This document shows, piece after piece, positions 1-60,122 of a DNA stretch of 60,122 nucleotides. The notes beneath the pieces were generated by a model. The model made no database searches. It was not told where the DNA came from and saw nothing but the letters and a program-made list of their open reading frames with translations. Every line of letters starts with the position of its first letter. The stretch's first letter is position 1. Source of the stretch: an uncultured Nitrosospira sp. (GTDB taxonomy: Bacteria; Nitrospirota; Nitrospiria; Nitrospirales; Nitrospiraceae); the NCBI GenBank assembly GCA_900696515.1, contig CAADGK010000094.1, positions 1 to 60,122 on the forward strand, written 5' to 3'. The position numbers were made by a program, and so were the translations under genes.

Positions 1-104
1 AGCTCATTGAGCTCAAGATCCAGGCGATGGTGAGACTCTTCCAGCTCTCGAAATTCGGTGTTGGTGTGGCGAAGTTGTAACATGATCGCATCTTCCGTCA
101 ACAT
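1..104 (-). CDS. YdcH/DUF465-like small protein (3' end outside window)
   Basis: Only the first 34 codons are in the window; the gene runs off the left edge. The ATG at 104 follows GGGGAGG at 6 nt, a strong ribosome-binding site. The peptide begins MLTEDAIMLQLRHTNTEFRE and continues as a charged amphipathic helix, as expected for the short coiled-coil DUF465 (YdcH) family, whose function is unknown. It lies downstream of rimI in the same direction and could share its transcript. The family call rests on a short segment. Confidence 0.6.
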   Translation of the reverse strand, partial: MLTEDAIMLQLRHTNTEFRELEESHHRLDLELNE

Positions 105-120
105 ACGACACCTCCCCTGG

Positions 121-666
121 TTAGAGTGAATCTGGCAATGGTGCGTCACCTCCTGAACGGCCGGTTTGATCTCGCTGCCGCCCACCTGGCAGCACAAGCG
201 GATTCATTTCCATTAAAAGTGCGTCTTCTGTGGGGTGAGTATAATACTGAGGACGCCTGCCGACCGGCATAAACCCCATCCGCGTATACAGCGACCGAGC
301 CGCATCGTTCGAGGCTCTGACTTCGAGGATCGCTCGGGTAGCGGCCTGTTCAAACCCTTGGCGGCAGGCCTCCATCACCAACGCCCGTCCCACTCCCTGC
401 CTGCGCATTGTCCCGTGGACCGCCAAATTCATCAGCCGCAGCTCTTCAAAGACAATCCAAAAGCAATGATACCCGAGAATCGCTGAATTCGCTTTTCCCC
501 CCGACCGATCTTGGCTCAACGCGACAAGAAAATGCGCGAATGGATTCCCCGTCAACTCAGCCTCCAACATTTTGCGCGTCCAAGGCGCCGAGAAGCAAGC
601 CTCTTCTAGTGAAACAATCTCGGGCAACATGGCCGCTGTCGCGGGAAGAATATGCAGGTCCAACAT
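121..666 (-). CDS. rimI: Ribosomal-protein-alanine N-acetyltransferase RimI
   Basis: GNAT-fold acetyltransferase that in its family acetylates the N-terminal alanine of ribosomal protein S18. Visible marks are the N-terminal helix with EEACFSAPW, the acetyl-CoA pyrophosphate loop RRQGVGRAL and the late segment SNDAARSLYTRMGF. I chose the ATG at 666, which gives an N-terminus aligning with RimI. An in-frame GTG at 693 overlaps the tsaB stop but has no properly spaced ribosome-binding site. It follows tsaB directly, a pairing common in bacteria. The tail after the GNAT domain is about 30 residues longer than in E. coli RimI. Confidence 0.88.
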   Translation of the reverse strand: MLDLHILPATAAMLPEIVSLEEACFSAPWTRKMLEAELTGNPFAHFLVALSQDRSGGKANSAILGYHCFWIVFEELRLMNLAVHGTMRRQGVGRALVMEACRQGFEQAATRAILEVRASNDAARSLYTRMGFMPVGRRPQYYTHPTEDALLMEMNPLVLPGGRQRDQTGRSGGDAPLPDSL

Positions 667-689
667 CGCACTACCACCACACGGATGAA

Positions 690-1469
690 TCACACCCTCG
701 ATCGTTTCCGGCCTCGTGCCAATCGCTCCGCCGTCTTCCGCTCAACACGGATTTGACGCCTCGCGACTGGTGAAAGCCCTCCTGACCGTTCATATTGAAT
801 ATCGGCCTCAGCCCGTTGGACATAGAGCGGAGCCACGACCTCCCCTGCAACCTCCCCCCGTTGAAGCCGACTCATCCCGACGCGGGCAACCGAGACGGCC
901 GACGGTGAAAAAAGCTGTTCTGATCCGACCGTCACCATGCCCGCCTTTGTCAGCCGGTCGTGAGTCTCTGGTGCCATCGCCGCCCATCCCGCGCCACAGA
1001 CCACTGTCGGTTCATGCAGGCTCTGAACAAAGGCCTGTTCCGTCCCGACCTGCTCACCGAGCACACGCTCGATAGAGCCATCCACGCCCCGACGAAAGAT
1101 CGCCCAATACACTTCTCCTCGACGGCTAGGCAACAGAGGACACACCGGCATCGTGCTGTCCACATTCCAGGCCATGGCCTCCAATGTGGGAACAAGCACC
1201 AGGGGAAGTCCGGTTGCGGCCCGGAGTCCGAGGCCTGTGGCAAGACCGACTCGAATCCCCGTAAACGAGCCGGGTCCAGCCGAGCAGATCAACCCGCTCA
1301 GCTCACGAAGTTTCACCCGCGATTGCGCCAGCAGGCGATCAATGGTCGGCAACAGCAAGGCACCATGGGCCCCACCGGCCTCTTCCCCATGCTGGGCCAG
1401 GACGCCATGTTCATCAAGAATCGCCACACTCTGCCATGTCGTGGCCGTTTCAATTGCGAGGATCTTCAT
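690..1469 (-). CDS. tsaB: tRNA threonylcarbamoyladenosine biosynthesis protein TsaB
   Basis: 259-residue ASKHA-fold protein. TsaB is the non-catalytic partner of TsaD in the complex that makes N6-threonylcarbamoyladenosine (t6A37) on ANN-decoding tRNAs. The start MKILAIETATTWQSVAI is the typical TsaB N-terminus, and CSAGPGSFTGIRVGLATG is the family signature near residue 65. It precedes rimI, and its stop region overlaps the possible upstream GTG of rimI. Length is slightly above the E. coli protein because of a basic C-terminal tail. Confidence 0.93.
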   Translation of the reverse strand: MKILAIETATTWQSVAILDEHGVLAQHGEEAGGAHGALLLPTIDRLLAQSRVKLRELSGLICSAGPGSFTGIRVGLATGLGLRAATGLPLVLVPTLEAMAWNVDSTMPVCPLLPSRRGEVYWAIFRRGVDGSIERVLGEQVGTEQAFVQSLHEPTVVCGAGWAAMAPETHDRLTKAGMVTVGSEQLFSPSAVSVARVGMSRLQRGEVAGEVVAPLYVQRAEADIQYERSGGLSPVARRQIRVERKTAERLARGRKRSRV

Positions 1470-1475
1470 CGTTGG

Positions 1476-2324
1476 CTACAAGGTCTGTCCCAAGTCTTCC
1501 GCTGTGATCGTCTGATTCTGATGCAGTTCATGGAAGGTGACCTGCAGAGCTCCCGGCCCTCGGCCATCCTCAAGAGAAATTTTGAACGGGCGCAGGGATC
1601 GAGTTTCTGCATCGGCGAGGGCCTGCGGCGACACGGGACCTCCCTCATCGAGAGGCCTAAAATCATCGTAATGAATCGTGGCTTCAATCTCTCCATCCAC
1701 GCCGACCCGCTCCTCCTGCACCACCAGCAGCCGATGGTCAAACCAGAGGCGGCGGATAAGTATCCTCGGAAAATGTCCTCCACGTGCCACCCCGTAGACA
1801 TCGAGGCGATACCGACTCCGCTCCAGTACAAGCTTGGCGGTTTCTTCTCTGGCAAGCGCATTCGCACCCAAGAGACCTCCGATGGCCCAGGCACTCAGCT
1901 GAGAGAACCGAGCAAGATGCCCCTGGTCTTTTAAGTCGGCTTGAGAACCGGAATAGACTTTTCCTTCCATCGGGAGCCTGAGCCGATACCACTCATCGGC
2001 TTGCACGAATTCAAACACTTCTCCCCCCAAGGGAGTAAAGCCTTTCAGCCTCAGGGCATTCGGCCGTCGATAGTAGACCGTTCCCTCGACTCGGGAGAGG
2101 ATCGGAATCAGCCCACCCCGCACCTTGGCGCTGAACAATCCTTTCATGGACGAGACCGCAACGTCACGTTGGCGCAGCAGGGCGGTTAAGTCCTCAACTG
2201 TGACTTGTTTGAGCGGCAGCTCTTCCTTGGGACCCACCACGGTGCAACCGGCAAGCAAAACGAGCGGCCCAAGGAGCAAGACCAAGAACAGACGCGTGAT
2301 GATCATGTGCGGTAACCGTTTCAT
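1476..2324 (-). CDS. Outer-membrane lipoprotein, DUF4292/LolB-like
   Basis: From the ATG at 2324 the protein starts with a signal peptide and a lipobox (LLAGC, Cys at about residue 27), so it should be lipidated. The body reads as a beta-rich LolA/LolB-like sheet (KGLFSAKVRGGLIPILSRV, then GTVYYRRPNALRLKGFTP), the pattern of DUF4292 lipoproteins thought to bind lipid or lipoprotein. A GTG at 2336 is an alternative start. It sits between radA and tsaB on the same strand with gaps of a few bases, so co-transcription is likely. The exact family is inferred. Confidence 0.65.
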   Translation of the reverse strand: MKRLPHMIITRLFLVLLLGPLVLLAGCTVVGPKEELPLKQVTVEDLTALLRQRDVAVSSMKGLFSAKVRGGLIPILSRVEGTVYYRRPNALRLKGFTPLGGEVFEFVQADEWYRLRLPMEGKVYSGSQADLKDQGHLARFSQLSAWAIGGLLGANALAREETAKLVLERSRYRLDVYGVARGGHFPRILIRRLWFDHRLLVVQEERVGVDGEIEATIHYDDFRPLDEGGPVSPQALADAETRSLRPFKISLEDGRGPGALQVTFHELHQNQTITAEDLGQTL

Positions 2325-2337
2325 CTCAACCAACACA

Positions 2338-3699
2338 CTACGCCAAGACCACGTCGAGCGCCTCTCTGACCTCTTGAATCCCGATCAATTCCATCCCCTC
2401 GATCGGGTCCAGCTTCGTCAGGTTTCGCTCAGGTAAGAGGCAACGTTTGAACCCCATTTTTGCCGCTTCACGGATGCGCGCCTCAGCCTGACTGACCGCG
2501 CGAACCTCTCCGCCTAGACCAATCTCGCCTAACATCAAAAACCCGGGTTCGATAGGGACATCGCGCAGGCTCGATGCCACTGCCGCCACAATCCCCACAT
2601 CGATGGCCGGCTCATCGATGTGCATGCCGCCCACGACATTGACATACACGTCCTGCCCGGAGAGATGCACGCCCAATCGTTTTTCCATCACCGCGAGCAA
2701 CAGAGAGACACGATTCAATTCGACCCCATTCGCCATCCGTTTGGGCATGGCATAGCTCGTCGATGACACCAACGCCTGCAGCTCGACCAGGATCGGTCTT
2801 GTTCCCTCAAGACTCGACACCACCACCGATCCCGCGCTCCGCTGGGAACGTTCAGCCAAGAACAACTCCGAAGGATTGTTCACTTCTTCGAGCCCGGCGT
2901 CTTTCATCTCGAAGACGCCGATTTCGTTCGTTGATCCGAATCGATTTTTCACGGCACGGAGAATCCGATAGCTGTGGCCCTTGTCACCTTCGAAATACAA
3001 CACGGTATCGACGATGTGCTCCAATAATCGCGGTCCGGCAATCGCCCCTTCCTTCGTGACATGTCCGATGATGAAGACCGGTACGCCAGCGCGCTTCGCA
3101 AACCACATCAGTTGTCCGGCCACCTCTTGCACTTGACTGATGCTGCCCGGTGCAGAGGTGATCTGTTCCGTGTACACGGTCTGAATAGAATCGACAACCA
3201 CCGCGACGGGTCGTACTTCCTGGACCGTCTTTAAGATCAGTTCGAGTGACGTTTCAGCCAAAATCAACAGGTGCGGGTGCTCGATCCCCAATCGCTGTCC
3301 ACGCATTTTGATCTGCCGAGGCGATTCTTCTCCCGAGACATAGAGAACCGGAGCCTCCTTCGTCGCCAAGCGTGGCAAGGCCTGGAGCAACAACGTAGTC
3401 TTCCCGATTCCGGGATCGCCACCGATCAAGATCACCGCGCCGGGAATGACACCACCTCCCAAGACTCGATCAAACTCGCCGATGTGGGTCAACCGACGGT
3501 CCTCCCCCACCACCTCGATCTCTGCGATGGGTGTGGCCTTGGCTTGAGCGGTTTTCAAATCAGCGGGCCGGCCCTTGCCGGTTGCCGCTTGCCGCTCTTC
3601 TTTCATGGTATTCCAGCCGCCGCAGTCGGGACAGCGGCCGAGCCATCGTGGCGATTGATGGCCGCAAGCCTGGCAGGAAAAGATCACCTTTGATTTCAA
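2338..3699 (-). CDS. radA: DNA repair protein RadA
   Basis: Branch-migration ATPase of homologous recombination. It has a four-cysteine zinc finger (CQACGHQSPRWLGRCPDCGGW), Walker A GGDPGIGKTTLLLQ, the RadA-specific KNRFGSTNEIGVFEM motif and a Lon-like C-terminal domain ending near EALDVVLA. The open frame extends to 3780, but I place the start at a TTG at 3699: GAGG lies 8 nt upstream, and the protein then starts MKSKVIFSCQACG, like other RadA proteins, at about 453 residues (E. coli 460). The longer N-terminus would add 27 non-conserved residues. Confidence 0.93.
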   Translation of the reverse strand: MKSKVIFSCQACGHQSPRWLGRCPDCGGWNTMKEERQAATGKGRPADLKTAQAKATPIAEIEVVGEDRRLTHIGEFDRVLGGGVIPGAVILIGGDPGIGKTTLLLQALPRLATKEAPVLYVSGEESPRQIKMRGQRLGIEHPHLLILAETSLELILKTVQEVRPVAVVVDSIQTVYTEQITSAPGSISQVQEVAGQLMWFAKRAGVPVFIIGHVTKEGAIAGPRLLEHIVDTVLYFEGDKGHSYRILRAVKNRFGSTNEIGVFEMKDAGLEEVNNPSELFLAERSQRSAGSVVVSSLEGTRPILVELQALVSSTSYAMPKRMANGVELNRVSLLLAVMEKRLGVHLSGQDVYVNVVGGMHIDEPAIDVGIVAAVASSLRDVPIEPGFLMLGEIGLGGEVRAVSQAEARIREAAKMGFKRCLLPERNLTKLDPIEGMELIGIQEVREALDVVLA

Positions 3700-3863
3700 C
3701 GATGGATCCTCACAGCGAACAATCAGCCTCCTCGCTATCTTAATGGATGGAGCAGGGGAAGGAAAGGACCAGCCCAGCATGATGACATCGCATGGTTGAT
3801 CGGATCATCTCAAGATTTGAGACATCCCGTCCGATATCGCTCAGTGACAGCCTCGAACAGCCT

Positions 3864-5096
3864 ATGAAAAAGCAAATCCGAATCGAAGAGTTGACGCTGG
3901 GCATGGTGATCGACAAACTCGACCGGTCTTGGTTGAGCACACCGTTTTTTTGCCACAAGATGACGATCACCTCCGCCAAGCAGATCGCGCAGCTGAAAGC
4001 CTGCGGCGTGCAGACTCTGACCGTCCGCATGGAGGCCGAAGCGATCCGTGAAGCAGCACCGGCGCCCTCAACTCCCGAGGACACACCAGTCGAATCAACA
4101 AGCGAGTTCACGGATCCCGTCCCATCCCCCACTCCGAGCTATGTCCCATTCGAAGAAGAGTTACCGGCAGCCAAGCAGGTCTATCAGGCCGCCAAAACGA
4201 TCGTGCAGAACGCGATGCAAGACGTCCGGCTGGGACGGGCGATCAATGTCGATGCCGTGCAAACCGTCATCACCGACATGACCGAGAGTGTCTTTCGCAA
4301 TCAGGACGCCCTGCCCAGCCTGTCCCGGCTCAAGCGATTTGACGAATATACCTTTTACCACTCTGTGAACACCGCCCTGCTCGCAATGTCCCTGGGACGG
4401 AGTCTTGGCTTCGATCGATCGATGATCCATTTAGCCGGCGTCGGCACACTCTTGCACGATATTGGCAAGATGAAGGTCCCCCTTGAAATTCTCAACAAGC
4501 CCGGTCGCTTTGAACCTCACGAAATGGAGATTGTAAAACAACATGTGCTCAGGGGTGTCGAAGTCCTTTCCAATACGACCGGCCTCGGCGAGACCTACAT
4601 CCAGCCCGCGCTGGAACACCATGAGCGAGTCAACGGCGATGGGTATCCGCATCGACGCGCTCATCAGGACATCAGTCAGGTGGGCCTCATCACGGCGGTG
4701 GTGGATATCTACGACGCCATGACGAGCGATCGGGTCTACCATAAAGGCAAACCGGCCCATGAAGTGCTCCAACTCTTGTATCGGCTCTCGCTCGAAGGCC
4801 ACCTTGACCCCACGCTTGTTCAACGGTTTATCCAGGTCGTTGGAGTCTATCCGGTCGGATCAGTGGTGGAACTGAATACCGGTGAGACCGGGATCGTCAA
4901 ACGGATCAACCACGAGGCGCCCCTGGCGCCGATCGTGCTGTTCGTGAAAACTGCGGGAAATACACTCCTCTCACACCCGCAGGAAGAGGATCTCTCTCAG
5001 CAGACAACGACACCCCCTCGGAGCATTAAAGCTGTGCTCCACCCCCACCAGACCGGCATCGACCCAACCGTCTACCTCGATAAGAAAGCGGCCTAG
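3864..5096 (+). CDS. HD-GYP domain c-di-GMP phosphodiesterase-like protein (copy 1)
   Basis: 410 residues: an N-terminal DUF3391-like segment (1-60, MKKQIRIEELTLGMVIDKLD), an acidic proline-rich linker (65-100) and an HD-GYP domain. The HD pair is in LLHDIGKMKVP (H198-D199); the later motif is HHERVNGDGYP at 252-262. HD-GYP enzymes hydrolyse cyclic di-GMP. Asn257 replaces the Asp of the usual HHExxDGxGYP, which may weaken metal binding or activity. A second copy follows 134 bp downstream. The start is the ATG before KKQIRI: the sequences upstream of the two copies are alike in DNA but are read in different frames, so they are not coding. Confidence 0.88.
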   Translation: MKKQIRIEELTLGMVIDKLDRSWLSTPFFCHKMTITSAKQIAQLKACGVQTLTVRMEAEAIREAAPAPSTPEDTPVESTSEFTDPVPSPTPSYVPFEEELPAAKQVYQAAKTIVQNAMQDVRLGRAINVDAVQTVITDMTESVFRNQDALPSLSRLKRFDEYTFYHSVNTALLAMSLGRSLGFDRSMIHLAGVGTLLHDIGKMKVPLEILNKPGRFEPHEMEIVKQHVLRGVEVLSNTTGLGETYIQPALEHHERVNGDGYPHRRAHQDISQVGLITAVVDIYDAMTSDRVYHKGKPAHEVLQLLYRLSLEGHLDPTLVQRFIQVVGVYPVGSVVELNTGETGIVKRINHEAPLAPIVLFVKTAGNTLLSHPQEEDLSQQTTTPPRSIKAVLHPHQTGIDPTVYLDKKAA

Positions 5097-5230
5097 GCCA
5101 CGCAGCAGATTTTGAACCTCGCTCCCGTGTCCCCCCACACAGGAACCATGGAGACTCATTAGCATCTCAAGGTTTATAACCGGTGGTCCGATATCGCTTA
5201 TCGAAAGACCCGATCGAACCGACCATTGCC

Positions 5231-6454
5231 ATGAAAAAGCGGATTGGAATCGATGAATTGAAGCCGGGAATGCTGGTAGAACAGCTGGACCGGTCCTGGC
5301 TGGATACGCCGTTCTTTCGCCACAAGATGACGATCACCTCCTCCGACCAGATTGCACAGCTAAAAGCTTGTGGGATCCGCACGCTGCTCGTAAATATCGA
5401 GGAAGAACTCTCACCCACTGAGACCGTGGAAACGGAACCAGACATCACCAGTGATCCTACCTTCACGGCACCGGAAGAAACGGTATCAGTGCCGTCAAGC
5501 ATCGGGCTTGAAGAGGAGCTGCCCACCGCCAGGCAAACCTATCACGCCGCCAAAATGATCGTGCAGAACGCCATGCACGATACGAGACTCGGCCGAGCCA
5601 TCAATATGGACGAAGTCAATCGGGTGGTCTCGGATATGTCGGATAGTATCTTGCGAAACCCCGATGCCCTCACCAGTCTGACGCGGCTCAAGAACTTCGA
5701 CGAATACACCTTTTATCACTCGGTGAATACGGCCATCCTCGCCATGTCCCTGGGACGCCATCTTGAGTTTGATCGAACCACCTTGCATCAAGTCGGGGTG
5801 GGCGGCCTCCTGCACGACATCGGAAAGACAAAGATCCCGACAGAGATTCTGAACAAGCCTGGGCGATTCAAACCGGATGAAATGGAGATCATGAAGCAAC
5901 ACGTTCTCCGCGGCGTGGAAATCCTCTCGACCACGACCGGGCTGGGAGACGCTTACCTCCGTCCCGCGCTGGAACATCATGAACGGGTCGACGGGACCGG
6001 CTATCCCTACCGGCGAGTCCGAAGCGAACTGAGTCAGGTCGGCATGATGGCCGCCGTGGTGGACATTTACGATGCGATGACCAGTGACCGCTGCTATCAC
6101 AAGGGGCAAGCCGCCCACGAAGCACTCCAATTTCTCTATCGCCTGTCGCTTGATGGCCATCTGGATGCCGCATTGGTGCAGCAGTTCATCCATGTCGTCG
6201 GCCTCTATCCCGTTGGATCAGTTGTGAAGCTGAATACGGGCGAGACCGGAATCGTCAAGGAAGTGCATCACCATGCACCGTTGGCACCGGTGGTGGTGCT
6301 TGTAAAAAGTGCGGGGAATACCCTCCTGTCACACCCCAAAGAGCTGGACCTCGTGGCGCAACTCGAGAAACCCCATCGCAGCGTCGCCACCGTCCTCGAC
6401 GCCAAACAAGCCGGCATCGACCCGACCGACTACCTGGATCAGAAAGCGGCATAG
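5231..6454 (+). CDS. HD-GYP domain c-di-GMP phosphodiesterase-like protein (copy 2)
   Basis: 407-residue tandem paralogue of the preceding gene with the same order: DUF3391-like N-terminus, acidic linker, HD-GYP. Its motifs are intact (LLHDIGKTKIP and HHERVDGTGYP), so this copy keeps the Asp lost in copy 1. The two proteins stay alike to the very end (GIDPTDYLDQKAA against GIDPTVYLDKKAA), showing a recent duplication. No membrane segment or receiver domain is visible, so it is probably cytosolic and controlled by expression or by the N-terminal domain. Start chosen as for copy 1; an upstream GTG at 5183 is less likely. Confidence 0.9.
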   Translation: MKKRIGIDELKPGMLVEQLDRSWLDTPFFRHKMTITSSDQIAQLKACGIRTLLVNIEEELSPTETVETEPDITSDPTFTAPEETVSVPSSIGLEEELPTARQTYHAAKMIVQNAMHDTRLGRAINMDEVNRVVSDMSDSILRNPDALTSLTRLKNFDEYTFYHSVNTAILAMSLGRHLEFDRTTLHQVGVGGLLHDIGKTKIPTEILNKPGRFKPDEMEIMKQHVLRGVEILSTTTGLGDAYLRPALEHHERVDGTGYPYRRVRSELSQVGMMAAVVDIYDAMTSDRCYHKGQAAHEALQFLYRLSLDGHLDAALVQQFIHVVGLYPVGSVVKLNTGETGIVKEVHHHAPLAPVVVLVKSAGNTLLSHPKELDLVAQLEKPHRSVATVLDAKQAGIDPTDYLDQKAA

Positions 6455-6593
6455 GTCCCCGTCCATCGTAGCGAACCAATCACCACATCTGGTCTCTCAG
6501 CTATCTACCCACGCGCTCAGCCTCACGTCTATTCAAAACATACTATAAGACTCCCGACCCCTATTATTTGCTACTCATACAACCGCCAACAGG

Positions 6594-6622
6594 TTGACAC
6601 GCCGGCCGTTGAAAAGTGTCAA
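6594..6622. promoter_or_regulatory. Inverted repeat, possible activator site upstream of sigma-54 promoter
   Basis: Seven-base arms TTGACAC (6594-6600) and GTGTCAA (6616-6622) are perfect inverted repeats with a 15-nt spacer. They lie about 75-100 bp upstream of the -24/-12 element at 6692, the distance at which enhancer-binding proteins usually bind. The role is inferred. Confidence 0.4.
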
Positions 6623-6691
6623 GTTTTTGAAATGCGCTATCACGTGTAACTACGTAATATGCAAATCATTAAAGAATTGAATGGCGATGGT

Positions 6692-6708
6692 TTGGCGCGG
6701 CTTTTGCT
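6692..6708 (+). promoter_or_regulatory. Sigma-54 (-24/-12) promoter
   Basis: TTGGCGCG-GCTT-TTGCT matches the RpoN consensus (TTGGCACG-N4-TTGCW) with one difference. The invariant GG (6694-6695) and GC (6706-6707) are exactly 12 bp apart. It lies 46 bp upstream of the zinc-ribbon gene at 6754, which gives a leader of roughly 35 nt. It is the only convincing -24/-12 element I found. Confidence 0.65.
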
Positions 6709-6753
6709 TCACTTCATCAACAGCTGTGCACGTAGCCAACCTAGGAGGGATCG

Positions 6754-6927
6754 ATGGAATGTCCGAAGTGTAAGGGGACGATGATGTTGGAGCGGTTCTC
6801 GGATTTCTTTCTGGTCTTTTATGCCTGGAAATGTTTCAACTGCGGCGCCATCATTGACCGCACCATTGCCGAGAATCGCCGAAAGAGCCTTGCGTCTCAG
6901 GAGTCTCAGGCCGTCGCCACACGCTGA
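6754..6927 (+). CDS. 57-residue zinc-ribbon protein
   Basis: Short gene with the ATG 5 nt after AGGAGGGATCG-type sequence (AGGAGGG), a strong ribosome-binding site. The product starts MECPKCKGTMMLERF and has two CxxC knuckles (MECPKCKG and KCFNCGAI), so it should bind one zinc. An aromatic stretch (DFFLVFYAWKC) lies between them, and the tail is polar. Function unknown. Its sigma-54-type promoter with an upstream inverted repeat suggests expression under a specific signal rather than housekeeping use. No partner gene is adjacent: the HD-GYP pair ends 300 bp upstream. Confidence 0.75.
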   Translation: MECPKCKGTMMLERFSDFFLVFYAWKCFNCGAIIDRTIAENRRKSLASQESQAVATR

Positions 6928-6945
6928 GCAATTCCTTACCAATTC

Positions 6946-6964
6946 GGGCTCGGAGTCCGAGCCC
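6946..6964 (+). terminator. Possible terminator hairpin
   Basis: GGGCTCG and CGAGCCC form a 7-bp stem with a 5-nt loop, 19 bp after the zinc-ribbon stop codon. No clear T-run follows (GCAGAGGCTTATTAG), so intrinsic termination is uncertain. Confidence 0.35.
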
Positions 6965-7255
6965 GCAGAGGCTTATTAGTTGTGCAGTCAAAACCAGGTC
7001 GTGCAGACATCGCCCAAAGAGTCAGCGACCATAATGCTCTGGCGCCTAATGATCATCCTACCCGGAGCGTGGAGAATTCCTTGCCCTCCAGGCCCAGAGC
7101 TGAATCCAGGCCTACAGTAAGAGTTCCCCTGACTCTATCGCCTCCATTACTCACATCCTCCGCAATCTTACTCAGGTATGTAATTTTGTGTATAAACACT
7201 CTCTGCAATTTTTCCAGCCATGCAACTCATCGATCTTGTCCTCAAAGCTTTCTCT

Positions 7256-7425
7256 TCAGCCACGTACAGGCAACATGCGGCCCGTTGGGAGCTTGTACAC
7301 GTACACCATCCCCCGACCTTCGTACTCACTCAAGACCATGTTTCCTGATGGCGGAAGCGCCACATGAATGACTTGGTAAAAACAACCGCGTGAGCTTTTC
7401 AAGTTCATCCGCCGTCTCGAAGACG
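7256..7425 (-). pseudogene. Decayed fragment related to the secreted protein at 8819-9682
   Basis: Read on the minus strand, this 170-bp stretch encodes ADELEKLTRLF, a one-base frame change in a T run, then YQVIHVALPPSGNMVL and later YKLPTGRMLPVRG before a stop at 7256. The first part matches ADELGKLTQFYYKVIYV in the middle of the intact gene at 8819-9682, and YKLPTGRMLPV resembles its later HKFPMGTVLTL. I read it as the frameshifted remnant of a duplicate or relative of that gene. The rest of the 6965-7480 interval shows nothing recognisable. Confidence 0.5.
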
Positions 7426-7429
7426 GCGG
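7409..7429. repeat. Palindromic hairpin, REP-like
   Basis: CCGCCGTC (7409-7416) pairs perfectly with GACGGCGG (7422-7429) around a 5-nt loop. It lies inside the decayed gene fragment and near the 3' end of the Fic gene. It could be a REP-type element or a terminator for leftward transcription. Only one copy was noticed in the window. Confidence 0.4.
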
Positions 7430-7480
7430 CCTATTCTCGTTGCAGGAAAGCGGACTGGGTCATCACCCAGACCTGCATCC

Positions 7481-8650
7481 CTACGCCTTGCCTGAATCCA
7501 GCTCTGCGTTGAGCAAGTGTACGTAGCGGCGATAACTAAACACCCGGTCGCGTTGCCGGCGCGTCGTCTCCTTCACGATCATAAGGGTCTGTAAATGTGA
7601 GAGCGATTTGTTCACCGTCGCGGGTGTCAACCCTGTGGCCTTGACGAGTGCCACGGACGTCGCCAGCGGTTGTTTCTGCATGGCTTGATGTACGGCGAGA
7701 GCAGACGCTGCCGCCCGTCCGAGCCCAGCGATGCGATCTCGATCGTTATCCACCAAGGTCAGTAACGCGTGTGCGGTCATCATGGCCTGCGTAGCGGTGG
7801 CGGCAATGCCTTCTGCAAAGAAGTCCAGCCAGCGTTCCCAGTCTCCGTGAAGACGCACGCCGTTGAGCAGTTCGTAATAGAGCACGCGGTGCGTTTTGAA
7901 GAACAGGCTTGGGTACAGGAGCGGTTCACGAAGCACGCCGTCCGCGACGAGCTGGAGTACGATCAGCATGCGCCCGACGCGGCCGTTGCCGTCGAGGAAG
8001 GGGTGAATGGTCTCGAACTGCACATGCGTCAGCGCCGCCTTGATAAGCGGCGGCGTCGGCTCGGGCTTGTCGTTGAGAAAATGCTCCAGCTCACTCAGCG
8101 ACTCCGGTACGGCGTCCGCCGGGGGCGGGACGAACACGGCGTTCCCCGGCCTCGTACCGCCAACCCACACTTGCGAGCGGCGTAGCTCGCCGGGTGTTTT
8201 ACCTCTCCCCTGCGGGTGATCGAGTAGTATGGCATGCACCTCACGCAGCAAGAGGTTACTGATTGGAAGCCCGCTGCGCAACAGCTTGAGCCCTCGATCC
8301 ATCGCCGCGACATAACGGCTCACCTCCCTCGCATCGTTGACTGGAACGCCGGGCTCTTCATGGATTTCGAGCAGCAGGAGATCGGCCAGCGACGACTGCG
8401 TGCCTTCGATTTGACTCGAGAGGACCGCCTCCTTACGGACGAAGCTGTAGAGCAACAGGTCGGCGTTGGGCAGCAGCGAGGTCACCGCATCGAGGCGGCC
8501 GAGTGCGACAAGCGCGTCGTCAAAGCGACGGCGCAACGCGGGGCTCCATTCCACCGGCGGCTGAGGTGGCAGCGGTGCAGGCACAAAAGCCAGGAAGGGC
8601 TCCCCGAGGGATGGCACCGTCACATAGCGGCCAGGCACGGGGCGATACAT
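7481..8650 (-). CDS. Fic family protein (AMPylase) with C-terminal winged helix
   Basis: 389 residues. The Fic_N segment contains an inhibitory motif SSQIEG at about 78-83 ([S/T]xxxE[G/N] form, class II, N-terminal). The Fic core has HPFLDGNGRVGR with catalytic His216. The C-terminus (about 300-375) reads as a winged helix (LATSVALVKATGLTPATVNK). Fic enzymes transfer AMP to hydroxyl groups of target proteins, and the inhibitory glutamate keeps them off until relieved. The gene stands alone between unrelated genes. A perfect palindrome covers its promoter, so the winged helix may repress its own gene. No separate antitoxin gene is present. ATG at 8650; AGGA lies 11 nt upstream. Confidence 0.9.
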   Translation of the reverse strand: MYRPVPGRYVTVPSLGEPFLAFVPAPLPPQPPVEWSPALRRRFDDALVALGRLDAVTSLLPNADLLLYSFVRKEAVLSSQIEGTQSSLADLLLLEIHEEPGVPVNDAREVSRYVAAMDRGLKLLRSGLPISNLLLREVHAILLDHPQGRGKTPGELRRSQVWVGGTRPGNAVFVPPPADAVPESLSELEHFLNDKPEPTPPLIKAALTHVQFETIHPFLDGNGRVGRMLIVLQLVADGVLREPLLYPSLFFKTHRVLYYELLNGVRLHGDWERWLDFFAEGIAATATQAMMTAHALLTLVDNDRDRIAGLGRAAASALAVHQAMQKQPLATSVALVKATGLTPATVNKSLSHLQTLMIVKETTRRQRDRVFSYRRYVHLLNAELDSGKA

Positions 8651-8661
8651 AGTCGTCCGGA

Positions 8662-8692
8662 TCCTAAAATAGCACTCGTCGTTATTTTAGGA
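8662..8692 (-). promoter_or_regulatory. Palindromic operator over the fic promoter
   Basis: Ten-base perfect arms TCCTAAAATA (8662-8671) and TATTTTAGGA (8683-8692) are separated by 11 bp. Read toward fic, the right-hand arm supplies part of a -35 region (TTGTCC) and the left-hand arm an extended -10 (TGCTATTTT), with an 18-bp spacer. A dimer bound here would block RNA polymerase. The ATG is only 13 nt past the -10. The Fic protein's own winged helix is the obvious candidate binder, but this is inference. Confidence 0.65.
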
Positions 8693-8818
8693 CAACCGCA
8701 TTTCGTAAAACAATACAAATCGGGAGTTCGTACCCTCGATATGCGTGGTGTGGTGCACCTCTCGCAGCCCAAGATCATACGCCATCTTGCACAAGAACGA
8801 AAAAATGCAATGATTCCC

Positions 8819-9682
8819 CTACAACTTCTTCCGCACCTCCTTCCAATCCTTCGCCACTTTCGCCTTGCGCGGCACCTCCCCTTTTGACGGTTCCGGCACC
8901 ATGATCGCCTCAAGACGGCGTTGAAGAAACGCCTCGGCGAAGGCTTTCGATCGGCCAACGCCGACCTTCACGGTCCTCCAGCCGGCCGCATGGAGCTCGT
9001 CTATCTTCGCCCCTAAGGCAGTCGCATCGGCCGGGAGGGTCAACACCGTGCCCATCGGAAACTTGTGCCGCTTGAGCCAGTCCCTGGCTTCTGCGCCTGC
9101 CTGAAACCCATCCAGTTTTGTTGATGAGGGGATCACATAGATAACCTTGTAATAAAACTGCGTGAGTTTGCCGAGTTCATCAGCCGCCCCGGGCATCGGC
9201 GTTCGTTCCGTTTCAAACGTGATTCCGATAGGAGGAACTGGACGTGGTGCCGGCGCTTCGACCAATGATGACAACTCGATCATGAGGATGGGCTGCCGCT
9301 TCTCCCAGACCGCAAGGTTTGCCAGGCCTTCGGCTTTCTCGACTCGTGGACTATTGCCGATGACAACGCGAACTGGCATGACACCTTGCGCCTTTGGGGT
9401 ATGGGTCAGGAACGCCCTGCCGTCCCATCCGGTCAATCCCCTCGCCACAACTTTTCCCTCCACCTCCAGTTCAAGCAATTCTCCTCCGAGTTCGGCAATA
9501 AGCATCAGCCGTTTCGAGACAAGTTTCGCCTCGATGGTGACCGGCTGGCCGGGAGCCGTTAGCGCATCTTTCACAAGGATCGAGGCGGAGTTTTTCTCCG
9601 CTGCCCTGAGCACGCTCGGTAGAATAAGGAGGAGGGTAAGTGCGACACAGGCTCCGCGGATTGTGATAATCATTGGCCGCAT
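8819..9682 (-). CDS. Secreted protein of unknown function, possible LNS2/HAD-like C-terminus
   Basis: 287 residues with a clear signal peptide (ALTLLLILPSVLRAAE, cleavage near 28). Residues 30-130 look like an Ig-like beta domain. The second half (GITFETERTP, YYKVIYVIPSST, RDWLKRHKFPMGTVLTLPAD, VGVGRSKAFAEAF) resembles the LNS2/App1-type HAD-like fold of phosphatidate phosphatases. I do not see the usual DxD catalytic pair, so it may be non-catalytic. Periplasmic. A decayed relative lies at 7256-7425. The fold assignment is tentative; no function is claimed. Confidence 0.7.
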   Translation of the reverse strand: MRPMIITIRGACVALTLLLILPSVLRAAEKNSASILVKDALTAPGQPVTIEAKLVSKRLMLIAELGGELLELEVEGKVVARGLTGWDGRAFLTHTPKAQGVMPVRVVIGNSPRVEKAEGLANLAVWEKRQPILMIELSSLVEAPAPRPVPPIGITFETERTPMPGAADELGKLTQFYYKVIYVIPSSTKLDGFQAGAEARDWLKRHKFPMGTVLTLPADATALGAKIDELHAAGWRTVKVGVGRSKAFAEAFLQRRLEAIMVPEPSKGEVPRKAKVAKDWKEVRKKL

Positions 9683-9920
9683 CGCCTTCTGAAAAGGAAC
9701 GAACAGATCACGAATTCTGCCGAAGGATCCGGCGCAGGACGAGAAGAAACTGCGAGATGTTCAAAAAGACCGGACGTCTCATCCGCCGACCCCGGCACGC
9801 GGCTCGACTGAGCTCCCTGAAGTCCAAGACGCGCCGTTCCACAGGCAACGCCGCAGCGAGTAAAGAGGCGGGGCATACCGTGAGCCGTATATGTAAGCCT
9901 CCGACCGACGAGAGAACAAC

Positions 9921-9948
9921 GCTGGCGGACTTTTGCAATATCCTGCTA
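9921..9948. repeat. Dispersed short repeat, copy A
   Basis: A 28-bp element starting GCTGGCGGACTTT and ending CCTGCTA recurs at 29777-29804 with four mismatches. This copy runs into the bcp stop codon. The remaining 9683-9920 interval has no supportable gene. Confidence 0.5.
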
Positions 9949-10413
9949 CGCCTTCAGCGCTTTGAGTACTTCATCCGCATGGCCATCGACCTTCACTTTC
10001 CGAAAGACCGCCTTCACGTTTCCTTCAAGATCGATGACGAACGTGCTGCGCTCGATACCCCAGTACTTTTTGCCGTACATATTCTTCTCTTTATAGACAC
10101 CATACGCTTTCGAGATCGCGGCATCTTCATCACTGAGCAGCGGAAACGGCAACCCGAATTTCTTGATGAACTTCTGGTGCGATTCTTTTCCATCCAGACT
10201 GACACCCACGATGGCGCCACCCGCCCGTAGAATTTGCGACTCCACGTCGCGAAAATCACAGGACTCTTTCGTACATCCGGGGGTATCGTCTTTGGGATAA
10301 AAGTAGAGGACGATCTGTTTGCCTTTGAAACTTTTCAACGTGACCGCTTTTCCATGCTGATCAGGGATTCCAAGCTCCGGTGCCTTGTCTCCAACCGCCA
10401 ATTCTTTGCTCAT
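9946..10413 (-). CDS. bcp: Peroxiredoxin, thioredoxin-dependent thiol peroxidase (BCP/PrxQ)
   Basis: 155 residues from the ATG at 10413. The peroxidatic cysteine lies in TPGCTKESCDFRD, with the second Cys five residues later, as in E. coli BCP. The start MSKELAVGDKAPELGIPDQHG is the usual N-terminus. It reduces hydrogen peroxide and alkyl hydroperoxides with thioredoxin in the cytoplasm. GGTGGAG lies just upstream of this ATG; an earlier ATG at 10431 has no ribosome-binding site. It follows the TPR lipoprotein gene on the same strand. The thioredoxin gene at 21640 could supply its reductant. Confidence 0.93.
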   Translation of the reverse strand: MSKELAVGDKAPELGIPDQHGKAVTLKSFKGKQIVLYFYPKDDTPGCTKESCDFRDVESQILRAGGAIVGVSLDGKESHQKFIKKFGLPFPLLSDEDAAISKAYGVYKEKNMYGKKYWGIERSTFVIDLEGNVKAVFRKVKVDGHADEVLKALKA

Positions 10414-10443
10414 AGCTCCACCCTTCGTCATGATTGACGTGAA

Positions 10444-10899
10444 TTAATAGCCGCCCGGCATACCACTCCCGAACGATGATCGACGAGGCGTATAGGGCCC
10501 CGGCTTCTTCTTGTTCTTGTCCTCAGGGTTGCCGTATGGCGAAAGCGCCGGGGAGTCCCAGATGACCTTGTCGCCAGGGGAAAGATCCGCTGCTTGCAGA
10601 AAATGCTTCCTGGCGACTTCGGAATCACCGAGGGCATTCAGCGCCAGAGCATAATTATAATGGGCCGGACCGGATTGCGGTGCTTCAGTCACCGCTTGCT
10701 CAAAGTATCGCTTGGCCTCTTCGTACTGCCGCGTTTGATAGGCTTGCGTCCCTTGTTCCGTCAGAGTCAAGACCTGCGGCCGGACGTCCCCATCCAGGGC
10801 CAGCGGCACCAGCGGTTTCCGCTTCTGGAAACAGCCCGTGCCAACAAGCAGCAGCACAACGAGACCGAGGACCGCCGCGCGCGAGATGAGATGGGTCAT
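10444..10899 (-). CDS. TPR-repeat lipoprotein
   Basis: About 151 residues: signal peptide with lipobox (LLVGTGC, Cys near 23), two tetratricopeptide units (about 45-110: AYQTRQYEEAKRYFEQAV and AHYNYALALNALGD) and a proline/glycine-rich tail. It is probably anchored in the envelope as a protein-interaction scaffold. It sits between bcp and a DUF507 gene, all leftward. The start is the ATG at 10899, with GAGG 10 nt upstream; a GTG at 10905 is possible. The partner is unknown. Confidence 0.75.
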   Translation of the reverse strand: MTHLISRAAVLGLVVLLLVGTGCFQKRKPLVPLALDGDVRPQVLTLTEQGTQAYQTRQYEEAKRYFEQAVTEAPQSGPAHYNYALALNALGDSEVARKHFLQAADLSPGDKVIWDSPALSPYGNPEDKNKKKPGPYTPRRSSFGSGMPGGY

Positions 10900-10918
10900 G
10901 GTCACAGAACCTCGTTGC

Positions 10919-11194
10919 TCAGATTTTCACCTGCCTGCGGGTCTCTTCTTCGAACGTCTTTCGATACAACACATCCCATTCGGCACTCCCCTCAACAAGA
11001 CCCCGAGAATACGAGGCCAACTTCGCCCTCACCGTCCGATCAATGTGCTGTTCCTGCGCAAGTTCGTCCGCCAACACCTTCTTGATTTCCTTCAAGACCT
11101 GCTCGTCGCTGCGCTTGAGCCGGACGCCGGACACTTTCTTCATAGCCGTGAGAATCACGTGGGATAAATGACTGACCTTGTCTTCCGTCAACAT
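10919..11194 (-). CDS. DUF507 family protein (copy 1)
   Basis: 91-residue helical protein starting MLTEDKVSHLSHVILTAMKK. The spacing of charged and hydrophobic residues and the GLVEGSAEWDVLYRKTFEE segment fit the DUF507 family, of unknown function. Such proteins often come as two adjacent genes, as here. Probably cytosolic and all alpha. It lies 84 bp downstream of its partner, with a polypurine/polypyrimidine stretch between. Confidence 0.8.
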   Translation of the reverse strand: MLTEDKVSHLSHVILTAMKKVSGVRLKRSDEQVLKEIKKVLADELAQEQHIDRTVRAKLASYSRGLVEGSAEWDVLYRKTFEEETRRQVKI

Positions 11195-11278
11195 ATATCA
11201 AAATCCGGTAAGGGGTCAGGGGTGAAGGGTAAGGAGATGCCTCTGATTCTCGTTTCGCCTCACCCCTTACTCCTCACC

Positions 11279-11560
11279 TCACAAAATGATTCCCCGCTCA
11301 CGGACCAGCTTCTGCTTCACCATCTGAAACATTTTCTGGTAGTCCACTTGACCTTGGTCGATCTGTTGCTCATAGGCCTTCAGGAGTTGGCGCACCTCGG
11401 CATTCAGACGATCTTCGACTGACAACTCCTGTGTGATGGCATGATCCAGCGCCTCGACCAAGACCTTGCGGTCTCCAGCCAGTTCAAGGTCGTCGTGTCG
11501 TTGCAGGTGCCCCGTCAGACTGTCCGCGAGATGACGCACCCGCTCTTTCGAGAGTCGCAT
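11279..11560 (-). CDS. DUF507 family protein (copy 2)
   Basis: 93 residues starting MRLSKERVRHLADSLTGHL, homologous in pattern to the next gene (an N-terminal helix with 'RVRHLA', then LSVEDRLNAEVRQLLKAYE, and a VDYQKMFQMVKQKL end matching AEWDVLYRKTFEEE). Function unknown. Together the pair probably forms a hetero-oligomer, which is an inference from constant adjacency. It begins 6 bp after the cyclophilin-like gene ends, so it belongs to the same transcript. Confidence 0.8.
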   Translation of the reverse strand: MRLSKERVRHLADSLTGHLQRHDDLELAGDRKVLVEALDHAITQELSVEDRLNAEVRQLLKAYEQQIDQGQVDYQKMFQMVKQKLVRERGIIL

Positions 11561-11566
11561 CGCCCT

Positions 11567-11959
11567 TTACCCCTGCTCAAGCAGAATGGAAGGTGCGTGC
11601 ATGACTTGCCGAAGCTGTGCGGCATCGCCGACAATCTTCCCGACGATGTTCACCCGATCGGCCGGAACGGGATCAACTCCCGTACTCATCGGCGTGCGTC
11701 CGAAGAAGATGGCGAGGACTTGCCCGGCACCCCAGAACGCGACATCACCCACTTTGACTTGCGTCGTTGCGGTTTCTCGATGGTCGCGGACTCCGGAGAG
11801 GGGAAAATAGAACTCCTCTCCCCACGTATGAATCGGCGCCGTTACGGGAAGCGCCGCATACACTTCATCCGCCGTCTTGGTCTTTCGGAGTTCTGCGTCA
11901 AGCTGAACGCCGCCGACGGTAATGCGAATTCGTTTTGCCGGCACAGTCATGGGATCCAT
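11567..11959 (-). CDS. Cyclophilin-like fold protein (DUF369/TM1367 type)
   Basis: About 130 residues with the pattern of the small bacterial cyclophilin-like family (RIRITVGGVQLDAEL, then HTWGEEFYFPLSG, VGDVAFWGAGQVLAIFFGRTP). These share the cyclophilin barrel but usually lack prolyl-isomerase residues. Activity unknown. The start is placed at the ATG at 11959, 10 nt after AGGAG; ATG 11950 and TTG 11965 are alternatives. It is first in the leftward DUF507-TPR-bcp group, divergent from the nuclease gene at 12054. Confidence 0.72.
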   Translation of the reverse strand: MDPMTVPAKRIRITVGGVQLDAELRKTKTADEVYAALPVTAPIHTWGEEFYFPLSGVRDHRETATTQVKVGDVAFWGAGQVLAIFFGRTPMSTGVDPVPADRVNIVGKIVGDAAQLRQVMHAPSILLEQG

Positions 11960-12053
11960 CGGCAAACAGCTCCTGGCTGTACTCTGCGGTTGTAATAGAT
12001 GCCGCGAACTCTAGCTTGTCTCCTACGCGAAATCAAGGCTACAATCCGCCGTG

Positions 12054-12848
12054 ATGCTCACCTCCAGCTTTATCTTCTTGCCCGGCATCGGTCCTGTCAC
12101 GGAACGCCGCTGGTGGCAGGAGGGTGTGTTGAGCTGGAACCAGTTCCTCGCCCAGCCGGTAATTCCCGGACTCTCGACGGCTCGGAAACGCTGGTACGAC
12201 GATGAACTCCGGGCGGCACAATCGTCTGCCGAACAGGGCCGGTTTCATCAATTGGCCGCGCGCTTCCCGCGGCGTGAACATTGGCGGCTCTACGACACCT
12301 GTCGTTCCCGTACAGGCTATCTGGACATTGAGACCACCGGTGCCTCACCAGAGGAAGGCGACGTCACGGTGGTCGGACTTCATCACCACGGCCACACGCT
12401 GAGCCTGGTGCGAGGGGAAACTCTCACGGCAGAACGACTACAGGCCGAACTCGATCGCTGCGACCTCCTCGTGACGTTTTTTGGATCCCGGTTTGATATT
12501 CCCTATCTCTGTGCTAAGTTTCCCGGACTTCGTCTGCCTCCCTGGCACTTCGATCTCTGTGTTGCCGCGCGCCGACTTGCATTGCAGGGCGGGCTCAAGC
12601 ACATTGAACAAGTACTGGGCATCGAGCGAAGCGAATCCATCCGGGGGCTGAACGGATGGGATGCGGTTCGCCTCTGGTTTGAGTGGAGTCATGGAGATCT
12701 GGTCGCCCGCGACCAGCTCTTGGCCTACAACCGGGCTGATACGGAACATCTCGTGCTTCTGGCAGATCGATTCGTGGAGGATTTGATGACTCAATTAGGC
12801 CCGTCTTCGGTCGTGTTGTCTCCCCTTCACCCGACCGACACCCGATGA
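12054..12848 (+). CDS. RNase H-like (YprB-type) exonuclease
   Basis: 264 residues. After an N-terminal segment with a helix-hairpin-like IFLPGIGPVTERRWW comes a DnaQ/RNase H fold: YLDIETTG (motif I with D and E), FFGSRFDIPYL (motif II) and YNRADTEHLVLLADR (motif III, D-rich). This arrangement matches the YprB family of predicted 3'-5' exonucleases. The nucleic-acid substrate is unknown. Its last bases overlap the PP2C gene start (ATGA-type), so the two are translationally coupled. A GTG three bases before the ATG is the only other start. Confidence 0.82.
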   Translation: MLTSSFIFLPGIGPVTERRWWQEGVLSWNQFLAQPVIPGLSTARKRWYDDELRAAQSSAEQGRFHQLAARFPRREHWRLYDTCRSRTGYLDIETTGASPEEGDVTVVGLHHHGHTLSLVRGETLTAERLQAELDRCDLLVTFFGSRFDIPYLCAKFPGLRLPPWHFDLCVAARRLALQGGLKHIEQVLGIERSESIRGLNGWDAVRLWFEWSHGDLVARDQLLAYNRADTEHLVLLADRFVEDLMTQLGPSSVVLSPLHPTDTR

Positions 12849-13594
12849 GCGCATGGATCGGTATCGGCCGAAGCGAAACCGGTCTGGTGCGGGCGTCAAA
12901 CCAGGATGCCTTTGCCGTGATCGACTCCACCGGAATGTGGGCCGTCGCGGACGGGATGGGCGGTCACGTGGGCGGTGCGGTTGCCGCCCAGACGGCCATC
13001 TCGACGGTACAGGCCCAAGCCGCGTTCTCGCAGGAACAGCTCCGCAGTGGGGCGGCCTCACCGATCGATGTGCTGACCACCCTGATCAATTGCGCACATG
13101 AAGCCATTTTGTCTCGGGCCCGCTCCCAACCGAAGCTGAAAGGGATGGGAACCACTCTCGTGCTCCTGACGCTGATACCTGACCAAACCTCCATGGCCTA
13201 CGTCGCCCATATCGGGGACAGCCGTGCCTACCGGTTTCGAGCCGGAGCGCTGATTCCGCTCACCAGAGATCACTCCTTGATCGAAAAATACCTTGAGCGT
13301 GGCATCCTCACTCCTGAAACGGCCAAAACCCATCCCGAACGACACGTTCTGACTCGCGCCCTTGGCGTCACAGCAACGGCCGCCCCCACGATCTCCGGCT
13401 GTGCGATGCAGGAAGACGATCTCGTGATCCTCTGCTCCGACGGCCTGACAAAGATGCTGGAGGATCAAGATATCCAGCGTGTCCTGTGCGCTGGCGATCT
13501 CAACCCCACCGATGTCTGTGACCGGCTGATCGCCGCCGCACTCGATCGTGGCGGCGAAGACAACGTCACGGTCGTCGTCGTCGCCTATCGATAA
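12845..13594 (+). CDS. PP2C-type serine/threonine protein phosphatase
   Basis: 249-residue cytosolic PPM phosphatase. Metal-binding motifs are complete: AVADGMGGHVGG (about 38-49), IGDSRAYRFR, LCSDGLTKML and the final GGEDNVTVVVV. The size and the N-terminal GRSETGLVRASNQDAF match Stp/PrpC enzymes that dephosphorylate Ser/Thr kinase targets. No kinase gene is nearby, so its partners lie elsewhere. Its ATG overlaps the end of the upstream nuclease gene. Confidence 0.93.
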   Translation: MSAWIGIGRSETGLVRASNQDAFAVIDSTGMWAVADGMGGHVGGAVAAQTAISTVQAQAAFSQEQLRSGAASPIDVLTTLINCAHEAILSRARSQPKLKGMGTTLVLLTLIPDQTSMAYVAHIGDSRAYRFRAGALIPLTRDHSLIEKYLERGILTPETAKTHPERHVLTRALGVTATAAPTISGCAMQEDDLVILCSDGLTKMLEDQDIQRVLCAGDLNPTDVCDRLIAAALDRGGEDNVTVVVVAYR

Positions 13595-13613
13595 GTCGCT
13601 GACGAGTTCCTGG

Positions 13614-13642
13614 TTGACAACACCCACCGGGGCGTGTACGTT
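13614..13642 (+). promoter_or_regulatory. Sigma-70-type promoter
   Basis: TTGACA (13614-13619) and TACGTT (13637-13642) are exactly 17 bp apart, in the gap after the PP2C stop and 45 bp before the next start codon. The -35 is perfect; the -10 is weaker. Confidence 0.55.
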
Positions 13643-13686
13643 CCCTCATCACCTAGTGAAACCCGTCATACTGAGGGAGTTCTTAC

Positions 13687-14556
13687 ATGCGCCAACAGGC
13701 GTCGTTTGTTCTTGGAAGTCTCGTCTTTCTTCTCTCCGTCACAACGAATTCCTGGGCTGCAGAACCCTCCGATCCCGAGACCGCCATTCGCCTGATGATA
13801 CGTGCGAACGCCGAGAAGGATCTGCCCGCGCTGTCACGCCTCATGGCGCACGATGCCGACATCGTCAGCTATACCGTCGGTGGAAGAAAGTACGTCGGCT
13901 GGCCTGACTTCGAGCGGGAGATGCGCGAGGAATTTGTCAACGCTCAGAAAATTGAAATCCCCATCACGGAGTTGAAGGTCTGGACCAAGGGAGATCTGGC
14001 CTGGTTCGCGATGGAAGTGGACTATATCCGGTATGTCGGTGAGGGAACGGCCGTCAAGCGCACCGTGCTGCCGTTACGAGAAACCGGTGTCCTTGAACGT
14101 CGTGCCGGACGCTGGCAACTGCTGTCGTGGCACGAGTCCTTTCGATCCGCTCAACTTGGTGGTCCGCTTGCCTCGCCGGCAGCGGCTGCAGGATCACAAA
14201 AGCTCGTGAGCACGGCACCGATGCCCGACGTCGGCGGAGAGTGGGACATTCTTGAAGTCGAGGATGAAAAGCGCTACAAAGCCACCCTCGACAAGAGTGG
14301 GAACGGTCCCTACACACAACAACAGGGACGGTTCGTGACCACCAAGATTGAGAACCGCCTCTGGCAAGGCACCTGGCACCAGCCCGGCAACGATCGAGAG
14401 GGTGGGTTTGAGGTGCTTCTCTCGGAGGACGGGAAGGAGGCCAAGGGAATCTGGTGGTACACACGCGTCGACACAAGAAAAAACATTCCGCCGAAAGAAC
14501 ACGGCGGCACCTATCACTGGAAGAAAGTGTCACCATCACCGGCCAGCAACCAATGA
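13687..14556 (+). CDS. Secreted protein with SnoaL/NTF2-like (DUF4440) domain
   Basis: 289 residues with a signal peptide (VLGSLVFLLSVTTNSWAAE, cut near 25). Residues 30-155 have an NTF2-like pattern (AIRLMIRANAEKDLPALSRLMAHDADIV, then FEREMREEF and GRWQLLSWHES), the SnoaL/DUF4440 fold that binds small molecules. The C-terminal half (GGEWDILEVEDEKRY, then TYHWKKV) looks like a separate beta-rich domain. Periplasmic; the ligand is unknown. AGGGAG lies upstream of the ATG, and a good promoter at 13614. Confidence 0.7.
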   Translation: MRQQASFVLGSLVFLLSVTTNSWAAEPSDPETAIRLMIRANAEKDLPALSRLMAHDADIVSYTVGGRKYVGWPDFEREMREEFVNAQKIEIPITELKVWTKGDLAWFAMEVDYIRYVGEGTAVKRTVLPLRETGVLERRAGRWQLLSWHESFRSAQLGGPLASPAAAAGSQKLVSTAPMPDVGGEWDILEVEDEKRYKATLDKSGNGPYTQQQGRFVTTKIENRLWQGTWHQPGNDREGGFEVLLSEDGKEAKGIWWYTRVDTRKNIPPKEHGGTYHWKKVSPSPASNQ

Positions 14557-14636
14557 GTCAATCCGCTGCTTCAAACGTCTATCGAGAAATCGGAGTCCGG
14601 TTCAACATCACCGATTTACTGCCTCTGGGAGGTCTT

Positions 14637-15638
14637 ATGTACAGATCCCTCATTCTGTTTCTTGCAACGTTTTTCATGATCTCATCGGCCTATGCTGACG
14701 GGGGTCATGATCACCACGCCGTTCCCACGCTGAAAAAACAAGTCGGGTCAAAGATCACCTATGGAGAGAACACGGCGACCTTGACCTTCGGCCCCATCGA
14801 TCTTCCGACCGGCCACGGTGAAGGTGATATGGGCGACTCTATGCCTCGGTTCAACTTTCAACTTCCTGAAGACAAGTACCTCATCGGTTTCAAGTCGGCC
14901 CTCTCTACGGTCGAAGGCAAGGAATTGCCCAGAAACTACCTGCACCACATTTTAATGATCAACAATACCAAGCCCAGTGTCTCGTGTCCGGGTGAACCGC
15001 TCTTCTTTGGAGGAGCCGGACTGGAAATGGCTGAGACCCACTTCCCCGAAGGATACGGCGTGAAACTTGCGAAAGACGATAAACTGATGACGGTCGTCGC
15101 GTTCTATCATGGCGCGCCTCCCACGAAAAACGTCATTGCCACGTTCACCATGTATTTTGCCCCGAAGACCAAACCGGCAAAGGAAATGGAGATCTATCAG
15201 GTCGGCGTCAACATCGTCTGCTTTACGAAGTTCGGGGATCGCCCTGCGGATCAAACGGACGAAGGCATCGAAATCGGACCGGGAGTTCAAGTCCGTACGG
15301 CACCGCTGAAGTTCAGTATGGACGGCTGCGTTAAATACGCGTACCCCCACGGCCATGATGAATTGCTCCTGATCGCCTTGGAGAATAAGACCAAGAAACA
15401 GACGCTCCTCCGGACTATCCCCGATGCCGAGCGGGATGGAACACTCCGTGAATTCTTACCCCATCAGGTTTATAAGGATGCCCAAGGGTTTCCCATCTCA
15501 AAAGATGACGATTATGAGATGGTCATGGTCTATCACCACTCCCTCCAAAACAAAGAACCTCAACATGGAATGGGTAACTACTTGCTCTATATGACGCCAG
15601 GCGCCTGCCCGGCCAAGAGTGCCTCTCTCACACAGTAG
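14637..15638 (+). CDS. Secreted copper type II (PHM-fold) monooxygenase-like protein
   Basis: 333 residues from the ATG at 14637, which follows GGGAGG and starts a good signal peptide (LILFLATFFMISSAYADGG). Histidine-rich patches follow (GGHDHHAVP; NYLHHILMINN; VVAFYHGAPP). The order HHIL-MINN, SCPGEPLFFGGAG, HFPEGYGVKL and MYFAPKT resembles the PHM/dopamine beta-hydroxylase copper fold, in which His pairs bind Cu. Whether it is catalytic cannot be told. Earlier in-frame starts from 14454 overlap the upstream gene and are unlikely. A strong hairpin ends the unit. Confidence 0.65.
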   Translation: MYRSLILFLATFFMISSAYADGGHDHHAVPTLKKQVGSKITYGENTATLTFGPIDLPTGHGEGDMGDSMPRFNFQLPEDKYLIGFKSALSTVEGKELPRNYLHHILMINNTKPSVSCPGEPLFFGGAGLEMAETHFPEGYGVKLAKDDKLMTVVAFYHGAPPTKNVIATFTMYFAPKTKPAKEMEIYQVGVNIVCFTKFGDRPADQTDEGIEIGPGVQVRTAPLKFSMDGCVKYAYPHGHDELLLIALENKTKKQTLLRTIPDAERDGTLREFLPHQVYKDAQGFPISKDDDYEMVMVYHHSLQNKEPQHGMGNYLLYMTPGACPAKSASLTQ

Positions 15639-15648
15639 CGCGATTATC

Positions 15649-15690
15649 AATCCGGACCAGCCGGCTGCATTGAGCCGGCTGGTCCGGATT
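15649..15690. terminator. Long perfect inverted repeat, terminator
   Basis: An 18-bp perfect stem (15649-15666 with 15673-15690, core CCGGACCAGCCGGCT) with a 6-nt loop, 10 bp after the stop codon. TTTCTGC follows the stem, so it can end rightward transcription. The stem is unusually long and GC-rich. Confidence 0.75.
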
Positions 15691-15800
15691 TCTGCTCTCC
15701 AGCTCCACTCCCACTAGTTTTGTATCGACCCCCTCGTTGATTCAGCATGTCCCCGACTTGCACGCCCTCAACAGAACCTCCGTTTAAAAACCCAAATCTT

Positions 15801-15830
15801 TTGGTAGAACCGGCGCATGGCTTGTATACT
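15801..15830 (+). promoter_or_regulatory. Sigma-70-type promoter of the histidine kinase operon
   Basis: TTGGTA (15801-15806), an 18-bp spacer and TATACT (15825-15830) lie 76 bp before the kinase start. Ten bases past the -10, TAGGT-N5-ACCTA forms a short palindrome (15840-15854) that could be an operator. Confidence 0.5.
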
Positions 15831-15905
15831 CAGAGAGCCTAGGTTTCATACCTAATATTTTCCAGCGAAGACAAGACCGACCATGCATTCATACTTTGCC
15901 CAGTG

Positions 15906-17177
15906 ATGATAGCGCCTACATCAGCCCAAACCAATTCTGCCTCAGCCGAGCAGGAATCACTTCGGACTCTGACCCGTTTCTTGCAGCAGATCGGACATCC
16001 GACAAGCCTGACGTGCCTTGCCGACCAAATTCTCCTGTGCCTCTCTGAAATTTCTGGGTACCCACAGGGTTCACTGTTCCTGTACGAGCCGGAACATCGC
16101 CGCTTCCGTCAGATCCATTCATTCGGACAGGTGGAGACCATCGTAGCTCATTCGGTCATGGATGCTGATCATCCCCTTATTCATTCTCTCAGCCTACGCC
16201 AGCACATTCTCCAACCGGGAAGCTCCGCTCTCGCCTCCCGCGCAGAACGTTCAGGCGAGATGATGAGTCCCTTTCCCGATCCCCATACGCTGGCCGTCCC
16301 ACTCGTCACACATGGAACCTTGATCGCCTTCTCGCTACTCCACTCACCGACCGCCCGGACAGCACTCTCATCCGTGACCGTGGAGCTCCTGACCGCGATG
16401 GCCCAGGGTGCCGCGAATGCACTTGATTCGCTCCTGATTTACGAGGATCTCCGCCAATCCCAGGCTCTGATGCGCCGAACCGACCGGTTGCGCTCGCTGG
16501 AAATCATCGCAGGCGGTTTTGCCCATGAAATCCGGAACCCCCTCACATCCATTAAGACCTTTATTCAGCTGGCTCCTGAACGGAAGGATGACAGCCAATT
16601 TATCGGCGAGTTCAGCCGCATTGTCCTCGAGGACGTCAACCGGATCGAACGATTGGTCCAAGAAATTCTGGACTACGCCCGCTACATGGAACCTCAGATG
16701 ACCGACGAGGACCTGAACGACATCGTTACCTCCTGCCTGTATTTCATCCAGGTCAAGGCAGACAGTCTGGGGATCAAGATCGAAAAACAGTTGGCGCCTG
16801 AGCTTCCTCGTGGCATGCTGGATCGTCAGCAAATCAAACAGGTACTCTTGAATCTCCTCTTGAATGCCCTCGATGCCATCGGCGAGGGACCGGGGAGCCT
16901 TCGGGTACGGACACATCAGTTCCAGAAACCAGAGGGTGCCCTCTTCATGCAGATCGACATTGAAGATTCCGGACACGGCATCGCACCCGAGAACCTGGAA
17001 CACATCTTCGACCCGTTCTTTACGACCAAACATACGAGCACAATGAACGCGGGAACCGGACTGGGATTAACCATCGCACACCAGATCATTCACGAGCATC
17101 ACGGCGACATTCACGTAGCCAGCACGGTCGGCCAAGGAACGACGTTCCGCATTACTCTTCCCGCGCTTCCCCAGTAG
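15906..17177 (+). CDS. GAF-domain sensor histidine kinase (NtrB-like)
   Basis: 423 residues with no membrane segment. A GAF-type sensor fills about 20-175, followed by a dimerisation helix with the phospho-accepting His207 (GGFAHEIRNPLTSIKTF), then HATPase_c with the N box QVLLNLLLNALDAIGEG and G boxes EDSGHGIAPENLEHIFDPFF and GTGLGLTIAHQII. It should sense a soluble signal in the cytosol and phosphorylate the NtrC-type regulator encoded 16 bp downstream. GTG at 15903 adjoins the ATG and is the only close alternative. Confidence 0.92.
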   Translation: MIAPTSAQTNSASAEQESLRTLTRFLQQIGHPTSLTCLADQILLCLSEISGYPQGSLFLYEPEHRRFRQIHSFGQVETIVAHSVMDADHPLIHSLSLRQHILQPGSSALASRAERSGEMMSPFPDPHTLAVPLVTHGTLIAFSLLHSPTARTALSSVTVELLTAMAQGAANALDSLLIYEDLRQSQALMRRTDRLRSLEIIAGGFAHEIRNPLTSIKTFIQLAPERKDDSQFIGEFSRIVLEDVNRIERLVQEILDYARYMEPQMTDEDLNDIVTSCLYFIQVKADSLGIKIEKQLAPELPRGMLDRQQIKQVLLNLLLNALDAIGEGPGSLRVRTHQFQKPEGALFMQIDIEDSGHGIAPENLEHIFDPFFTTKHTSTMNAGTGLGLTIAHQIIHEHHGDIHVASTVGQGTTFRITLPALPQ

Positions 17178-17193
17178 CACCCAAGGAGCCTTT

Positions 17194-18624
17194 GTGGAAA
17201 GTGTCATTGCGAAAAAACGGCTGTTATTGATCGATGACGAGGCTCGTGTCCGCGCCTCGCTGAAAATGGTGTTGGAACCACTCTACGACATCGCCCAAGC
17301 AGCCGACGGTTCGGAAGGAATCGATCTGTTTCGCAAGGAAGGCCCCGACCTGGTCCTGCTGGACATCGTCCTGCCTGGCACCGACGGTCTTGCCGTGCTG
17401 CAGATGTTGAGAACGGAGCGGAAATCCACTCCAGTGATCATGCTCACAGGTACGAAATCCGTGAAAACGGCCGTGGAGGCAATGAAGTTAGGTGCAGCCG
17501 ACTATCTTTCCAAACCATTCGACGTCGACGAACTTCGAATCGTGATCGACCGCGCCCTCAACTCCTCGGAATTGGAACAAGAAGTCACCCAGTTACGGGC
17601 ACAAGTCGTCCAGCGATACGCATTTCACAATCTGATCGGTAAGAGCCATGGAATGCAGGAGATCTACTCCAAAATCGAACAGGTTGCCGATAGCCGAACC
17701 ACGGTACTCATCACTGGGGAAAGCGGGACCGGAAAAGAGTTGGTCGCCAAGGCCTTGCATTACAACAGCTCCCGACGGGAGCGTCCATTTGTCGCACTCA
17801 ACTGCGCCGCGTTGCCCGAGACGCTCATCGAAAGCGAACTGTTCGGCCATGAAAAGGGATCCTTTACGGACGCCACAGCCCGGCGCGTCGGGCAGTTCGA
17901 ACTGGCAAACACCGGAACCTTGTTCCTTGATGAAATCGGCGATCTCAGCCCGATCACACAGGCCAAGTTGTTGCGCGTCATCCAGGAACGAGAGTTTACA
18001 AGAATCGGCGGGGTGCAGCCGATTAAGGTCGATGTCCGCATCGTCGCGGCAACCAATAAAAACCTTGATGAACTCGTTCGAAAAGGGCTGTTCCGGGAAG
18101 ATCTCTACTATCGAATCAACGTCATCTCACTGTATCTTCCTCCTCTTCGTGAGCGAGGCGAAGATATCCCCCTCATCGCCAACCATTTTCTGGAGAAACG
18201 GTTGCAGGAAGCACAGCGTCCCCCCATCGAGTTCGGGAAAGAGGCGTTGGAACTCCTGGCCCGTTATCCATGGCCCGGAAATGTACGTGAGCTGGAAAAC
18301 TTTGTTGAGCAGGCATTCATTTGGTCTCAGCATGCCACGGAAATCACCACGGAACATTTGCCGACTTCGATGAAGAGCACCTCTCGTTCACCATCGCTCC
18401 GCGACGACACCCTTGCCGGCCGGATGTCGCTCGAGAAAGCCGTGATGGAATTCGAGCGGGAAATCATTCTCGATGCCTTGAAACGAACCAATTATGTCCA
18501 GACCCATGCTGCGAATCTCCTGGGGATCAGCCGTCGAATGCTCAAGTATCGGATGGACACACTCGGTATCGGGCGGCCAGACAATTCAACCACTCAGGAT
18601 TCCGAACTTCCTGCGCAAGAATGA
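17194..18624 (+). CDS. Sigma-54-dependent NtrC-family response regulator
   Basis: 476 residues: receiver (about 8-120, phospho-acceptor Asp57 in LVLLDIVLPG), AAA+ domain (Walker A GESGTGKE at 175-182, FLDEIGDLSP Walker B, R fingers) and a Fis-type helix-turn-helix (AANLLGISRRMLKYRM) at the end. GTG start with AAGGAG upstream. The sigma-54 contact loop reads GSFTDA (222-227) rather than GAFTGA. GxFTDA forms occur in some members, so activity is plausible but not assured. It forms a two-gene unit with the upstream kinase. A possible target is the -24/-12 promoter at 6692, which is speculation. Confidence 0.92.
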   Translation: MESVIAKKRLLLIDDEARVRASLKMVLEPLYDIAQAADGSEGIDLFRKEGPDLVLLDIVLPGTDGLAVLQMLRTERKSTPVIMLTGTKSVKTAVEAMKLGAADYLSKPFDVDELRIVIDRALNSSELEQEVTQLRAQVVQRYAFHNLIGKSHGMQEIYSKIEQVADSRTTVLITGESGTGKELVAKALHYNSSRRERPFVALNCAALPETLIESELFGHEKGSFTDATARRVGQFELANTGTLFLDEIGDLSPITQAKLLRVIQEREFTRIGGVQPIKVDVRIVAATNKNLDELVRKGLFREDLYYRINVISLYLPPLRERGEDIPLIANHFLEKRLQEAQRPPIEFGKEALELLARYPWPGNVRELENFVEQAFIWSQHATEITTEHLPTSMKSTSRSPSLRDDTLAGRMSLEKAVMEFEREIILDALKRTNYVQTHAANLLGISRRMLKYRMDTLGIGRPDNSTTQDSELPAQE

Positions 18625-18686
18625 CACACCATAACAACAAGAGTGCCACAGTTGAGACCAATTGATATCTTAATAATATTCATAAG

Positions 18687-18766
18687 CTTATCAAATAATC
18701 ATATATGTAGTACTTACAATAGTAAAACGTACTACATATGCGCATAATTCATAACTATTTGATAAG
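18687..18766. repeat. Nested AT-rich inverted repeats
   Basis: Outer arms CTTATCAAATA (18687-18697) and TATTTGATAAG (18756-18766) enclose inner arms ATATGTAGTAC (18703-18713) and GTACTACATAT (18729-18739); all are perfect 11-mers. The 18625-18813 interval is much more AT-rich than its neighbours. It may hold operators for the gene at 18814 or be a small inserted element that can extrude as a cruciform. Confidence 0.6.
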
Positions 18767-18813
18767 GAACAGATTTTGCTTATTTTCATCATGACTATCC
18801 TAGTATAGATCGC

Positions 18814-19941
18814 ATGACCAATTCTGCACAACCTTCCACGCGGCCCACTATTCTCATTATTGATGATGAGGTAGGACCACGGGACGCATTGAAAATTGTT
18901 CTTGGTCCTTTTTGCACCATTTACTGTGCCGAGAATGCCAGAACGGCGCGTGAGCTGCTCAGACAGAAGTCGATTGACCTGATTACCCTTGATCAAAAAC
19001 TGCCGGATCACCCTGGCCTGGAGCTCCTCCAGGAAATCAAGCTCGATTATCCCGACATAGAAGTTGTGATTGTCACGGGATACGGAAGTCTGAAATCCGC
19101 GATGGAAGGCATTCGTCAGGGTGCGGCAGGCTACTTACTTAAACCGTTTAATACGCACGAACTGACCACGCTCATTCAGCAAACGATCGAGAAGAAACGC
19201 CGACTGGATTTCCTTCGGCGGCACCTCCGCAACTCGCCTGAACTTTGGGGTTCTCCGGAACAAGGTACCGATGCGTGGCAAACCCTCCAAGTCAACTACC
19301 TTTCACTGTCTCCAAATCATGCACCCGCCGCAATGATCTCCTCGCAGGACGATATGAGACTGCTCCCCCTGTTCTCCGACATTCTTGAGGCGACTGACCG
19401 TCAGCTATTGAATCATTCGAGTCGTGTGAGTTTCTATGCCACATTGATGGCTGCCCGACTCAATCTTTCGCTCGCGGACCAAAAGGCGTTGGCTCTGGGT
19501 GCCTTTCTGCATGACATCGGCAAAACAGGCTTCCCTCACTATCGGTTTTCTGACGATCAGGTTCTGCCCTCACGAGAACCGGTCGTGTGCCGAGAACATC
19601 CCGGCAACGGCGCTCGAATGATTGAGTCCTTGGGACTATCAGCTGAGGTGGGACAGATTATCGCCGCTCACCACGAGCGATGGGATGGACAAGGATACCC
19701 GCTTGGACTTCGGGGCACGGAAATTCCGCTTATGGCTCGTATCGTGGGCATGGCTCAGTCATTTGATCATCTGACGGCAGACGCTCCGGGACGGTCTCCC
19801 CTATCCGTTGAACAGGCCATTCAGCAGATCACAACCCCCACGCTGATACAATTCGACCCGCAACTCCTGGAATTGTTCATCGACGTCGTCAAGGAATCGA
19901 CTGCCTCGAACCCGACCATGGCTGCCGTTCCGGCTGCCTGA
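18814..19941 (+). CDS. Response regulator with HD-GYP output domain
   Basis: 375 residues: receiver domain (10-125, phospho-acceptor Asp60 in LITLDQKLPD; conserved LKPF) joined to an HD-GYP domain (185-355) with FLHDIGK (H233-D234) and HHERWDGQGYP (286-296), all key residues present. It should hydrolyse cyclic di-GMP under phosphorylation control. There is no recognisable ribosome-binding site: TATAGA lies 5 bp before the ATG, so the message may be leaderless. Convergent with recN, the two stop codons lying one base apart. Confidence 0.9.
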   Translation: MTNSAQPSTRPTILIIDDEVGPRDALKIVLGPFCTIYCAENARTARELLRQKSIDLITLDQKLPDHPGLELLQEIKLDYPDIEVVIVTGYGSLKSAMEGIRQGAAGYLLKPFNTHELTTLIQQTIEKKRRLDFLRRHLRNSPELWGSPEQGTDAWQTLQVNYLSLSPNHAPAAMISSQDDMRLLPLFSDILEATDRQLLNHSSRVSFYATLMAARLNLSLADQKALALGAFLHDIGKTGFPHYRFSDDQVLPSREPVVCREHPGNGARMIESLGLSAEVGQIIAAHHERWDGQGYPLGLRGTEIPLMARIVGMAQSFDHLTADAPGRSPLSVEQAIQQITTPTLIQFDPQLLELFIDVVKESTASNPTMAAVPAA

Positions 19942-19942
19942 A

Positions 19943-21622
19943 CTATTCCTTCGCTCCTGCGAGCAACTCTGCGGCCGTCGCCCGTGTCTTTTGGGTCACT
20001 CGCTCACCCCCGAGCATGCGTGCAATTTCATTCTCTCGGCTGGCACCGACCAAAGCACGCACGTTGGCCACTGTCCGTCCCTTGACCTCGGACTTTTCAA
20101 CGCAGAAATGGTGCTCGGCCTGAGAGGCCACTTGGGGCAGATGGGTGATACACAATACTTGGTGATAGCGCCCCAAGGCGCGCAAACGCTTGCCGATCGT
20201 AGCCGCGACGGCTCCCCCGACCCCTGTATCAATCTCGTCGAAAATCAGCACGGGCACCCGATCCACATCCGCAAGAACCGATTTTAGCGCCAACATGACT
20301 CGAGAGAGCTCCCCTCCAGAGGCCACACGGGCCATGGGCTTGAGAGGCTCCCCACTATTCGTCGACAATAGAAACTCAACTCGATCAACCCCATCAGGAC
20401 CGTAAGTTTCACCTGCCTCGACCTGAACAACCTGAACGAGAAATCTCACCGGTCCCATCTTCAACGCTTCAAGATCTTTTCCGACCAGTCTCGTCAACGA
20501 GGTGGCCGCCTCGGTTCGCTTTTCCGACAGTTGCCGTGCCAACTTCGCGACGACGTGTTGTTGTTCATGGATCAGACGATCATACCGATTCATCTCACTG
20601 TCTGAGCGGCTCAGTCGTTCCAACTCCTCCTTCACTCGGCCCTGCGTAGCCAGCACGGCCTCGATTGTCCCTCCATATTTCTTTTTCATTCGGTGGATGA
20701 CCGCCAAACGATCCTCGATCGTCGTCAACCGTGACGGATCGGCATCCAGCCCGTCGACATATCCGCGAAGGCCATCCGCGACTTCCTTCAAAAGAACTCG
20801 GGATTCCGAAACAAGTCCTGCTGTACCCTTCATCTCCGGATCGAGCTGAGCCAGTTCTCCTACCGCTCGTTCGACCAACGCCAAACCGGCTAATACCCCT
20901 TGTCCGTCAGCCTGAAGTTGCGCTTGAACCTCGGATGCCAGTTCGGCCAGACGATGCGAGGACGCCAACCGTTGACGCTCGGCTTGGAGCTCTTCCTCCT
21001 CTCCAAGACGACAGGCCGCCTGATCCAATTCCTGTTGTTGAAAACTCAAGACATCTTGCTGCTGCATCCGCTGGTCCTTTGCAGCAGCCAACTCGGCACG
21101 CATGTGACGAGCCTTGGTCCACTCTTGGTGACCCAACCGGTATTGGTTCCTCAGATCGTGCAACCGACCGAATGCATCCAGCACCTCCAGCTGCGCTGAG
21201 CTGGAAAGCAACGACTGTTGATCATGCTGACCATGGATATCGATAAGGGTGCCGGCAAACTCTTCCAATGTGTGAACAGGACTGAGGACTCCGTTCAAAT
21301 AAACCCGGTTTCGCCCGGATCGCGCGATCGTTCGCCGGATGATGAGTTGGGATTCGTTCGGGCCGAGAACTCCTTGAGTCCTGAGCCGAGGAAGGATGGG
21401 ATGAGCCGGTGGTACCTCGAAGACCGCTTCGAGCTGCGCTTCATCCTCGCCAAAACGGACTTGCTCACTCGACACACGCCCGCCGACAAGAAGCGCCACC
21501 GCATCGATCAACAGGGACTTCCCTGTCCCTGTCTCTCCGGTCAGTACGGTAAACCCCGAGTCAATGTCCAGACTCAGTTGCTCAATGACGGCAAAATTCG
21601 TTATGCGCAGCTCAGTGAGCAT
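19943..21622 (-). CDS. recN: DNA repair protein RecN
   Basis: 559-residue SMC-like ATPase for double-strand-break repair. Walker A is GETGTGKSLLIDAVALL near residue 30, followed by a long coiled-coil middle (about 150-370). The signature and Walker B region is VASGGELSRVMLALKS with LIFDEIDTGVGG, and CITHLPQVASQAEHH is the RecN H-loop region. Starts MLTELRITNFAVIEQLSL. The gap from the thioredoxin gene is only 17 bp, so there is no room for its own SOS operator; it is probably read with trx or from within it. Confidence 0.95.
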   Translation of the reverse strand: MLTELRITNFAVIEQLSLDIDSGFTVLTGETGTGKSLLIDAVALLVGGRVSSEQVRFGEDEAQLEAVFEVPPAHPILPRLRTQGVLGPNESQLIIRRTIARSGRNRVYLNGVLSPVHTLEEFAGTLIDIHGQHDQQSLLSSSAQLEVLDAFGRLHDLRNQYRLGHQEWTKARHMRAELAAAKDQRMQQQDVLSFQQQELDQAACRLGEEEELQAERQRLASSHRLAELASEVQAQLQADGQGVLAGLALVERAVGELAQLDPEMKGTAGLVSESRVLLKEVADGLRGYVDGLDADPSRLTTIEDRLAVIHRMKKKYGGTIEAVLATQGRVKEELERLSRSDSEMNRYDRLIHEQQHVVAKLARQLSEKRTEAATSLTRLVGKDLEALKMGPVRFLVQVVQVEAGETYGPDGVDRVEFLLSTNSGEPLKPMARVASGGELSRVMLALKSVLADVDRVPVLIFDEIDTGVGGAVAATIGKRLRALGRYHQVLCITHLPQVASQAEHHFCVEKSEVKGRTVANVRALVGASRENEIARMLGGERVTQKTRATAAELLAGAKE

Positions 21623-21639
21623 GGCTGCGACGAGATGCG

Positions 21640-21987
21640 CTAGGCAGTCCCAGCATGTTGAGCAAGAAGTGAATCAATCATCTCCTTGAATTGACGCTTC
21701 GGCCTGGCCCCGACCAGCTTCTCAACCGGCTGACCGTTCTTAAAGAACAGAATCGTGGGAATACTCATCACCTGGTAGCGACCCGCCACCTCAGGATTCT
21801 CATCGGTGTTCAACTTTCGAACTTTCAACTTCCCGGCGTATTCTTTCGCCAGTTCATCGACAATCGGAGCCACCATTTGGCATGGCCCGCACCAGACGGC
21901 CCAAAAATCGACCATCACGAGCTCAGCAGCCTTCATGACCTCCGCATCCCATGTAGAATCTTCTACTTTCAAGGCATCACCAGCCAC
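21640..21987 (-). CDS. trxA: Thioredoxin
   Basis: 115 residues with the WCGPC active site in VDFWAVWCGPCQMVAP and the cis-Pro loop MSIPTILFF. Disulfide reductase for ribonucleotide reductase, peroxiredoxins and methionine sulfoxide reductases; this window encodes BCP, MsrA and MsrB, which need such a donor. Cytosolic, no signal peptide. The ATG at 21987 is preceded by an AAGGAGG-type ribosome-binding site. Confidence 0.95.
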   Translation of the reverse strand: MAGDALKVEDSTWDAEVMKAAELVMVDFWAVWCGPCQMVAPIVDELAKEYAGKLKVRKLNTDENPEVAGRYQVMSIPTILFFKNGQPVEKLVGARPKRQFKEMIDSLLAQHAGTA

Positions 21988-22075
21988 GTCTTTTCCTCCT
22001 TAACAGATTGCGCATCACACACGTGTCATTGTCCGATCATCGTACCCTACCAGCGTTTTTAGAGTCAAATACGGA

Positions 22076-24544
22076 TCATCGCCCGGCTTGCACGCCGGTG
22101 CGAGGACCGGCGGCCTCGGAGACCTGTGGCGGCAATCCATAGGGTCCCCCCGGAGCCGGCCAGGGAAGGCCACGTTCTCCATACACCAGCGGATTCAGCA
22201 ACGTGCGCATGAGAGCCGCTTCAGCATTTCCGACTCCACCGACACCGGTGAAGTTCAACATAAAGCCATACTGCTCACGATCAGGAAATTTGATGTAATG
22301 GAGTCCCACTGACCAACACTTGCATGGATTCTGATACAAGGCGACGACGTCCAGTTCCGGGCTTCTCCCCTGCTTGACGTCATAGTACGCTTTGGCCCCG
22401 ACGGTCCAACCCCAGGGGGTGCGAACTCCACCGCCCATCGTCACAAATTGAATCTCTTTCGTCGGCGCGAATACTTCATTGAAGGAGATGGGATTCCAAA
22501 TATCCCCTCGCCTCACTCGATTGCCGTCCCTCGTATAGCGTTGCCCGACTTCAAAATACCAATTGGTTCCCTCCTGAAAGCGAAGATCCGTATTGAGTTG
22601 GCTGACGGTCAGTTGATACGGATCAAAAAACGCGTCCATGGTCACGTACCGATTGATGGGAGGCCGCAACGCCCAGGCTTGGGCTCCCTGACCAAAAATC
22701 GGAGTATCCAACTGTGACAGACTGCTCAGCGGGGGGAGGTTATTCCCGATCACGGCTCGCATCCAGATGTCAGAAAACTTCTGACCTTGAATGGGCACGG
22801 TCGCGGGCTGGATTGGCTGGGTGAACGAACCGAGAAAAGGGGCAACACCCGGCGTAAACTCGCGCGCCAACGTCTGCGCGGATCCGACGTGATAGCTCTG
22901 GGCGACGCTAAGATCCAGCCAGTTGAACGCGGTCCTTGTACCCGACTCCAGCACACGACTTCGGAGCATATAGGTCACGAGATTCTTCTTCGGCAGATCA
23001 TCAATTTGATCGATTTGTGCCAATGTTGATTGTCTGGTGCCTGGCACATATTCGTACGTGATCGTAGGCTCAATCGTGTGTAGGAGACTATTCCCATCAC
23101 TCAATGAGAAGCGGCGTGTCAGTTTCGATGTCGCGTCGATCCCCAACCAAAACGTTTCTCGATGTTGGGCGTCCTCAGACTGAGCGCCCCTCGTGTAATA
23201 GACCTCCCGGAACTTCGCCTGCGGGCGAATAGCCAGGACATGTCCCAGTTGAATCGGCTCCGTCGCGATGCCGGGAACGAGATTGAATCGGTTGAGGGCA
23301 AACCCATCCTCTCGGTAAAAATTGACGTAGTTCCCTTCCATGCCGTACTGAGCCGGTGAATTGAACAGGGAGACATAGGGCAAGTTGTATCCGGCTTCGG
23401 GAAGACGCTGAAAGGTGTCTTTGCCTTCGACTTGTAATGGCTGCAAATACTGTCCCAAAAGATAAAGATTGCCGTAAGGAAGCCGTTGGGACAGCAAAAG
23501 ATTTGATTCGGTACTCGGCAAGGCACGGAGTACACCAGAATTGCTCAACTGCTGATAGTAGCTCGGGTCGGTGACTAAATTGGCATTGGCCCGCAGCAAC
23601 AGAGTATCCGTGAGAAATTGCGTATGGCTCCCCGTCACAGCTGCACGTGCTCGTTCGGCCTCGTTACTCGTGCCTGGCCCACTCGTCACATCGGGAAGTT
23701 GTGTCTGTTGCAGATAACTCACAAACCATTTACCTCGCGATCGACGGTCCAACATGTAGCGATATTCAAAATCTGACCCGTATCCCAATCGATTGTAGTA
23801 GGAGGGTGAGATCGTCAGATCTTGGCTCGGACTGATCGCCCAAAAAAAGTGCGCCTGCGCGCCAAACCCAAACCGACTGTTGTACTTCGGGGTCGGAATC
23901 AAAAATCCGGTCTGTCGTCTTGCCATCGGATAGGAGAAGGTCGGAAGCGGAATCGTGGGCACGTCCAAAATACAGAACCATCCTCCCTTAAAGGCCAATG
24001 TATCGCCGACCGTCATATCCACGTCCTTGAACCGAAATCGCCAGGCCGGCACCTCTCCTTCCTGGGCATCACAGTTGGTAAAGCTGCCGTCTTTCACACG
24101 ATAGTGGTATTCGGACAACCGTTGCAGATGCCGGCCGTCCACAAGCGCGTTGCGAGAAGGAACGAAGAGCTGTGCATGCGTGGCTACACCGGCTTCGGTA
24201 TTGATGTTCAGCTCCAATCGCTCGGCCGTCACATCGGCCTGGACATCGGTCAAATGGACGTGCCCGACGGCGGTGAGAATCCCGGGCAAGGCTTGAATGG
24301 TCGCATGGTCCGCCGTGAGCGTGATCCCTCCCTGGCGGATGACCACCGCCCCATTCGCTTCGTAAATCTCCTGTTCCGGTTGATAGTCGATACGCTCGGC
24401 CGTGATATCCAGGGGAGCAGAAGCCGAAGAGGCTGGAGCGCTTCCCCCTTGTTGGTCGGCCGCCGACAGGGGAAGCGGAGAGAGCAGAACCGTGAAGACG
24501 AAGAGCCGGGCCCCTTGGCGGATCCACGCGAGAGGATCCCCCAT
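22076..24544 (-). CDS. lptD: LPS-assembly protein LptD
   Basis: About 822 residues: signal peptide (LFVFTVLLSPLPLSAAD), an OstA/LptA-like beta-taco (about 45-180: LDITAERIDYQPEQEIYEAN, then VTAERLELNINTEAG) and a long outer-membrane barrel ending with alternating beta strands (YGFMLNFTGVGG). It receives LPS from LptA at the outer membrane together with LptE. I use the ATG at 24544, one base after the folC stop, implying translational coupling; an upstream GTG at 24577 lies inside folC. Presence of LptD shows the cell makes LPS. Confidence 0.92.
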   Translation of the reverse strand: MGDPLAWIRQGARLFVFTVLLSPLPLSAADQQGGSAPASSASAPLDITAERIDYQPEQEIYEANGAVVIRQGGITLTADHATIQALPGILTAVGHVHLTDVQADVTAERLELNINTEAGVATHAQLFVPSRNALVDGRHLQRLSEYHYRVKDGSFTNCDAQEGEVPAWRFRFKDVDMTVGDTLAFKGGWFCILDVPTIPLPTFSYPMARRQTGFLIPTPKYNSRFGFGAQAHFFWAISPSQDLTISPSYYNRLGYGSDFEYRYMLDRRSRGKWFVSYLQQTQLPDVTSGPGTSNEAERARAAVTGSHTQFLTDTLLLRANANLVTDPSYYQQLSNSGVLRALPSTESNLLLSQRLPYGNLYLLGQYLQPLQVEGKDTFQRLPEAGYNLPYVSLFNSPAQYGMEGNYVNFYREDGFALNRFNLVPGIATEPIQLGHVLAIRPQAKFREVYYTRGAQSEDAQHRETFWLGIDATSKLTRRFSLSDGNSLLHTIEPTITYEYVPGTRQSTLAQIDQIDDLPKKNLVTYMLRSRVLESGTRTAFNWLDLSVAQSYHVGSAQTLAREFTPGVAPFLGSFTQPIQPATVPIQGQKFSDIWMRAVIGNNLPPLSSLSQLDTPIFGQGAQAWALRPPINRYVTMDAFFDPYQLTVSQLNTDLRFQEGTNWYFEVGQRYTRDGNRVRRGDIWNPISFNEVFAPTKEIQFVTMGGGVRTPWGWTVGAKAYYDVKQGRSPELDVVALYQNPCKCWSVGLHYIKFPDREQYGFMLNFTGVGGVGNAEAALMRTLLNPLVYGERGLPWPAPGGPYGLPPQVSEAAGPRTGVQAGR

Positions 24545-24545
24545 G

Positions 24546-25844
24546 TTAGCCGCGAACCGGAGACAGATCACAGCCACGCATTGCCGCTTTGATATCTCCC
24601 AGGAGCATGAGCGATCCCGCGATACAGATCAGATCGTGCGATTTCGCCCGACTCCTGGCAAGCGTCACCGCGTCTGTCGGAAGAGTCGTCTCGAGCACGG
24701 GGCCGGACCATTCATCCAGCGCCGCACGGAGTTCATGCACCGTAGCGGATCGCGAGAGGGCCGCTTGAGTCAAGACGATCTCCGAGATCACCGGCAAGAG
24801 CGGCGTGATAAATCCACGATGATCTTTATCCCGCATCATGCCCCAGACGAGGATGATACGAGAGGCCGGGTGTTGGACGGCATAGTCTGTCAGATACCGA
24901 GCGAGCACGTCTGCCGCGGCAGGGTTATGCGCTCCATCGAGGATCACCTTTGGCTCCTCGTCGACCGTTTCCAGGCGTCCTTCCCAAGCAACCGTCCGTA
25001 ATCCTTCCAGGGCAGCCTCCCGGTCCATGGGGATCCCCCCTTGTTCGGCGGCTTCCAGGAGCGCCAACCCACAGGCGGCATTGTCCCATTGGTGGCAACC
25101 GGCCAAGCCGCACTCCACGTCCTCGATGACATGCGTGGCACCTCGATACACCAGTCGCCCGGTGCGATCCCGTTCAAGAGAAAATTCTCGGCCGAGACGC
25201 CAGAGCGGTGCGACGCGCTCCTTGGCAATGTGGGCCAAGACCTGTTCGGCATTTGGTCCTATCCGGCCGACCACGACCGGTACACGGGGTTTAATGATCC
25301 CGCCTTTCTCGAAGGCAATGGCCGCTTCCGTATGTCCTAAATACTCTTGATGATCCATGCCGATCGTCGTAATGGCACAAGCCAGCGGCTGTTCGACCAC
25401 GTTGGTCGCATCAAACCGTCCCCCCAGTCCGACCTCCAGAACCGCGATATCCACAGCCGATTCCGCAAAATGCAGGAAGGCGAGAGCCGTCGTCATTTCA
25501 AAAAACGTCGGATGCAGGTCATCCGCCAGCACCGCTCGCAATCGTGCGAGTAACGCTTCGACTCGATCCTCGGGAATCATCTGACCGTTGACCCGAATCC
25601 GCTCGCGAAAATCGACAAGATGGGGGGACGTGTACAACCCGACACGTCGACCGGCACAGTGAAGGACCGCCGCGGCCATCGAAGCCGTGGACCCTTTCCC
25701 GTTCGTACCCCCGACGTGGAGCATCCGAAGCGACGCGTGCGGATTGCCCACGCGATTCAATAGCAATCGCATCGTCTCCAGACCCAGCTTGATGCCGTGT
25801 TTCTGGAGGCCATAGAGATACTCGATTACTGAGGCATAGCTCAT
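24546..25844 (-). CDS. folC: Folylpolyglutamate synthase / dihydrofolate synthase
   Basis: 432 residues of the Mur-ligase superfamily: P-loop VGGTNGKGSTASMAAAVL near 45-62, LEVGLGGRFDATNVV, the TIGMDHQEYLG motif with carbamylated-lysine region FEKGGIIKP, and DGAHNPAAADVL. It adds glutamate to folates and, in bacteria, also makes dihydrofolate from dihydropteroate. ATG at 25844 chosen; two in-frame TTG codons lie just before. Followed directly by lptD and preceded by accD, a common accD-folC order. Confidence 0.95.
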   Translation of the reverse strand: MSYASVIEYLYGLQKHGIKLGLETMRLLLNRVGNPHASLRMLHVGGTNGKGSTASMAAAVLHCAGRRVGLYTSPHLVDFRERIRVNGQMIPEDRVEALLARLRAVLADDLHPTFFEMTTALAFLHFAESAVDIAVLEVGLGGRFDATNVVEQPLACAITTIGMDHQEYLGHTEAAIAFEKGGIIKPRVPVVVGRIGPNAEQVLAHIAKERVAPLWRLGREFSLERDRTGRLVYRGATHVIEDVECGLAGCHQWDNAACGLALLEAAEQGGIPMDREAALEGLRTVAWEGRLETVDEEPKVILDGAHNPAAADVLARYLTDYAVQHPASRIILVWGMMRDKDHRGFITPLLPVISEIVLTQAALSRSATVHELRAALDEWSGPVLETTLPTDAVTLARSRAKSHDLICIAGSLMLLGDIKAAMRGCDLSPVRG

Positions 25845-25868
25845 CAACAACCGGAGGGATACAGGAAT

Positions 25869-26705
25869 CTAAAAATGATTGACGAGGGTACCGACCGTCT
25901 CCTTCAGACGCCGACGCTCAACGATCATGTCGATCATGCCGTGCTCCAGCAGAAACTCCGCGCGCTGAAACTGGTCGGGTAATTGTTGCTTGATCGTTTG
26001 CTCGATCACGCGAGGACCGGCAAACCCGATCAGGGCTTTGGGTTCCGCAATGATCACATCACCTAACATCGCCACACTGGCCGTGACGCCGCCGAACGTC
26101 GGATCGGAGAGAATGGAAATGAACGGCAGCCTGGCCTCCCCCAGCTTCGCCACGGCCGTCGACGTCTTGGCCATCTGCATCAACGAGAGAATCCCTTCTT
26201 GCATCCGGGCCCCGCCGGATGCGGTCACCAAAATCACGGGCAGTTTCAACTCCAATGCGCGATCAACCGCGCGGCAGAGTTTTTCACCCACGACCGATCC
26301 CATACTCCCACCCATGAAACTGAAGTCAAACACGCATAAGATGACACGACTCCCGTTCACCAACCCTTCTCCGATCACCAGGGCATCCTTGCGTCCGGTC
26401 TTCTCCTGGTGAGCCTTCACCCGCTCACGGTAGGGCTTGGTATCCTGAAACGCCAAGGGATCCTGCGCTTCCAAATCCACATCCCATTCCTTAAACGTGC
26501 CAAGATCGATGAGTAACCCGATCCGCTCCGTGACGGAAATCGGAAAATGATATTCGCACTTCGGACAGACCTTATTGTTGCGATCGACTTCCTTCCGATA
26601 AACGATCTCCCGGCAATGGTTGCACTTGAGCCACATTCCCTCACTGCCTTTTGAGCGTGGAGGAGGAACGGAGTCGTTGGGCTTATCTTTTTTAAACCAG
26701 GCCAT
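25869..26705 (-). CDS. accD: Acetyl-CoA carboxylase carboxyltransferase subunit beta
   Basis: 278 residues. The N-terminal zinc ribbon C-x2-C-x15-C-x2-C (CNHCREIV through VCPKCEYHFP) is typical of AccD, followed by the crotonase-fold carboxyltransferase with SGGARMQEGILSLMQMAK and the oxyanion region DPTFGGVTASVAMLGD. With AccA it transfers carboxyl from biotin to acetyl-CoA, the first step of fatty acid synthesis. GAGAGGG lies 4 nt before the ATG at 26705. It heads the accD-folC-lptD group. Confidence 0.96.
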   Translation of the reverse strand: MAWFKKDKPNDSVPPPRSKGSEGMWLKCNHCREIVYRKEVDRNNKVCPKCEYHFPISVTERIGLLIDLGTFKEWDVDLEAQDPLAFQDTKPYRERVKAHQEKTGRKDALVIGEGLVNGSRVILCVFDFSFMGGSMGSVVGEKLCRAVDRALELKLPVILVTASGGARMQEGILSLMQMAKTSTAVAKLGEARLPFISILSDPTFGGVTASVAMLGDVIIAEPKALIGFAGPRVIEQTIKQQLPDQFQRAEFLLEHGMIDMIVERRRLKETVGTLVNHF

Positions 26706-26828
26706 CACGCCCTCTCATATCAAAACCGCTGCCGGAAGAAAATAAATGAAGCCCGCGCCCCAACCAGCTCGCGCATACCACCGTTTCCCCCACCCCATGT
26801 GAAATCGGCAGGATCGAACCGCATCGTC

Positions 26829-26960
26829 TCATCGGTTTCTTGGCGATAGGTCCAGCATGAGTCGCATCCACAAACTCACCAAAACAGCCGCACAACCCGC
26901 CAGGACCTGGAGGGCCATAAAGCACTGCTGATTGACCCTGCGCAAATAGCTGACGGGCAC
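26829..26960 (-). CDS. Possible 43-residue membrane peptide
   Basis: In the 300-bp gap between moaA and accD, a GTG-initiated frame encodes a basic start (VPVSYLRRVNQQC), one hydrophobic helix (VLAGCAAVLVSLWMRLML) and a basic end. It is on the operon strand. There is no visible ribosome-binding site and no family I recognise, so it may be chance. Nothing else in 26706-27005 looks functional. Confidence 0.25.
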   Translation of the reverse strand: MPVSYLRRVNQQCFMALQVLAGCAAVLVSLWMRLMLDLSPRNR

Positions 26961-27005
26961 ATAGGAAGGATGGGGGCCATTGTAGCAGATCCGTTGAATG
27001 GAATC

Positions 27006-28070
27006 TCATCCGCCCCGAGCATGCATTTCCAAGTGCGGATCTTCCCGAAGCCGGTCAATACCGATCAGCCCGCCGGCTCGCAGGCCGATCCGCTCCAGCG
27101 CTTTCCGCTCCTCAGCCCCGCGATCACGACGAGCGCTCCATACCGATCGAACCAGCTCCCGCATCTCCGCGGAACCGGCGCCCTGCCGAAGTGGTTTCCT
27201 GAGATCCACACCCGACGCGGCGTACAAGCACAAGTACCACATCCCGTCGGCGGTCACACGACTGCGGTCGCAGTTCGCGCAGAAGGGTTGAGTCGTCGAG
27301 GGAATAATCCCAAAGATCGTCCCATCCGGCAAGCGAAATCGTTGCGCTGGAGCTGCGCCACGCTCCGGAACAGGAATGATCCGGCCATACCACCGGCCCA
27401 ACAGATGCAGAATGTGATCCTGCGACAAGACCTTATCAGGATTCCATTCATTGGCACCCCCGACATCCATGTACTCGATGAACCGCACCTCAGCCTGGTA
27501 GTGCTTGGCAAACTCAACCAACGACACCAGCTCATCGTCATTGAATCCACGAATCGCCACCGTATCGAGCTTCAGATTCGGGAATCCGACTTTCCCGACT
27601 GATTCGATCCCCTCGAGCACACGCGAAAATTCATCCCGCCTGGTCAATTGACGAAATCGCTCCGGCCGAAGAGTATCGAGACTGACCGTGACCCGATCAA
27701 GCCCCGCTTCATACAGCTCTTGAGCCTGCTCTTCCAGGAGAATGCCGTTCGTCGTTAAGGCAACTTCCGTGATCCGGCGATTCTGTCGCAGTAATCGGAC
27801 CAAGCGCGCAAGGTCCTTTCGCAACAGAGGTTCCCCACCCGTCAACCTGACCTTATCGACGCCCAAATCGGCGAAAAAGCCGACCAACGTCGCCATCTCT
27901 TCAAAGCTTAAGATGTCCTCACGCGGCAACCAGACATACTCCGGCTCCGGCATGCAGTAACTGCACCGGAGATTGCAGCGATCCGTCACGGACAACCGCA
28001 GGCTGCCCAGCAGGCGACCAAAGATATCGACCACAGATGGAAGATCAGCACTGATGGCGTCTGAACTCAC
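27006..28070 (-). CDS. moaA: GTP 3',8-cyclase MoaA
   Basis: 354-residue radical SAM enzyme for the first step of molybdenum cofactor synthesis (GTP to 3',8-cyclo-GTP). The N-terminal cluster motif is CNLRCSYCMPE, the C-terminal cluster has FCANCDRSRVT with a further Cys in WYLCLYA, and the chain ends in GG, the tail needed for activity in this family. GTG start. It lies in a leftward moaC - moaD/E fusion - moaA run, so the window has the early Moco pathway but no MoeA/MogA. Confidence 0.95.
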   Translation of the reverse strand: MSSDAISADLPSVVDIFGRLLGSLRLSVTDRCNLRCSYCMPEPEYVWLPREDILSFEEMATLVGFFADLGVDKVRLTGGEPLLRKDLARLVRLLRQNRRITEVALTTNGILLEEQAQELYEAGLDRVTVSLDTLRPERFRQLTRRDEFSRVLEGIESVGKVGFPNLKLDTVAIRGFNDDELVSLVEFAKHYQAEVRFIEYMDVGGANEWNPDKVLSQDHILHLLGRWYGRIIPVPERGAAPAQRFRLPDGTIFGIIPSTTQPFCANCDRSRVTADGMWYLCLYAASGVDLRKPLRQGAGSAEMRELVRSVWSARRDRGAEERKALERIGLRAGGLIGIDRLREDPHLEMHARGG

Positions 28071-28128
28071 CGGTTTCCTCGTCCCTCCGAAAACTTTTCA
28101 CCCCTCACCCCTGACATCTCACCCACTC

Positions 28129-28827
28129 CTACGGATGTTCCTCGACCCAGACTTCGCCCTCCGGCGTATGTTCCAGTTTCCAGATCGGCGTAATTTGCTT
28201 GAGTTCATCGATGGCCCACCGACAGGCAGTGAACGCGTCGGCCCGGTGCTCCGCCCCGGCGATAATGAGCACGATATTCTCCCCGATCGTAATCTCTCCA
28301 TACCGATGAACGATCAGCAACTCAAGAATGTCGAATTCTTTGAGGGCCCGCTCACGAATCTCGCGCAGCTTTTTCTGCGCCATCCCTTCATAATGCTCAA
28401 ACGTGATGCTGTCCACGTCACGGCCTCTCGACCGATCACGTGCCGTGCCTAGAAAGATCGAGATCCCTCCGATTCGTGTGGACCGGCCCCGCACGCGATC
28501 GATCTCCGCATCGACAGAAAAATCTTCCCGCTGCACCCGGACGAATTGGCTGTCATCGATTGGGGCACGCCCTGATCCTCCCGCAAACGGCGGCAAGAGC
28601 GCGACCTCGTCACCGTCACTCAGAATCGTGTCTTCGTGCGCAATGTCCTGATTCACCGAGACCAACACCTTCTTCTTGTAAATGAGTTCGCCGATTGCAG
28701 GGTGGCTGACCTCGATCGCACCCACGAGATCCTTGACCAACAGGCCATTCGCCACGTTCAACGACAAGGACCCTTGATTTCCCGCCAGCATTTTTGTCAT
28801 GCCGAATAACTTGAGCGTCACCATCAT
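28129..28827 (-). CDS. MoaD-MoaE fusion (molybdopterin synthase)
   Basis: 232 residues. Positions 1-85 are a MoaD ubiquitin-like domain (MVTLKLFGMTKMLAG, then DGDEVALLPPFAGG), and about 92-232 are MoaE (VQREDFSVDAEIDRV, FLGTARDRSRG, YEGMAQKKL, AEHRADAF). MoaD normally ends in Gly-Gly, whose C-terminal thiocarboxylate donates sulfur. Here Gly83-Gly84 is followed by SGRAPIDDS and MoaE, so the donor end is internal. Either the chain is cleaved after GG, as reported for the mycobacterial MoaX fusion, or sulfur transfer works otherwise. ATG at 28824 is equally possible. Confidence 0.93.
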   Translation of the reverse strand: MMVTLKLFGMTKMLAGNQGSLSLNVANGLLVKDLVGAIEVSHPAIGELIYKKKVLVSVNQDIAHEDTILSDGDEVALLPPFAGGSGRAPIDDSQFVRVQREDFSVDAEIDRVRGRSTRIGGISIFLGTARDRSRGRDVDSITFEHYEGMAQKKLREIRERALKEFDILELLIVHRYGEITIGENIVLIIAGAEHRADAFTACRWAIDELKQITPIWKLEHTPEGEVWVEEHP

Positions 28828-28842
28828 GGCGTAACCTTGCCC

Positions 28843-29337
28843 TCAGCCTTCCCTGGTGTAGGTTCCTGACTTCCCGCCCGATTTCGACAAGAGGCAGACC
28901 TCGCTGAAACTCATCCCCCGATCGACCGCCTTACACATGTCATAAATGGTCAACGCCGCGACCGTCGCGGCCGTCATGGCTTCCATCTCCACTCCCGTCG
29001 GGCCCGTCGTCTTGGCCGTGGCCGTAATGATAATGGAACAGCGGCCTGTTGGATCTGGCTGTGGTTCTTCTTTGAAGGCGATATCGACGCTGCTCAACAG
29101 AATTGGATGACACATGGGAATCAGGTCCGGCGTCTTCTTTGCACCCATCACACCAGCAACCTGAGCGACAGCCAAGACATCGCCCTTGGCAATCTTGCCT
29201 CGCTGAATCTTTTCAAGGGTTTCCGGAAGCAGAAAGACCCTGGCTTGAGCAGTAGCCAGCCGTTCGGTCGAATCCTTCGCACTGATATCGACCATCCGCG
29301 CCCGTCCCGATTCATTGAAGTGAGTGAATTCAGCCAT
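28843..29337 (-). CDS. moaC: Cyclic pyranopterin monophosphate synthase MoaC
   Basis: 164 residues starting MAEFTHFNESGRARMVDIS with the MoaC core KKTPDLIPMCHPILLSSVDI, TGVEMEAMTAATVAALTIYDMCKAVD and the Lys-rich LLSKSGGKSG end. Converts MoaA's cyclo-GTP to cPMP. It is first in the leftward moa group. Its promoter lies in the left copy of the 66-bp repeat bordering the adjacent insert. Confidence 0.96.
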   Translation of the reverse strand: MAEFTHFNESGRARMVDISAKDSTERLATAQARVFLLPETLEKIQRGKIAKGDVLAVAQVAGVMGAKKTPDLIPMCHPILLSSVDIAFKEEPQPDPTGRCSIIITATAKTTGPTGVEMEAMTAATVAALTIYDMCKAVDRGMSFSEVCLLSKSGGKSGTYTREG

Positions 29338-29344
29338 TTTGTCC

Positions 29345-29410
29345 GTTGAATCAGTATGTTGCAGTCAACAGCTAGCGGAATTATAGGTGCCGCCAAAGAG
29401 GAAGGTCAAG
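29345..29410 (+). repeat. Island-flanking direct repeat, left copy
   Basis: 66 bp beginning GTTGAATCAG and ending GAGGAAGGTCAAG; about 85% identical to 34827-34893, with one single-base indel. It lies immediately upstream of moaC and holds its promoter. The two copies bracket an AT-richer block of four accessory genes, suggesting insertion with duplication of the moaC upstream region. Confidence 0.75.
29380..29409 (-). promoter_or_regulatory. Sigma-70 promoter of the moa operon
   Basis: On the minus strand, TTGACC (29404-29409), an 18-bp spacer and a perfect TATAAT (29380-29385) lie 43 bp upstream of the moaC start. This promoter is embedded in the left copy of the direct repeat. In the right copy (34863-34892) the same -35 is kept but the -10 reads TACTGA. 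Confidence 0.7.
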
Positions 29411-29890
29411 GAATGGATGTGGCAAAGAGCTTCCTTAGGTCCAATAAATTTATGTAGGAACCAAACACATCTTGGTTCGAGAGATGGATGGTAGTCTAGA
29501 TTCACCTGCTCCGCTGCGGGAAGGCGATTTAGGATTGCGGGACAATCAGTGAACTCGAGAATGCTCTCCTCCCTGGCTAGCACTATGTTGAGTGACAAAC
29601 CCCGAGACGACCATCAGTGCCGACCTGGTACCTGCATTGATTGATAGATGCCATAAGCGTACTGCGCAGTCGATTCAGAACGGCCGCCCGGCAAGGCTGG
29701 AGTGAGCGAATAAGCAAATCATACACTCTGTCGTATGCTTAGCCGTGGAACCCGTTTCGGCAAGGCTGGGAATGCCGCTGGCGGACTTTATCAACAACCT
29801 GCTAGGATTGCCTCAACCTAACATCAACGTTATCCGCATCTAAATTATTGATTACTAGTTTGATACGACTATGTCTCAGGGGTCATCAAT
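29411..29890. other. Non-coding stretch at left end of the insert
   Basis: No convincing gene in about 480 bp. It contains the short dispersed repeat at 29777 and an ATAC-N8-GTAT palindrome near 29730. Composition shifts to AT-rich toward the acyltransferase gene. Confidence 0.5.
29777..29804. repeat. Dispersed short repeat, copy B
   Basis: 28 bp starting GCTGGCGGACTTT and ending CCTGCTA, like the copy at 9921-9948. Here it is in non-coding sequence inside the left edge of the accessory insert. Confidence 0.5.
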
Positions 29891-30928
29891 ATGAACAGGC
29901 GATTGCACAGAGTATTCGACCACTTGCGAAACGGGACGGTCGCTCACACCATCAAGAGATACCTTGCAAGACGCAGGAAATATTATGCCTATCAAGTTTC
30001 AGGTGCCCTCACGCAACAAAAAATCGTAACAACATTGAAAAACCTTGGGCTTTCACCAGGGGATCTGGTGTGTGTTCATAGCAGTTTTAGCTCTTTAGGA
30101 TATGTAGAAGGTGGACCAGGAACCTTCATTAAAGCATTAGAGGAAGTGGTTGGATCCACAGGGACCATCATGATGCCCACCTTTTCCATGACAGGCAGCA
30201 TGTTGTCTTACCTTGAATCCGGAGAGATTTATGATATCCGAAAAACTCCATCCAAAGTCGGGGCCCTCACGGAGACGTTCCGAAATTGGCCCGGCGTTAC
30301 CCGTAGCCTCCATCCCACCAACTCGGTTGCTGCTAAAGGCCGGTTGGCACATGACCTCTTATCCGGCCATCACCGGTCGATCCGACCTTTTGGGTTGGAA
30401 ACTCCGTTCGGTCGCTTAGCAGCCCTGGACGGGAAGATCCTCATGATTAACACGCATATTCATAGTTTCTTACATCATGTGCAAGACCTAGTAGATTTTC
30501 CAAATTTATATTTAAATGAAACCAGAACAGCCCGAGTTCTAGATGACAAAGGAGTAGGGTCTATCGTTGAAACTAAGGTAATGCGTACACGAGTACCTTA
30601 CTACCTCATTTTACCTGGAACGGATGGCTTCGAAGAAGATTTTGTGCTTCTGCATGACTATGCGCTTATTTTTCCAGAGAGTCGTGCGACGGCTGTCCGC
30701 AAAGCAGGTTTTCGCTTGCGGAACCACCCCGAGATTATGGGGAGACTCGAATTTCTTCAGAGCAAGAACATTTTGCGCACCGACGACCTAGGCGCAGCTC
30801 GCATTGGACTCCTCCAATCCAGTTCTTTCTTGCAGGAGATCCGCCCACAAATGGAGGCTTTGCTAACTCGGTTTCGCACACGCTACGATATTGAAAGAAT
30901 TCAAGGCTTAAATCTTCCCTATTTATAG
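29891..30928 (+). CDS. AAC(3)-family N-acyltransferase
   Basis: 345 residues with the aminoglycoside 3-N-acetyltransferase fold: LSPGDLVCVHSSFSSLGYV (about 55-75), TIMMPTFSMTGS, TRSLHPTNSVAAKG and MINTHIHSFLHHVQDL carry the family motifs and conserved His. The family uses acyl-CoA to acylate an amine; many members are not resistance enzymes but act in polysaccharide or natural-product pathways. AGGGGT lies 7 nt before the ATG. Next come a chorismate-lyase-like protein and an acyl-activating ligase, so its acyl donor could be a hydroxybenzoyl-CoA (inference). Codon use is AT-richer than the surrounding chromosome. Confidence 0.82.
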   Translation: MNRRLHRVFDHLRNGTVAHTIKRYLARRRKYYAYQVSGALTQQKIVTTLKNLGLSPGDLVCVHSSFSSLGYVEGGPGTFIKALEEVVGSTGTIMMPTFSMTGSMLSYLESGEIYDIRKTPSKVGALTETFRNWPGVTRSLHPTNSVAAKGRLAHDLLSGHHRSIRPFGLETPFGRLAALDGKILMINTHIHSFLHHVQDLVDFPNLYLNETRTARVLDDKGVGSIVETKVMRTRVPYYLILPGTDGFEEDFVLLHDYALIFPESRATAVRKAGFRLRNHPEIMGRLEFLQSKNILRTDDLGAARIGLLQSSSFLQEIRPQMEALLTRFRTRYDIERIQGLNLPYL

Positions 30929-31050
30929 GCGACTGAACGCGCTGAGCGTGAAACTGGGAACAACTTATTCTTTCGCCTTTCATGGCAACTACCCGGAGGA
31001 TTCCATGGCGTACTGAAGGAAATCTTGCTTCTTGTCCTTGGAGACCACCT

Positions 31051-31647
31051 ATGCACGAGACCAACAACTTTGATCCAATGAATGACCTGCTCAGAGCTCA
31101 ATTTGCATTACCTGCAGATTTGCGAGAGCTTAACCTTCGAACATTAACCCCATTCCAACGTGCTCTTTTGGTCACTGATGGCACGGTAACCAAGTTTATT
31201 GAAGCCTACACAATGGAGCAGATCGAGATCGTACGGTTGGGCCAGGAAATTAGGCCATTGACCGTTGACAACGAATGGCTAGAAGCAGAAAAAGGCAGTA
31301 CGGTCCTCATGCGTCAGGTCTTATTGCGTGGCAAATGGAGCTATACCTGTTACGCTTACGCCCCGTCGCTGATCGTCCTTGATCGACTGCCTCAGTTTAT
31401 TAGAGATGGCCTAGAATTAGATGGTGGGGGAATTGGCCGCATTTTATATGGTAATCGTTGGGAAACGCACCGAGAGTTACTCTGGTGGGGCAAAGAGATT
31501 CTCAAAAATGTGCCCGACGCCCTTAACGGCATGACCGGCGTAGAAGCTTTAAGCAGGACATACCGGATCATTGCGGGCGGGAAACCCATCATGTTGATAA
31601 ACGAAAAATTTCCTGTTCCTGGCGATACAACACCAGCGCATCATTAG
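31051..31647 (+). CDS. Chorismate pyruvate-lyase family protein (UbiC/DUF98)
   Basis: 198 residues from the ATG at 31051, which has GGAG 7 nt upstream; earlier in-frame codons from 30982 lack a site. The core LTPFQRALLVTDGTVTKFIE, the RQVLLRG segment and the late YRIIAGGKPIMLINEKFP match DUF98/UbiC-like chorismate lyases, which release pyruvate from chorismate to give 4-hydroxybenzoate. Its likely product is a natural substrate for the AMP-forming ligase encoded 103 bp downstream. No ubiA or ubiquinone genes are nearby, so a role outside quinone synthesis is likely. Confidence 0.75.
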   Translation: MHETNNFDPMNDLLRAQFALPADLRELNLRTLTPFQRALLVTDGTVTKFIEAYTMEQIEIVRLGQEIRPLTVDNEWLEAEKGSTVLMRQVLLRGKWSYTCYAYAPSLIVLDRLPQFIRDGLELDGGGIGRILYGNRWETHRELLWWGKEILKNVPDALNGMTGVEALSRTYRIIAGGKPIMLINEKFPVPGDTTPAHH

Positions 31648-31750
31648 CCGACATCTAAGCAGTTATGGTTCGGAGAAGGCGTTGCTAGCGTTCTTCTTAA
31701 GTACCAGCAAAAGATCGAAGAAATCGGGTGGCATCCCAGAAGGAGATTCC

Positions 31751-33079
31751 ATGAATTTTCAGTACCTAGATCCATTCATTGAGACGCTTGGGCGTGACGC
31801 CTTACAGCAAATTCAATTAAAGAAACTACAATTAATGCTGGATCCCATACTGAGAACAAATAGTTTCTACCGATTAAAGCTACAAACGGCGGGGATTAAG
31901 CACGCACATGCGATTCAAACCTTTGATGATTACCGGAAGCTCCCTTTTACAACAAAAGAGGAGCTATCAAACGATCAGTCACTCCAGCCACCCTATGGAA
32001 CCAACCTAACGTTTACACGTGAGGAATACACTCGAATCCACCAAACCTCTGGCACCACAGGACAACCATTGCGCTGCTTGGATACAGAGGAGAGTTGGGG
32101 TTGGTGGGCTCGCTGTTGGGCAACCGTGTATAAGGCCGCCGGAGTATCCTCGCATGATCGGATCTTTTTTGCTTTTTCGTTTGGCCCGTTCATTGGGTTT
32201 TGGAGCGCCCATGAAGGAGCACGAGTGATCGGTGCCATGTCTATTTCTGGTGGAGGGATGTCTTCTCAGCAACGCGTTAAGGCTATTTTCAACTATGAAG
32301 TGACGGTTCTAGTCTGCACTCCCACGTATGCCCTGCATTTGGGAGAAATCGCTAAGGACGAGGGCATGGATCTGGCCACGTCAAGCATACGGATTAATAT
32401 CCATGCAGGAGAACCCGGCGCGAGCATCCCTGGAACACGGAAACGCATTGAGTCGATTTGGAACGCCAAATGTTATGACCATGCCGGAGCGACCGAAGTT
32501 GGAGCCTGGGGGTTTGAATGCATGGCTCAACACGGTCCTCACATCAATGAAGGTGAGTTTATCTGCGAAGTAATTGACCCGGTTACAGGAGCTCCTGCCC
32601 AAGAAGGAGAGTTAGTGATCTCTAACCTCGGACGAGTGGGAATGCCCGTGATCCGATACCGGACTGGTGATCGAGTGAAGTTGAATACTGATCTCTGCGA
32701 ATGCGGCAGGACCTTTCATCGTCTAGAGGGGGGGGTTATCGGCAGAGTGGATGGAGTCATTGTCATCCGTGGCATCAATGTATTTCCAAGTGCGATTGAA
32801 AATATCGTGAGGCAATTTCCTGAAGTTGGGGAATTCACAGTGGACGTATATCGCTCCCGTGAGTTGGATGAAATGGAACTTCGGGTGGAAGTGACAACGG
32901 GCGACCCAGAAGCCATCGCGGCTGCAATTGCGAACAAAATTCGGGATGCGCTTACCCTGCGTGTGGCGATAAAGATTGTTCCACACGGGACACTGCCACG
33001 TTTTGATTTAAAAGCCAGACGTTTTAACGATTACCGCCAATCGGCCAGGACGGTGGCACCTAAGCAACCTGGCTTTTGA
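31751..33079 (+). CDS. PaaK-like adenylate-forming acyl-CoA ligase
   Basis: 442 residues from the ATG at 31751 (AGGAG 5 nt upstream). The ANL signature IHQTSGTTGQPL is at about 98-109, with YDHAGATEVGAWGFE, YRTGDRVKL, the cysteine pair LCECGRTFHRLEGG and the hinge RVDGVIVIRGINVFPSAIE of phenylacetate-CoA-ligase-type enzymes. It should adenylate an aromatic carboxylate and pass it to CoA. Next to a chorismate lyase, 4-hydroxybenzoate is the simplest substrate guess. The end FDLKARRFNDYR supplies the catalytic lysine region. Confidence 0.88.
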   Translation: MNFQYLDPFIETLGRDALQQIQLKKLQLMLDPILRTNSFYRLKLQTAGIKHAHAIQTFDDYRKLPFTTKEELSNDQSLQPPYGTNLTFTREEYTRIHQTSGTTGQPLRCLDTEESWGWWARCWATVYKAAGVSSHDRIFFAFSFGPFIGFWSAHEGARVIGAMSISGGGMSSQQRVKAIFNYEVTVLVCTPTYALHLGEIAKDEGMDLATSSIRINIHAGEPGASIPGTRKRIESIWNAKCYDHAGATEVGAWGFECMAQHGPHINEGEFICEVIDPVTGAPAQEGELVISNLGRVGMPVIRYRTGDRVKLNTDLCECGRTFHRLEGGVIGRVDGVIVIRGINVFPSAIENIVRQFPEVGEFTVDVYRSRELDEMELRVEVTTGDPEAIAAAIANKIRDALTLRVAIKIVPHGTLPRFDLKARRFNDYRQSARTVAPKQPGF

Positions 33080-33130
33080 AAACGATTACTACAACCCTTT
33101 CAGGCAGTCCCGGCAATCGCGCTGCACCTT

Positions 33131-34303
33131 CTAGGTTCCTAAGAGCCGCTGCTCACGGCTGAGCGCATCGACAAAGAACTTGGTGGCCCAGTTGAGGATA
33201 TGCAGACGACCGTAGTCACCCCAGACCGGCCATGATCCGGGAACTCCTCCACGGAGCCGCTCATCCGGATTCCGAATGTCATGGCGTTCCATTAGATAAC
33301 GATTGATTAGGTGGGCTGCCGCGCGGTACTTCTCCTCCCTCGTCAAGGAGTAGAGATCGCTCCAGACAATCGATGTTTGCGCCGATCCTGTCAGACAACA
33401 CCAATCGACTGCGGCCGAAAAATCTTCGCGCTGGCGCCCAGGAAGGAATCCATCTGCCCGCATTATTTGTATCTCAGCGTCTGCCAGCAATCGTGCACCC
33501 GCGATCAAATCCCACCGATTGGTTCGCGTTCCAATTCCAAGCAGACCCTGCATGGCATAGGCGAGAGTATGCAGAAGAGGTACACGCGCGTCCGACAAGC
33601 AACAATCAGGCAACCAGCCATTCAGTCGTTGCCGAACGAGGCAGTTTTCAGCATTACGTATCGCTGCAGAAACATAGCGCTCCTCACCCAGGGCATAACC
33701 TGCCTCACACAGACCCCATGCAGCCTTCACATTGTACAGAGTCATTCCTGCTGTAGCATGCCGAGAATGGCCTTTTACCCATGTGCCATCAGGCTCTTGA
33801 ATGGACACCAGCCAGTCAGACGCACGCCTCGCGGCCAATTTGAAACGTTCCTCCCCGGTGCGACGAATCAACGCACTCCAGCCCAGGAGCACCATACCCG
33901 TATTAAAAACAGCGGGAGACGGTTTCAAGTTGAACGTACCTCCCATAACAGCACCCTCCGAGAGTTGGATGGCGATCTCCCAATCAGCCATAGCAATCGC
34001 ACGGGCAAGCAAGTCCGCATCCCCGGTCAGCGCTTCCTGCTCGACAAACGTCTGACAGATATACCCCGTGGTCTCCGGATAACTAGCATCAAACTCTCCG
34101 CCGAAATGCACACCATACGACACACCTCGGTCGGCACCAGTATCCTGAGCTCGCCGCAACCATTCCATGGCTTCCTTGAGATGGCGTTGGAGGTCAAGAT
34201 CACATGCATCTGGAGAGTAGAGCTGGCTCAGCTGCATTTTTTCTTGTCTGCGCCGCATCTGCACAGACAACTTTCGCGCTACTTTTCCTACAAGACTTAT
34301 CAT
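33131..34303 (-). CDS. Alpha/alpha-barrel protein (six-hairpin glycosidase or terpene-cyclase-like)
   Basis: 390 residues on the opposite strand, convergent with the ligase gene (52 bp apart). Repeating helical hairpins are visible: DASYPETTGYICQTF, FNTGMVLLGWSALIR, ASDWLVSIQEPDGTW, LYNVKAAWGLCEAGYAL, LLHTLAYAMQGLLGIG. Such (alpha/alpha)6 barrels occur in glycoside hydrolases, polysaccharide lyases, epimerases and prenyl/terpene cyclases. The PDGTW motif also recalls squalene-cyclase repeats, but the DxDD motif is absent. No signal peptide. The substrate cannot be named; a role on a saccharide modified by the neighbouring acyltransferase is a guess. Confidence 0.6.
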   Translation of the reverse strand: MISLVGKVARKLSVQMRRRQEKMQLSQLYSPDACDLDLQRHLKEAMEWLRRAQDTGADRGVSYGVHFGGEFDASYPETTGYICQTFVEQEALTGDADLLARAIAMADWEIAIQLSEGAVMGGTFNLKPSPAVFNTGMVLLGWSALIRRTGEERFKLAARRASDWLVSIQEPDGTWVKGHSRHATAGMTLYNVKAAWGLCEAGYALGEERYVSAAIRNAENCLVRQRLNGWLPDCCLSDARVPLLHTLAYAMQGLLGIGTRTNRWDLIAGARLLADAEIQIMRADGFLPGRQREDFSAAVDWCCLTGSAQTSIVWSDLYSLTREEKYRAAAHLINRYLMERHDIRNPDERLRGGVPGSWPVWGDYGRLHILNWATKFFVDALSREQRLLGT

Positions 34304-34826
34304 GTTTGAGATCCTTCTCCCTAATCAACGCGCTGCGTAAGGCGCGGTTGACTCAGAACCGTTCATCATGTGAGTGCCACGTATGTTTCCTGAGAAGCCT
34401 ATGGATGACGAAAAAACTCATCCGAGTAACGATCATCACGTGCTCCGGTAATAACAAACGAATGTTCAGAGACCTTACAGAATTAAGACCCAAGTCAGAG
34501 GAGCCTTCTTGTAAACTCAGTACTCCAAGGAAGCAACTACGCCCGTAGACCAATGATAGTCAATGGTCATCGAACAACCGGGGGATTGTCAAGTCAACTT
34601 CCTCATGTCCTTCGCCATTGTTTCCCGCAATATTTTGTAAAAATAGCCGGGGAGCACAGCTTCAAAGGAGCCTATTACTTTCATTCTGAGCGCAGTGACG
34701 ATAGATGTAATCCGAGCTAAGGAACGCCGCCTCCGCAAGCCAAACGCCACCGCGGAGTACGCGAAAGGGTGTAAAGTAATAGCAACGCCATTCAACTTGT
34801 GATTCTCCGTAGCGTGGGAATCATAT
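34304..34826. other. Largely non-coding right end of the insert
   Basis: No supportable gene. On the minus strand, 34589-34846 encodes an 84-residue frame whose end (AVLPGYFYKILRETMAKDMR) looks protein-like and may be the tail of a lost gene. It has no ribosome-binding site, and its start lies in the flanking repeat, so I treat it as a possible remnant only. Confidence 0.35.
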
Positions 34827-34893
34827 GTTGAATCAGCAGGTTGCAATCAACAGCTGGCGGAATCAGTAGGTGCCGCCAAAGAGGAAGGTCAAG
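34827..34893 (+). repeat. Island-flanking direct repeat, right copy
   Basis: Right-hand partner of the repeat at 29345-29410. It keeps the -35-like TTGACC but has lost the TATAAT of the moaC promoter, and no moaC follows it. This fits a duplicated, now decaying end of an insertion. Confidence 0.75.
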
Positions 34894-34927
34894 AAAGGGG
34901 AAGATGCAACACGGCTGTCGGCCCCCA

Positions 34928-35431
34928 TTACGGTAAGGATTGGAGCCTGATCCGTGTTGCCTCGATGGTACCTGGGCCAGAGAAGACGATGTTGCCCGCA
35001 GTATCGTGAATCTCCACCAAAATAGTTCCTTGCAGTTGTTCGCCGCCGTGGATCAATTGAAATTGGTACCGCACCTTTTCCTTACCGATCACAACGCCCG
35101 GTGACGTGGGATGATCCGGAGCGCCCTGGTAGAGCAGCACGATTGTGGCCTCAAATCTGTCATTCTTCGAACGACGCCACTCCCCGTGACCTAGGGTGGC
35201 TAGCAGAGGGCCAAGCGGAGACTGCGGGAAATAGAGTCGGCGTGACTCGACGAGATTGCCGTCCGCACCGAACGTAAGGAGGGTGGGAAGCGATACCGTG
35301 GATGAGCGGGCAACTCCTTCCCAGGAGCCTGTCGGCGCACGATCTTCGTGAGCGAAAGCAGGCGGTCCAATCAACACGGCAAGCACGAGTCCAAGTACGC
35401 CCAGGATACTTTTGAGATGATGCGATTCCAT
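34928..35431 (-). CDS. Secreted hypothetical protein
   Basis: 167 residues with a good signal peptide (GVLGLVLAVLIGPPAFAHE) and a GAGAGGT ribosome-binding site 4 nt before the ATG. The mature part is beta-rich (TGSWEGVARSSTVSLPTLLTF, then RYQFQLIHGGEQLQGTILVEI), suggesting a small lipocalin-like barrel. I do not recognise a family. It is just outside the right repeat of the insert, so it is probably native chromosome. Confidence 0.6.
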   Translation of the reverse strand: MESHHLKSILGVLGLVLAVLIGPPAFAHEDRAPTGSWEGVARSSTVSLPTLLTFGADGNLVESRRLYFPQSPLGPLLATLGHGEWRRSKNDRFEATIVLLYQGAPDHPTSPGVVIGKEKVRYQFQLIHGGEQLQGTILVEIHDTAGNIVFSGPGTIEATRIRLQSLP

Positions 35432-35663
35432 TATGACCTCTCTGAATTAACAACAATTGCATTCTTGGTCATCCCGCTCTCGTTCGTCAAGTCAGTCCCC
35501 GGTCAGGGAATGTGTGGACCTGCCACTATTGGTCAACGAGAAACACATTGACGCAATCGCCACCTACGTCTGACGTAACTCTTGATAAGCGCGGCCCTCA
35601 CTAACAGTCTCCATGGACTCCTGAACGTGCCTTGCTATACTTGGAAAAGGTCGACCAAGATCC

Positions 35664-36398
35664 ATGAAGAAACTTCTGATGAGCATCGCGGCGTTTGGAG
35701 TGATTGCCATCACTGGAAGTCTCTCGTGGCTCTACAACTCACTGGATGCTCCGGTTGGTTCCGCGATTCGTCGATATGGGCCTGAAATCACCGGCGTCTC
35801 CGTCAGTCTTGCCAAAGCCACCATCAACCCTCTCGACGGCAAGGCGGCCTTACATGATCTGGTGGTCGGCAATCCGGATGGCTTCAAGACCAACCAGGCG
35901 ATCTCGCTCGGCGAAATCAGCGTGACGCTCGATATCGGTTCGCTCACGACGGACGTGATCCGGATCAAAGAACTCACCCTCCTCAAACCGGAGATCACAT
36001 ACGAGTACGCCTCGGGCAAAAATAACCTCGAGGTACTGCAACAAAACATTGAACGTTCAATCGGCCAAGAGCGAGGCGCCAGGAAGAACCGTCAGAACTC
36101 GGAATCCGGCAAGAAACTGGTCATCGAACATCTGTATGTAAAGGGCGCCACAGCCCACGTGAGCGCCGAACTGCTCAATGGCAAGTCCGTCTCGGTACCG
36201 ATCCCGGATTTGCACCTGCAAGACATCGGCAGGAAATCGGACGGAGTCACCGCCGGTGAAGTTACTAAACAGATAGTTGGCTCGATCGTACAGCAGGTCA
36301 GCACAGCCATGACATCAGCCGGTGTGCATACCGCAACCCAAACCATCCAGAAAGCGGTAAACTCCGCGACCCAGACCATCAAAAAGCTCTTCAAGTAA
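35664..36398 (+). CDS. AsmA/DUF748-like envelope protein
   Basis: 244 residues. An N-terminal hydrophobic anchor (LLMSIAAFGVIAITGSLSWLY) is followed by a segment typical of the AsmA/DUF748 group: YGPEITGVSVSLAKATINPLDGKAALHDLVVGNP, then IRIKELTLLKPEITYEY and KLVIEHLYVKGATAHV. It is much shorter than AsmA itself. The C-terminus is a Thr/Ser/Gln-rich helix. Such proteins sit in the inner membrane facing the periplasm and are linked to envelope homeostasis or lipid movement. It precedes two other plus-strand genes ending with OmpH/Skp. Confidence 0.7.
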   Translation: MKKLLMSIAAFGVIAITGSLSWLYNSLDAPVGSAIRRYGPEITGVSVSLAKATINPLDGKAALHDLVVGNPDGFKTNQAISLGEISVTLDIGSLTTDVIRIKELTLLKPEITYEYASGKNNLEVLQQNIERSIGQERGARKNRQNSESGKKLVIEHLYVKGATAHVSAELLNGKSVSVPIPDLHLQDIGRKSDGVTAGEVTKQIVGSIVQQVSTAMTSAGVHTATQTIQKAVNSATQTIKKLFK

Positions 36399-36569
36399 TT
36401 GGATACTGATCAAGGTTCGACTGCTCCACACACATCATCCCCCTCTTTTTGCCGTCTGGAAAAACACCCCCTGTTTCAGTACACTCGTGCTCCTGTAAGA
36501 CCTGTACACTTCTCCTGAAGAGAACAGGCCTCCGCATCACGGTTTGATGATCTTGTAGCGAGGACTTCA

Positions 36570-36980
36570 ATGGGATTTCTTAGTAAACTGCTTGATATGC
36601 CGTCGTTCAACGGCGCAACCAACGCGCTGCTCGTGGAGTTGGCTTTGCTTGAATTCACAGAGTCACAACGGACCCAGCTGAAAGGTCGTGTCATTGAACT
36701 CTACCGCGCCCATCGCGCTGCGGATGGAACGGTAGAAACGACACTGATTGAACTGAATCAGACGCCCCGCTTCTTCCAATTGAACCTGGTAGCCCTTGCC
36801 ATGAAGGACCTTGGATTGAAGCCCCCTCTCAAAAAGGAAAAATTGAAGCACATTCGTGACCCGTTCGATCCCAATCACGCGGATGCACGAGCACTGAACG
36901 CCGTCGCACAACGATTGAAATGGCAGCACGGGATCGAGATCTGGATTCGCGAAGAGCCCATCAGTTTTGATTCCTGGTAA
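36570..36980 (+). CDS. Hypothetical protein, 136 residues
   Basis: Soluble, mostly helical protein starting MGFLSKLLDMPSFNGATNAL with an AGGA site 5 nt before the ATG. Charged helices (ESQRTQLKGRVIELYRAHR) and a lysine-rich PPLKKEKLKHIRD segment are visible; no signal peptide, cysteines or known motif. Codon use fits the neighbours. I do not recognise it. Confidence 0.55.
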   Translation: MGFLSKLLDMPSFNGATNALLVELALLEFTESQRTQLKGRVIELYRAHRAADGTVETTLIELNQTPRFFQLNLVALAMKDLGLKPPLKKEKLKHIRDPFDPNHADARALNAVAQRLKWQHGIEIWIREEPISFDSW

Positions 36981-37064
36981 CCCGTCGTTTGCTTGACAGA
37001 GCAATTGATCCACGGTTATTCTGCCGACGCTTCTTCGTGTTGGCGACCACATACAGGAGACGCT

Positions 37065-37613
37065 ATGTCCATTTCTGCTGTTCGAGCACTGTTGCTTGCC
37101 GCGCTGTTTGTTTCCGTTTCCCTCCTCTCAGTCGCATTCAGCGAGGCGGCTGAATTCAAGATGGGGGTCCTGGACCCGCAGTCCGTGTTGGAAAAATCCA
37201 AGGCAGGGAAGCGGGCGCTCGATGGACTGAAAGAGTATGTATCGACCAGGCAAAAGCTCCTGGGCAAGGATGAAGAAGAACTCCGCAATACCGAGAGACA
37301 GCTCAAGGAGCAGGCCCCCAAGTTGACCGAGACCGAAAAGAAGGAGAAAGAAGGGCAGTTCCGAGCGAAGGTGCAGGAATTTCAGAAACGCGCGCAAGAA
37401 TTCAATATGGAGCTCCAGAAGAAGCAGAAGGAACTAGTGGATGAATATATGAAAAAAATCTCCGCTGCGACACAAACCGTCGCGGAAAAAGGCGGAGTCG
37501 CACTCGTGGTCGATAAAGGCAGCGAGCAGACCGTCAAGATCGTGATCTACAATAAGGATACGATCGATCTTACGGAGCAGGTCATCAAGGAGTTTGATCG
37601 AGTCAATAAGTAG
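37065..37613 (+). CDS. OmpH/Skp family periplasmic chaperone
   Basis: 182 residues from the ATG at 37065 (CAGGAGA upstream). Signal peptide LLLAALFVSVSLLSVAFSEAAE, then the Skp start FKMGVLDPQSVLEKSKAGKR, a long charged coiled coil (about 55-140) forming the tentacles, and a final beta segment (VALVVDKGSEQTVKIVIYN). Skp trimers hold unfolded outer-membrane proteins in the periplasm. Here it is not beside bamA or lpxD, unlike in many bacteria, so a second Skp-like gene may exist elsewhere. Confidence 0.85.
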   Translation: MSISAVRALLLAALFVSVSLLSVAFSEAAEFKMGVLDPQSVLEKSKAGKRALDGLKEYVSTRQKLLGKDEEELRNTERQLKEQAPKLTETEKKEKEGQFRAKVQEFQKRAQEFNMELQKKQKELVDEYMKKISAATQTVAEKGGVALVVDKGSEQTVKIVIYNKDTIDLTEQVIKEFDRVNK

Positions 37614-37631
37614 TCCCGGCAATACAGACCT

Positions 37632-38000
37632 TCACGATTCGAGGGGGAGTCCAGCTTCCCGCCACGCGCGGATGCCCCCATCCATCGATATCACGTTTTC
37701 ATACCCCATCTGTTGCAACGCATCGGCAGCCAGTGCTGATCGATAGCCTCCGCCACAATAGAGCACGATGGAGTCCTGTTTGTCGGGAACCACTGACTCG
37801 ATATCCCGCTCAATAATTCCCTTCCCAAGATGCCGAGCGCCTCGAGCATGGTCCTTGGCAAATTCATGATCCTCACGGATATCGATAAAATGGAACCGCT
37901 CACCTCGGTCAAGACGTCCCTTCACCTCACCCACGCTGCATTCCTTCACTCGCTGCTTCGCTTGCTCGACGAGTTTCAAAAAACCCGGGTTATGCTTCAT
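37632..38000 (-). CDS. Rhodanese-like domain protein
   Basis: 122 residues, a single rhodanese domain: FHFIDIREDHEFAKDHARGARHLGKG, then the active-site loop VLYCGGGYRSALAADAL with the catalytic Cys near 82. It accepts a sulfane sulfur as persulfide. Cytosolic. It lies 12 bp after the radical SAM gene on the same strand and convergent with the ompH/skp gene; a link in sulfur handling is possible but not shown. Confidence 0.9.
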   Translation of the reverse strand: MKHNPGFLKLVEQAKQRVKECSVGEVKGRLDRGERFHFIDIREDHEFAKDHARGARHLGKGIIERDIESVVPDKQDSIVLYCGGGYRSALAADALQQMGYENVISMDGGIRAWREAGLPLES

Positions 38001-38012
38001 GTCTCCTCCACA

Positions 38013-39047
38013 CTAAAACAGAGAGAGCTGTTTACGACTTGGCCGGCTGAATGTTTCCGGAATGGGACTCATGCCACCTTCAGAAAATCCTGCTTTCCGT
38101 TTCGCCAGCTCAAAGAGCTGTGTGATCAAATTCCAATAGGGCCCTTGTCCCTCCTGTCTCTTAAAAAATCGACCCTCTGTCAACGTCCCACCTCTCACCT
38201 CACGGAAACGATGGGTGATTTTTGCAATCCGTTCCGGAAATGCCTCCGCAAGCCGATCGACAAACACCGACTCCGCACTCCCTGACAATCTCAACAGACT
38301 ATAGGTCGCCGTGCAGGCTCCGGCATGGGCACCCCGCTCCAGCAAGTCCGGAATGTCCTCTTCATTCACAGCGGGGATAATCGGGGCAATCGACAGGCCG
38401 GTCGGAATACCGGCTTCCGCCAGCATGCTCATCGCGGCAAACCGCTTGGTGATCGACGGGGCTTGCGGTTCGAGCTTGCGAGCCACCTCGTCGGACGAAA
38501 AGGGAATACTGAAATACACCAGCACCCAGGCCTCTCGCTGCAACCGAGTCAGCACATCGAGATCGCGCAGGACCAATGCCCCCTTCGTGATGATCGCGAC
38601 CGGATTTCGATACTCTGCGCACACTTCCAAGCAAGCACGAGTCAATCCATGGCTGGCTTCAAGCGGTTGATAGCAGTCCGTATTTCCTGAAAACACGATC
38701 AGCTCCCCCTGCCAGGAGGCCTTTTCAAACGCCTGCCGAAGCAGCCGCGGTGCATCCTCCTTGACCACAAGCTTGCTTTCGAAGTCGGTTCCCGCGCCAA
38801 ACCCCCAATACTCATGAGTGGGACGGGCATAACAATAGGCACAGGCATGAAAACAGCCGCGATAGGGATTTACACTCCAGCGAAACGGCAAGTCCGGGCT
38901 CTCGTTACGACTTAAAATCTCTCGACTGTCGTCGGTATAGACCGTCAGTTTGGCCACACCAGCCGGCTCAAGGAGATCGCGATGGCGGGACTCAAAGGGA
39001 TTGGGGGGATTAGAAATCCGGCGCATCGTGCCTATCCTCTCCCCCAT
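38013..39047 (-). CDS. PA0069/SplB-like radical SAM protein
   Basis: 344 residues. The cluster motif is NPYRGCFHACAYCYARPTHEYWG (C-x3-C-x2-C) near residue 70, followed by LIVFSGNTDCYQPLEA, AIITKGALVLRDLD and APIIPAVNEEDI. These match the PA0069/Rv2578c family related to spore photoproduct lyase; the reaction is unknown. The protein ends KQLSLF, which resembles a beta-clamp-binding motif (QLSLF), hinting at a DNA-linked role. The upstream 39048-39415 gap holds no gene. Confidence 0.85.
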   Translation of the reverse strand: MGERIGTMRRISNPPNPFESRHRDLLEPAGVAKLTVYTDDSREILSRNESPDLPFRWSVNPYRGCFHACAYCYARPTHEYWGFGAGTDFESKLVVKEDAPRLLRQAFEKASWQGELIVFSGNTDCYQPLEASHGLTRACLEVCAEYRNPVAIITKGALVLRDLDVLTRLQREAWVLVYFSIPFSSDEVARKLEPQAPSITKRFAAMSMLAEAGIPTGLSIAPIIPAVNEEDIPDLLERGAHAGACTATYSLLRLSGSAESVFVDRLAEAFPERIAKITHRFREVRGGTLTEGRFFKRQEGQGPYWNLITQLFELAKRKAGFSEGGMSPIPETFSRPSRKQLSLF

Positions 39048-39158
39048 ACCTGATTGATGTCAAATTTCTGTTGAGAGGAAAGAGATCTGGATGTGGCAGC
39101 TTGCTCGTTTCGTTGACTCTCAGAAACCTAGCCCGTATTATTTACGACTGCTCGTGGC

Positions 39159-39195
39159 CCCTCGACACGCTCAGGGTCCCGAGCCTGGTCGAGGG
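39159..39195. repeat. REP-like palindrome
   Basis: CCCTCGAC (39159-39166) pairs with GTCGAGGG (39188-39195), and a second inner pair GCTC/GAGC extends the stem. It resembles the GC-rich palindromes (TCGACA-GCTCAG type) dispersed in many genomes. It lies in the otherwise empty 39048-39415 interval before serS. Confidence 0.5.
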
Positions 39196-39415
39196 ACAAA
39201 GTTGGTTTGTCTTGTCTATCGAGTTTGTCTGGTGCGGGGCTGTCAGCTGATCTGAATTGCTCACCCCGCTTCGCCGACTTTGCAAGGCGAGCATTCAACA
39301 TTCACAACTTCCTGAGCCCAAACTTGTCGCAGCAGTAGATCGGCGTTTCTGCAGAAGAGTCATGAATATGACGAGCTAAATGTTAGATTCGATCGGTTTT
39401 TTGAAAGGATAGCCC

Positions 39416-40702
39416 GTGCACGACCTCAAACAACTCCGGGACAACCTCGACCACATCCGCACCACTCTGGGGCGACGTGGACACGACGTCCAGTGGAACG
39501 ACATCCAGCAGCTCAGCGAACAACGGCGAGCGATCACAACGCAGGTCGAGCAACTCCGATTCGAACTCAACAAGGGCTCTGAAGAGGTCGCCCGTCTCCG
39601 CCGCGCCAAAGAGCCGGCTGACACCGCCATGGCTGCAATGAAGCAGGTGGGCGATCGGATCAAGGGAGCCGAAGGCACGTTGCGAACCGTCGAAGAGGCT
39701 CTGAGCGATGTCGCCCTTCGCATCCCCAACCTCCCCCATGCTTCCGTCCCGGTGGGGACCGATGCAGCTGAGAATGTCGAAGTGCGCCGTTGGGGAACCA
39801 TCCCGTTGTTTTCCTATGCTCCCAAACCGCATTGGGAAATCGGAGAGCACCTCGGCATCTTGGATTTTGATCGGGCCGCCAAGATTGCCGGAGCCAGATT
39901 TTCCGTCATGACCGGAACCGGCGCCAGACTGGAACGGGCGTTGATCAATTATATGCTCGATCGACACACCACTCAGCATGGATACCGTGAGGTAATCACG
40001 CCTCTCATGGTGAATCGATCGACGATGACGGGCACCGGGCAGCTTCCCAAATTTGAAGAAGATCTCTTCCGTTTAAAAGACGAAGACTACTTCCTCATCC
40101 CCACCGCGGAAGTCCCGGTCACCAATCTGCACCGTGAAGAGATCCTGAGCGGAGACCGTTTACCGCTGCGGTACACCGCCTACACGCCCTGCTTCAGGCG
40201 AGAGGCGGGATCCTACGGAAAAGACACCAGAGGCCTCATACGCCTCCACCAATTCAACAAGGTAGAACTAGTCGCATTCACCACGCCCGATCGGTCCTAT
40301 GAGGAGCTTGAGCGCCTGACAGGCCACGCTGAGTCTATCTTGCAGGACTTGAATCTCCCCTATCGCGTGATGGCTCTCTGCTCCGGGGATATGGGATTTT
40401 CTGCCGCCAAGACCTATGATCTTGAAGTGTGGCTCCCCTCTCAACAACAGTATCGCGAGATTTCGTCCTGCAGCAATTTCGAATCGTTTCAGGCCAGACG
40501 CGCGAGCATCAAGTATAGACCGACCGGCGGGAAAAAGGACACGAAGACCGACTTTGTCCATACGCTCAACGGTTCAGGCCTGGCGGTCGGACGAACCTTG
40601 CTCGCTATTTTGGAAAACTATCAGCAGCCGGATGGCACTGTTGAGATTCCTTCGGTACTACGCCCCTATATGGGAGGGATGGAACGAATCACGCAGGAAT
40701 GA
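39416..40702 (+). CDS. serS: Seryl-tRNA synthetase
   Basis: 428-residue class II aminoacyl-tRNA synthetase. The N-terminal coiled-coil arm (about 1-105, [20 protein letters not shown]) grips the long variable arm of tRNA-Ser. The catalytic core has motif 2 ([31 protein letters not shown]) and motif 3 ([19 protein letters not shown]). GTG start with AAAGGA 6 nt upstream. Normal length; single gene. Confidence 0.97.
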
Positions 40703-40908
40703 CTCGTTCCATCATCCTTCCTCGACCGTGCCCAAAGATAGTGTATTGATTGCCATTCGTTTCCGTTCGATCTCTGTAATCTCCAGCGAACACAATTTGC
40801 GAGGCAGATCATATTTTTCTCCACTTGAATTTGCGAGTCTAACTCGTGTACAACCCCTCTCCGCTTAGAAGCCTTTGATGGAAGAATCGTATACAAAAAG
40901 GAGTCGAA

Positions 40909-41112
40909 ATGGGAGCATCGTGGTCCCTGAGTCAAGAGGAAGAAGACCTGAATCGCCAACGGTTGTTTCGCAAGGCGAGAAAGGGTGACGAGAAGGCCAA
41001 GCAAGAGTTACAGGAAATCTATGGCGTGAGGTTATGGGCGGAGCATGAGCGAGCCGAGTTGGTGTACGACAATCCTCGCTACAATGCCAAACGCGGTAGC
41101 CAGAAGTCTTGA
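40909..41112 (+). CDS. 67-residue conserved-looking hypothetical protein
   Basis: Starts MGASWSLSQEEEDLNRQRLF, a highly charged helical protein with no signal peptide or cysteines. AAGGAG is 5 nt before the ATG, a strong site. Upstream, CGAGT-CTA-ACTCG (40834-40846) is a short palindrome that could be an operator. Function unknown. Confidence 0.6.
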   Translation: MGASWSLSQEEEDLNRQRLFRKARKGDEKAKQELQEIYGVRLWAEHERAELVYDNPRYNAKRGSQKS

Positions 41113-41209
41113 ACCCATCGATAAGCGCAACGGCGAACCCGGAGCCAGACCAAGAACCACTTTGTGAGCACCGGCGACTCACGCTCGCATGTATGGCCTT
41201 TGTTTACGA

Positions 41210-41476
41210 ATGGACTGTCACGAAACTTGCCGGGACGTCGTAGACTGCGCAATCCATCGCATCTGCTACAACTGTTATCAGATCCATTTTTTCGACACCC
41301 AAGCCCTCTTCGAGAGCGCCTCTCGTGGCCGCCTCATCGACGATATCGAAAACATCTCCAAGTGCCAGCTAGGAACCCCGTCCCACCCTGACCTGATTCG
41401 GGTGATGCAGCGCCATCCGTCTCCCCTCATCCATTCGACCAACGTTCCTTACGACAAAAGCTGTTCTTCTGCATAA
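41210..41476 (+). CDS. Possible small Cys-rich protein
   Basis: 88 residues from the ATG at 41210 (41189 is an alternative), starting MDCHETCRDVVDC with six cysteines in the first 25 residues and again KC later, so a metal site is possible. No ribosome-binding site is evident. The stretch HETCRDVVDCAI has a same-frame echo at about 42070-42110 (QTHRNAVYCAI), which suggests either a decayed relative or a shared DNA repeat. Confidence 0.35.
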   Translation: MDCHETCRDVVDCAIHRICYNCYQIHFFDTQALFESASRGRLIDDIENISKCQLGTPSHPDLIRVMQRHPSPLIHSTNVPYDKSCSSA

Positions 41477-41493
41477 ACTCCGTTTGAGCCGGC

Positions 41494-41913
41494 TCACGGT
41501 TCAATGCGTTTGCCCTGCTGCACCAGCAACCCGGCCCGCGTATCTATGCTGACTAGCAGCTCATGCAGACTAAAGAGCAGGATGGCCCCTTCACACATGA
41601 GCCGCCAGACTAGGTTGCCGATCACGAGGGCGGCGATTCCGCCCAGGCGGGTGAAAATGGGGCCAGCCATATACTCATCCAGCGCATCAGGAGACAAAAT
41701 GGACAACAGCCCGGCAGCGGTGATGAAGCAGGCTCCGACAAAGTAGATCACTTTAATCAGCTGCGGAGTCACCAATTCCCGAAAAGCAAAATACTCCGCG
41801 TAGAAGCTCATATATCTCACCGGTTTTTGTGGAGGCGCGTTCAATACCTGCTCACACACTGAGCACTTCATGGCGGAGGCGTCATTTTCTGTGAAACATT
41901 GGGGACACTTCAT
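41494..41913 (-). CDS. DUF4282 membrane protein with N-terminal zinc ribbon
   Basis: 139 residues from the ATG at 41913, which has AGGAG 5 nt upstream. An N-terminal zinc ribbon (MKCPQCFTENDASAMKCSVC) precedes two membrane helices (VIYFVGACFITAAGLLSIL and GGIAALVIGNLVWRLMCEGAIL) of the DUF4282 family. The final helix (LFSLHELLVSIDTR) is likely cytosolic. Function unknown. The longer open frame upstream of 41913 is not supported. Confidence 0.72.
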   Translation of the reverse strand: MKCPQCFTENDASAMKCSVCEQVLNAPPQKPVRYMSFYAEYFAFRELVTPQLIKVIYFVGACFITAAGLLSILSPDALDEYMAGPIFTRLGGIAALVIGNLVWRLMCEGAILLFSLHELLVSIDTRAGLLVQQGKRIEP

Positions 41914-42210
41914 AGATTCTCCTTTTAGTCGCTGGTTCAGGGATAGGCAAAGACGCTTCTTGCAGCTTATTCGATTTACGAGTCTGAAGCGATAGCTGAG
42001 TCCACGAGTCGGTCGTGGGTTGAGTGAGTCGTCAGAATCTCTTCTGTAAGAAATCGAGGGAGGGTGTTTACCAAACCCACCGGAACGCCGTATACTGCGC
42101 GATCCCATACTGGGGCGGTAAACGATATCCGCTTGGGTGTAATAAGAATGGGGGGTTATCCCGTCGCCAAGACCAGTCAGATTGGCTCCGGGTCGAGCGA
42201 GCTTGGTATG

Positions 42211-42251
42211 GAGGGGTGACGGAGCGGCCGAACGTGCCGGTCTTGAAAACA
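42211..42251 (+). other. 5' half of a tRNA-Ser(UGA) gene (truncated)
   Basis: The sequence gives a 7-base acceptor strand GGAGGGG, TG, a D-arm with ACG/CGT stem around GAGCGGCCGAA, and an anticodon arm reading CCGGT-CTTGAAA-AC, anticodon TGA at 42245-42247. After AC the expected CGG is replaced by AGA, and no variable arm, T-arm or 3' acceptor strand follows. The gene is therefore cut in the anticodon stem, as left when an element integrates or excises at a tRNA. The surrounding 41914-42947 interval has no gene I can support. Confidence 0.6.
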
Positions 42252-42763
42252 GATTTAGACCCTCAAGAACCTCCGAAAACCGCATAAACAGCGGCTTCTG
42301 ATTGGACAGGATGGGTCATCTGTGGCTCATCCTGTGTTCATTTCCGCGCCCCAAGTGGACCCCGCTAACGACGTACATTCTTACCTGCTGATGCTACCTT
42401 CCCTACCTCTCTTCCTCTAACACCGATACCGCTCTCTCACAACCGGCACACCCCCAACCGGCATTGGCAATCGGTCCCATTTGGGGTTTGTCCCACCAGG
42501 ACAAAAATGGCCATAGAACCGCTTACAAACGGAATTCCCCCAATTTCAACCCACGAACGCGCTACAGACCAGGAGTCCATGCAGACCGGTAGGAGCGGAG
42601 AGTCCAGCCCATGTGTCTGTTCGGGCAGATCCGCTAAGCCTGGGATACTAGTCCGAGTTTGAACTATTTAGCACTTCATTGAGCTGCCCCCGTTAGCTCA
42701 TCAATACATTTGTGATGCCCTGGAATGTGGCCATGCGGAAAGTGTGATTTTTTCTCCACCTTG

Positions 42764-42781
42764 GACAAATCCAGATTTGTC
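42764..42781. repeat. Short perfect palindrome upstream of the SOS cassette
   Basis: GACAAATC-CA-GATTTGTC, 8-bp arms, about 200 bp before the repressor gene. Could be a regulator site or a relic of the element; no second copy was seen. Confidence 0.35.
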
Positions 42782-42947
42782 GCCTTCGTTGCAAGGTACG
42801 CCCAGATTTCTGCAAGGTCGGCTTCCGCCGTGTACGTGAGACGAAGGGTCAGGGTTTGGCTAATAATTTCCTCCCTCGCGCCATAATTTTTCTCGGATCA
42901 AAGTCGGTGACGCCCCCAGCGGCAAGATCCGCCACGAGACACGTCTC

Positions 42948-42987
42948 TTGACAGATCCACGAAAGCATGTGACATTATGTCACATGC
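42948..42987 (+). promoter_or_regulatory. Promoter and 23-bp palindromic operator of the imuB-dnaE2 cassette
   Basis: TTGACA (42948-42953) serves as -35, with a weak -10 around 42972-42978. A perfect palindrome fills 42965-42987: arms GCATGTGACAT and its reverse complement around a single central T. It covers the -10, the likely transcription start and the ATG at 42984, so the message is probably leaderless and its repressor would block both. The first product is an XRE-S24 repressor, the natural binder. The sequence is unlike the E. coli LexA box. Confidence 0.75.
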
Positions 42988-43526
42988 GACCGGGATCGTT
43001 ACGGGAACTTCGAAAGACGCTGGGGATGACGCAGGAGACCCTCGCTCAGACGCTGCACTGCACCCGCCGATCGATCATCCGCTATGAAGATGGCACTGTT
43101 CCGATTCCCATGACGGTGGAATTAGCCCTCATGCAGCTCAGCTCCGCCCAGATTCCGCTAGCGGGAGTGGTTGCGGCTGGGGCGCCCATTGAACCGATTC
43201 CTCAGATGGAACGCGTCGAGGTGCCGAAAAGCATGGTCGGTCGTGGCGAGACCTTCGCCCTTCGTGTGAAAGGCACGTCCATGCAGAATGAGGGCATCTT
43301 TCCAGGTGACATTGTCGTGGTGCAGAAACACTCGTCTGCCAGCAATGGCCAGACCGTGATCGCTTTGGTAAACGGCGAGGCCACGATCAAGACGTACCTC
43401 CGTAAGGCCGGTACAGTAGAACTCCATCCCGCCAATGACGCCATGCAGCCGATTATCATCAAGCCCTCGGACAGTTTCCAGATCGAAGGCATTGTCGTCG
43501 GCGTCATCCGTCACCTCCGAAAGTGA
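42984..43526 (+). CDS. XRE-HTH / S24 peptidase LexA-like repressor
   Basis: 180 residues. An XRE helix-turn-helix (5-50: LRELRKTLGMTQETLAQTL, RRSIIRYEDG) replaces LexA's winged helix. The S24 domain keeps the self-cleavage site GVVAAGAP (Ala65-Gly66), catalytic Ser99 (VKGTSMQ) and Lys136 (EATIKTYL), so RecA-stimulated autocleavage is expected. A TTG at 42948 would extend it by 12 residues but coincides with the -35 box, and the ATG at 42984 lies within the operator. It most likely represses itself plus imuB and dnaE2, taking the place of LexA; imuA is absent. Confidence 0.88.
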   Translation: MRPGSLRELRKTLGMTQETLAQTLHCTRRSIIRYEDGTVPIPMTVELALMQLSSAQIPLAGVVAAGAPIEPIPQMERVEVPKSMVGRGETFALRVKGTSMQNEGIFPGDIVVVQKHSSASNGQTVIALVNGEATIKTYLRKAGTVELHPANDAMQPIIIKPSDSFQIEGIVVGVIRHLRK

Positions 43527-43545
43527 GGCTCAGGCCGTTGGCACC

Positions 43546-44730
43546 ATGGATCGCCAGATTGTCTGCTTTGGGATTCCTACCTTTGAAGTCGCCGTTGCTC
43601 GGCTTCACAATCCCAGCCTCTCGACTCGACCACTGGCCATCGCTCCGTTAAATACCTCCCGGGCCTGCCTACGTGAAGTCTCATCCGAAGCGGAACAGGC
43701 AGGCCTTGGGATTGGCATGTCCGTCGAGCAGGCCCGACGGGTCTGTCCCTCCCTGCACGTCCTCTCCCCGGATCCCTCTCGCGTCCGTACGGCGGAGGAG
43801 TGTTTGCTTCAGGTCGTGAGACGCTACGCTCCGGTCTGGGAACCGGTTCAACCTGGTTTCTTCGTGATGGATCTGACCGGGACCGGACGACTCTTCGGAC
43901 CAGCCTCTGATGTCGCGGCGAAGGTCCAGCATGAGGTGCTCGCTCAGTATCGACTTGATGGGGTCGCCGGTGTTGGGAGCAACAAGCTGGTGGCTCAGAC
44001 TGCAGCGACGTTGATTCAGCCGTCAGAACTGTATGATGTCCGCCCAGGGTCGGAGCCGGTGTTCATGGCACCGCTGTCGGTACGCACCCTGCCAGGTCTG
44101 CAGCGGCCCTGCATGCGGCAAGTCTTGTCACGGCTCGATGATTTGAACCTCGACCGGCTCGGCGATGTCGCGGAGAGCCCGGTTGATGCGCTGGAAGTCG
44201 CATTAGGAGACTACGCCGGACAGCTCTCTCGCTGGGCCCAAGGGATTGATTCATTGCCGGTGCTGCCACCGGCGAGTCAGCCTCATCTCGAAGAGATGGT
44301 CTTATTGGACCCGGATGAGATCGATGATTACGTGCTGACTGGCCGATTGCTCGACACGCTGCAACGGCTCTGCCGAATGCTGCGGAGTCAGCGCCGCGTC
44401 TGTGGCCGTCTGTCCCTCACGATCCGCTACCGCGATCACCTTGAAGTGACCAAACAAGAGCGCGTCACGCCCGAGACCTGCTGGGAATGTGATCTGTCCC
44501 CCGTGGTGCGGTCGCTCTTTCAGAAATGCATGCGTCGGCGCATTCGACTCCGTGCCATGACGCTCAGCATGGCCGGCTTGACTGGATTTGCCCAGCAAGG
44601 CGTGCTGTTTGATGCCCGGCCTGTCGAGGAACAGCGTCGGCAGGAGCGGGCTAAGAAGCTCTCCGTCGCGCTCGATCAGCTCCATGCTCGATTCGGTGAG
44701 CAGGCCATTCGGTATGGGAGGAGTGATTGA
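43546..44730 (+). CDS. imuB: ImuB-like Y-family polymerase homologue (catalytically dead)
   Basis: 394 residues of Y-family architecture. The metal-binding Asp of motif I is gone (VCFGIPTFEVAVA where polymerases have VDMDxFFAxVE), and the S-x-DE pair reads FVMDLTGTGRLFG, so only one of three acidic residues remains. This is the ImuB pattern. QGVLF near residue 356 looks like a beta-clamp-binding motif. ImuB is the adaptor that brings DnaE2 to the clamp in mutagenic translesion synthesis. ATG at 43546 is 19 bp past the repressor stop; the last base adjoins the dnaE2 GTG. Confidence 0.85.
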   Translation: MDRQIVCFGIPTFEVAVARLHNPSLSTRPLAIAPLNTSRACLREVSSEAEQAGLGIGMSVEQARRVCPSLHVLSPDPSRVRTAEECLLQVVRRYAPVWEPVQPGFFVMDLTGTGRLFGPASDVAAKVQHEVLAQYRLDGVAGVGSNKLVAQTAATLIQPSELYDVRPGSEPVFMAPLSVRTLPGLQRPCMRQVLSRLDDLNLDRLGDVAESPVDALEVALGDYAGQLSRWAQGIDSLPVLPPASQPHLEEMVLLDPDEIDDYVLTGRLLDTLQRLCRMLRSQRRVCGRLSLTIRYRDHLEVTKQERVTPETCWECDLSPVVRSLFQKCMRRRIRLRAMTLSMAGLTGFAQQGVLFDARPVEEQRRQERAKKLSVALDQLHARFGEQAIRYGRSD

Positions 44731-47700
44731 GTGGCCTTCGTCCACCTGCATACACATTCGTCCTTTTCGCCGATGTGGGGTATCCCGACAGTGAAGACCC
44801 TCTGTCAGGCAGCTCAATCACAGGGACAGGACTATCTCGCCCTCACAGATACCAATGGGCTGTATGGCGCGATCCGTTTTCTGGAGGTCGCCCGTGAGCA
44901 TGGACTGAAGCCGATCATCGGTACGGAACTCGTCTCCGATCAGCACCGGGCCGTGTTGCTCGCGAAGAATGTCACGGGGTACGGCAATCTTTGCCGGATT
45001 CTCTCCGCTCGCCACTGCGATGCGTCCTTTGAGTTCATCGAGACCGTGACGCGGCATCGCACGGGACTGGTGTTGCTGTCCGATGATCCTGTCGCCCTGA
45101 CTGCCTGGCTGGCGGAGTCGGAAGAGGATCTCTATGTCGAGTTGACCCCGGGTCTCGCCTTATCAGACATGGTCGCGTTGAGCCGGAGACAACGACTGCC
45201 GCCGGTAGCCACCACCCGCGCCGCGTTCCTGCACCCAGCCGACTATGAGGCCCATCGGTTGCTACGAGCGATCGCTGAAAACACGACCCTCTCACGACTC
45301 AAGCCGGGGCACTGTGCGCTCCCCTCTCACTGGCTCATGCCTGAACGTGTGCTCGCTGGACATCTGCCCCACGTGCCAGTAGCTGTCGCCAACTCACGGA
45401 GCATTGCTGAGCAGTGCTACACCGAGTGGGACTTCAAACAGACCATCTTTCCCTCCTTCCGTCAGCTCTCCTCGGACGCCGCCTTTGAAACCCTGCGCCG
45501 CAAGACCTATGACGGCGCCATCTGGCGATATGGTGCCTTGTCTCCCGTCGTCCGAGAGCGCATCGAAAAGGAACTCACCGTGATCTGTGACAAGGGCTAT
45601 GCCGACTACTTTCTCGTGGTGGATGAAATTGTCCGTCAAGCGCCACGAACCTGTGGTCGAGGATCTGCTGCCGCGTCGATCGTGTCCTATTGTCTCGGGA
45701 TTACCCATGTGGATCCGATTCGACATCATTTGATGTTTGAACGATTTCTCAATCCCGGGCGTGACGATCCGCCAGACATCGACATTGATTTCCCATGGGA
45801 CGAGCGACCAAAGATTCTCGACTGGGTGTTTGCCCACTATGGACACCAACACGCGGCCATGGTCGCCAATCAGAACACCCTCGCCTCTCGGGCCGCCTTG
45901 CGTGAGATTGCGAAGGTGTATGGCCTGCCCGCCGGTGAGATTGGCAAGGCGCTGAATTTTCTCCAGCGGCGAGCGGACTTCGTCGATGTGCGACCAGGGA
46001 CGACGGTGCAAGACTGGGCGCGGGACGTCTGCAGGGCCTTGAACCTGAGGAACCCTTGGCCAGAGATTCTCTATTGGTCCACGCAATTGGACGGTCATTT
46101 CAGGAATCTGAGCCTCCATCCCGGCGGTGTCGTGTTAGTTCCGGATGAGATCCGGCGTTATGTACCGGTTGAGATCTCCGCTTCTAACTTGCCAGTGATC
46201 CAATGGGAGAAGGATCAAACCGAAGACGCGGGGCTCGTCAAAATCGATCTCTTAGGCAATCGCTCGCTCGCTGTCATCCGGGATGCCATCGCGGCCGTCG
46301 CCCGCAACACTGGCCGGGTCATTGACTATGCGACGTGGGACCCGATCACTGATCCGGCCACCAATGACCTGATTCGGCGCGGCGAAACGATGGGCTGCTT
46401 CTATGTGGAGTCTCCCGCAACTAGACTGTTACTCAAGAAGCTCTGGGGTGGGATGCCACCAGAGCGACACGCCGTGGCCGATGTCTTTGAATATCTCGTG
46501 GTGGTGTCGTCGCTCATACGCCCCGCTGCGAATGTGTTCGCCGATGAATTCGTGCGTCGAGCCCATGGGCAGCGCTATCAGTCACTTCATCCCTTGTTTG
46601 ATGAGGTCCTCGCGGAGACGCACGGCATCATGGTTTATCAGGAAGATGTCATGAAAGTGGCGGTCGCACTAGGTGGCTTTTCCGTGGAAGACGGCGATCA
46701 GCTTCGGAAGGTGTTGAGCAAGAAGCACAAGGAACGGCAACTACGAGACTATCAATGCCAGTTCTATCAGGGAGCCATGGCCCGTGGTGTGGAGTGTCGC
46801 GTGATCGATGCGATCTGGGCCATGATCATGAGCTTCGCCGGCTATAGCTTCTGTAAGCCGCATAGTGCGAGCTATGCCCAGGTCAGTTTCAAATCAGCCT
46901 ACCTGCGAGCCCACTATCCAGCGGAGTTCATCGCCGCAGTCGTGAGTAATCAAGGCGGCTACTACTCGGCCTTCGCGTACCTCTCGGAGGGACGACGGAT
47001 GGGGCTGACGATCCTGCCGCCGGACATCAACGCGAGTGTGTGGGTCTATACCGGATCAGGGACCATCGTTCGAGTGGGTCTGATGCAGATCAAAGGCGTG
47101 CAAGAAGACCTCGTCACACAGATCGTTGTGGAGCGAGAAACGAACGGTCCTTACCGATCGCTGTCAGAGTTTCTGAGTCGCGTGAAGCTCGACTACGCGC
47201 AAGCGAAATTGTTGATCAAAGCCGGATGCTTCGACTCCATCGCTGGAGAACTCACCAGACCAGCCCTTTTGTGGCGTGTCTTTGCCGCGCAAGCGGCCAA
47301 GCCACCGAGCTCCATCCCCATTCCCACGGAGTATTCAGCCCAGAAAAAACTGCAGCACGAGCTCGCCCTCTTTGGCTTTCCCTTACACTGTCACCCACTC
47401 GATCTGTTTACGGAGCTACTGGCTGCGACCACTCACATATTCGCGAAGGACTTAAATCAGTATGTCGGGAAAGAAGTGACCCTCATCGGTTGGCTTCTTA
47501 CTGAGAAGATCGTCTCCACCAAGAAAGGTGAGCCGATGGAGTTTATGACTCTGGAGGATCAGACCGGGATGTATGACGCAACGGTGTTTCCCAACACCTA
47601 CCGAACCTACTGCCATCTGCTCGCGGCGAACCAAGCTTACATGCTGACAGGCCTGGTAGAAGAGCAGTTCTCAACTGTCACGGTCACCGTGAAAACCCTC

Positions 47701-47763
47701 CAACTCCTGACCACCGGTGGAATCCCGGCACCGAGTGAGTCTCTTGAGGAGCAAAGCGTGTAG
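44731..47763 (+). CDS. dnaE2: Error-prone DNA polymerase III alpha subunit DnaE2
   Basis: 1010 residues with GTG start. PHP domain at the N-terminus (FVHLHTHSSFSPMWGIPT), C-family polymerase core with CGRGSAAASIVSYCLGITHVDP and the catalytic PDIDIDFPWDER, the third Asp region GLVKIDLLGNRSLAVI, helix-hairpin-helix regions (SLSEFLSRVKLDYAQAK) and an OB fold at the end (VTLIGWLLTEKIVSTKKGE). It copies damaged DNA with mutations after SOS induction, acting with ImuB. Slightly shorter than typical DnaE2. It abuts imuB without a gap. Confidence 0.92.
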   Translation: MAFVHLHTHSSFSPMWGIPTVKTLCQAAQSQGQDYLALTDTNGLYGAIRFLEVAREHGLKPIIGTELVSDQHRAVLLAKNVTGYGNLCRILSARHCDASFEFIETVTRHRTGLVLLSDDPVALTAWLAESEEDLYVELTPGLALSDMVALSRRQRLPPVATTRAAFLHPADYEAHRLLRAIAENTTLSRLKPGHCALPSHWLMPERVLAGHLPHVPVAVANSRSIAEQCYTEWDFKQTIFPSFRQLSSDAAFETLRRKTYDGAIWRYGALSPVVRERIEKELTVICDKGYADYFLVVDEIVRQAPRTCGRGSAAASIVSYCLGITHVDPIRHHLMFERFLNPGRDDPPDIDIDFPWDERPKILDWVFAHYGHQHAAMVANQNTLASRAALREIAKVYGLPAGEIGKALNFLQRRADFVDVRPGTTVQDWARDVCRALNLRNPWPEILYWSTQLDGHFRNLSLHPGGVVLVPDEIRRYVPVEISASNLPVIQWEKDQTEDAGLVKIDLLGNRSLAVIRDAIAAVARNTGRVIDYATWDPITDPATNDLIRRGETMGCFYVESPATRLLLKKLWGGMPPERHAVADVFEYLVVVSSLIRPAANVFADEFVRRAHGQRYQSLHPLFDEVLAETHGIMVYQEDVMKVAVALGGFSVEDGDQLRKVLSKKHKERQLRDYQCQFYQGAMARGVECRVIDAIWAMIMSFAGYSFCKPHSASYAQVSFKSAYLRAHYPAEFIAAVVSNQGGYYSAFAYLSEGRRMGLTILPPDINASVWVYTGSGTIVRVGLMQIKGVQEDLVTQIVVERETNGPYRSLSEFLSRVKLDYAQAKLLIKAGCFDSIAGELTRPALLWRVFAAQAAKPPSSIPIPTEYSAQKKLQHELALFGFPLHCHPLDLFTELLAATTHIFAKDLNQYVGKEVTLIGWLLTEKIVSTKKGEPMEFMTLEDQTGMYDATVFPNTYRTYCHLLAANQAYMLTGLVEEQFSTVTVTVKTLQLLTTGGIPAPSESLEEQSV

Positions 47764-47781
47764 CCAGTACACTCTCACCCC

Positions 47782-48684
47782 ATGCTCCTCTCTCCCTTCA
47801 TTCGCTTCGGGACCTCCACCTGGACCTATGAAGGCTGGCAAGGCCAGGTCTACTTGAAGAAGTATGCCAAGACGACCTTTGCGCGGGAATGCCTGGGCGA
47901 GTATTGTCAGTATCTCCACAACGGTGACCCGTGCTTTCGCACGGTCGGCAATGATTCCACGTTCTACCGTCCACCGACAGCCAACCAACTGCGACACTAT
48001 CTCAATCAGATCCCCGAAGACTTTGAGATGTGCTTCAAGGTGTGGGAGGAGATCACCATTCCGACTTACGCGAAGCAGGCTCGGTATGGCACAAAGGCTG
48101 GACAACCGAATCAACGATTTCTTGATGCAAAGCTCTTCAATGATCTCGTGCTCACACCTTATCGAGAAGCCAAGTTCGAGCCACACACCGGCCCATTCTT
48201 GTTTGAATTCCAACGGCACGGGATGTCGAGTGAGGAATTCTGCTCGCGCCTAAATACGTTTTTTGGTCAACTCCCCCAGGACTTTCGCTATGCGGTTGAA
48301 ATCCGTAACGCGGGGTTACTGGGTCAGGACTATCGCAACGTCTTGGAGAATCACGGCATCGCCCATGTCTACAATTATTGGTCCTACATGCCTTCGTTAC
48401 GGGACCAGCACCAACGGATGGAAGAGCGCTTCACGGCGCCCTTCACGGTCCTGCGTCTCCTCACGCCGCTTAAGATGTCCTATGAAGCAGCGAAGAAACG
48501 AGCGGAGCCGTATACGAAGATTGTGGAAGAGCTGCCAGAGATGCGGCGAGAGACGGTGGAACTGGTGAAACAAGTGATGGCAGAGAAGCGAACGGCCTAT
48601 GTTTTGGTGAATAACCGCAGCGAAGGGAATGCTCCCCTCACAATACAAGCTCTACGGAATGCGCTCCAAGTGGCGGAGACATGA
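47782..48684 (+). CDS. DUF72 (YecE-like) protein
   Basis: 300 residues of the DUF72 TIM-barrel family: FIRFGTSTWTYEGWQG start, FYRPPTANQLRHY, FCFKVWEEIT-like MCFKVWEEITIP, FLFEFQRHG, YAVEIRNAGLL and AYVLVNNRSEGNAPLT end. The biochemical role of DUF72 is unknown. It begins 19 bp after dnaE2 and probably ends the SOS cassette transcript, which suggests a part in DNA damage tolerance. No ribosome-binding site of note. Confidence 0.85.
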   Translation: MLLSPFIRFGTSTWTYEGWQGQVYLKKYAKTTFARECLGEYCQYLHNGDPCFRTVGNDSTFYRPPTANQLRHYLNQIPEDFEMCFKVWEEITIPTYAKQARYGTKAGQPNQRFLDAKLFNDLVLTPYREAKFEPHTGPFLFEFQRHGMSSEEFCSRLNTFFGQLPQDFRYAVEIRNAGLLGQDYRNVLENHGIAHVYNYWSYMPSLRDQHQRMEERFTAPFTVLRLLTPLKMSYEAAKKRAEPYTKIVEELPEMRRETVELVKQVMAEKRTAYVLVNNRSEGNAPLTIQALRNALQVAET

Positions 48685-48832
48685 GCTTTGCCTATTTCCA
48701 TTTTTCTGCTCCCCATACCTCGCGGGCGTCTGTGATCATTGTGCATCCGATTGGGGAGCCGCACAAGGTTGAAAGGCGTCAGGGAGTGCTGGCAAGGGAA
48801 ACGCCGAGGCCGGAGCTGGAGATCCCGACAAG

Positions 48833-48863
48833 AAGGGCTGAGCGCTCGTGTCGCTCAGCCCTT
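48833..48863. terminator. Bidirectional terminator hairpin
   Basis: AAGGGCTGAGCG (48833-48844) and CGCTCAGCCCTT (48852-48863) form a perfect 12-bp stem with a 7-nt loop between the convergent DUF72 and truncated-haemoglobin genes. On the minus strand the tail reads CTTGTC after TT, so it best serves the haemoglobin gene. Confidence 0.75.
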
Positions 48864-48878
48864 GTCGCCGGCTAGAAG

Positions 48879-49382
48879 CTATTTCCCGACAATGTCTCCA
48901 CGTAGCCCGCCGATAATTGCAAGGAGCTCACCCTTCTCAGGCTGTGGCACCTTGAACTTGTCAAGCGTGGTGACGAGGTGTGCTGCCACCTGATCAAATT
49001 GTATATCTGTGATTTTCATTCCCTGATGCGTGGCTGGCATGGCCCGCCCGATATACGTACAGGGGCCACCGGTTGCTGCACAGACCATTAACACGTTCAA
49101 TTGTTTGAAGCGCGCCTGTCTGTCAGGTGGCAATCCTCCAAAGGATGACGCCAGTTTGGGATCAGCAAAGAGCCGGTTCCCAAAGTCACTGACCACAGCG
49201 GAGATGGCGTCGTACCCACCGAGGCGTTCATAGAGAGTTTTCTGACTCCCCGCTTGTGTAGATGGAGGGGAACCGGCTGTAGCAGATCGAGGACTGCCGG
49301 TTACGAACACAAGCAGACCTCCAAGTGCTGCTGATACGACGAAGACCTTACATGCTGTCCGTGCACTCGTTGTTATAGCCAT
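48879..49382 (-). CDS. Exported group 1 truncated haemoglobin
   Basis: 167 residues: an N-terminal export signal (KVFVVSAALGGLLVFVTGSPRSATA, cut near 37) and a 2-on-2 globin (TLYERLGGYDAISAVVSDFGNRLF through HQGMKITDIQFDQVAAHLV). His in ATHQGMKI is the likely proximal ligand. Group 1 truncated globins detoxify NO or bind O2; most are cytosolic, so a periplasmic form is notable and fits nitrite/NO exposure. A TGTCA-type palindrome lies about 88 bp upstream of the start (49463). Confidence 0.82.
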   Translation of the reverse strand: MAITTSARTACKVFVVSAALGGLLVFVTGSPRSATAGSPPSTQAGSQKTLYERLGGYDAISAVVSDFGNRLFADPKLASSFGGLPPDRQARFKQLNVLMVCAATGGPCTYIGRAMPATHQGMKITDIQFDQVAAHLVTTLDKFKVPQPEKGELLAIIGGLRGDIVGK

Positions 49383-49462
49383 GACATACCCCCTTTAGAA
49401 AAATTGATTTGGAACCTACGAAAACTACATAGGCATCTGTAGATGTTTATCGAGGAAATATC

Positions 49463-49478
49463 TGTCATGGAGATGACA
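49463..49478. promoter_or_regulatory. Crp/Fnr-type palindrome, site 1
   Basis: TGTCATGGAGATGACA, a near-perfect 16-bp palindrome (TGTCA-N6-TGACA) centred about 88 bp before the truncated-haemoglobin start. One of five related sites between 49 and 60 kb. Confidence 0.55.
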
Positions 49479-49849
49479 AAGCCGAATACAGAGATCATGC
49501 CGAGATTACCGACTATTCGATCAAATCCCACAGAACTCTCTGATGATGAAGCGAACGGTGTCACTCTGCCAAACCATATGATGAGCGATTGGCTCACCCT
49601 GTGTTATGAAAATGCCAGCCTTGGATCTTCGCACACGGTGGTGTGTGGTGTATGGAGAACGATACAGCGTGAACGATCGCAATGGCTTAGGCCTCCATTT
49701 TCAAAGCAGGTTCTAGTACCTCGGCTACTGCAATGCATAGAGTGGCCCGATTTCATCAGGCTCGTCCTTCTACAGAGGCCTGTGAAATTAGGAGACGGTC
49801 AGCCTATCGCAGGGGAAGAGGGTCAGACATAACCCATGTGAAATGAAGA
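49479..49849. other. Non-coding interval
   Basis: No gene with a ribosome-binding site or recognisable product in either strand between the Crp-type site and the IS remnant. Confidence 0.4.
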
Positions 49850-50042
49850 ACCCCGCCCTTACAGGCGGGGTCTCCTTACAATTCAAGCTACGCTTGACCC
49901 GTCTCCTGCTCGCGCTGGTGCCGTACATACGGGCGAATCGTGACTTCGCTGATGCCCATCACAGAGTTTCATCGACGGCCATCTTTGCACCAGGCGAGCA
50001 ACAGACGGCTCCTGGCTCACACCCCCACCCTCCCAGGTGGGG
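49850..50042 (-). mobile_element. IS200/IS605-family remnant (internally deleted)
   Basis: Two subterminal hairpins bound about 193 bp: ACCCCGCC/GGCGGGGT at 49850-49871 and CCCCACC/GGTGGGG at 50023-50042. Inside, on the minus strand, codons 49959-49888 read MGISEVTIRPYVRHQREQET..., close to the C-terminal end of IS200-type TnpA transposases, followed after 16 bp by the hairpin. There are no terminal inverted repeats, as expected for this family. The catalytic part of tnpA and all of tnpB are missing. It sits 13 bp past the stop of the barrel gene. Confidence 0.55.
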
Positions 50043-50055
50043 AACTCCCGCGTCA

Positions 50056-51123
50056 TTAGAACCGAAGCAGACTTCCGAAGGTGACGGTGTTTATTCTGGC
50101 TGCTTCTTCTTCATAACTGAGTTTCCATCGTCCGTGTAGATACCCAATCGAAAGTGCGAGCGCCTCGGTCAACTGATATCGTGCCAACACTTCCCCCTGG
50201 TAAATCTTTTCGCGCGCGCCAAGAAAGTCATCACCAGGCAAACCCGACGTGTAGTTGGTTTGCTCAAGATCAAAGCCTCCTAGCAGGGTGAGTTTATCCG
50301 TGACACGCGCCTCCAACTCCGCTTCGACATAGTGTGTGACATAGGAGATGTCCTCTCCAATTTGTGGATTGTGTCTCCCGTCAGCCAGCCCTCGCTCGTA
50401 GTGGTATCCGACCACCAATCCGATTCCTGGCTTGATTTCCCACATGATATGTGTCCCAAGAGTCCAAAAGCGAGTATTCCGATGCGCAAAGCTCTCGTTG
50501 TACGATCGGTCTCCGTATCGAGCTAACCCGCGAATGGTGACATTCTCGAGTAGCTTACGCTCCAGTTCTGCCGTTCCAAAGTGTGTCGTGACGTACTCAC
50601 CCCCACGATCCGATGATCGTAATTCACCGGGACCGTGATTGCCCAAGAAGAGGTGCGGACCGTAGTGATACCGCATCCGGAAGATAGTCTCTCCTCCTGG
50701 AAGTGCTTGAGTCAGCTGCGCGCCATACGTGCCATGAGAAAAAGCGGCCTGGTCGGTAAAGACAAACCCTTGGGCTCGTGCCGTCAGGTCGGTTCTCCCC
50801 CAGCTCGATTGCAATGATCGCGTGAGGTGGGCAACGGGTTCAAACACCCCGCTTGAACCTTGACCGGTGGTCTGAATGACCGGTTGTGTAGGATCCTCTT
50901 GCAGTGACAATCGCTGAGACGCCGAGAACAGCGCAACGTCATCGGTATAGAACGCATTCATCTCTCCGCCAACATGCCATCCTGATTCAGACTCGACGTC
51001 CATCTTCATATCCTTCATCTCAGAGGCGTCCAAGCTCATATCAGTTTCAGCCTGGGCCTGGGAGCACAGCAGCAACAACACCAGGAACGGCCACCCACAC
51101 CATCTAATTAGCTGTACTTTCAC
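50056..51123 (-). CDS. Outer-membrane beta-barrel protein
   Basis: About 355 residues. From a GTG at 51123 it has a signal peptide (LIRWCGWPFLVLLLLCSQAQAE), a Met/Asp-rich segment (ETDMSLDASEMKDMKMD) and then alternating amphipathic strands (WHVGGEMNAFYTDDVALF, VTIRGLARYGDRSYNE, GIGLVVGYHYERGL) ending in Phe (FGSLLRF), the usual outer-membrane insertion signal. The Met-rich stretch could bind copper, which is inference. The frame stays open to 51228, and GTG 51132 is also possible. Ligand unknown. Confidence 0.75.
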   Translation of the reverse strand: MKVQLIRWCGWPFLVLLLLCSQAQAETDMSLDASEMKDMKMDVESESGWHVGGEMNAFYTDDVALFSASQRLSLQEDPTQPVIQTTGQGSSGVFEPVAHLTRSLQSSWGRTDLTARAQGFVFTDQAAFSHGTYGAQLTQALPGGETIFRMRYHYGPHLFLGNHGPGELRSSDRGGEYVTTHFGTAELERKLLENVTIRGLARYGDRSYNESFAHRNTRFWTLGTHIMWEIKPGIGLVVGYHYERGLADGRHNPQIGEDISYVTHYVEAELEARVTDKLTLLGGFDLEQTNYTSGLPGDDFLGAREKIYQGEVLARYQLTEALALSIGYLHGRWKLSYEEEAARINTVTFGSLLRF

Positions 51124-51643
51124 GCACGCCACCAATTTGTATTGAAAGCATTCTTTAATGCCGAACCATTCGCCCCTGGATCTAGCGAGAGCCTCACACG
51201 ACTGTCCGAATACACATAGCGCCTGCACTGGTATTCACTTTTTCCTCAAATCTTGTACGCAGGAGAGGCCCAACAGGGAGTTTCATCGCACGCAATACCC
51301 CCCTCGTTTACTTGTAATAGATAAATGCAAACTGGCGTTGTAGGCTTGGTTCGTACTTTATAGGGAAAGCGCACACATTTCTGTCACTTATAAGACAAGG
51401 AGTTCAAATTTCTCGTATTCACTGAGGGGAATGCCCCCGCTGAAATCAATTCGCAGCTTGGTTTCAGTGGAACAAACATGGTCTTGAGAATGCCTGACAT
51501 GCAGCTGTGGGTAGGCGAGCAGTAACCCTCTTCCACCTGGGGTCGGCCTTGCAGTTCTTTGAATAGCTATGGTTGCCGAAGCCCGATGAGGGTTCGCCGC
51601 TTCTCAAGCGAAGTCTTGAGTTACGGATATCAGGAGGCCTCTT
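51124..51643. other. Intergenic region upstream of the barrel gene
   Basis: No supportable gene in about 500 bp. It carries Crp/Fnr-type site 2 (51382) and a CTCAAG/CTTGAG hairpin (51603-51620) that may end transcription of the cytochrome c gene to its right. Confidence 0.45.
51382..51397. promoter_or_regulatory. Crp/Fnr-type palindrome, site 2
   Basis: TGTCACTTATAAGACA, outer arms TGTC/GACA with an AT-rich palindromic centre (CTTATAAG). About 265 bp before the barrel gene's start, farther than sites 1, 3 and 4 from theirs. Confidence 0.45.
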
Positions 51644-52120
51644 TTATTTTGCGAGGCTTCTCACATAATGAACAAGCTTCCACACTTCCTCGTCCGATAA
51701 ATCCGGGAACGCCATCATCCCTGTCCCTGAAGAACCGTACTTGGTAATCCAGAACAGTTGCCCGTCAGAAATCTCGCGCATCATCGCACTGCATGTGAAA
51801 TCGCGCGCCGGCGGCATCATTCCCCCGCTGACCGGTCCTTTCCCCTCTCCCCGCTTGCCGTGGCACAGCGCGCAGGCCATCGGCTTCGCGTCGTGAAGAT
51901 ACAATCCTTTTCCCACCTGAAGGACGTCGCTGGAAGCAGGAAGCGGATTCGTCTTAGCTAACATGTCTTCTGGAGCATTGGCAGTTTTCCTCGGCTGAAC
52001 ACAGGAACTGTTTTGCCCCCCTTCGGAGTCGGCCGCTACAGCCTGCTGGGTGAATGGGATAAGCCAGAGGATCACGGCCATCGTTGCTATCACGTTCTGT
52101 TTTGTCCTCATTGAATTCAT
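51644..52120 (-). CDS. Periplasmic monohaem cytochrome c
   Basis: 158 residues with a signal peptide (VIATMAVILWLIPFTQQAVAAD) and one haem site CALCHG at 83-87; MMAFPDLS supplies the likely Met axial ligand. The class I fold ends EEVWKLVHYVRSL. It is an electron carrier in the periplasm. GKGPVSGGMMPPARDFT is typical of c-type carriers related to cytochrome oxidases and nitrite systems. Extra Cys at about 40 and 110 are unusual and may form a disulfide. Confidence 0.88.
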   Translation of the reverse strand: MNSMRTKQNVIATMAVILWLIPFTQQAVAADSEGGQNSSCVQPRKTANAPEDMLAKTNPLPASSDVLQVGKGLYLHDAKPMACALCHGKRGEGKGPVSGGMMPPARDFTCSAMMREISDGQLFWITKYGSSGTGMMAFPDLSDEEVWKLVHYVRSLAK

Positions 52121-52387
52121 CGTGCACTCCTTTTATTACAGAAGCCTTAGTAGGCATCCTGTTGAGTCCGAGCACCTTCGATCTGTATCAGTCGTCAGGG
52201 TGATGCTTGATCTCCGTGCGACTTTCCATTTGTGGTACTCCGGAGTTACCTCTCGATCATGATCGGCAAAGGATGCGGAGTGTGCGTTCGACGCCCACCG
52301 GCGGATGCCCGGCCCTCTCAGGCTTCGGATAGAATGGCTCGATGATTGCCGCCAGTCCCCTCACACCGAATGACATGACCTCTCTCA

Positions 52388-52897
52388 TCAAGAAACCGCT
52401 CGAGACGGTACCTTCCAATGAGGTCTTGGAAAGTGGCACGTATATCCGTGGGGATTTCGCTCGAGATAATCTTGATGTTCAGGTTCCGCCACCCAAAATG
52501 GACCTGCGGGCCGAACCTCCGTCACCACCTTGCCGGGCCAAAGGCCCGACGCATCGACATCGGCGATGACTTCCTCTGCTGTTCGGCGTTGAGTATCGGA
52601 CGTGTAGTAAATTCCTGATCGATAGGACATGCCCACATCGTTGCCCTGGCGATTCAGTGTGGTCGGGTCGTGAATTTGAAAAAATACCTCCAGTAGAGTG
52701 CGGAACGCCAGCTTGTCACGGTCAAACACGACTTCAATCGCCTCTGCATGGGTACCATGACGACGATAGGTGGCGTTCGGCACATCGCCACCGCTATAAC
52801 CTACCCTGGTTGAAAGCACTCCTGGCAGCTTGCGAATGAGACCCTGCATCCCCCAGAAACACCCACCGGCCAATATGACCGTTTCTGTTTGACTCAT
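52388..52897 (-). CDS. msrA: Peptide methionine sulfoxide reductase MsrA
   Basis: 169 residues from the ATG at 52897 (AGGAGCG upstream). The catalytic motif is [14 protein letters not shown] near residue 12; [27 protein letters not shown] and [24 protein letters not shown] are the MsrA core. It repairs Met-S-sulfoxide. There is no signal peptide, so cytosolic, using thioredoxin. The partner specificity enzyme MsrB starts at 59774 and SelO lies next door, pointing to oxidative protein damage as the theme here. Confidence 0.95.
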
Positions 52898-52952
52898 ATA
52901 ACGCTCCTTAATCATCATCTCACAGGACGGAGAGACCGCCGCTGCGACGTTT

Positions 52953-54431
52953 TCACGTACCGCAGAATGTTTGATAGCAGGCCGTCACCTCAGCAGGAGC
53001 CGGGGTGGCGTAGGCGTCCAGTTCAGGGTCTTCATCAAACGGTCGAGTGACGGCTTTCAACAGCCGCTCGAATGGTGCAAGGTCCGTATTGTCCGTGGCG
53101 GCAGCCAACGCTTCTTCAACGCGATGATTTCGAGGAATGTACAACGGGTTCACGCGTCGCATTGCTGCAGCCCGCGCCTCCGTCTTCAAGGACTCGCGGT
53201 CGAGACGCATGCGCCACTGTCTCAACCACATTGCGAGTGCTGAAGGCTCACGAAACACCGCCTGAAGGGGACGGTCGTTACCCTCCGCTGCGTCGACGAG
53301 GTATCGCCAGGCGAGCGTGTAATCGGCGCCTCGTGCGTGGAGCAATGCCAACCATTCATTGGCCAGTACGTCGTCTCCCTCCTCCGTTGTCGCAAGGCCA
53401 AGTTTCTTCCGAATGCCTGCAAGCCAATAATCATAATAGCGAGCGGGAAACGTTTCTAAAATCTCGAGAAACGGGGCAACCTTAGACTCTCGTGAGCCAT
53501 TGGTCATCACCGGAGCAATGGCTCCGGCAAGACGTGCTAAATTCCAACGTATAATGTGCGGCTGGTTGTGATAGGCATACCGACCCTGCGTGTCGATCGA
53601 GCTAAACACCGCATGCGGGTCATATGCCTCCATAAACGCACAGGGCCCGTAATCGATGGTCTCGCCGGAGATCGTTGTGTTGTCCGTATTCATCACGCCA
53701 TGGATGAAACCAACCAACATCCAGTGCGCGACAAGACTCGCCTGTCGATCAGCCACGGCCCGGAACCATTCCTGATACCGATGAGGATGGTCGGCGAGCT
53801 GAGGATCGTGCCGTCGAATTGCATAATCCACGAGTCGTTGTACCTGGTGTGGTTCCTCACGGGCCGCGAAGAATTCAACGGTGCCGATTCGCAGATGACT
53901 GGCCGCGACGCGCGTCAATACAGCCCCCGGCAGTGGACGTTCACGAAAAACTGATTCGCCTGTCCAGACCGCGGCAAGTGCGCGTGTGGTCGGAATACCC
54001 ATGGCATGCATGAATTCTCCGATGAGGTATTCCCGAAGGACCGGACCTACCGCTGCCTTTCCATCTCCACCACGAGAGAAGGGGGTTGGTCCAGACCCCT
54101 TTAAAGCCAAATCTCTGCGTAGACCATCCTTGTCTACCACCTCACCGAGGAGCAGCGCCCGGCCATCACCGAGTCGCGGTGCGAAGTGCCCGAACTGATG
54201 ACCTGCGTAGACCTGGGCGATCGGTGTTGCTCCGACCAGCGTTTCGTTTCCAGAAAGGAATGCACTACCTGCTGGGCCATTCAGTATTTCTATCGGTAGA
54301 CCCAGTTGAATACCTAGGTCCGTATTCAAGCGAAGAAGCTTTGGAGAGGGCACCGGAGTAGGTTGCCAGGGAACGTACATACCTTCGAGTTCCCTGGCAT
54401 AGGTATTGTCAAACTGGATAAGCGTATCCAT
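52953..54431 (-). CDS. selO: Protein adenylyltransferase SelO (YdiU/UPF0061)
   Basis: 492-residue pseudokinase-fold enzyme that AMPylates proteins. Visible: [64 protein letters not shown], and the metal/catalytic region [24 protein letters not shown]. It ends FCGT with Cys three from the end, the position of selenocysteine in animal SelO; in E. coli this Cys forms a regulatory disulfide. ATG at 54431 matches family N-termini; a TTG at 54464 is possible. It lies between cytochrome P460 and MsrA. Confidence 0.92.
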
Positions 54432-54506
54432 CATGAAAATCTGTATGACATCGCCACCAGTCAACCTCTCCCCTCAAGGCTCACAATGGCAGCCCTCAAT
54501 CTCGGG

Positions 54507-55118
54507 CTATTGTTTTTGTAAAACCGGATAGCCCAGCGTGTAGATCCATTTGTCGGCTTCAGCTGCGTGTGCAGGGGCCAATCCCTTAGCAGGCATGTGA
54601 CAGGGGATACATTCCGCTTTATAGTTTTTCGTGACAGAGTGAGTCATGTCTTCCTTGTTGAAGAGCCCCCAGGCCCACCCGTCTCCCCACACCTTCGAAT
54701 CTTTATACCGTCCCTTTGTATCACGCACGAGCACAAACCAGCCCTTGACGGTGGTAGCATGGCCGACTGCAAGCCCGGTACTCATCGCCATCGTCTCTGC
54801 GTTTAAGAGTTCCTTTACCAGTACGGCGCCGTCCGGGAACTGCCCAGTCTTTTTATAGTGGGCAATCGTTGAGGGCTGCGTATACACCGTGTGATACTCA
54901 TGAAGGCCCGGACCACTTTTCTCCAGTTTCTCATCCGCATTGGCGTGAGCCCAGGTGCCAAGTGTGGGCCAGTCTCTGTAGTTATCCGGGACGCGGAGCG
55001 CCCCCGTAGCCGTATCGACATTCGGTGCAAACGGTCCTTCTTGCTCCGCATTGGATAAGCCGGTCAGCCACAGAGCCCCACATGCAATAGCAACAACTCC
55101 CAAAAGCATTTTCTTCAT
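54507..55118 (-). CDS. Cytochrome P460 family protein
   Basis: 203 residues with a signal peptide (LLGVVAIACGALWLTGLSNAE), the family segment LRVPDNYRDWPTLGTWA, GWFVLVRDTKGRY and a haem c motif CIPCHMPAKG at 170-174. P460 cytochromes in nitrifiers oxidise hydroxylamine and NO with an unusual lysine-crosslinked haem; Lys in YKDSKVWGDGWAW is a candidate but the crosslink cannot be read from sequence. Periplasmic. Crp/Fnr-type site 3 lies about 100 bp upstream, at the 3' end of the regulator gene. Confidence 0.85.
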   Translation of the reverse strand: MKKMLLGVVAIACGALWLTGLSNAEQEGPFAPNVDTATGALRVPDNYRDWPTLGTWAHANADEKLEKSGPGLHEYHTVYTQPSTIAHYKKTGQFPDGAVLVKELLNAETMAMSTGLAVGHATTVKGWFVLVRDTKGRYKDSKVWGDGWAWGLFNKEDMTHSVTKNYKAECIPCHMPAKGLAPAHAAEADKWIYTLGYPVLQKQ

Positions 55119-55212
55119 GATCCCTCCCTTTACCTAATGATAGTTATGATTACCCAGCACTAAGAGTATCGAAATGGTGAAATAAGAATACACTTTGGCT
55201 CGCCAAGACTTC

Positions 55213-55228
55213 TGTCATCTAGGCGACA
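55213..55228. promoter_or_regulatory. Crp/Fnr-type palindrome, site 3
   Basis: TGTCATCTAGGCGACA (TGTCA-N6-CGACA) about 100 bp before the cytochrome P460 start and overlapping the stop of the upstream regulator gene. It equals the CooA-type consensus TGTCA-N6-[CT]GACA. Confidence 0.55.
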
Positions 55229-55925
55229 AATTCGGTAGATCCCTGGCAGGAATAGCATCAAGTGTGACGATTCGGCTGAGAGCGTCAAGGTCTCGCACAC
55301 ACACGTAGCCCCTCGTGTAGGAGAGAATGTCTTGGTCACGCAGGGTTTTCATAATGGCACTCACATTGGGACGGGACGCCACGACAAGCTCAGCGAGTTC
55401 CTCATGGGTCATTCGAACGTCCACGATATAGCCGACGCCATGGTTGCAGGGCTGCCCCTCGAAGCACATCAAGTCAACGAGTGTCATTGCAACCCGCCTT
55501 TGTAACGGCGAAGTTAGTTGCCACTGCAACCGACGATCAAGGAAGTGCAGCTGGTGACCATAGGTTTCTAGAAGTCCTTGCCGCAGATTTGCATCGGCCT
55601 GAGAGGCTCTTTCAATACTCACTCGATCAAGCTCCAACACAGTGGCCGTTCCATTTGCGACTGCCGATTCTGCATTCTGAAAGGTCGTCAAACCAAAGGG
55701 AAGATCTCCCAAGATAGCCCCAGATCCAAACAGCGACCTGGTAACGTAACGACCACTGGCCTCCGTGGACACCACGCGGACATACCCAGTTTCGATGACA
55801 TATGTTTTTCCTGGCATGAAAGACTCATAGACCAACATTTTATCTTTCAGCGTGCGTCGCCGGATCATAGGAACGTTCTGGAGAGCAGTGAGCAACCTTG
55901 TGGCTAGCGCGTCTGGAACTCTCAC
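55215..55925 (-). CDS. Crp/Fnr-family transcriptional regulator
   Basis: 236 residues: cyclic-nucleotide-binding-type beta roll (about 30-120, MLVYESFMPGKTYVIETGYVR, GAILGDLPFGL), a dimer helix and a winged helix (MTHEELAELVVASRPNVSAIMKTL). No N-terminal Fnr cysteines, so not an iron-sulfur Fnr. The sensor ligand is unknown. A close but broken paralogue lies just upstream (56023-56688). TGTCA-type palindromes near both regulators and nearby redox genes are likely targets. Confidence 0.9.
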   Translation of the reverse strand: MRVPDALATRLLTALQNVPMIRRRTLKDKMLVYESFMPGKTYVIETGYVRVVSTEASGRYVTRSLFGSGAILGDLPFGLTTFQNAESAVANGTATVLELDRVSIERASQADANLRQGLLETYGHQLHFLDRRLQWQLTSPLQRRVAMTLVDLMCFEGQPCNHGVGYIVDVRMTHEELAELVVASRPNVSAIMKTLRDQDILSYTRGYVCVRDLDALSRIVTLDAIPARDLPNLSPR

Positions 55926-56022
55926 GATGGCAACCTCTTGCTCATGGTGCCTGACAATGGAGATGGATCAATGACCAGTAGGCCCTGGCGTATTAGCATT
56001 TGCCAATGATACCACAGGGGTA

Positions 56023-56688
56023 CTAGAGCACAATCTTCTGAAGCTCCTCTAGGTTGCAAATACAGAAACGAGTTCTGGTATAGGAGACCATCCCCTGTCG
56101 CTGCTACTCTTTCATGAGGGAATTGAGTGTTTGTCGTGCAACACCGAGGAGATCGGCAAATTCTCCTTGTGTCATTCGAATTGGTATCAAATAACCTCGC
56201 CCGTGTGGGCACGGTTGGGCTCCGAAACACAAAAGATCGGTCAGAACGAGGGCCGCTCGGCGTGCCAATGGATTGGTGAGCCGCCACCGGAGACGCTGCT
56301 CTCCAAAGCCTAGGAAAGCCCCATACGCCCTCATAAGAGTTCGATTGAACTCTTGATTACATTCCGCCTCTTTCTCTAACGCAGTACGAGAAAACTCTAA
56401 CAGGCAGGTCGATCCGTTCGCCATGGCCTGCTGTCCCTGTCGAGGCTTATTAAGAGCAAACGGCAGATCTCCAAACATTCCTCCGGAACCTATCAAATCA
56501 TAAGAGTTGTTGCAGGCGTCATTTTCGGTGTGAATGATACGAATGTACCCTTCCTGCACCACGAATGTTCGGCCAACTGTGAGACTCTTGCATGCCATCT
56601 CTCTGTGACTCATCTCGATTCGGCGAATAGGTTGTATGGCACCTAATGACACAAGAAGTGGTGTTGCAATATCGGGAGGAAGCTTCAT
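56023..56688 (-). pseudogene. Crp/Fnr-family regulator broken by an in-frame amber codon
   Basis: The start is the ATG at 56688 (MKLPPDIATPLLVSL). The chain matches the neighbouring regulator through the beta roll (LIGSGGMFGDLPFALNKP) and into the helix-turn-helix (MTQGEFADLLGVARQTLNSLMKE), then meets TAG at 56104-56106 after 194 codons. In the same frame beyond the stop, 26 codons read QRQGMVSYTRTRFCICNLEE..., matching the paralogue's RDQDILSYTRGYVCVRDLDA. The paralogue has Leu at the stop position, so a single TTG-to-TAG change would explain it. Unless read through, the product lacks its DNA-binding wing. Confidence 0.82.
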
Positions 56689-56771
56689 CGTCTTCTGAAT
56701 GGACTGTTGTGAATGCCCACGCTCTGATTTTAAAAAGAAAAGGCATCGTGCCCCACATTCACAATAATTGC

Positions 56772-56787
56772 TGTCACCTAGAAGACA
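56772..56787. promoter_or_regulatory. Crp/Fnr-type palindrome, site 4
   Basis: TGTCACCTAGAAGACA, with outer CTGTC/GACAG arms, centred about 92 bp upstream of the broken regulator's start and about 165 bp before the plus-strand gene at 56945. Shares the CTAG core with sites 3 and 5. Confidence 0.55.
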
Positions 56788-56944
56788 GACACTCATCGTT
56801 CGTCGCTGGTACCTTCCAGTATGGCTTCAAATTAACTGATGTCAGTTGTATGCGTGAGATCTTGATAGGTGCGTCAAACAACCGACGTATGATCCCAAGG
56901 GCACCGCTGATTTGTTTTGAGTCAGACGTCTTATAGTAGCCAAT

Positions 56945-57589
56945 ATGATTGGACTACGATGTGTGAGCAGGTGGGCACTGAAGGCATATGGTTCTGGCTC
57001 TGGACTCCTTCTCAGCATGCTGCTCTTTGTCTCAGCGCTGCCGTGCGAGGTCGCTGCTCAGGAAGCCGCGCTCACCTTTCTCCCGCTCCGGCCCTTTAAC
57101 TTCGATGTGTCCTTCAACCACCGAACGTTTGCGCCCGAACGTAGGGTCCTTATGCTTCAAGCAGGGTTCACCGCTCTTCAGTACGGACCGCTTGAAGTGA
57201 GAACCGTCTACCAGTACTACAGCCATCACACCCCGACGTTCACCACGGATCAACATTCGTTGTACCTCAACCCCCGGTGGAATAATTTCATCGACGTGTT
57301 GGATTTTCCCAAAGCCTGGCCGATCAATCGAGTCATCCGGCACGTGCTCTTCGGGCCGCTGGAAAACCGAGCGGTGCCGTACATTGGGGCTGCACTGGGC
57401 GGGACCCTTCCTGGACGCGGGGAACATTCCCCCGGGTATCTCTACGGTGGGCAGATCGGGGTACGATTCCCGGTGACCCATGGGCTATCGGTCGACATGG
57501 GACTTCAATACACACGGTTTGAGATCGACTTTCGTGGCACGTCTGATCTGTCTGAACAATGGCTATTCACGATTGGATTCCGGCTCTAA
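56945..57589 (+). CDS. Small outer-membrane beta-barrel protein (PagL/OmpA-like size)
   Basis: 214 residues with a signal peptide (GLLLSMLLFVSALPCEVAAQ, cut near 40) and about eight amphipathic strands (FNFDVSFNHRTFAPERRVL, LEVRTVYQYYSHHTP, AVPYIGAALGGTLPGRGE, LSVDMGLQYTRFEID) ending WLFTIGFRL. Acyloxyacyl hydrolases such as PagL have this size, but I do not see a clear catalytic His-Ser pair, so I leave it as a barrel. It is followed 4 bp later by the lipoprotein gene. Confidence 0.65.
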   Translation: MIGLRCVSRWALKAYGSGSGLLLSMLLFVSALPCEVAAQEAALTFLPLRPFNFDVSFNHRTFAPERRVLMLQAGFTALQYGPLEVRTVYQYYSHHTPTFTTDQHSLYLNPRWNNFIDVLDFPKAWPINRVIRHVLFGPLENRAVPYIGAALGGTLPGRGEHSPGYLYGGQIGVRFPVTHGLSVDMGLQYTRFEIDFRGTSDLSEQWLFTIGFRL

Positions 57590-57593
57590 CGTG

Positions 57594-58658
57594 ATGCAAC
57601 TGGTTCGTGACATAAGACAAACCATCGATACACGCACAAAACTGGCGCGCTTCAATTTCAGCACCTTGCTGTTGCTGGCAGGGATCTTCTTGCCGGGTTG
57701 CGGCCTAGTCTACGACGCGATCACTATGGTCCATCCATTGAGCCGCGATGAGCTGTCGTCTATCTGTGCCCGCGAGCGATTGCGTGTCGGGATCGCCGTG
57801 GAACCGTTTCGCCCCTTCGTTTTTCCCGCGGTCTACACCGACGAAGGGATTCGGGTGACGGGCTTGGATATCGAACTCATCCGAGAGGTCGCCGACGCGC
57901 TCACCGCCCATTGTGGCGGACCGGCTCCTATCATTCCAACCCTCCATGTCACTCGCTTCCTGGATCTGTTCATCAAAATGAGCGAGGGACAGCTCGATCT
58001 ATTTGTTTCATCCGTGAGCGGGACTGTTCCCGGGACAAGGCCACCGGGTTTATGGTTTTCCGCTCCATACCTACGCAACGACGGGATCGCCGCCATCGCC
58101 CGCGAGCCTAGGGTAAGAGAACACGTGCGGATGCAGTTTGCAAAGCAGACCGGAAAATCAAACACCCTTACAACCGTTCAGGAAGGCTTCGCTGGCTTGA
58201 CCGTAGCAGTTCAGAAGGGACGACCCGCGCACCTCTATGCACAGGCCAACCTGCAACAGGTTCGATTGGTAGTCTGTGATTCTCTCCCTGCCGCGATTGA
58301 AGCTAAAGATATCAAGATCGATGTCATCCTGTCTGACCATTCCATACTGGAGTATGTGACGAAACGGGTCTGGCAGGAATGGCGGCTGGTGACACAAGCA
58401 GACGGTACTCCCCTGATTGTGACGCAGGCGGATCTTTCGGTCGTGACAAACGACGAGCACCGACGCCTCCAATGGTTCTTGAACAATTTGCTTTTTCGTC
58501 TAGAAGAATCAGGACGGTTGAAGCAAATGCGCGCACGTTGGATCGAGGCAGAATACGCACCCACGAGGCGAGCCACCACAGAAGGATTACCGCTGGAAGT
58601 CACACAGGTGCCTGACCATTATGAGCAGGGACAATGCCGTTTATCGGAAACATCCTGA
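57594..58658 (+). CDS. Periplasmic solute-binding lipoprotein (family 3)
   Basis: 354 residues from the ATG at 57594 (GTG 57591 adjacent). Lipobox LLLAGIFLPGCG near residue 36. The SBP_bac_3 fold is seen in RLRVGIAVEPFRPFVFPAVY, GLDIELIREVADALT, LDLFVSSVSGTVPGTRPPGLWFSAPYLRN and LAV-type FAGLTVAVQKG, ending with FLNNLLFRLEESGRLKQMRARW. The family binds amino acids or similar small ligands. No ABC permease or ATPase is nearby, so it may be a sensor component with the DUF3365 haem protein encoded next. Confidence 0.8.
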   Translation: MQLVRDIRQTIDTRTKLARFNFSTLLLLAGIFLPGCGLVYDAITMVHPLSRDELSSICARERLRVGIAVEPFRPFVFPAVYTDEGIRVTGLDIELIREVADALTAHCGGPAPIIPTLHVTRFLDLFIKMSEGQLDLFVSSVSGTVPGTRPPGLWFSAPYLRNDGIAAIAREPRVREHVRMQFAKQTGKSNTLTTVQEGFAGLTVAVQKGRPAHLYAQANLQQVRLVVCDSLPAAIEAKDIKIDVILSDHSILEYVTKRVWQEWRLVTQADGTPLIVTQADLSVVTNDEHRRLQWFLNNLLFRLEESGRLKQMRARWIEAEYAPTRRATTEGLPLEVTQVPDHYEQGQCRLSETS

Positions 58659-58674
58659 GAACACTGAGGTATCC

Positions 58675-59421
58675 ATGATCGTCCTGTCGAAAGTAGTACG
58701 ACTCCTGGGATTGATCTTGCCGCTCCTCTTCCCCCAGGCCGGCTTGGCGCAGGACTCGCACAAGGACATGGAACAGACCGCGCAGCTGCTAACAACATTC
58801 CTCAATGCGGGACGTCTCGTCGTTGACCGAAATCAATCACTGATTAACGATCCAGGTAAAGGTGAGAAGGGATTCACTCCCGAGGTTTTTGAACGGCTGG
58901 TGCGTGACGAGTTTCTCGAACAGACCCGCATCGATCTGAGCCAGCCTCCTGCATCGCTGCCTTCGTCTGCCCAAGCGCTCTTGGCTGCGCTGCTGTTGGC
59001 AAGCAAAGACGTGGTAGGGGACGCACAGTTTGTGATCAATCAACGCGGGATCGGATATAAGAACTTTATTCCGGCCACATTCGGCAGTCAGGCCGCACGG
59101 AAGTTCTCCAATCGATCACACGTGACCATCAAACAAACCACCCTGAATCCGAGGAATCTGAAGAATACGCCAGATGCCTACGAAGAGACGGTCTTGGAGC
59201 GGTTGGCAAACCAACCGGCGTCGACCACCCCGATTGTCGAGTGGGTCGATGGTGGACGGGTACTCAGAACCATGATGCCGATCTATTATTCGGAAGATTG
59301 TCTCACCTGCCACGGATCCCCCAAGGGGATCCTCGACATGTCCGGTTATCCGCGAGAAGGTGCGCAGACAGGAGAACTCGCCGGCGCCATCAGCGTTCAG
59401 ATTCCCATGGACCCCCAATAG
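58675..59421 (+). CDS. DUF3365 (Tll0287-like) haem-c sensor protein
   Basis: 248 residues from the ATG at 58675 with GAGG 5 nt upstream; the longer frame from 58621 overlaps the lipoprotein gene. Signal peptide (VVRLLGLILPLLFPQAGLAQ), then the DUF3365 body (FVINQRGIGYKNFIPATFGSQAARKF, VLRTMMPIYYSEDCLTCHG) with haem motif CLTCH at 209-213, and ending ELAGAISVQIPMD. Related domains act as periplasmic redox or NO/CO-type haem sensors. It has no output domain, so it probably signals through a partner such as the lipoprotein encoded upstream. Confidence 0.85.
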   Translation: MIVLSKVVRLLGLILPLLFPQAGLAQDSHKDMEQTAQLLTTFLNAGRLVVDRNQSLINDPGKGEKGFTPEVFERLVRDEFLEQTRIDLSQPPASLPSSAQALLAALLLASKDVVGDAQFVINQRGIGYKNFIPATFGSQAARKFSNRSHVTIKQTTLNPRNLKNTPDAYEETVLERLANQPASTTPIVEWVDGGRVLRTMMPIYYSEDCLTCHGSPKGILDMSGYPREGAQTGELAGAISVQIPMDPQ

Positions 59422-59773
59422 CCACCAGCCCCTGTCGTCGGAGTGGAAGAGCAACAGGCTGATCGGCCGTCGATGAGTGGGGCCTGCTGAATCGACAGAA
59501 TGACAACTCGTGCACGAACGCGTGATGAGAGCGGCATGGTGTGAAAAGCCACTGACGTACGCATATTGATCATGATGGTCATCTAGATGACAGACAGGTT
59601 CAAAGAAAATGACGTATGACAGTGCGCAGTCAGCCTAATAGTTGAACTAGAGAATTACGGCCGGAGCGATCAGGCCCATAGGAGAAAGGGCACATAGATC
59701 TGGGCGCTCTGATGTTCACTGGTAGGACAAAGTACCGGAGGGTGTAACTCTCTGTACGACCAAGGGAGTATTC
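59422..59773. other. Intergenic region before msrB
   Basis: About 350 bp without a supportable gene. It includes the perfect palindrome of Crp/Fnr-type site 5 at 59577. Confidence 0.5.
59577..59592. promoter_or_regulatory. Crp/Fnr-type palindrome, site 5
   Basis: GGTCATCTAGATGACA; the inner 14 bases GTCATCTAGATGAC are a perfect palindrome. About 190 bp upstream of msrB, in a gene-free region. Confidence 0.55.
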
Positions 59774-60122
59774 ATGGAAGGACAGGAACATCACAAAGCA
59801 CATGATTTGCCATCGATTGCCTCCCTCACATGGAGTGAGGTGACGCACCTGGCCAAACACGGCAATCCATCCCCGCCCCGCCGTATCGAGAAGACCGAGG
59901 CCCAGTGGCGTGAACTGCTGACCGACAAGCAATTTCGGATAGCCCGTCTGAAGGGGACCGAACGGGCACACAGCTCGGAGCTCTCCCAACTGTTTGAACC
60001 GGGCCGGTACGAGTGCCTTTGTTGCGGCACAGAGCTCTTTGATGCTGCGACCAAGTATCAAAGCCATACGGGGTGGCCTAGTTTCACGCAGCCGGTCTCG
60101 CCAGGAGTCGTCGCCTATCATC
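59774..60122 (+). CDS. msrB: Peptide methionine sulfoxide reductase MsrB (3' end outside window)
   Basis: 116 codons are present and the frame is open at the right edge. ATG at 59774 has AGGGAG 5 nt upstream. An unusual N-terminal extension (MEGQEHHKAHDLPSIASLTW, about 45 residues) precedes the MsrB domain: RIEKTEAQWRELLTDKQF, YECLCCGTELFDAATKYQS (zinc CxxC), HTGWPSFTQPV. The catalytic Cys lies beyond the window. It repairs Met-R-sulfoxide, complementing MsrA at 52388. No signal peptide is apparent. Confidence 0.93.
   Translation, partial: MEGQEHHKAHDLPSIASLTWSEVTHLAKHGNPSPPRRIEKTEAQWRELLTDKQFRIARLKGTERAHSSELSQLFEPGRYECLCCGTELFDAATKYQSHTGWPSFTQPVSPGVVAYH

Follow-up and report, generated by a model that had tools for sequence, protein, structure and literature searches.

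A repeat-bounded insert in Nitrospira with a conserved gene set that may aroylate a glycan precursor

The insert and its genes

The window analyzed here (the whole stretch of DNA, 60,122 nucleotides) contains, between moaC and a gene for a hypothetical protein, a 5.48-kb segment that is bounded by direct repeats (Table 1). The original prediction described these repeats as imperfect 66-bp copies; imperfect copies are indeed present (89% identical, with one 1-base gap), but 66 bp falls slightly short of the repeated unit, which is 72 bp long. The left copy contains the moaC promoter (TTGACC-18-TATAAT, - strand, 29409-29380). In at least five relatives (G011, G075, G032, G006, and G062), moaC, a single repeat copy, and the gene at 34928 are contiguous; compared with the single copy at this empty site, the left copy is 93-96% identical (five relatives) and the right copy 88-90%. 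The segment is precisely inserted at a site that is unoccupied in relatives, as is characteristic of a mobile element, and its boundary by repeats is not due to chance. None of its genes and ORFs encodes an integrase or transposase; it contains only a dispersed repeat.

As had been predicted, the inserted DNA is AT-richer than its surroundings: its GC content lies below that of all 246 same-size overlapping segments taken from the rest of the window (53.1-58.0%). Four genes lie between the repeats, three on the + strand and the fourth on the - strand, and their domain matches agree with the protein types originally named. Parts of the stem-loop-forming dispersed repeat inside the insert recur at four further sites of the genome, between genes or at gene ends; an Rfam search over the region gave no match.

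Table 1. Coordinates of the insert, its genes, and the flanking features
Feature	Position	Strand	Remarks
moaC	28843..29337	-	left flank of insertion site; outside pathway
Left direct-repeat copy	29345..29416	-	moaC promoter region; 72 bp
Inserted segment	29417..34826	.	about 5.4 kb; GC 50.1%; missing from orthologous site of relatives
Dispersed intergenic repeat	29688..29805	+	stem-loop forming; inside insert
Antibiotic_NAT (AAC(3)-fold) acyltransferase	29891..30928	+	345 aa; Pfam Antibiotic_NAT 1e-43
Rv2949c-like chorismate lyase	31051..31647	+	198 aa; ORF from 30982; start set by homologues
PaaK-like aryl-CoA ligase	31751..33079	+	442 aa; ORF from 31682; start set by homologues
(alpha/alpha)6-barrel protein	33131..34303	-	exopolysaccharide-cluster family; convergent with three-gene operon
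Right direct-repeat copy	34827..34899	-	-10 box of promoter lost
Hypothetical protein gene	34928..35431	-	right flank of insertion site; outside pathway

Recurrence of the gene set in Nitrospira

The order acyltransferase-lyase-ligase is found in 5 of 79 Nitrospira genomes (that of the window and four others, the four at other loci), so that the conserved co-occurrence of AAC(3), DUF98, and PaaK-like genes that the original prediction called for is borne out. Synonymous divergence (dS) between the window cassette and the others is ~1 or more, and dN/dS values of 0.03-0.16 over the four cassettes compared indicate purifying selection; the acyltransferase evolves faster than its partners (up to 0.16 vs 0.03-0.08). 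The gene set is thus real and conserved among a few nitrite-oxidising Nitrospira. Outside this genus the cassette was not seen in a scan of all species genomes that reached as far as close relatives of the ligase, and a literature search found no paper describing such a set, in agreement with the earlier statement that no described system of this kind is known.

A barrel gene is present in all five cassette genomes. It is adjacent to the other genes in four. In the fifth, G101, the two parts lie on separate contigs and their adjacency is inferred: contig C27 terminates in the barrel gene, preceded by glycosyltransferase, O-antigen-ligase, and Asn-synthase-like genes, contig C10 terminates in the three-gene core with an orientation that matches, and joining the two contigs would place the cassette at the end of a polysaccharide cluster. 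In G000, G007, and G061 the cassette lies outside such clusters. In a tree of the family, the window barrel falls on a different branch from the barrels of the other four cassettes, and so is not their orthologue; its own branch occurs in exopolysaccharide clusters. In a sixth genome, G012, another member of the barrel family is accompanied by an SDR, by an AAC(3) homologue that keeps the motif Glu discussed below, and by an acyl ligase different from that of the cassette. Given the non-orthologous barrels and the pairing in G012, an acyl donor, an acyltransferase, and a sugar-type barrel have been assembled repeatedly.

Properties of the encoded proteins

The putative lyase scores 53.4 bits against Pfam PF01947, the Rv2949c-like chorismate lyases (gathering threshold 22; E 4e-14), and only 22 bits against the cyanobacterial chorismate lyase equivalog NF037993, far below its cut-off of 175. 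When the protein was aligned by MAFFT with UbiC of E. coli and with homologues, Arg88 and Glu185 (LMRQVLL/LREILL and INEKF/LTELF) fell opposite the catalytic UbiC residues Arg76 and Glu155; the DUF98-type protein therefore retains the chorismate-lyase residues whose presence had been at issue. A direct profile comparison between the close lyase set and UbiC gave no significant match. No relatives of the lyase were found in viral contigs or plasmids, and none at E 0.001 in seven genomes carrying 34-67% identical ligase relatives, a search that had no positive control. Distant lyases of Nitrospirota (L046-L049) have neither an AAC(3) homologue nor a ligase adjoining them.

The ligase matches AMP-binding_C_2 (2e-19) and PaaK-type NCBIfam models, and has the P-loop SGTTG at 100, EPGAS at 221, GATE at 246, and LKARR at 420 with the catalytic A10 Lys; P-loop, C-terminal Lys, and AMP-binding_C_2 domain together identify a PaaK-like aryl-CoA ligase. 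Its scores for named ligases are far below their cut-offs (242 bits vs 646 for the phenylacetate-CoA ligase equivalog TIGR02155; 117 vs 800 for BagE/FevW). It has the non-polar residues Phe147 and Ala219 where 2-hydroxyisobutyryl-CoA ligase has Tyr164 and Ser239, which make the pocket of that enzyme small and polar (PMC8388817). These positions are compatible with 4-hydroxybenzoate, though not diagnostic of it, and do not speak against the hydroxybenzoate substrate originally proposed. Some of the ligase relatives of 50-54% identity adjoin genes that, read from sequence alone, are ABC-transporter-like or acyl-CoA dehydrogenase-like.

The acyltransferase clearly belongs to the fold family (149.8 bits against PF02522; gathering threshold 25), but it scores 116.9 bits against NCBIfam AAC_3, whose curated cut-off is 270. 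The catalytic motif of Antibiotic_NAT proteins is TxPhiHPhiAE, in which His and Glu are invariant among the sequences studied (PMC8956665). In all five cassette genomes the motif reads SFLHHVQ (residues 192-198), with Ser for Thr, His195 kept, and Gln198 in place of Glu, so that of the two invariant residues only His is present. The solved-structure matches include FrbF, which has the AAC(3) fold and acts in phosphonate biosynthesis (named in PMC8956665). The AlphaFold2 model of the acyltransferase has a pLDDT of 41.

The barrel protein gives weak alpha/alpha-type Pfam matches, and its AlphaFold2 model (pLDDT 70, pTM 0.77) aligns with 3wiw over 322 residues (VIA-align Z 28.9, rmsd 3.5). The predicted fold is the (alpha/alpha)6 fold of sugar enzymes; its nearest structural neighbors are glucuronyl hydrolases of GH88/GH105 and sugar 2-epimerases, both with Z 25-29, and AprG is also among the Foldseek matches. 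Glu77, His245, and Asp379 are invariant within the family. The earlier suggestion that this protein handles an amino sugar is thus partly sustained, by the predicted fold and by relatives found in exopolysaccharide-type clusters; it is weakened by the lack of orthology with the barrels of the other cassettes.

A candidate aroylation pathway and its alternatives

From these properties we infer substrates, a CoA link, an acceptor, and a surface-glycan destination for the cassette. The lyase would convert chorismate to 4-hydroxybenzoate and pyruvate; the ligase would activate 4-hydroxybenzoate through 4-hydroxybenzoyl-AMP to the CoA thioester; the AAC(3)-fold enzyme would 4-hydroxybenzoylate an acceptor, most likely at the amino (possibly a hydroxyl) group of a nucleotide- or lipid-linked sugar; and the barrel may bind or remodel that sugar in an exopolysaccharide pathway. 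Chorismate to 4-hydroxybenzoate to CoA ester to acylated acceptor is the best reading of the sequences, with a glycan precursor as the probable acceptor. For the single hydroxybenzoyl-conjugation route originally proposed, co-occurrence, lyase residues, and ligase motifs speak in favor, while the N-acyl step is called into question by the Gln that replaces the catalytic Glu in all five genomes. We put the probability that the cassette is a horizontally moved Nitrospira accessory module that aroylates a glycan precursor at about 45%. The fuller proposal is more tentative: a dedicated pathway from chorismate through 4-hydroxybenzoyl-CoA to an aroylated sugar, spread as a cassette among nitrifying Nitrospira, in which the AAC(3)-fold protein transfers the aroyl group despite its missing catalytic Glu, so that surface glycans come to bear phenolic groups.

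Several other readings have to be weighed. The cassette might make a diffusible small molecule for signalling or competition, such as an N- or O-hydroxybenzoyl amino sugar, and decorate no polysaccharide. This would suit a stand-alone mobile cassette in few genomes, the FrbF match, and the nearest ligase outside Nitrospira (67% identity, Latescibacterota), which adjoins a Trp-halogenase-type gene; but the insert has no transporter, regulator, or tailoring gene, and members of the barrel family are associated with polysaccharide clusters, one of which the G101 cassette appears to end. We consider it unlikely, if the strongest of the competing readings. It is rather improbable that the genes moved jointly without forming one pathway, with a ligase that degrades or activates an unrelated acid while the AAC(3) homologue acetylates something else: the order and spacing of the three genes have been kept at this dS and at different loci, and G012 again combines a barrel with an acyl ligase and an AAC(3) homologue, despite the faster evolution of the acyltransferase, the varied neighbors of some ligase relatives, and the occurrence of ligase relatives of 50-54% identity in genomes where this lyase was not found (again by a search that had no positive control).

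The lyase could instead feed 4-hydroxybenzoate to the quinone pool, its neighbors being unrelated. Nitrospira methyl-plastoquinone is made by homologues of UQ/PQ/MK enzymes in a published pathway in which MpqC is treated beside UbiC (PMC12324825, PMC13386864), and G000 has a UbiA homologue above the curated cut-off. A UbiA homologue, however, is present in 38 of 39 Nitrospira genomes, whereas the lyase is rare and always sits between acyltransferase and ligase with similar spacing; because the former is near-universal in the genus and the latter rare, the lyase looks dedicated to the cassette, and a quinone role is improbable. (The PF04345 (UbiC) profile found no match in ten Nitrospira genomes, and MpqC was thereby not located.) An aminoglycoside-resistance island, in which the AAC(3) homologue acetylates aminoglycosides, is suggested by the Antibiotic_NAT domain and the mobile setting, but is scarcely credible given the low AAC_3 score, the Glu to Gln change, partner genes unrelated to resistance, and the finding of no plasmid record that covers 80% of the acyltransferase.

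If aroylation of a glycan precursor is correct, the bacterium spends chorismate on phenolic groups for a glycan, an unusual decoration that could alter how biofilms of widespread nitrifiers cohere and how these bacteria bind metals or phages. It would also mean that an AAC(3) fold has been adapted to aroyl transfer, a case that can be tested, and would for the first time put into a functional context an (alpha/alpha)6-barrel family whose recurrence in exopolysaccharide clusters has lacked an explanation.

Each component has known counterparts. With the Rv2949c-like and cyanobacterial chorismate lyases (PF01947, NF037993), the cassette lyase shares the domain match and the UbiC-type Arg and Glu. 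Those lyases serve mycobacterial phenolic glycolipids and quinones, roles that to our knowledge involve no PaaK-like ligase together with an AAC(3)-fold enzyme. The PaaK-like ligases of hydroxybenzoate-type natural products (BagE/FevW, NatL2/AjiA1) are of the same family and similar size as the cassette ligase; AjiA1 and NatL2 are described as a subset within the PaaK family that serves benzoxazole biosynthesis (PMC8388817). The catalytic Lys of the cassette enzyme (LKARR) is replaced by Thr in AjiA1 (LTARR), and the cassette enzyme should therefore act as a normal CoA ligase. FrbF, YokD, and BA2930, Antibiotic_NAT proteins without aminoglycoside activity, have the fold family and motif His in common with the cassette acyltransferase, which differs in Gln198 and in its greater length (345 aa). 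The (alpha/alpha)6 sugar enzymes (GH88/GH105 glucuronyl hydrolases, cellobiose and N-acylglucosamine 2-epimerases, AprG) share the predicted fold over nearly the entire barrel protein, at 8-18% identity.

In the acyl modules of O-antigens and flagellin glycans, the known donors are aliphatic. Such modules, for example that for modified viosamine in Pseudomonas syringae (PMC3927599), resemble the proposed logic of the cassette in being small operons that both produce an acyl donor and attach its acyl group to an amino sugar. A literature search for enzymes of the AAC(3) type within polysaccharide clusters yielded a single annotated example, from the LPS of Porphyromonas gingivalis (PMC8003790). 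What would set the Nitrospira cassette apart from the O-antigen and flagellin modules is its predicted donor, which is aromatic and derived from chorismate.

The inserted segment beside moaC

The original prediction of a repeat-bounded insert in AT-richer DNA held up. The segment is flanked by two copies of a 72-bp sequence (see table), it has a GC content of 50.1% versus 53.1-58.0% in every same-size window of the rest of the sequence, and in five relatives moaC, a single repeat copy, and the gene at 34928 are all contiguous, so the segment was inserted at a site that is known in its empty form. The promoter-like site of the repeat is the only one reported by the scan in this region. The moaC-side copy (93-96% identical to the relatives' copy) keeps the -10 box and the far copy (88-90%) has lost it; moaC still has a promoter after the duplication. 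No integrase or transposase was found among the genes or ORFs of the insert. A dispersed intergenic repeat within it looks REP-like, with copies that are 69-83% identical and lie at or near gene ends. Elsewhere in the window, one row of genes resembles an ImuB-DnaE2 mutagenesis cassette.

Features of the window and of related loci (locations without a prefix are in the window)
Feature	Location	Strand	Description
Insert	29345-34899		5.4 kb between the two repeat copies (span given with both copies)
72-bp repeat		minus	moaC promoter region, TTGACC-18-TATAAT (promoter scan)
Dispersed repeat	29688-29805		four further partial matches elsewhere in the window's Nitrospira genome, G000
Partial copies, G000 contigs	C90:9806-9917, C128:24311-24440, C15:179552-179609, C24:31432-31485
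Gene 1	29891-30928		Antibiotic_NAT protein, 149.8 bits
Gene 2	31051-31647		Rv2949c-like chorismate lyase, over Pfam threshold
Gene 3	31751-33079		PaaK-like ligase; P-loop SGTTG, C-terminal LKARR Lys
Gene 4	33131-34303	minus	barrel protein
Regulatory pair	15903-18624		histidine kinase, then sigma-54 response regulator
Mutagenesis-type row	42948-47763		LexA-like S24 peptidase with HTH, ImuB-type Y-family polymerase, DnaE-type polymerase, consecutive
SelO homologue	52953-54464		protein adenylyltransferase
G020 lyase	L015, 3497-4092		frameshift
Latescibacterota locus	L024, 2948-11737		ligase with Trp-halogenase-type, AMP-binding, aldehyde dehydrogenase-type, Fe-ADH genes
G061 68-bp direct repeat	L034, 7947-8014 and 18863-18930		82%, 10.9 kb apart
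G012 module	L076, 7867-15884		between two Y1 (IS200-like) transposase genes

Conservation of the three-gene core

The starts of genes 2 and 3, each of which falls within a longer ORF, were set from homologues; the gene 2 product resembles the solved protein 2nwi, and the closest named records to the ligase are Nitrospira MAGs. The ligase is present in 5 of 79 Nitrospira genomes (E 1e-60), and the other four keep the AAC(3)-lyase-ligase order and similar spacing, a conserved co-occurrence whose absence would have counted against the original prediction. Identity to the window proteins is 71-75% for AAC(3), 87-89% for the lyase, and about 88% for the ligase. The dN/dS is 0.03-0.16, and the window copies differ from the others by a dS of about 1 or more. 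Since housekeeping AccD is 93-95% identical among these genomes, the window cassette is more diverged than this marker.

The core loci differ: the neighbourhood common to G007 and G061 includes a Y1 transposase gene, a transposase-type gene lies near the G020 core, and in G101 the core is found at a contig end. The direct repeat of G061 spans the start of the Y1 transposase gene, and the cassette lies between its copies. The G020 lyase, broken over two frames in a MAG of low stated coverage, may reflect an assembly error. Beyond Nitrospira, one scan reaching close ligase relatives found the nearest (67% identity) in a Latescibacterota MAG, adjoining a Trp-halogenase-type gene and with no lyase or AAC(3) homologue beside it; this locus looks like a natural-product cluster.

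The barrel gene and its partners

Gene 4 matches no Pfam family over threshold. Its AlphaFold2 model (pLDDT 70, pTM 0.77) is an (alpha/alpha)6 barrel, closest in structure to unsaturated glucuronyl hydrolase (Z 28.9), cellobiose 2-epimerase (28.7), and GH105. Of 296 Nitrospirota genomes, 18 carry relatives, and many neighbourhoods inspected resemble polysaccharide clusters, with recurring glycosyltransferase-like and asparagine-synthase-like genes; in G101, Pfam confirmed glycosyltransferases, O-antigen-ligase-type, and Asn-synthase-type proteins ahead of the barrel. In G007, G020, and G061 the barrel gene immediately precedes that of the AAC(3) homologue, both on one strand. In G101 the barrel gene lies at the end of contig C27, and the core, at the end of contig C10, is oriented to match; the two are therefore probably adjacent.

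The window barrel, on the strand opposite to the core, groups in the tree with those of G313, G265, and G137, and the barrels of the other four cassettes make up a separate clade (100/100); thus the barrel joined the core at least twice. In a sixth genome, G012, a different barrel accompanies an AMP-binding acyl ligase, a short-chain dehydrogenase (SDR), and an AAC(3) homologue with about 41% identity; the transposase genes bounding this module are 88% identical and oppositely oriented. That barrel, acyl ligase, and AAC(3) homologue have come together repeatedly is the strongest indication of a joint function.

Active sites and the proposed pathway

In E. coli UbiC, Arg76 and Glu155 bind product; Arg88 and Glu185 of the lyase align with them; a lack of chorismate-lyase residues would have refuted the original prediction. 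The 2-hydroxyisobutyryl-CoA ligase owes its small, polar pocket to Tyr164 and Ser239 (PMC8388817); in an alignment that assumes a tag offset of 11, Phe147 and Ala219 of the cassette ligase fall at these positions. AjiA1, which the same review (PMC8388817) presents as a PaaK-family benzoxazole enzyme without change of domain conformation, has Thr where the cassette ligase has the Lys of LKARR. In the Antibiotic_NAT motif TxPhiHPhiAE, His and Glu are kept in all members analysed (PMC8956665); the cassette acyltransferase has SFLHHVQ at this site, with Gln198 in all five, and the G012 homologue has TFYHGVE. Given this replacement of Glu, either His195 of the cassette enzyme works without a Glu partner or the acceptor differs.

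Most likely, the lyase would convert chorismate to 4-hydroxybenzoate, the ligase would form 4-hydroxybenzoyl-CoA, and the acyltransferase would yield an aroylated sugar, handled by the barrel and bound for a cell-surface glycan; each chemical step is inferred. That the lyase instead supplies 4-hydroxybenzoate for quinones is less likely: Nitrospira makes methyl-plastoquinone by its own enzymes, among them a protein named MpqC that is treated beside UbiC (PMC12324825, PMC13386864), and 38 of 39 genomes have a UbiA homologue whereas the cassette lyase is rare. A search of ten Nitrospira genomes with PF04345 (UbiC) did not locate MpqC. It is possible that the cassette makes a soluble natural product. 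Aminoglycoside resistance is unlikely; as an AAC(3) resistance enzyme, gene 1 scored 116.9 against a cut-off of 270.

A full-text literature search, which cannot prove absence, returned no paper with the gene set's terms together. The single parts are of known kinds; to our knowledge, what is new is the gene set, its inferred aromatic donor, and its combination with the barrel family. The aroylated-glycan pathway would resemble known glycan decoration by an acyl donor and an acyltransferase, here with an aromatic donor.
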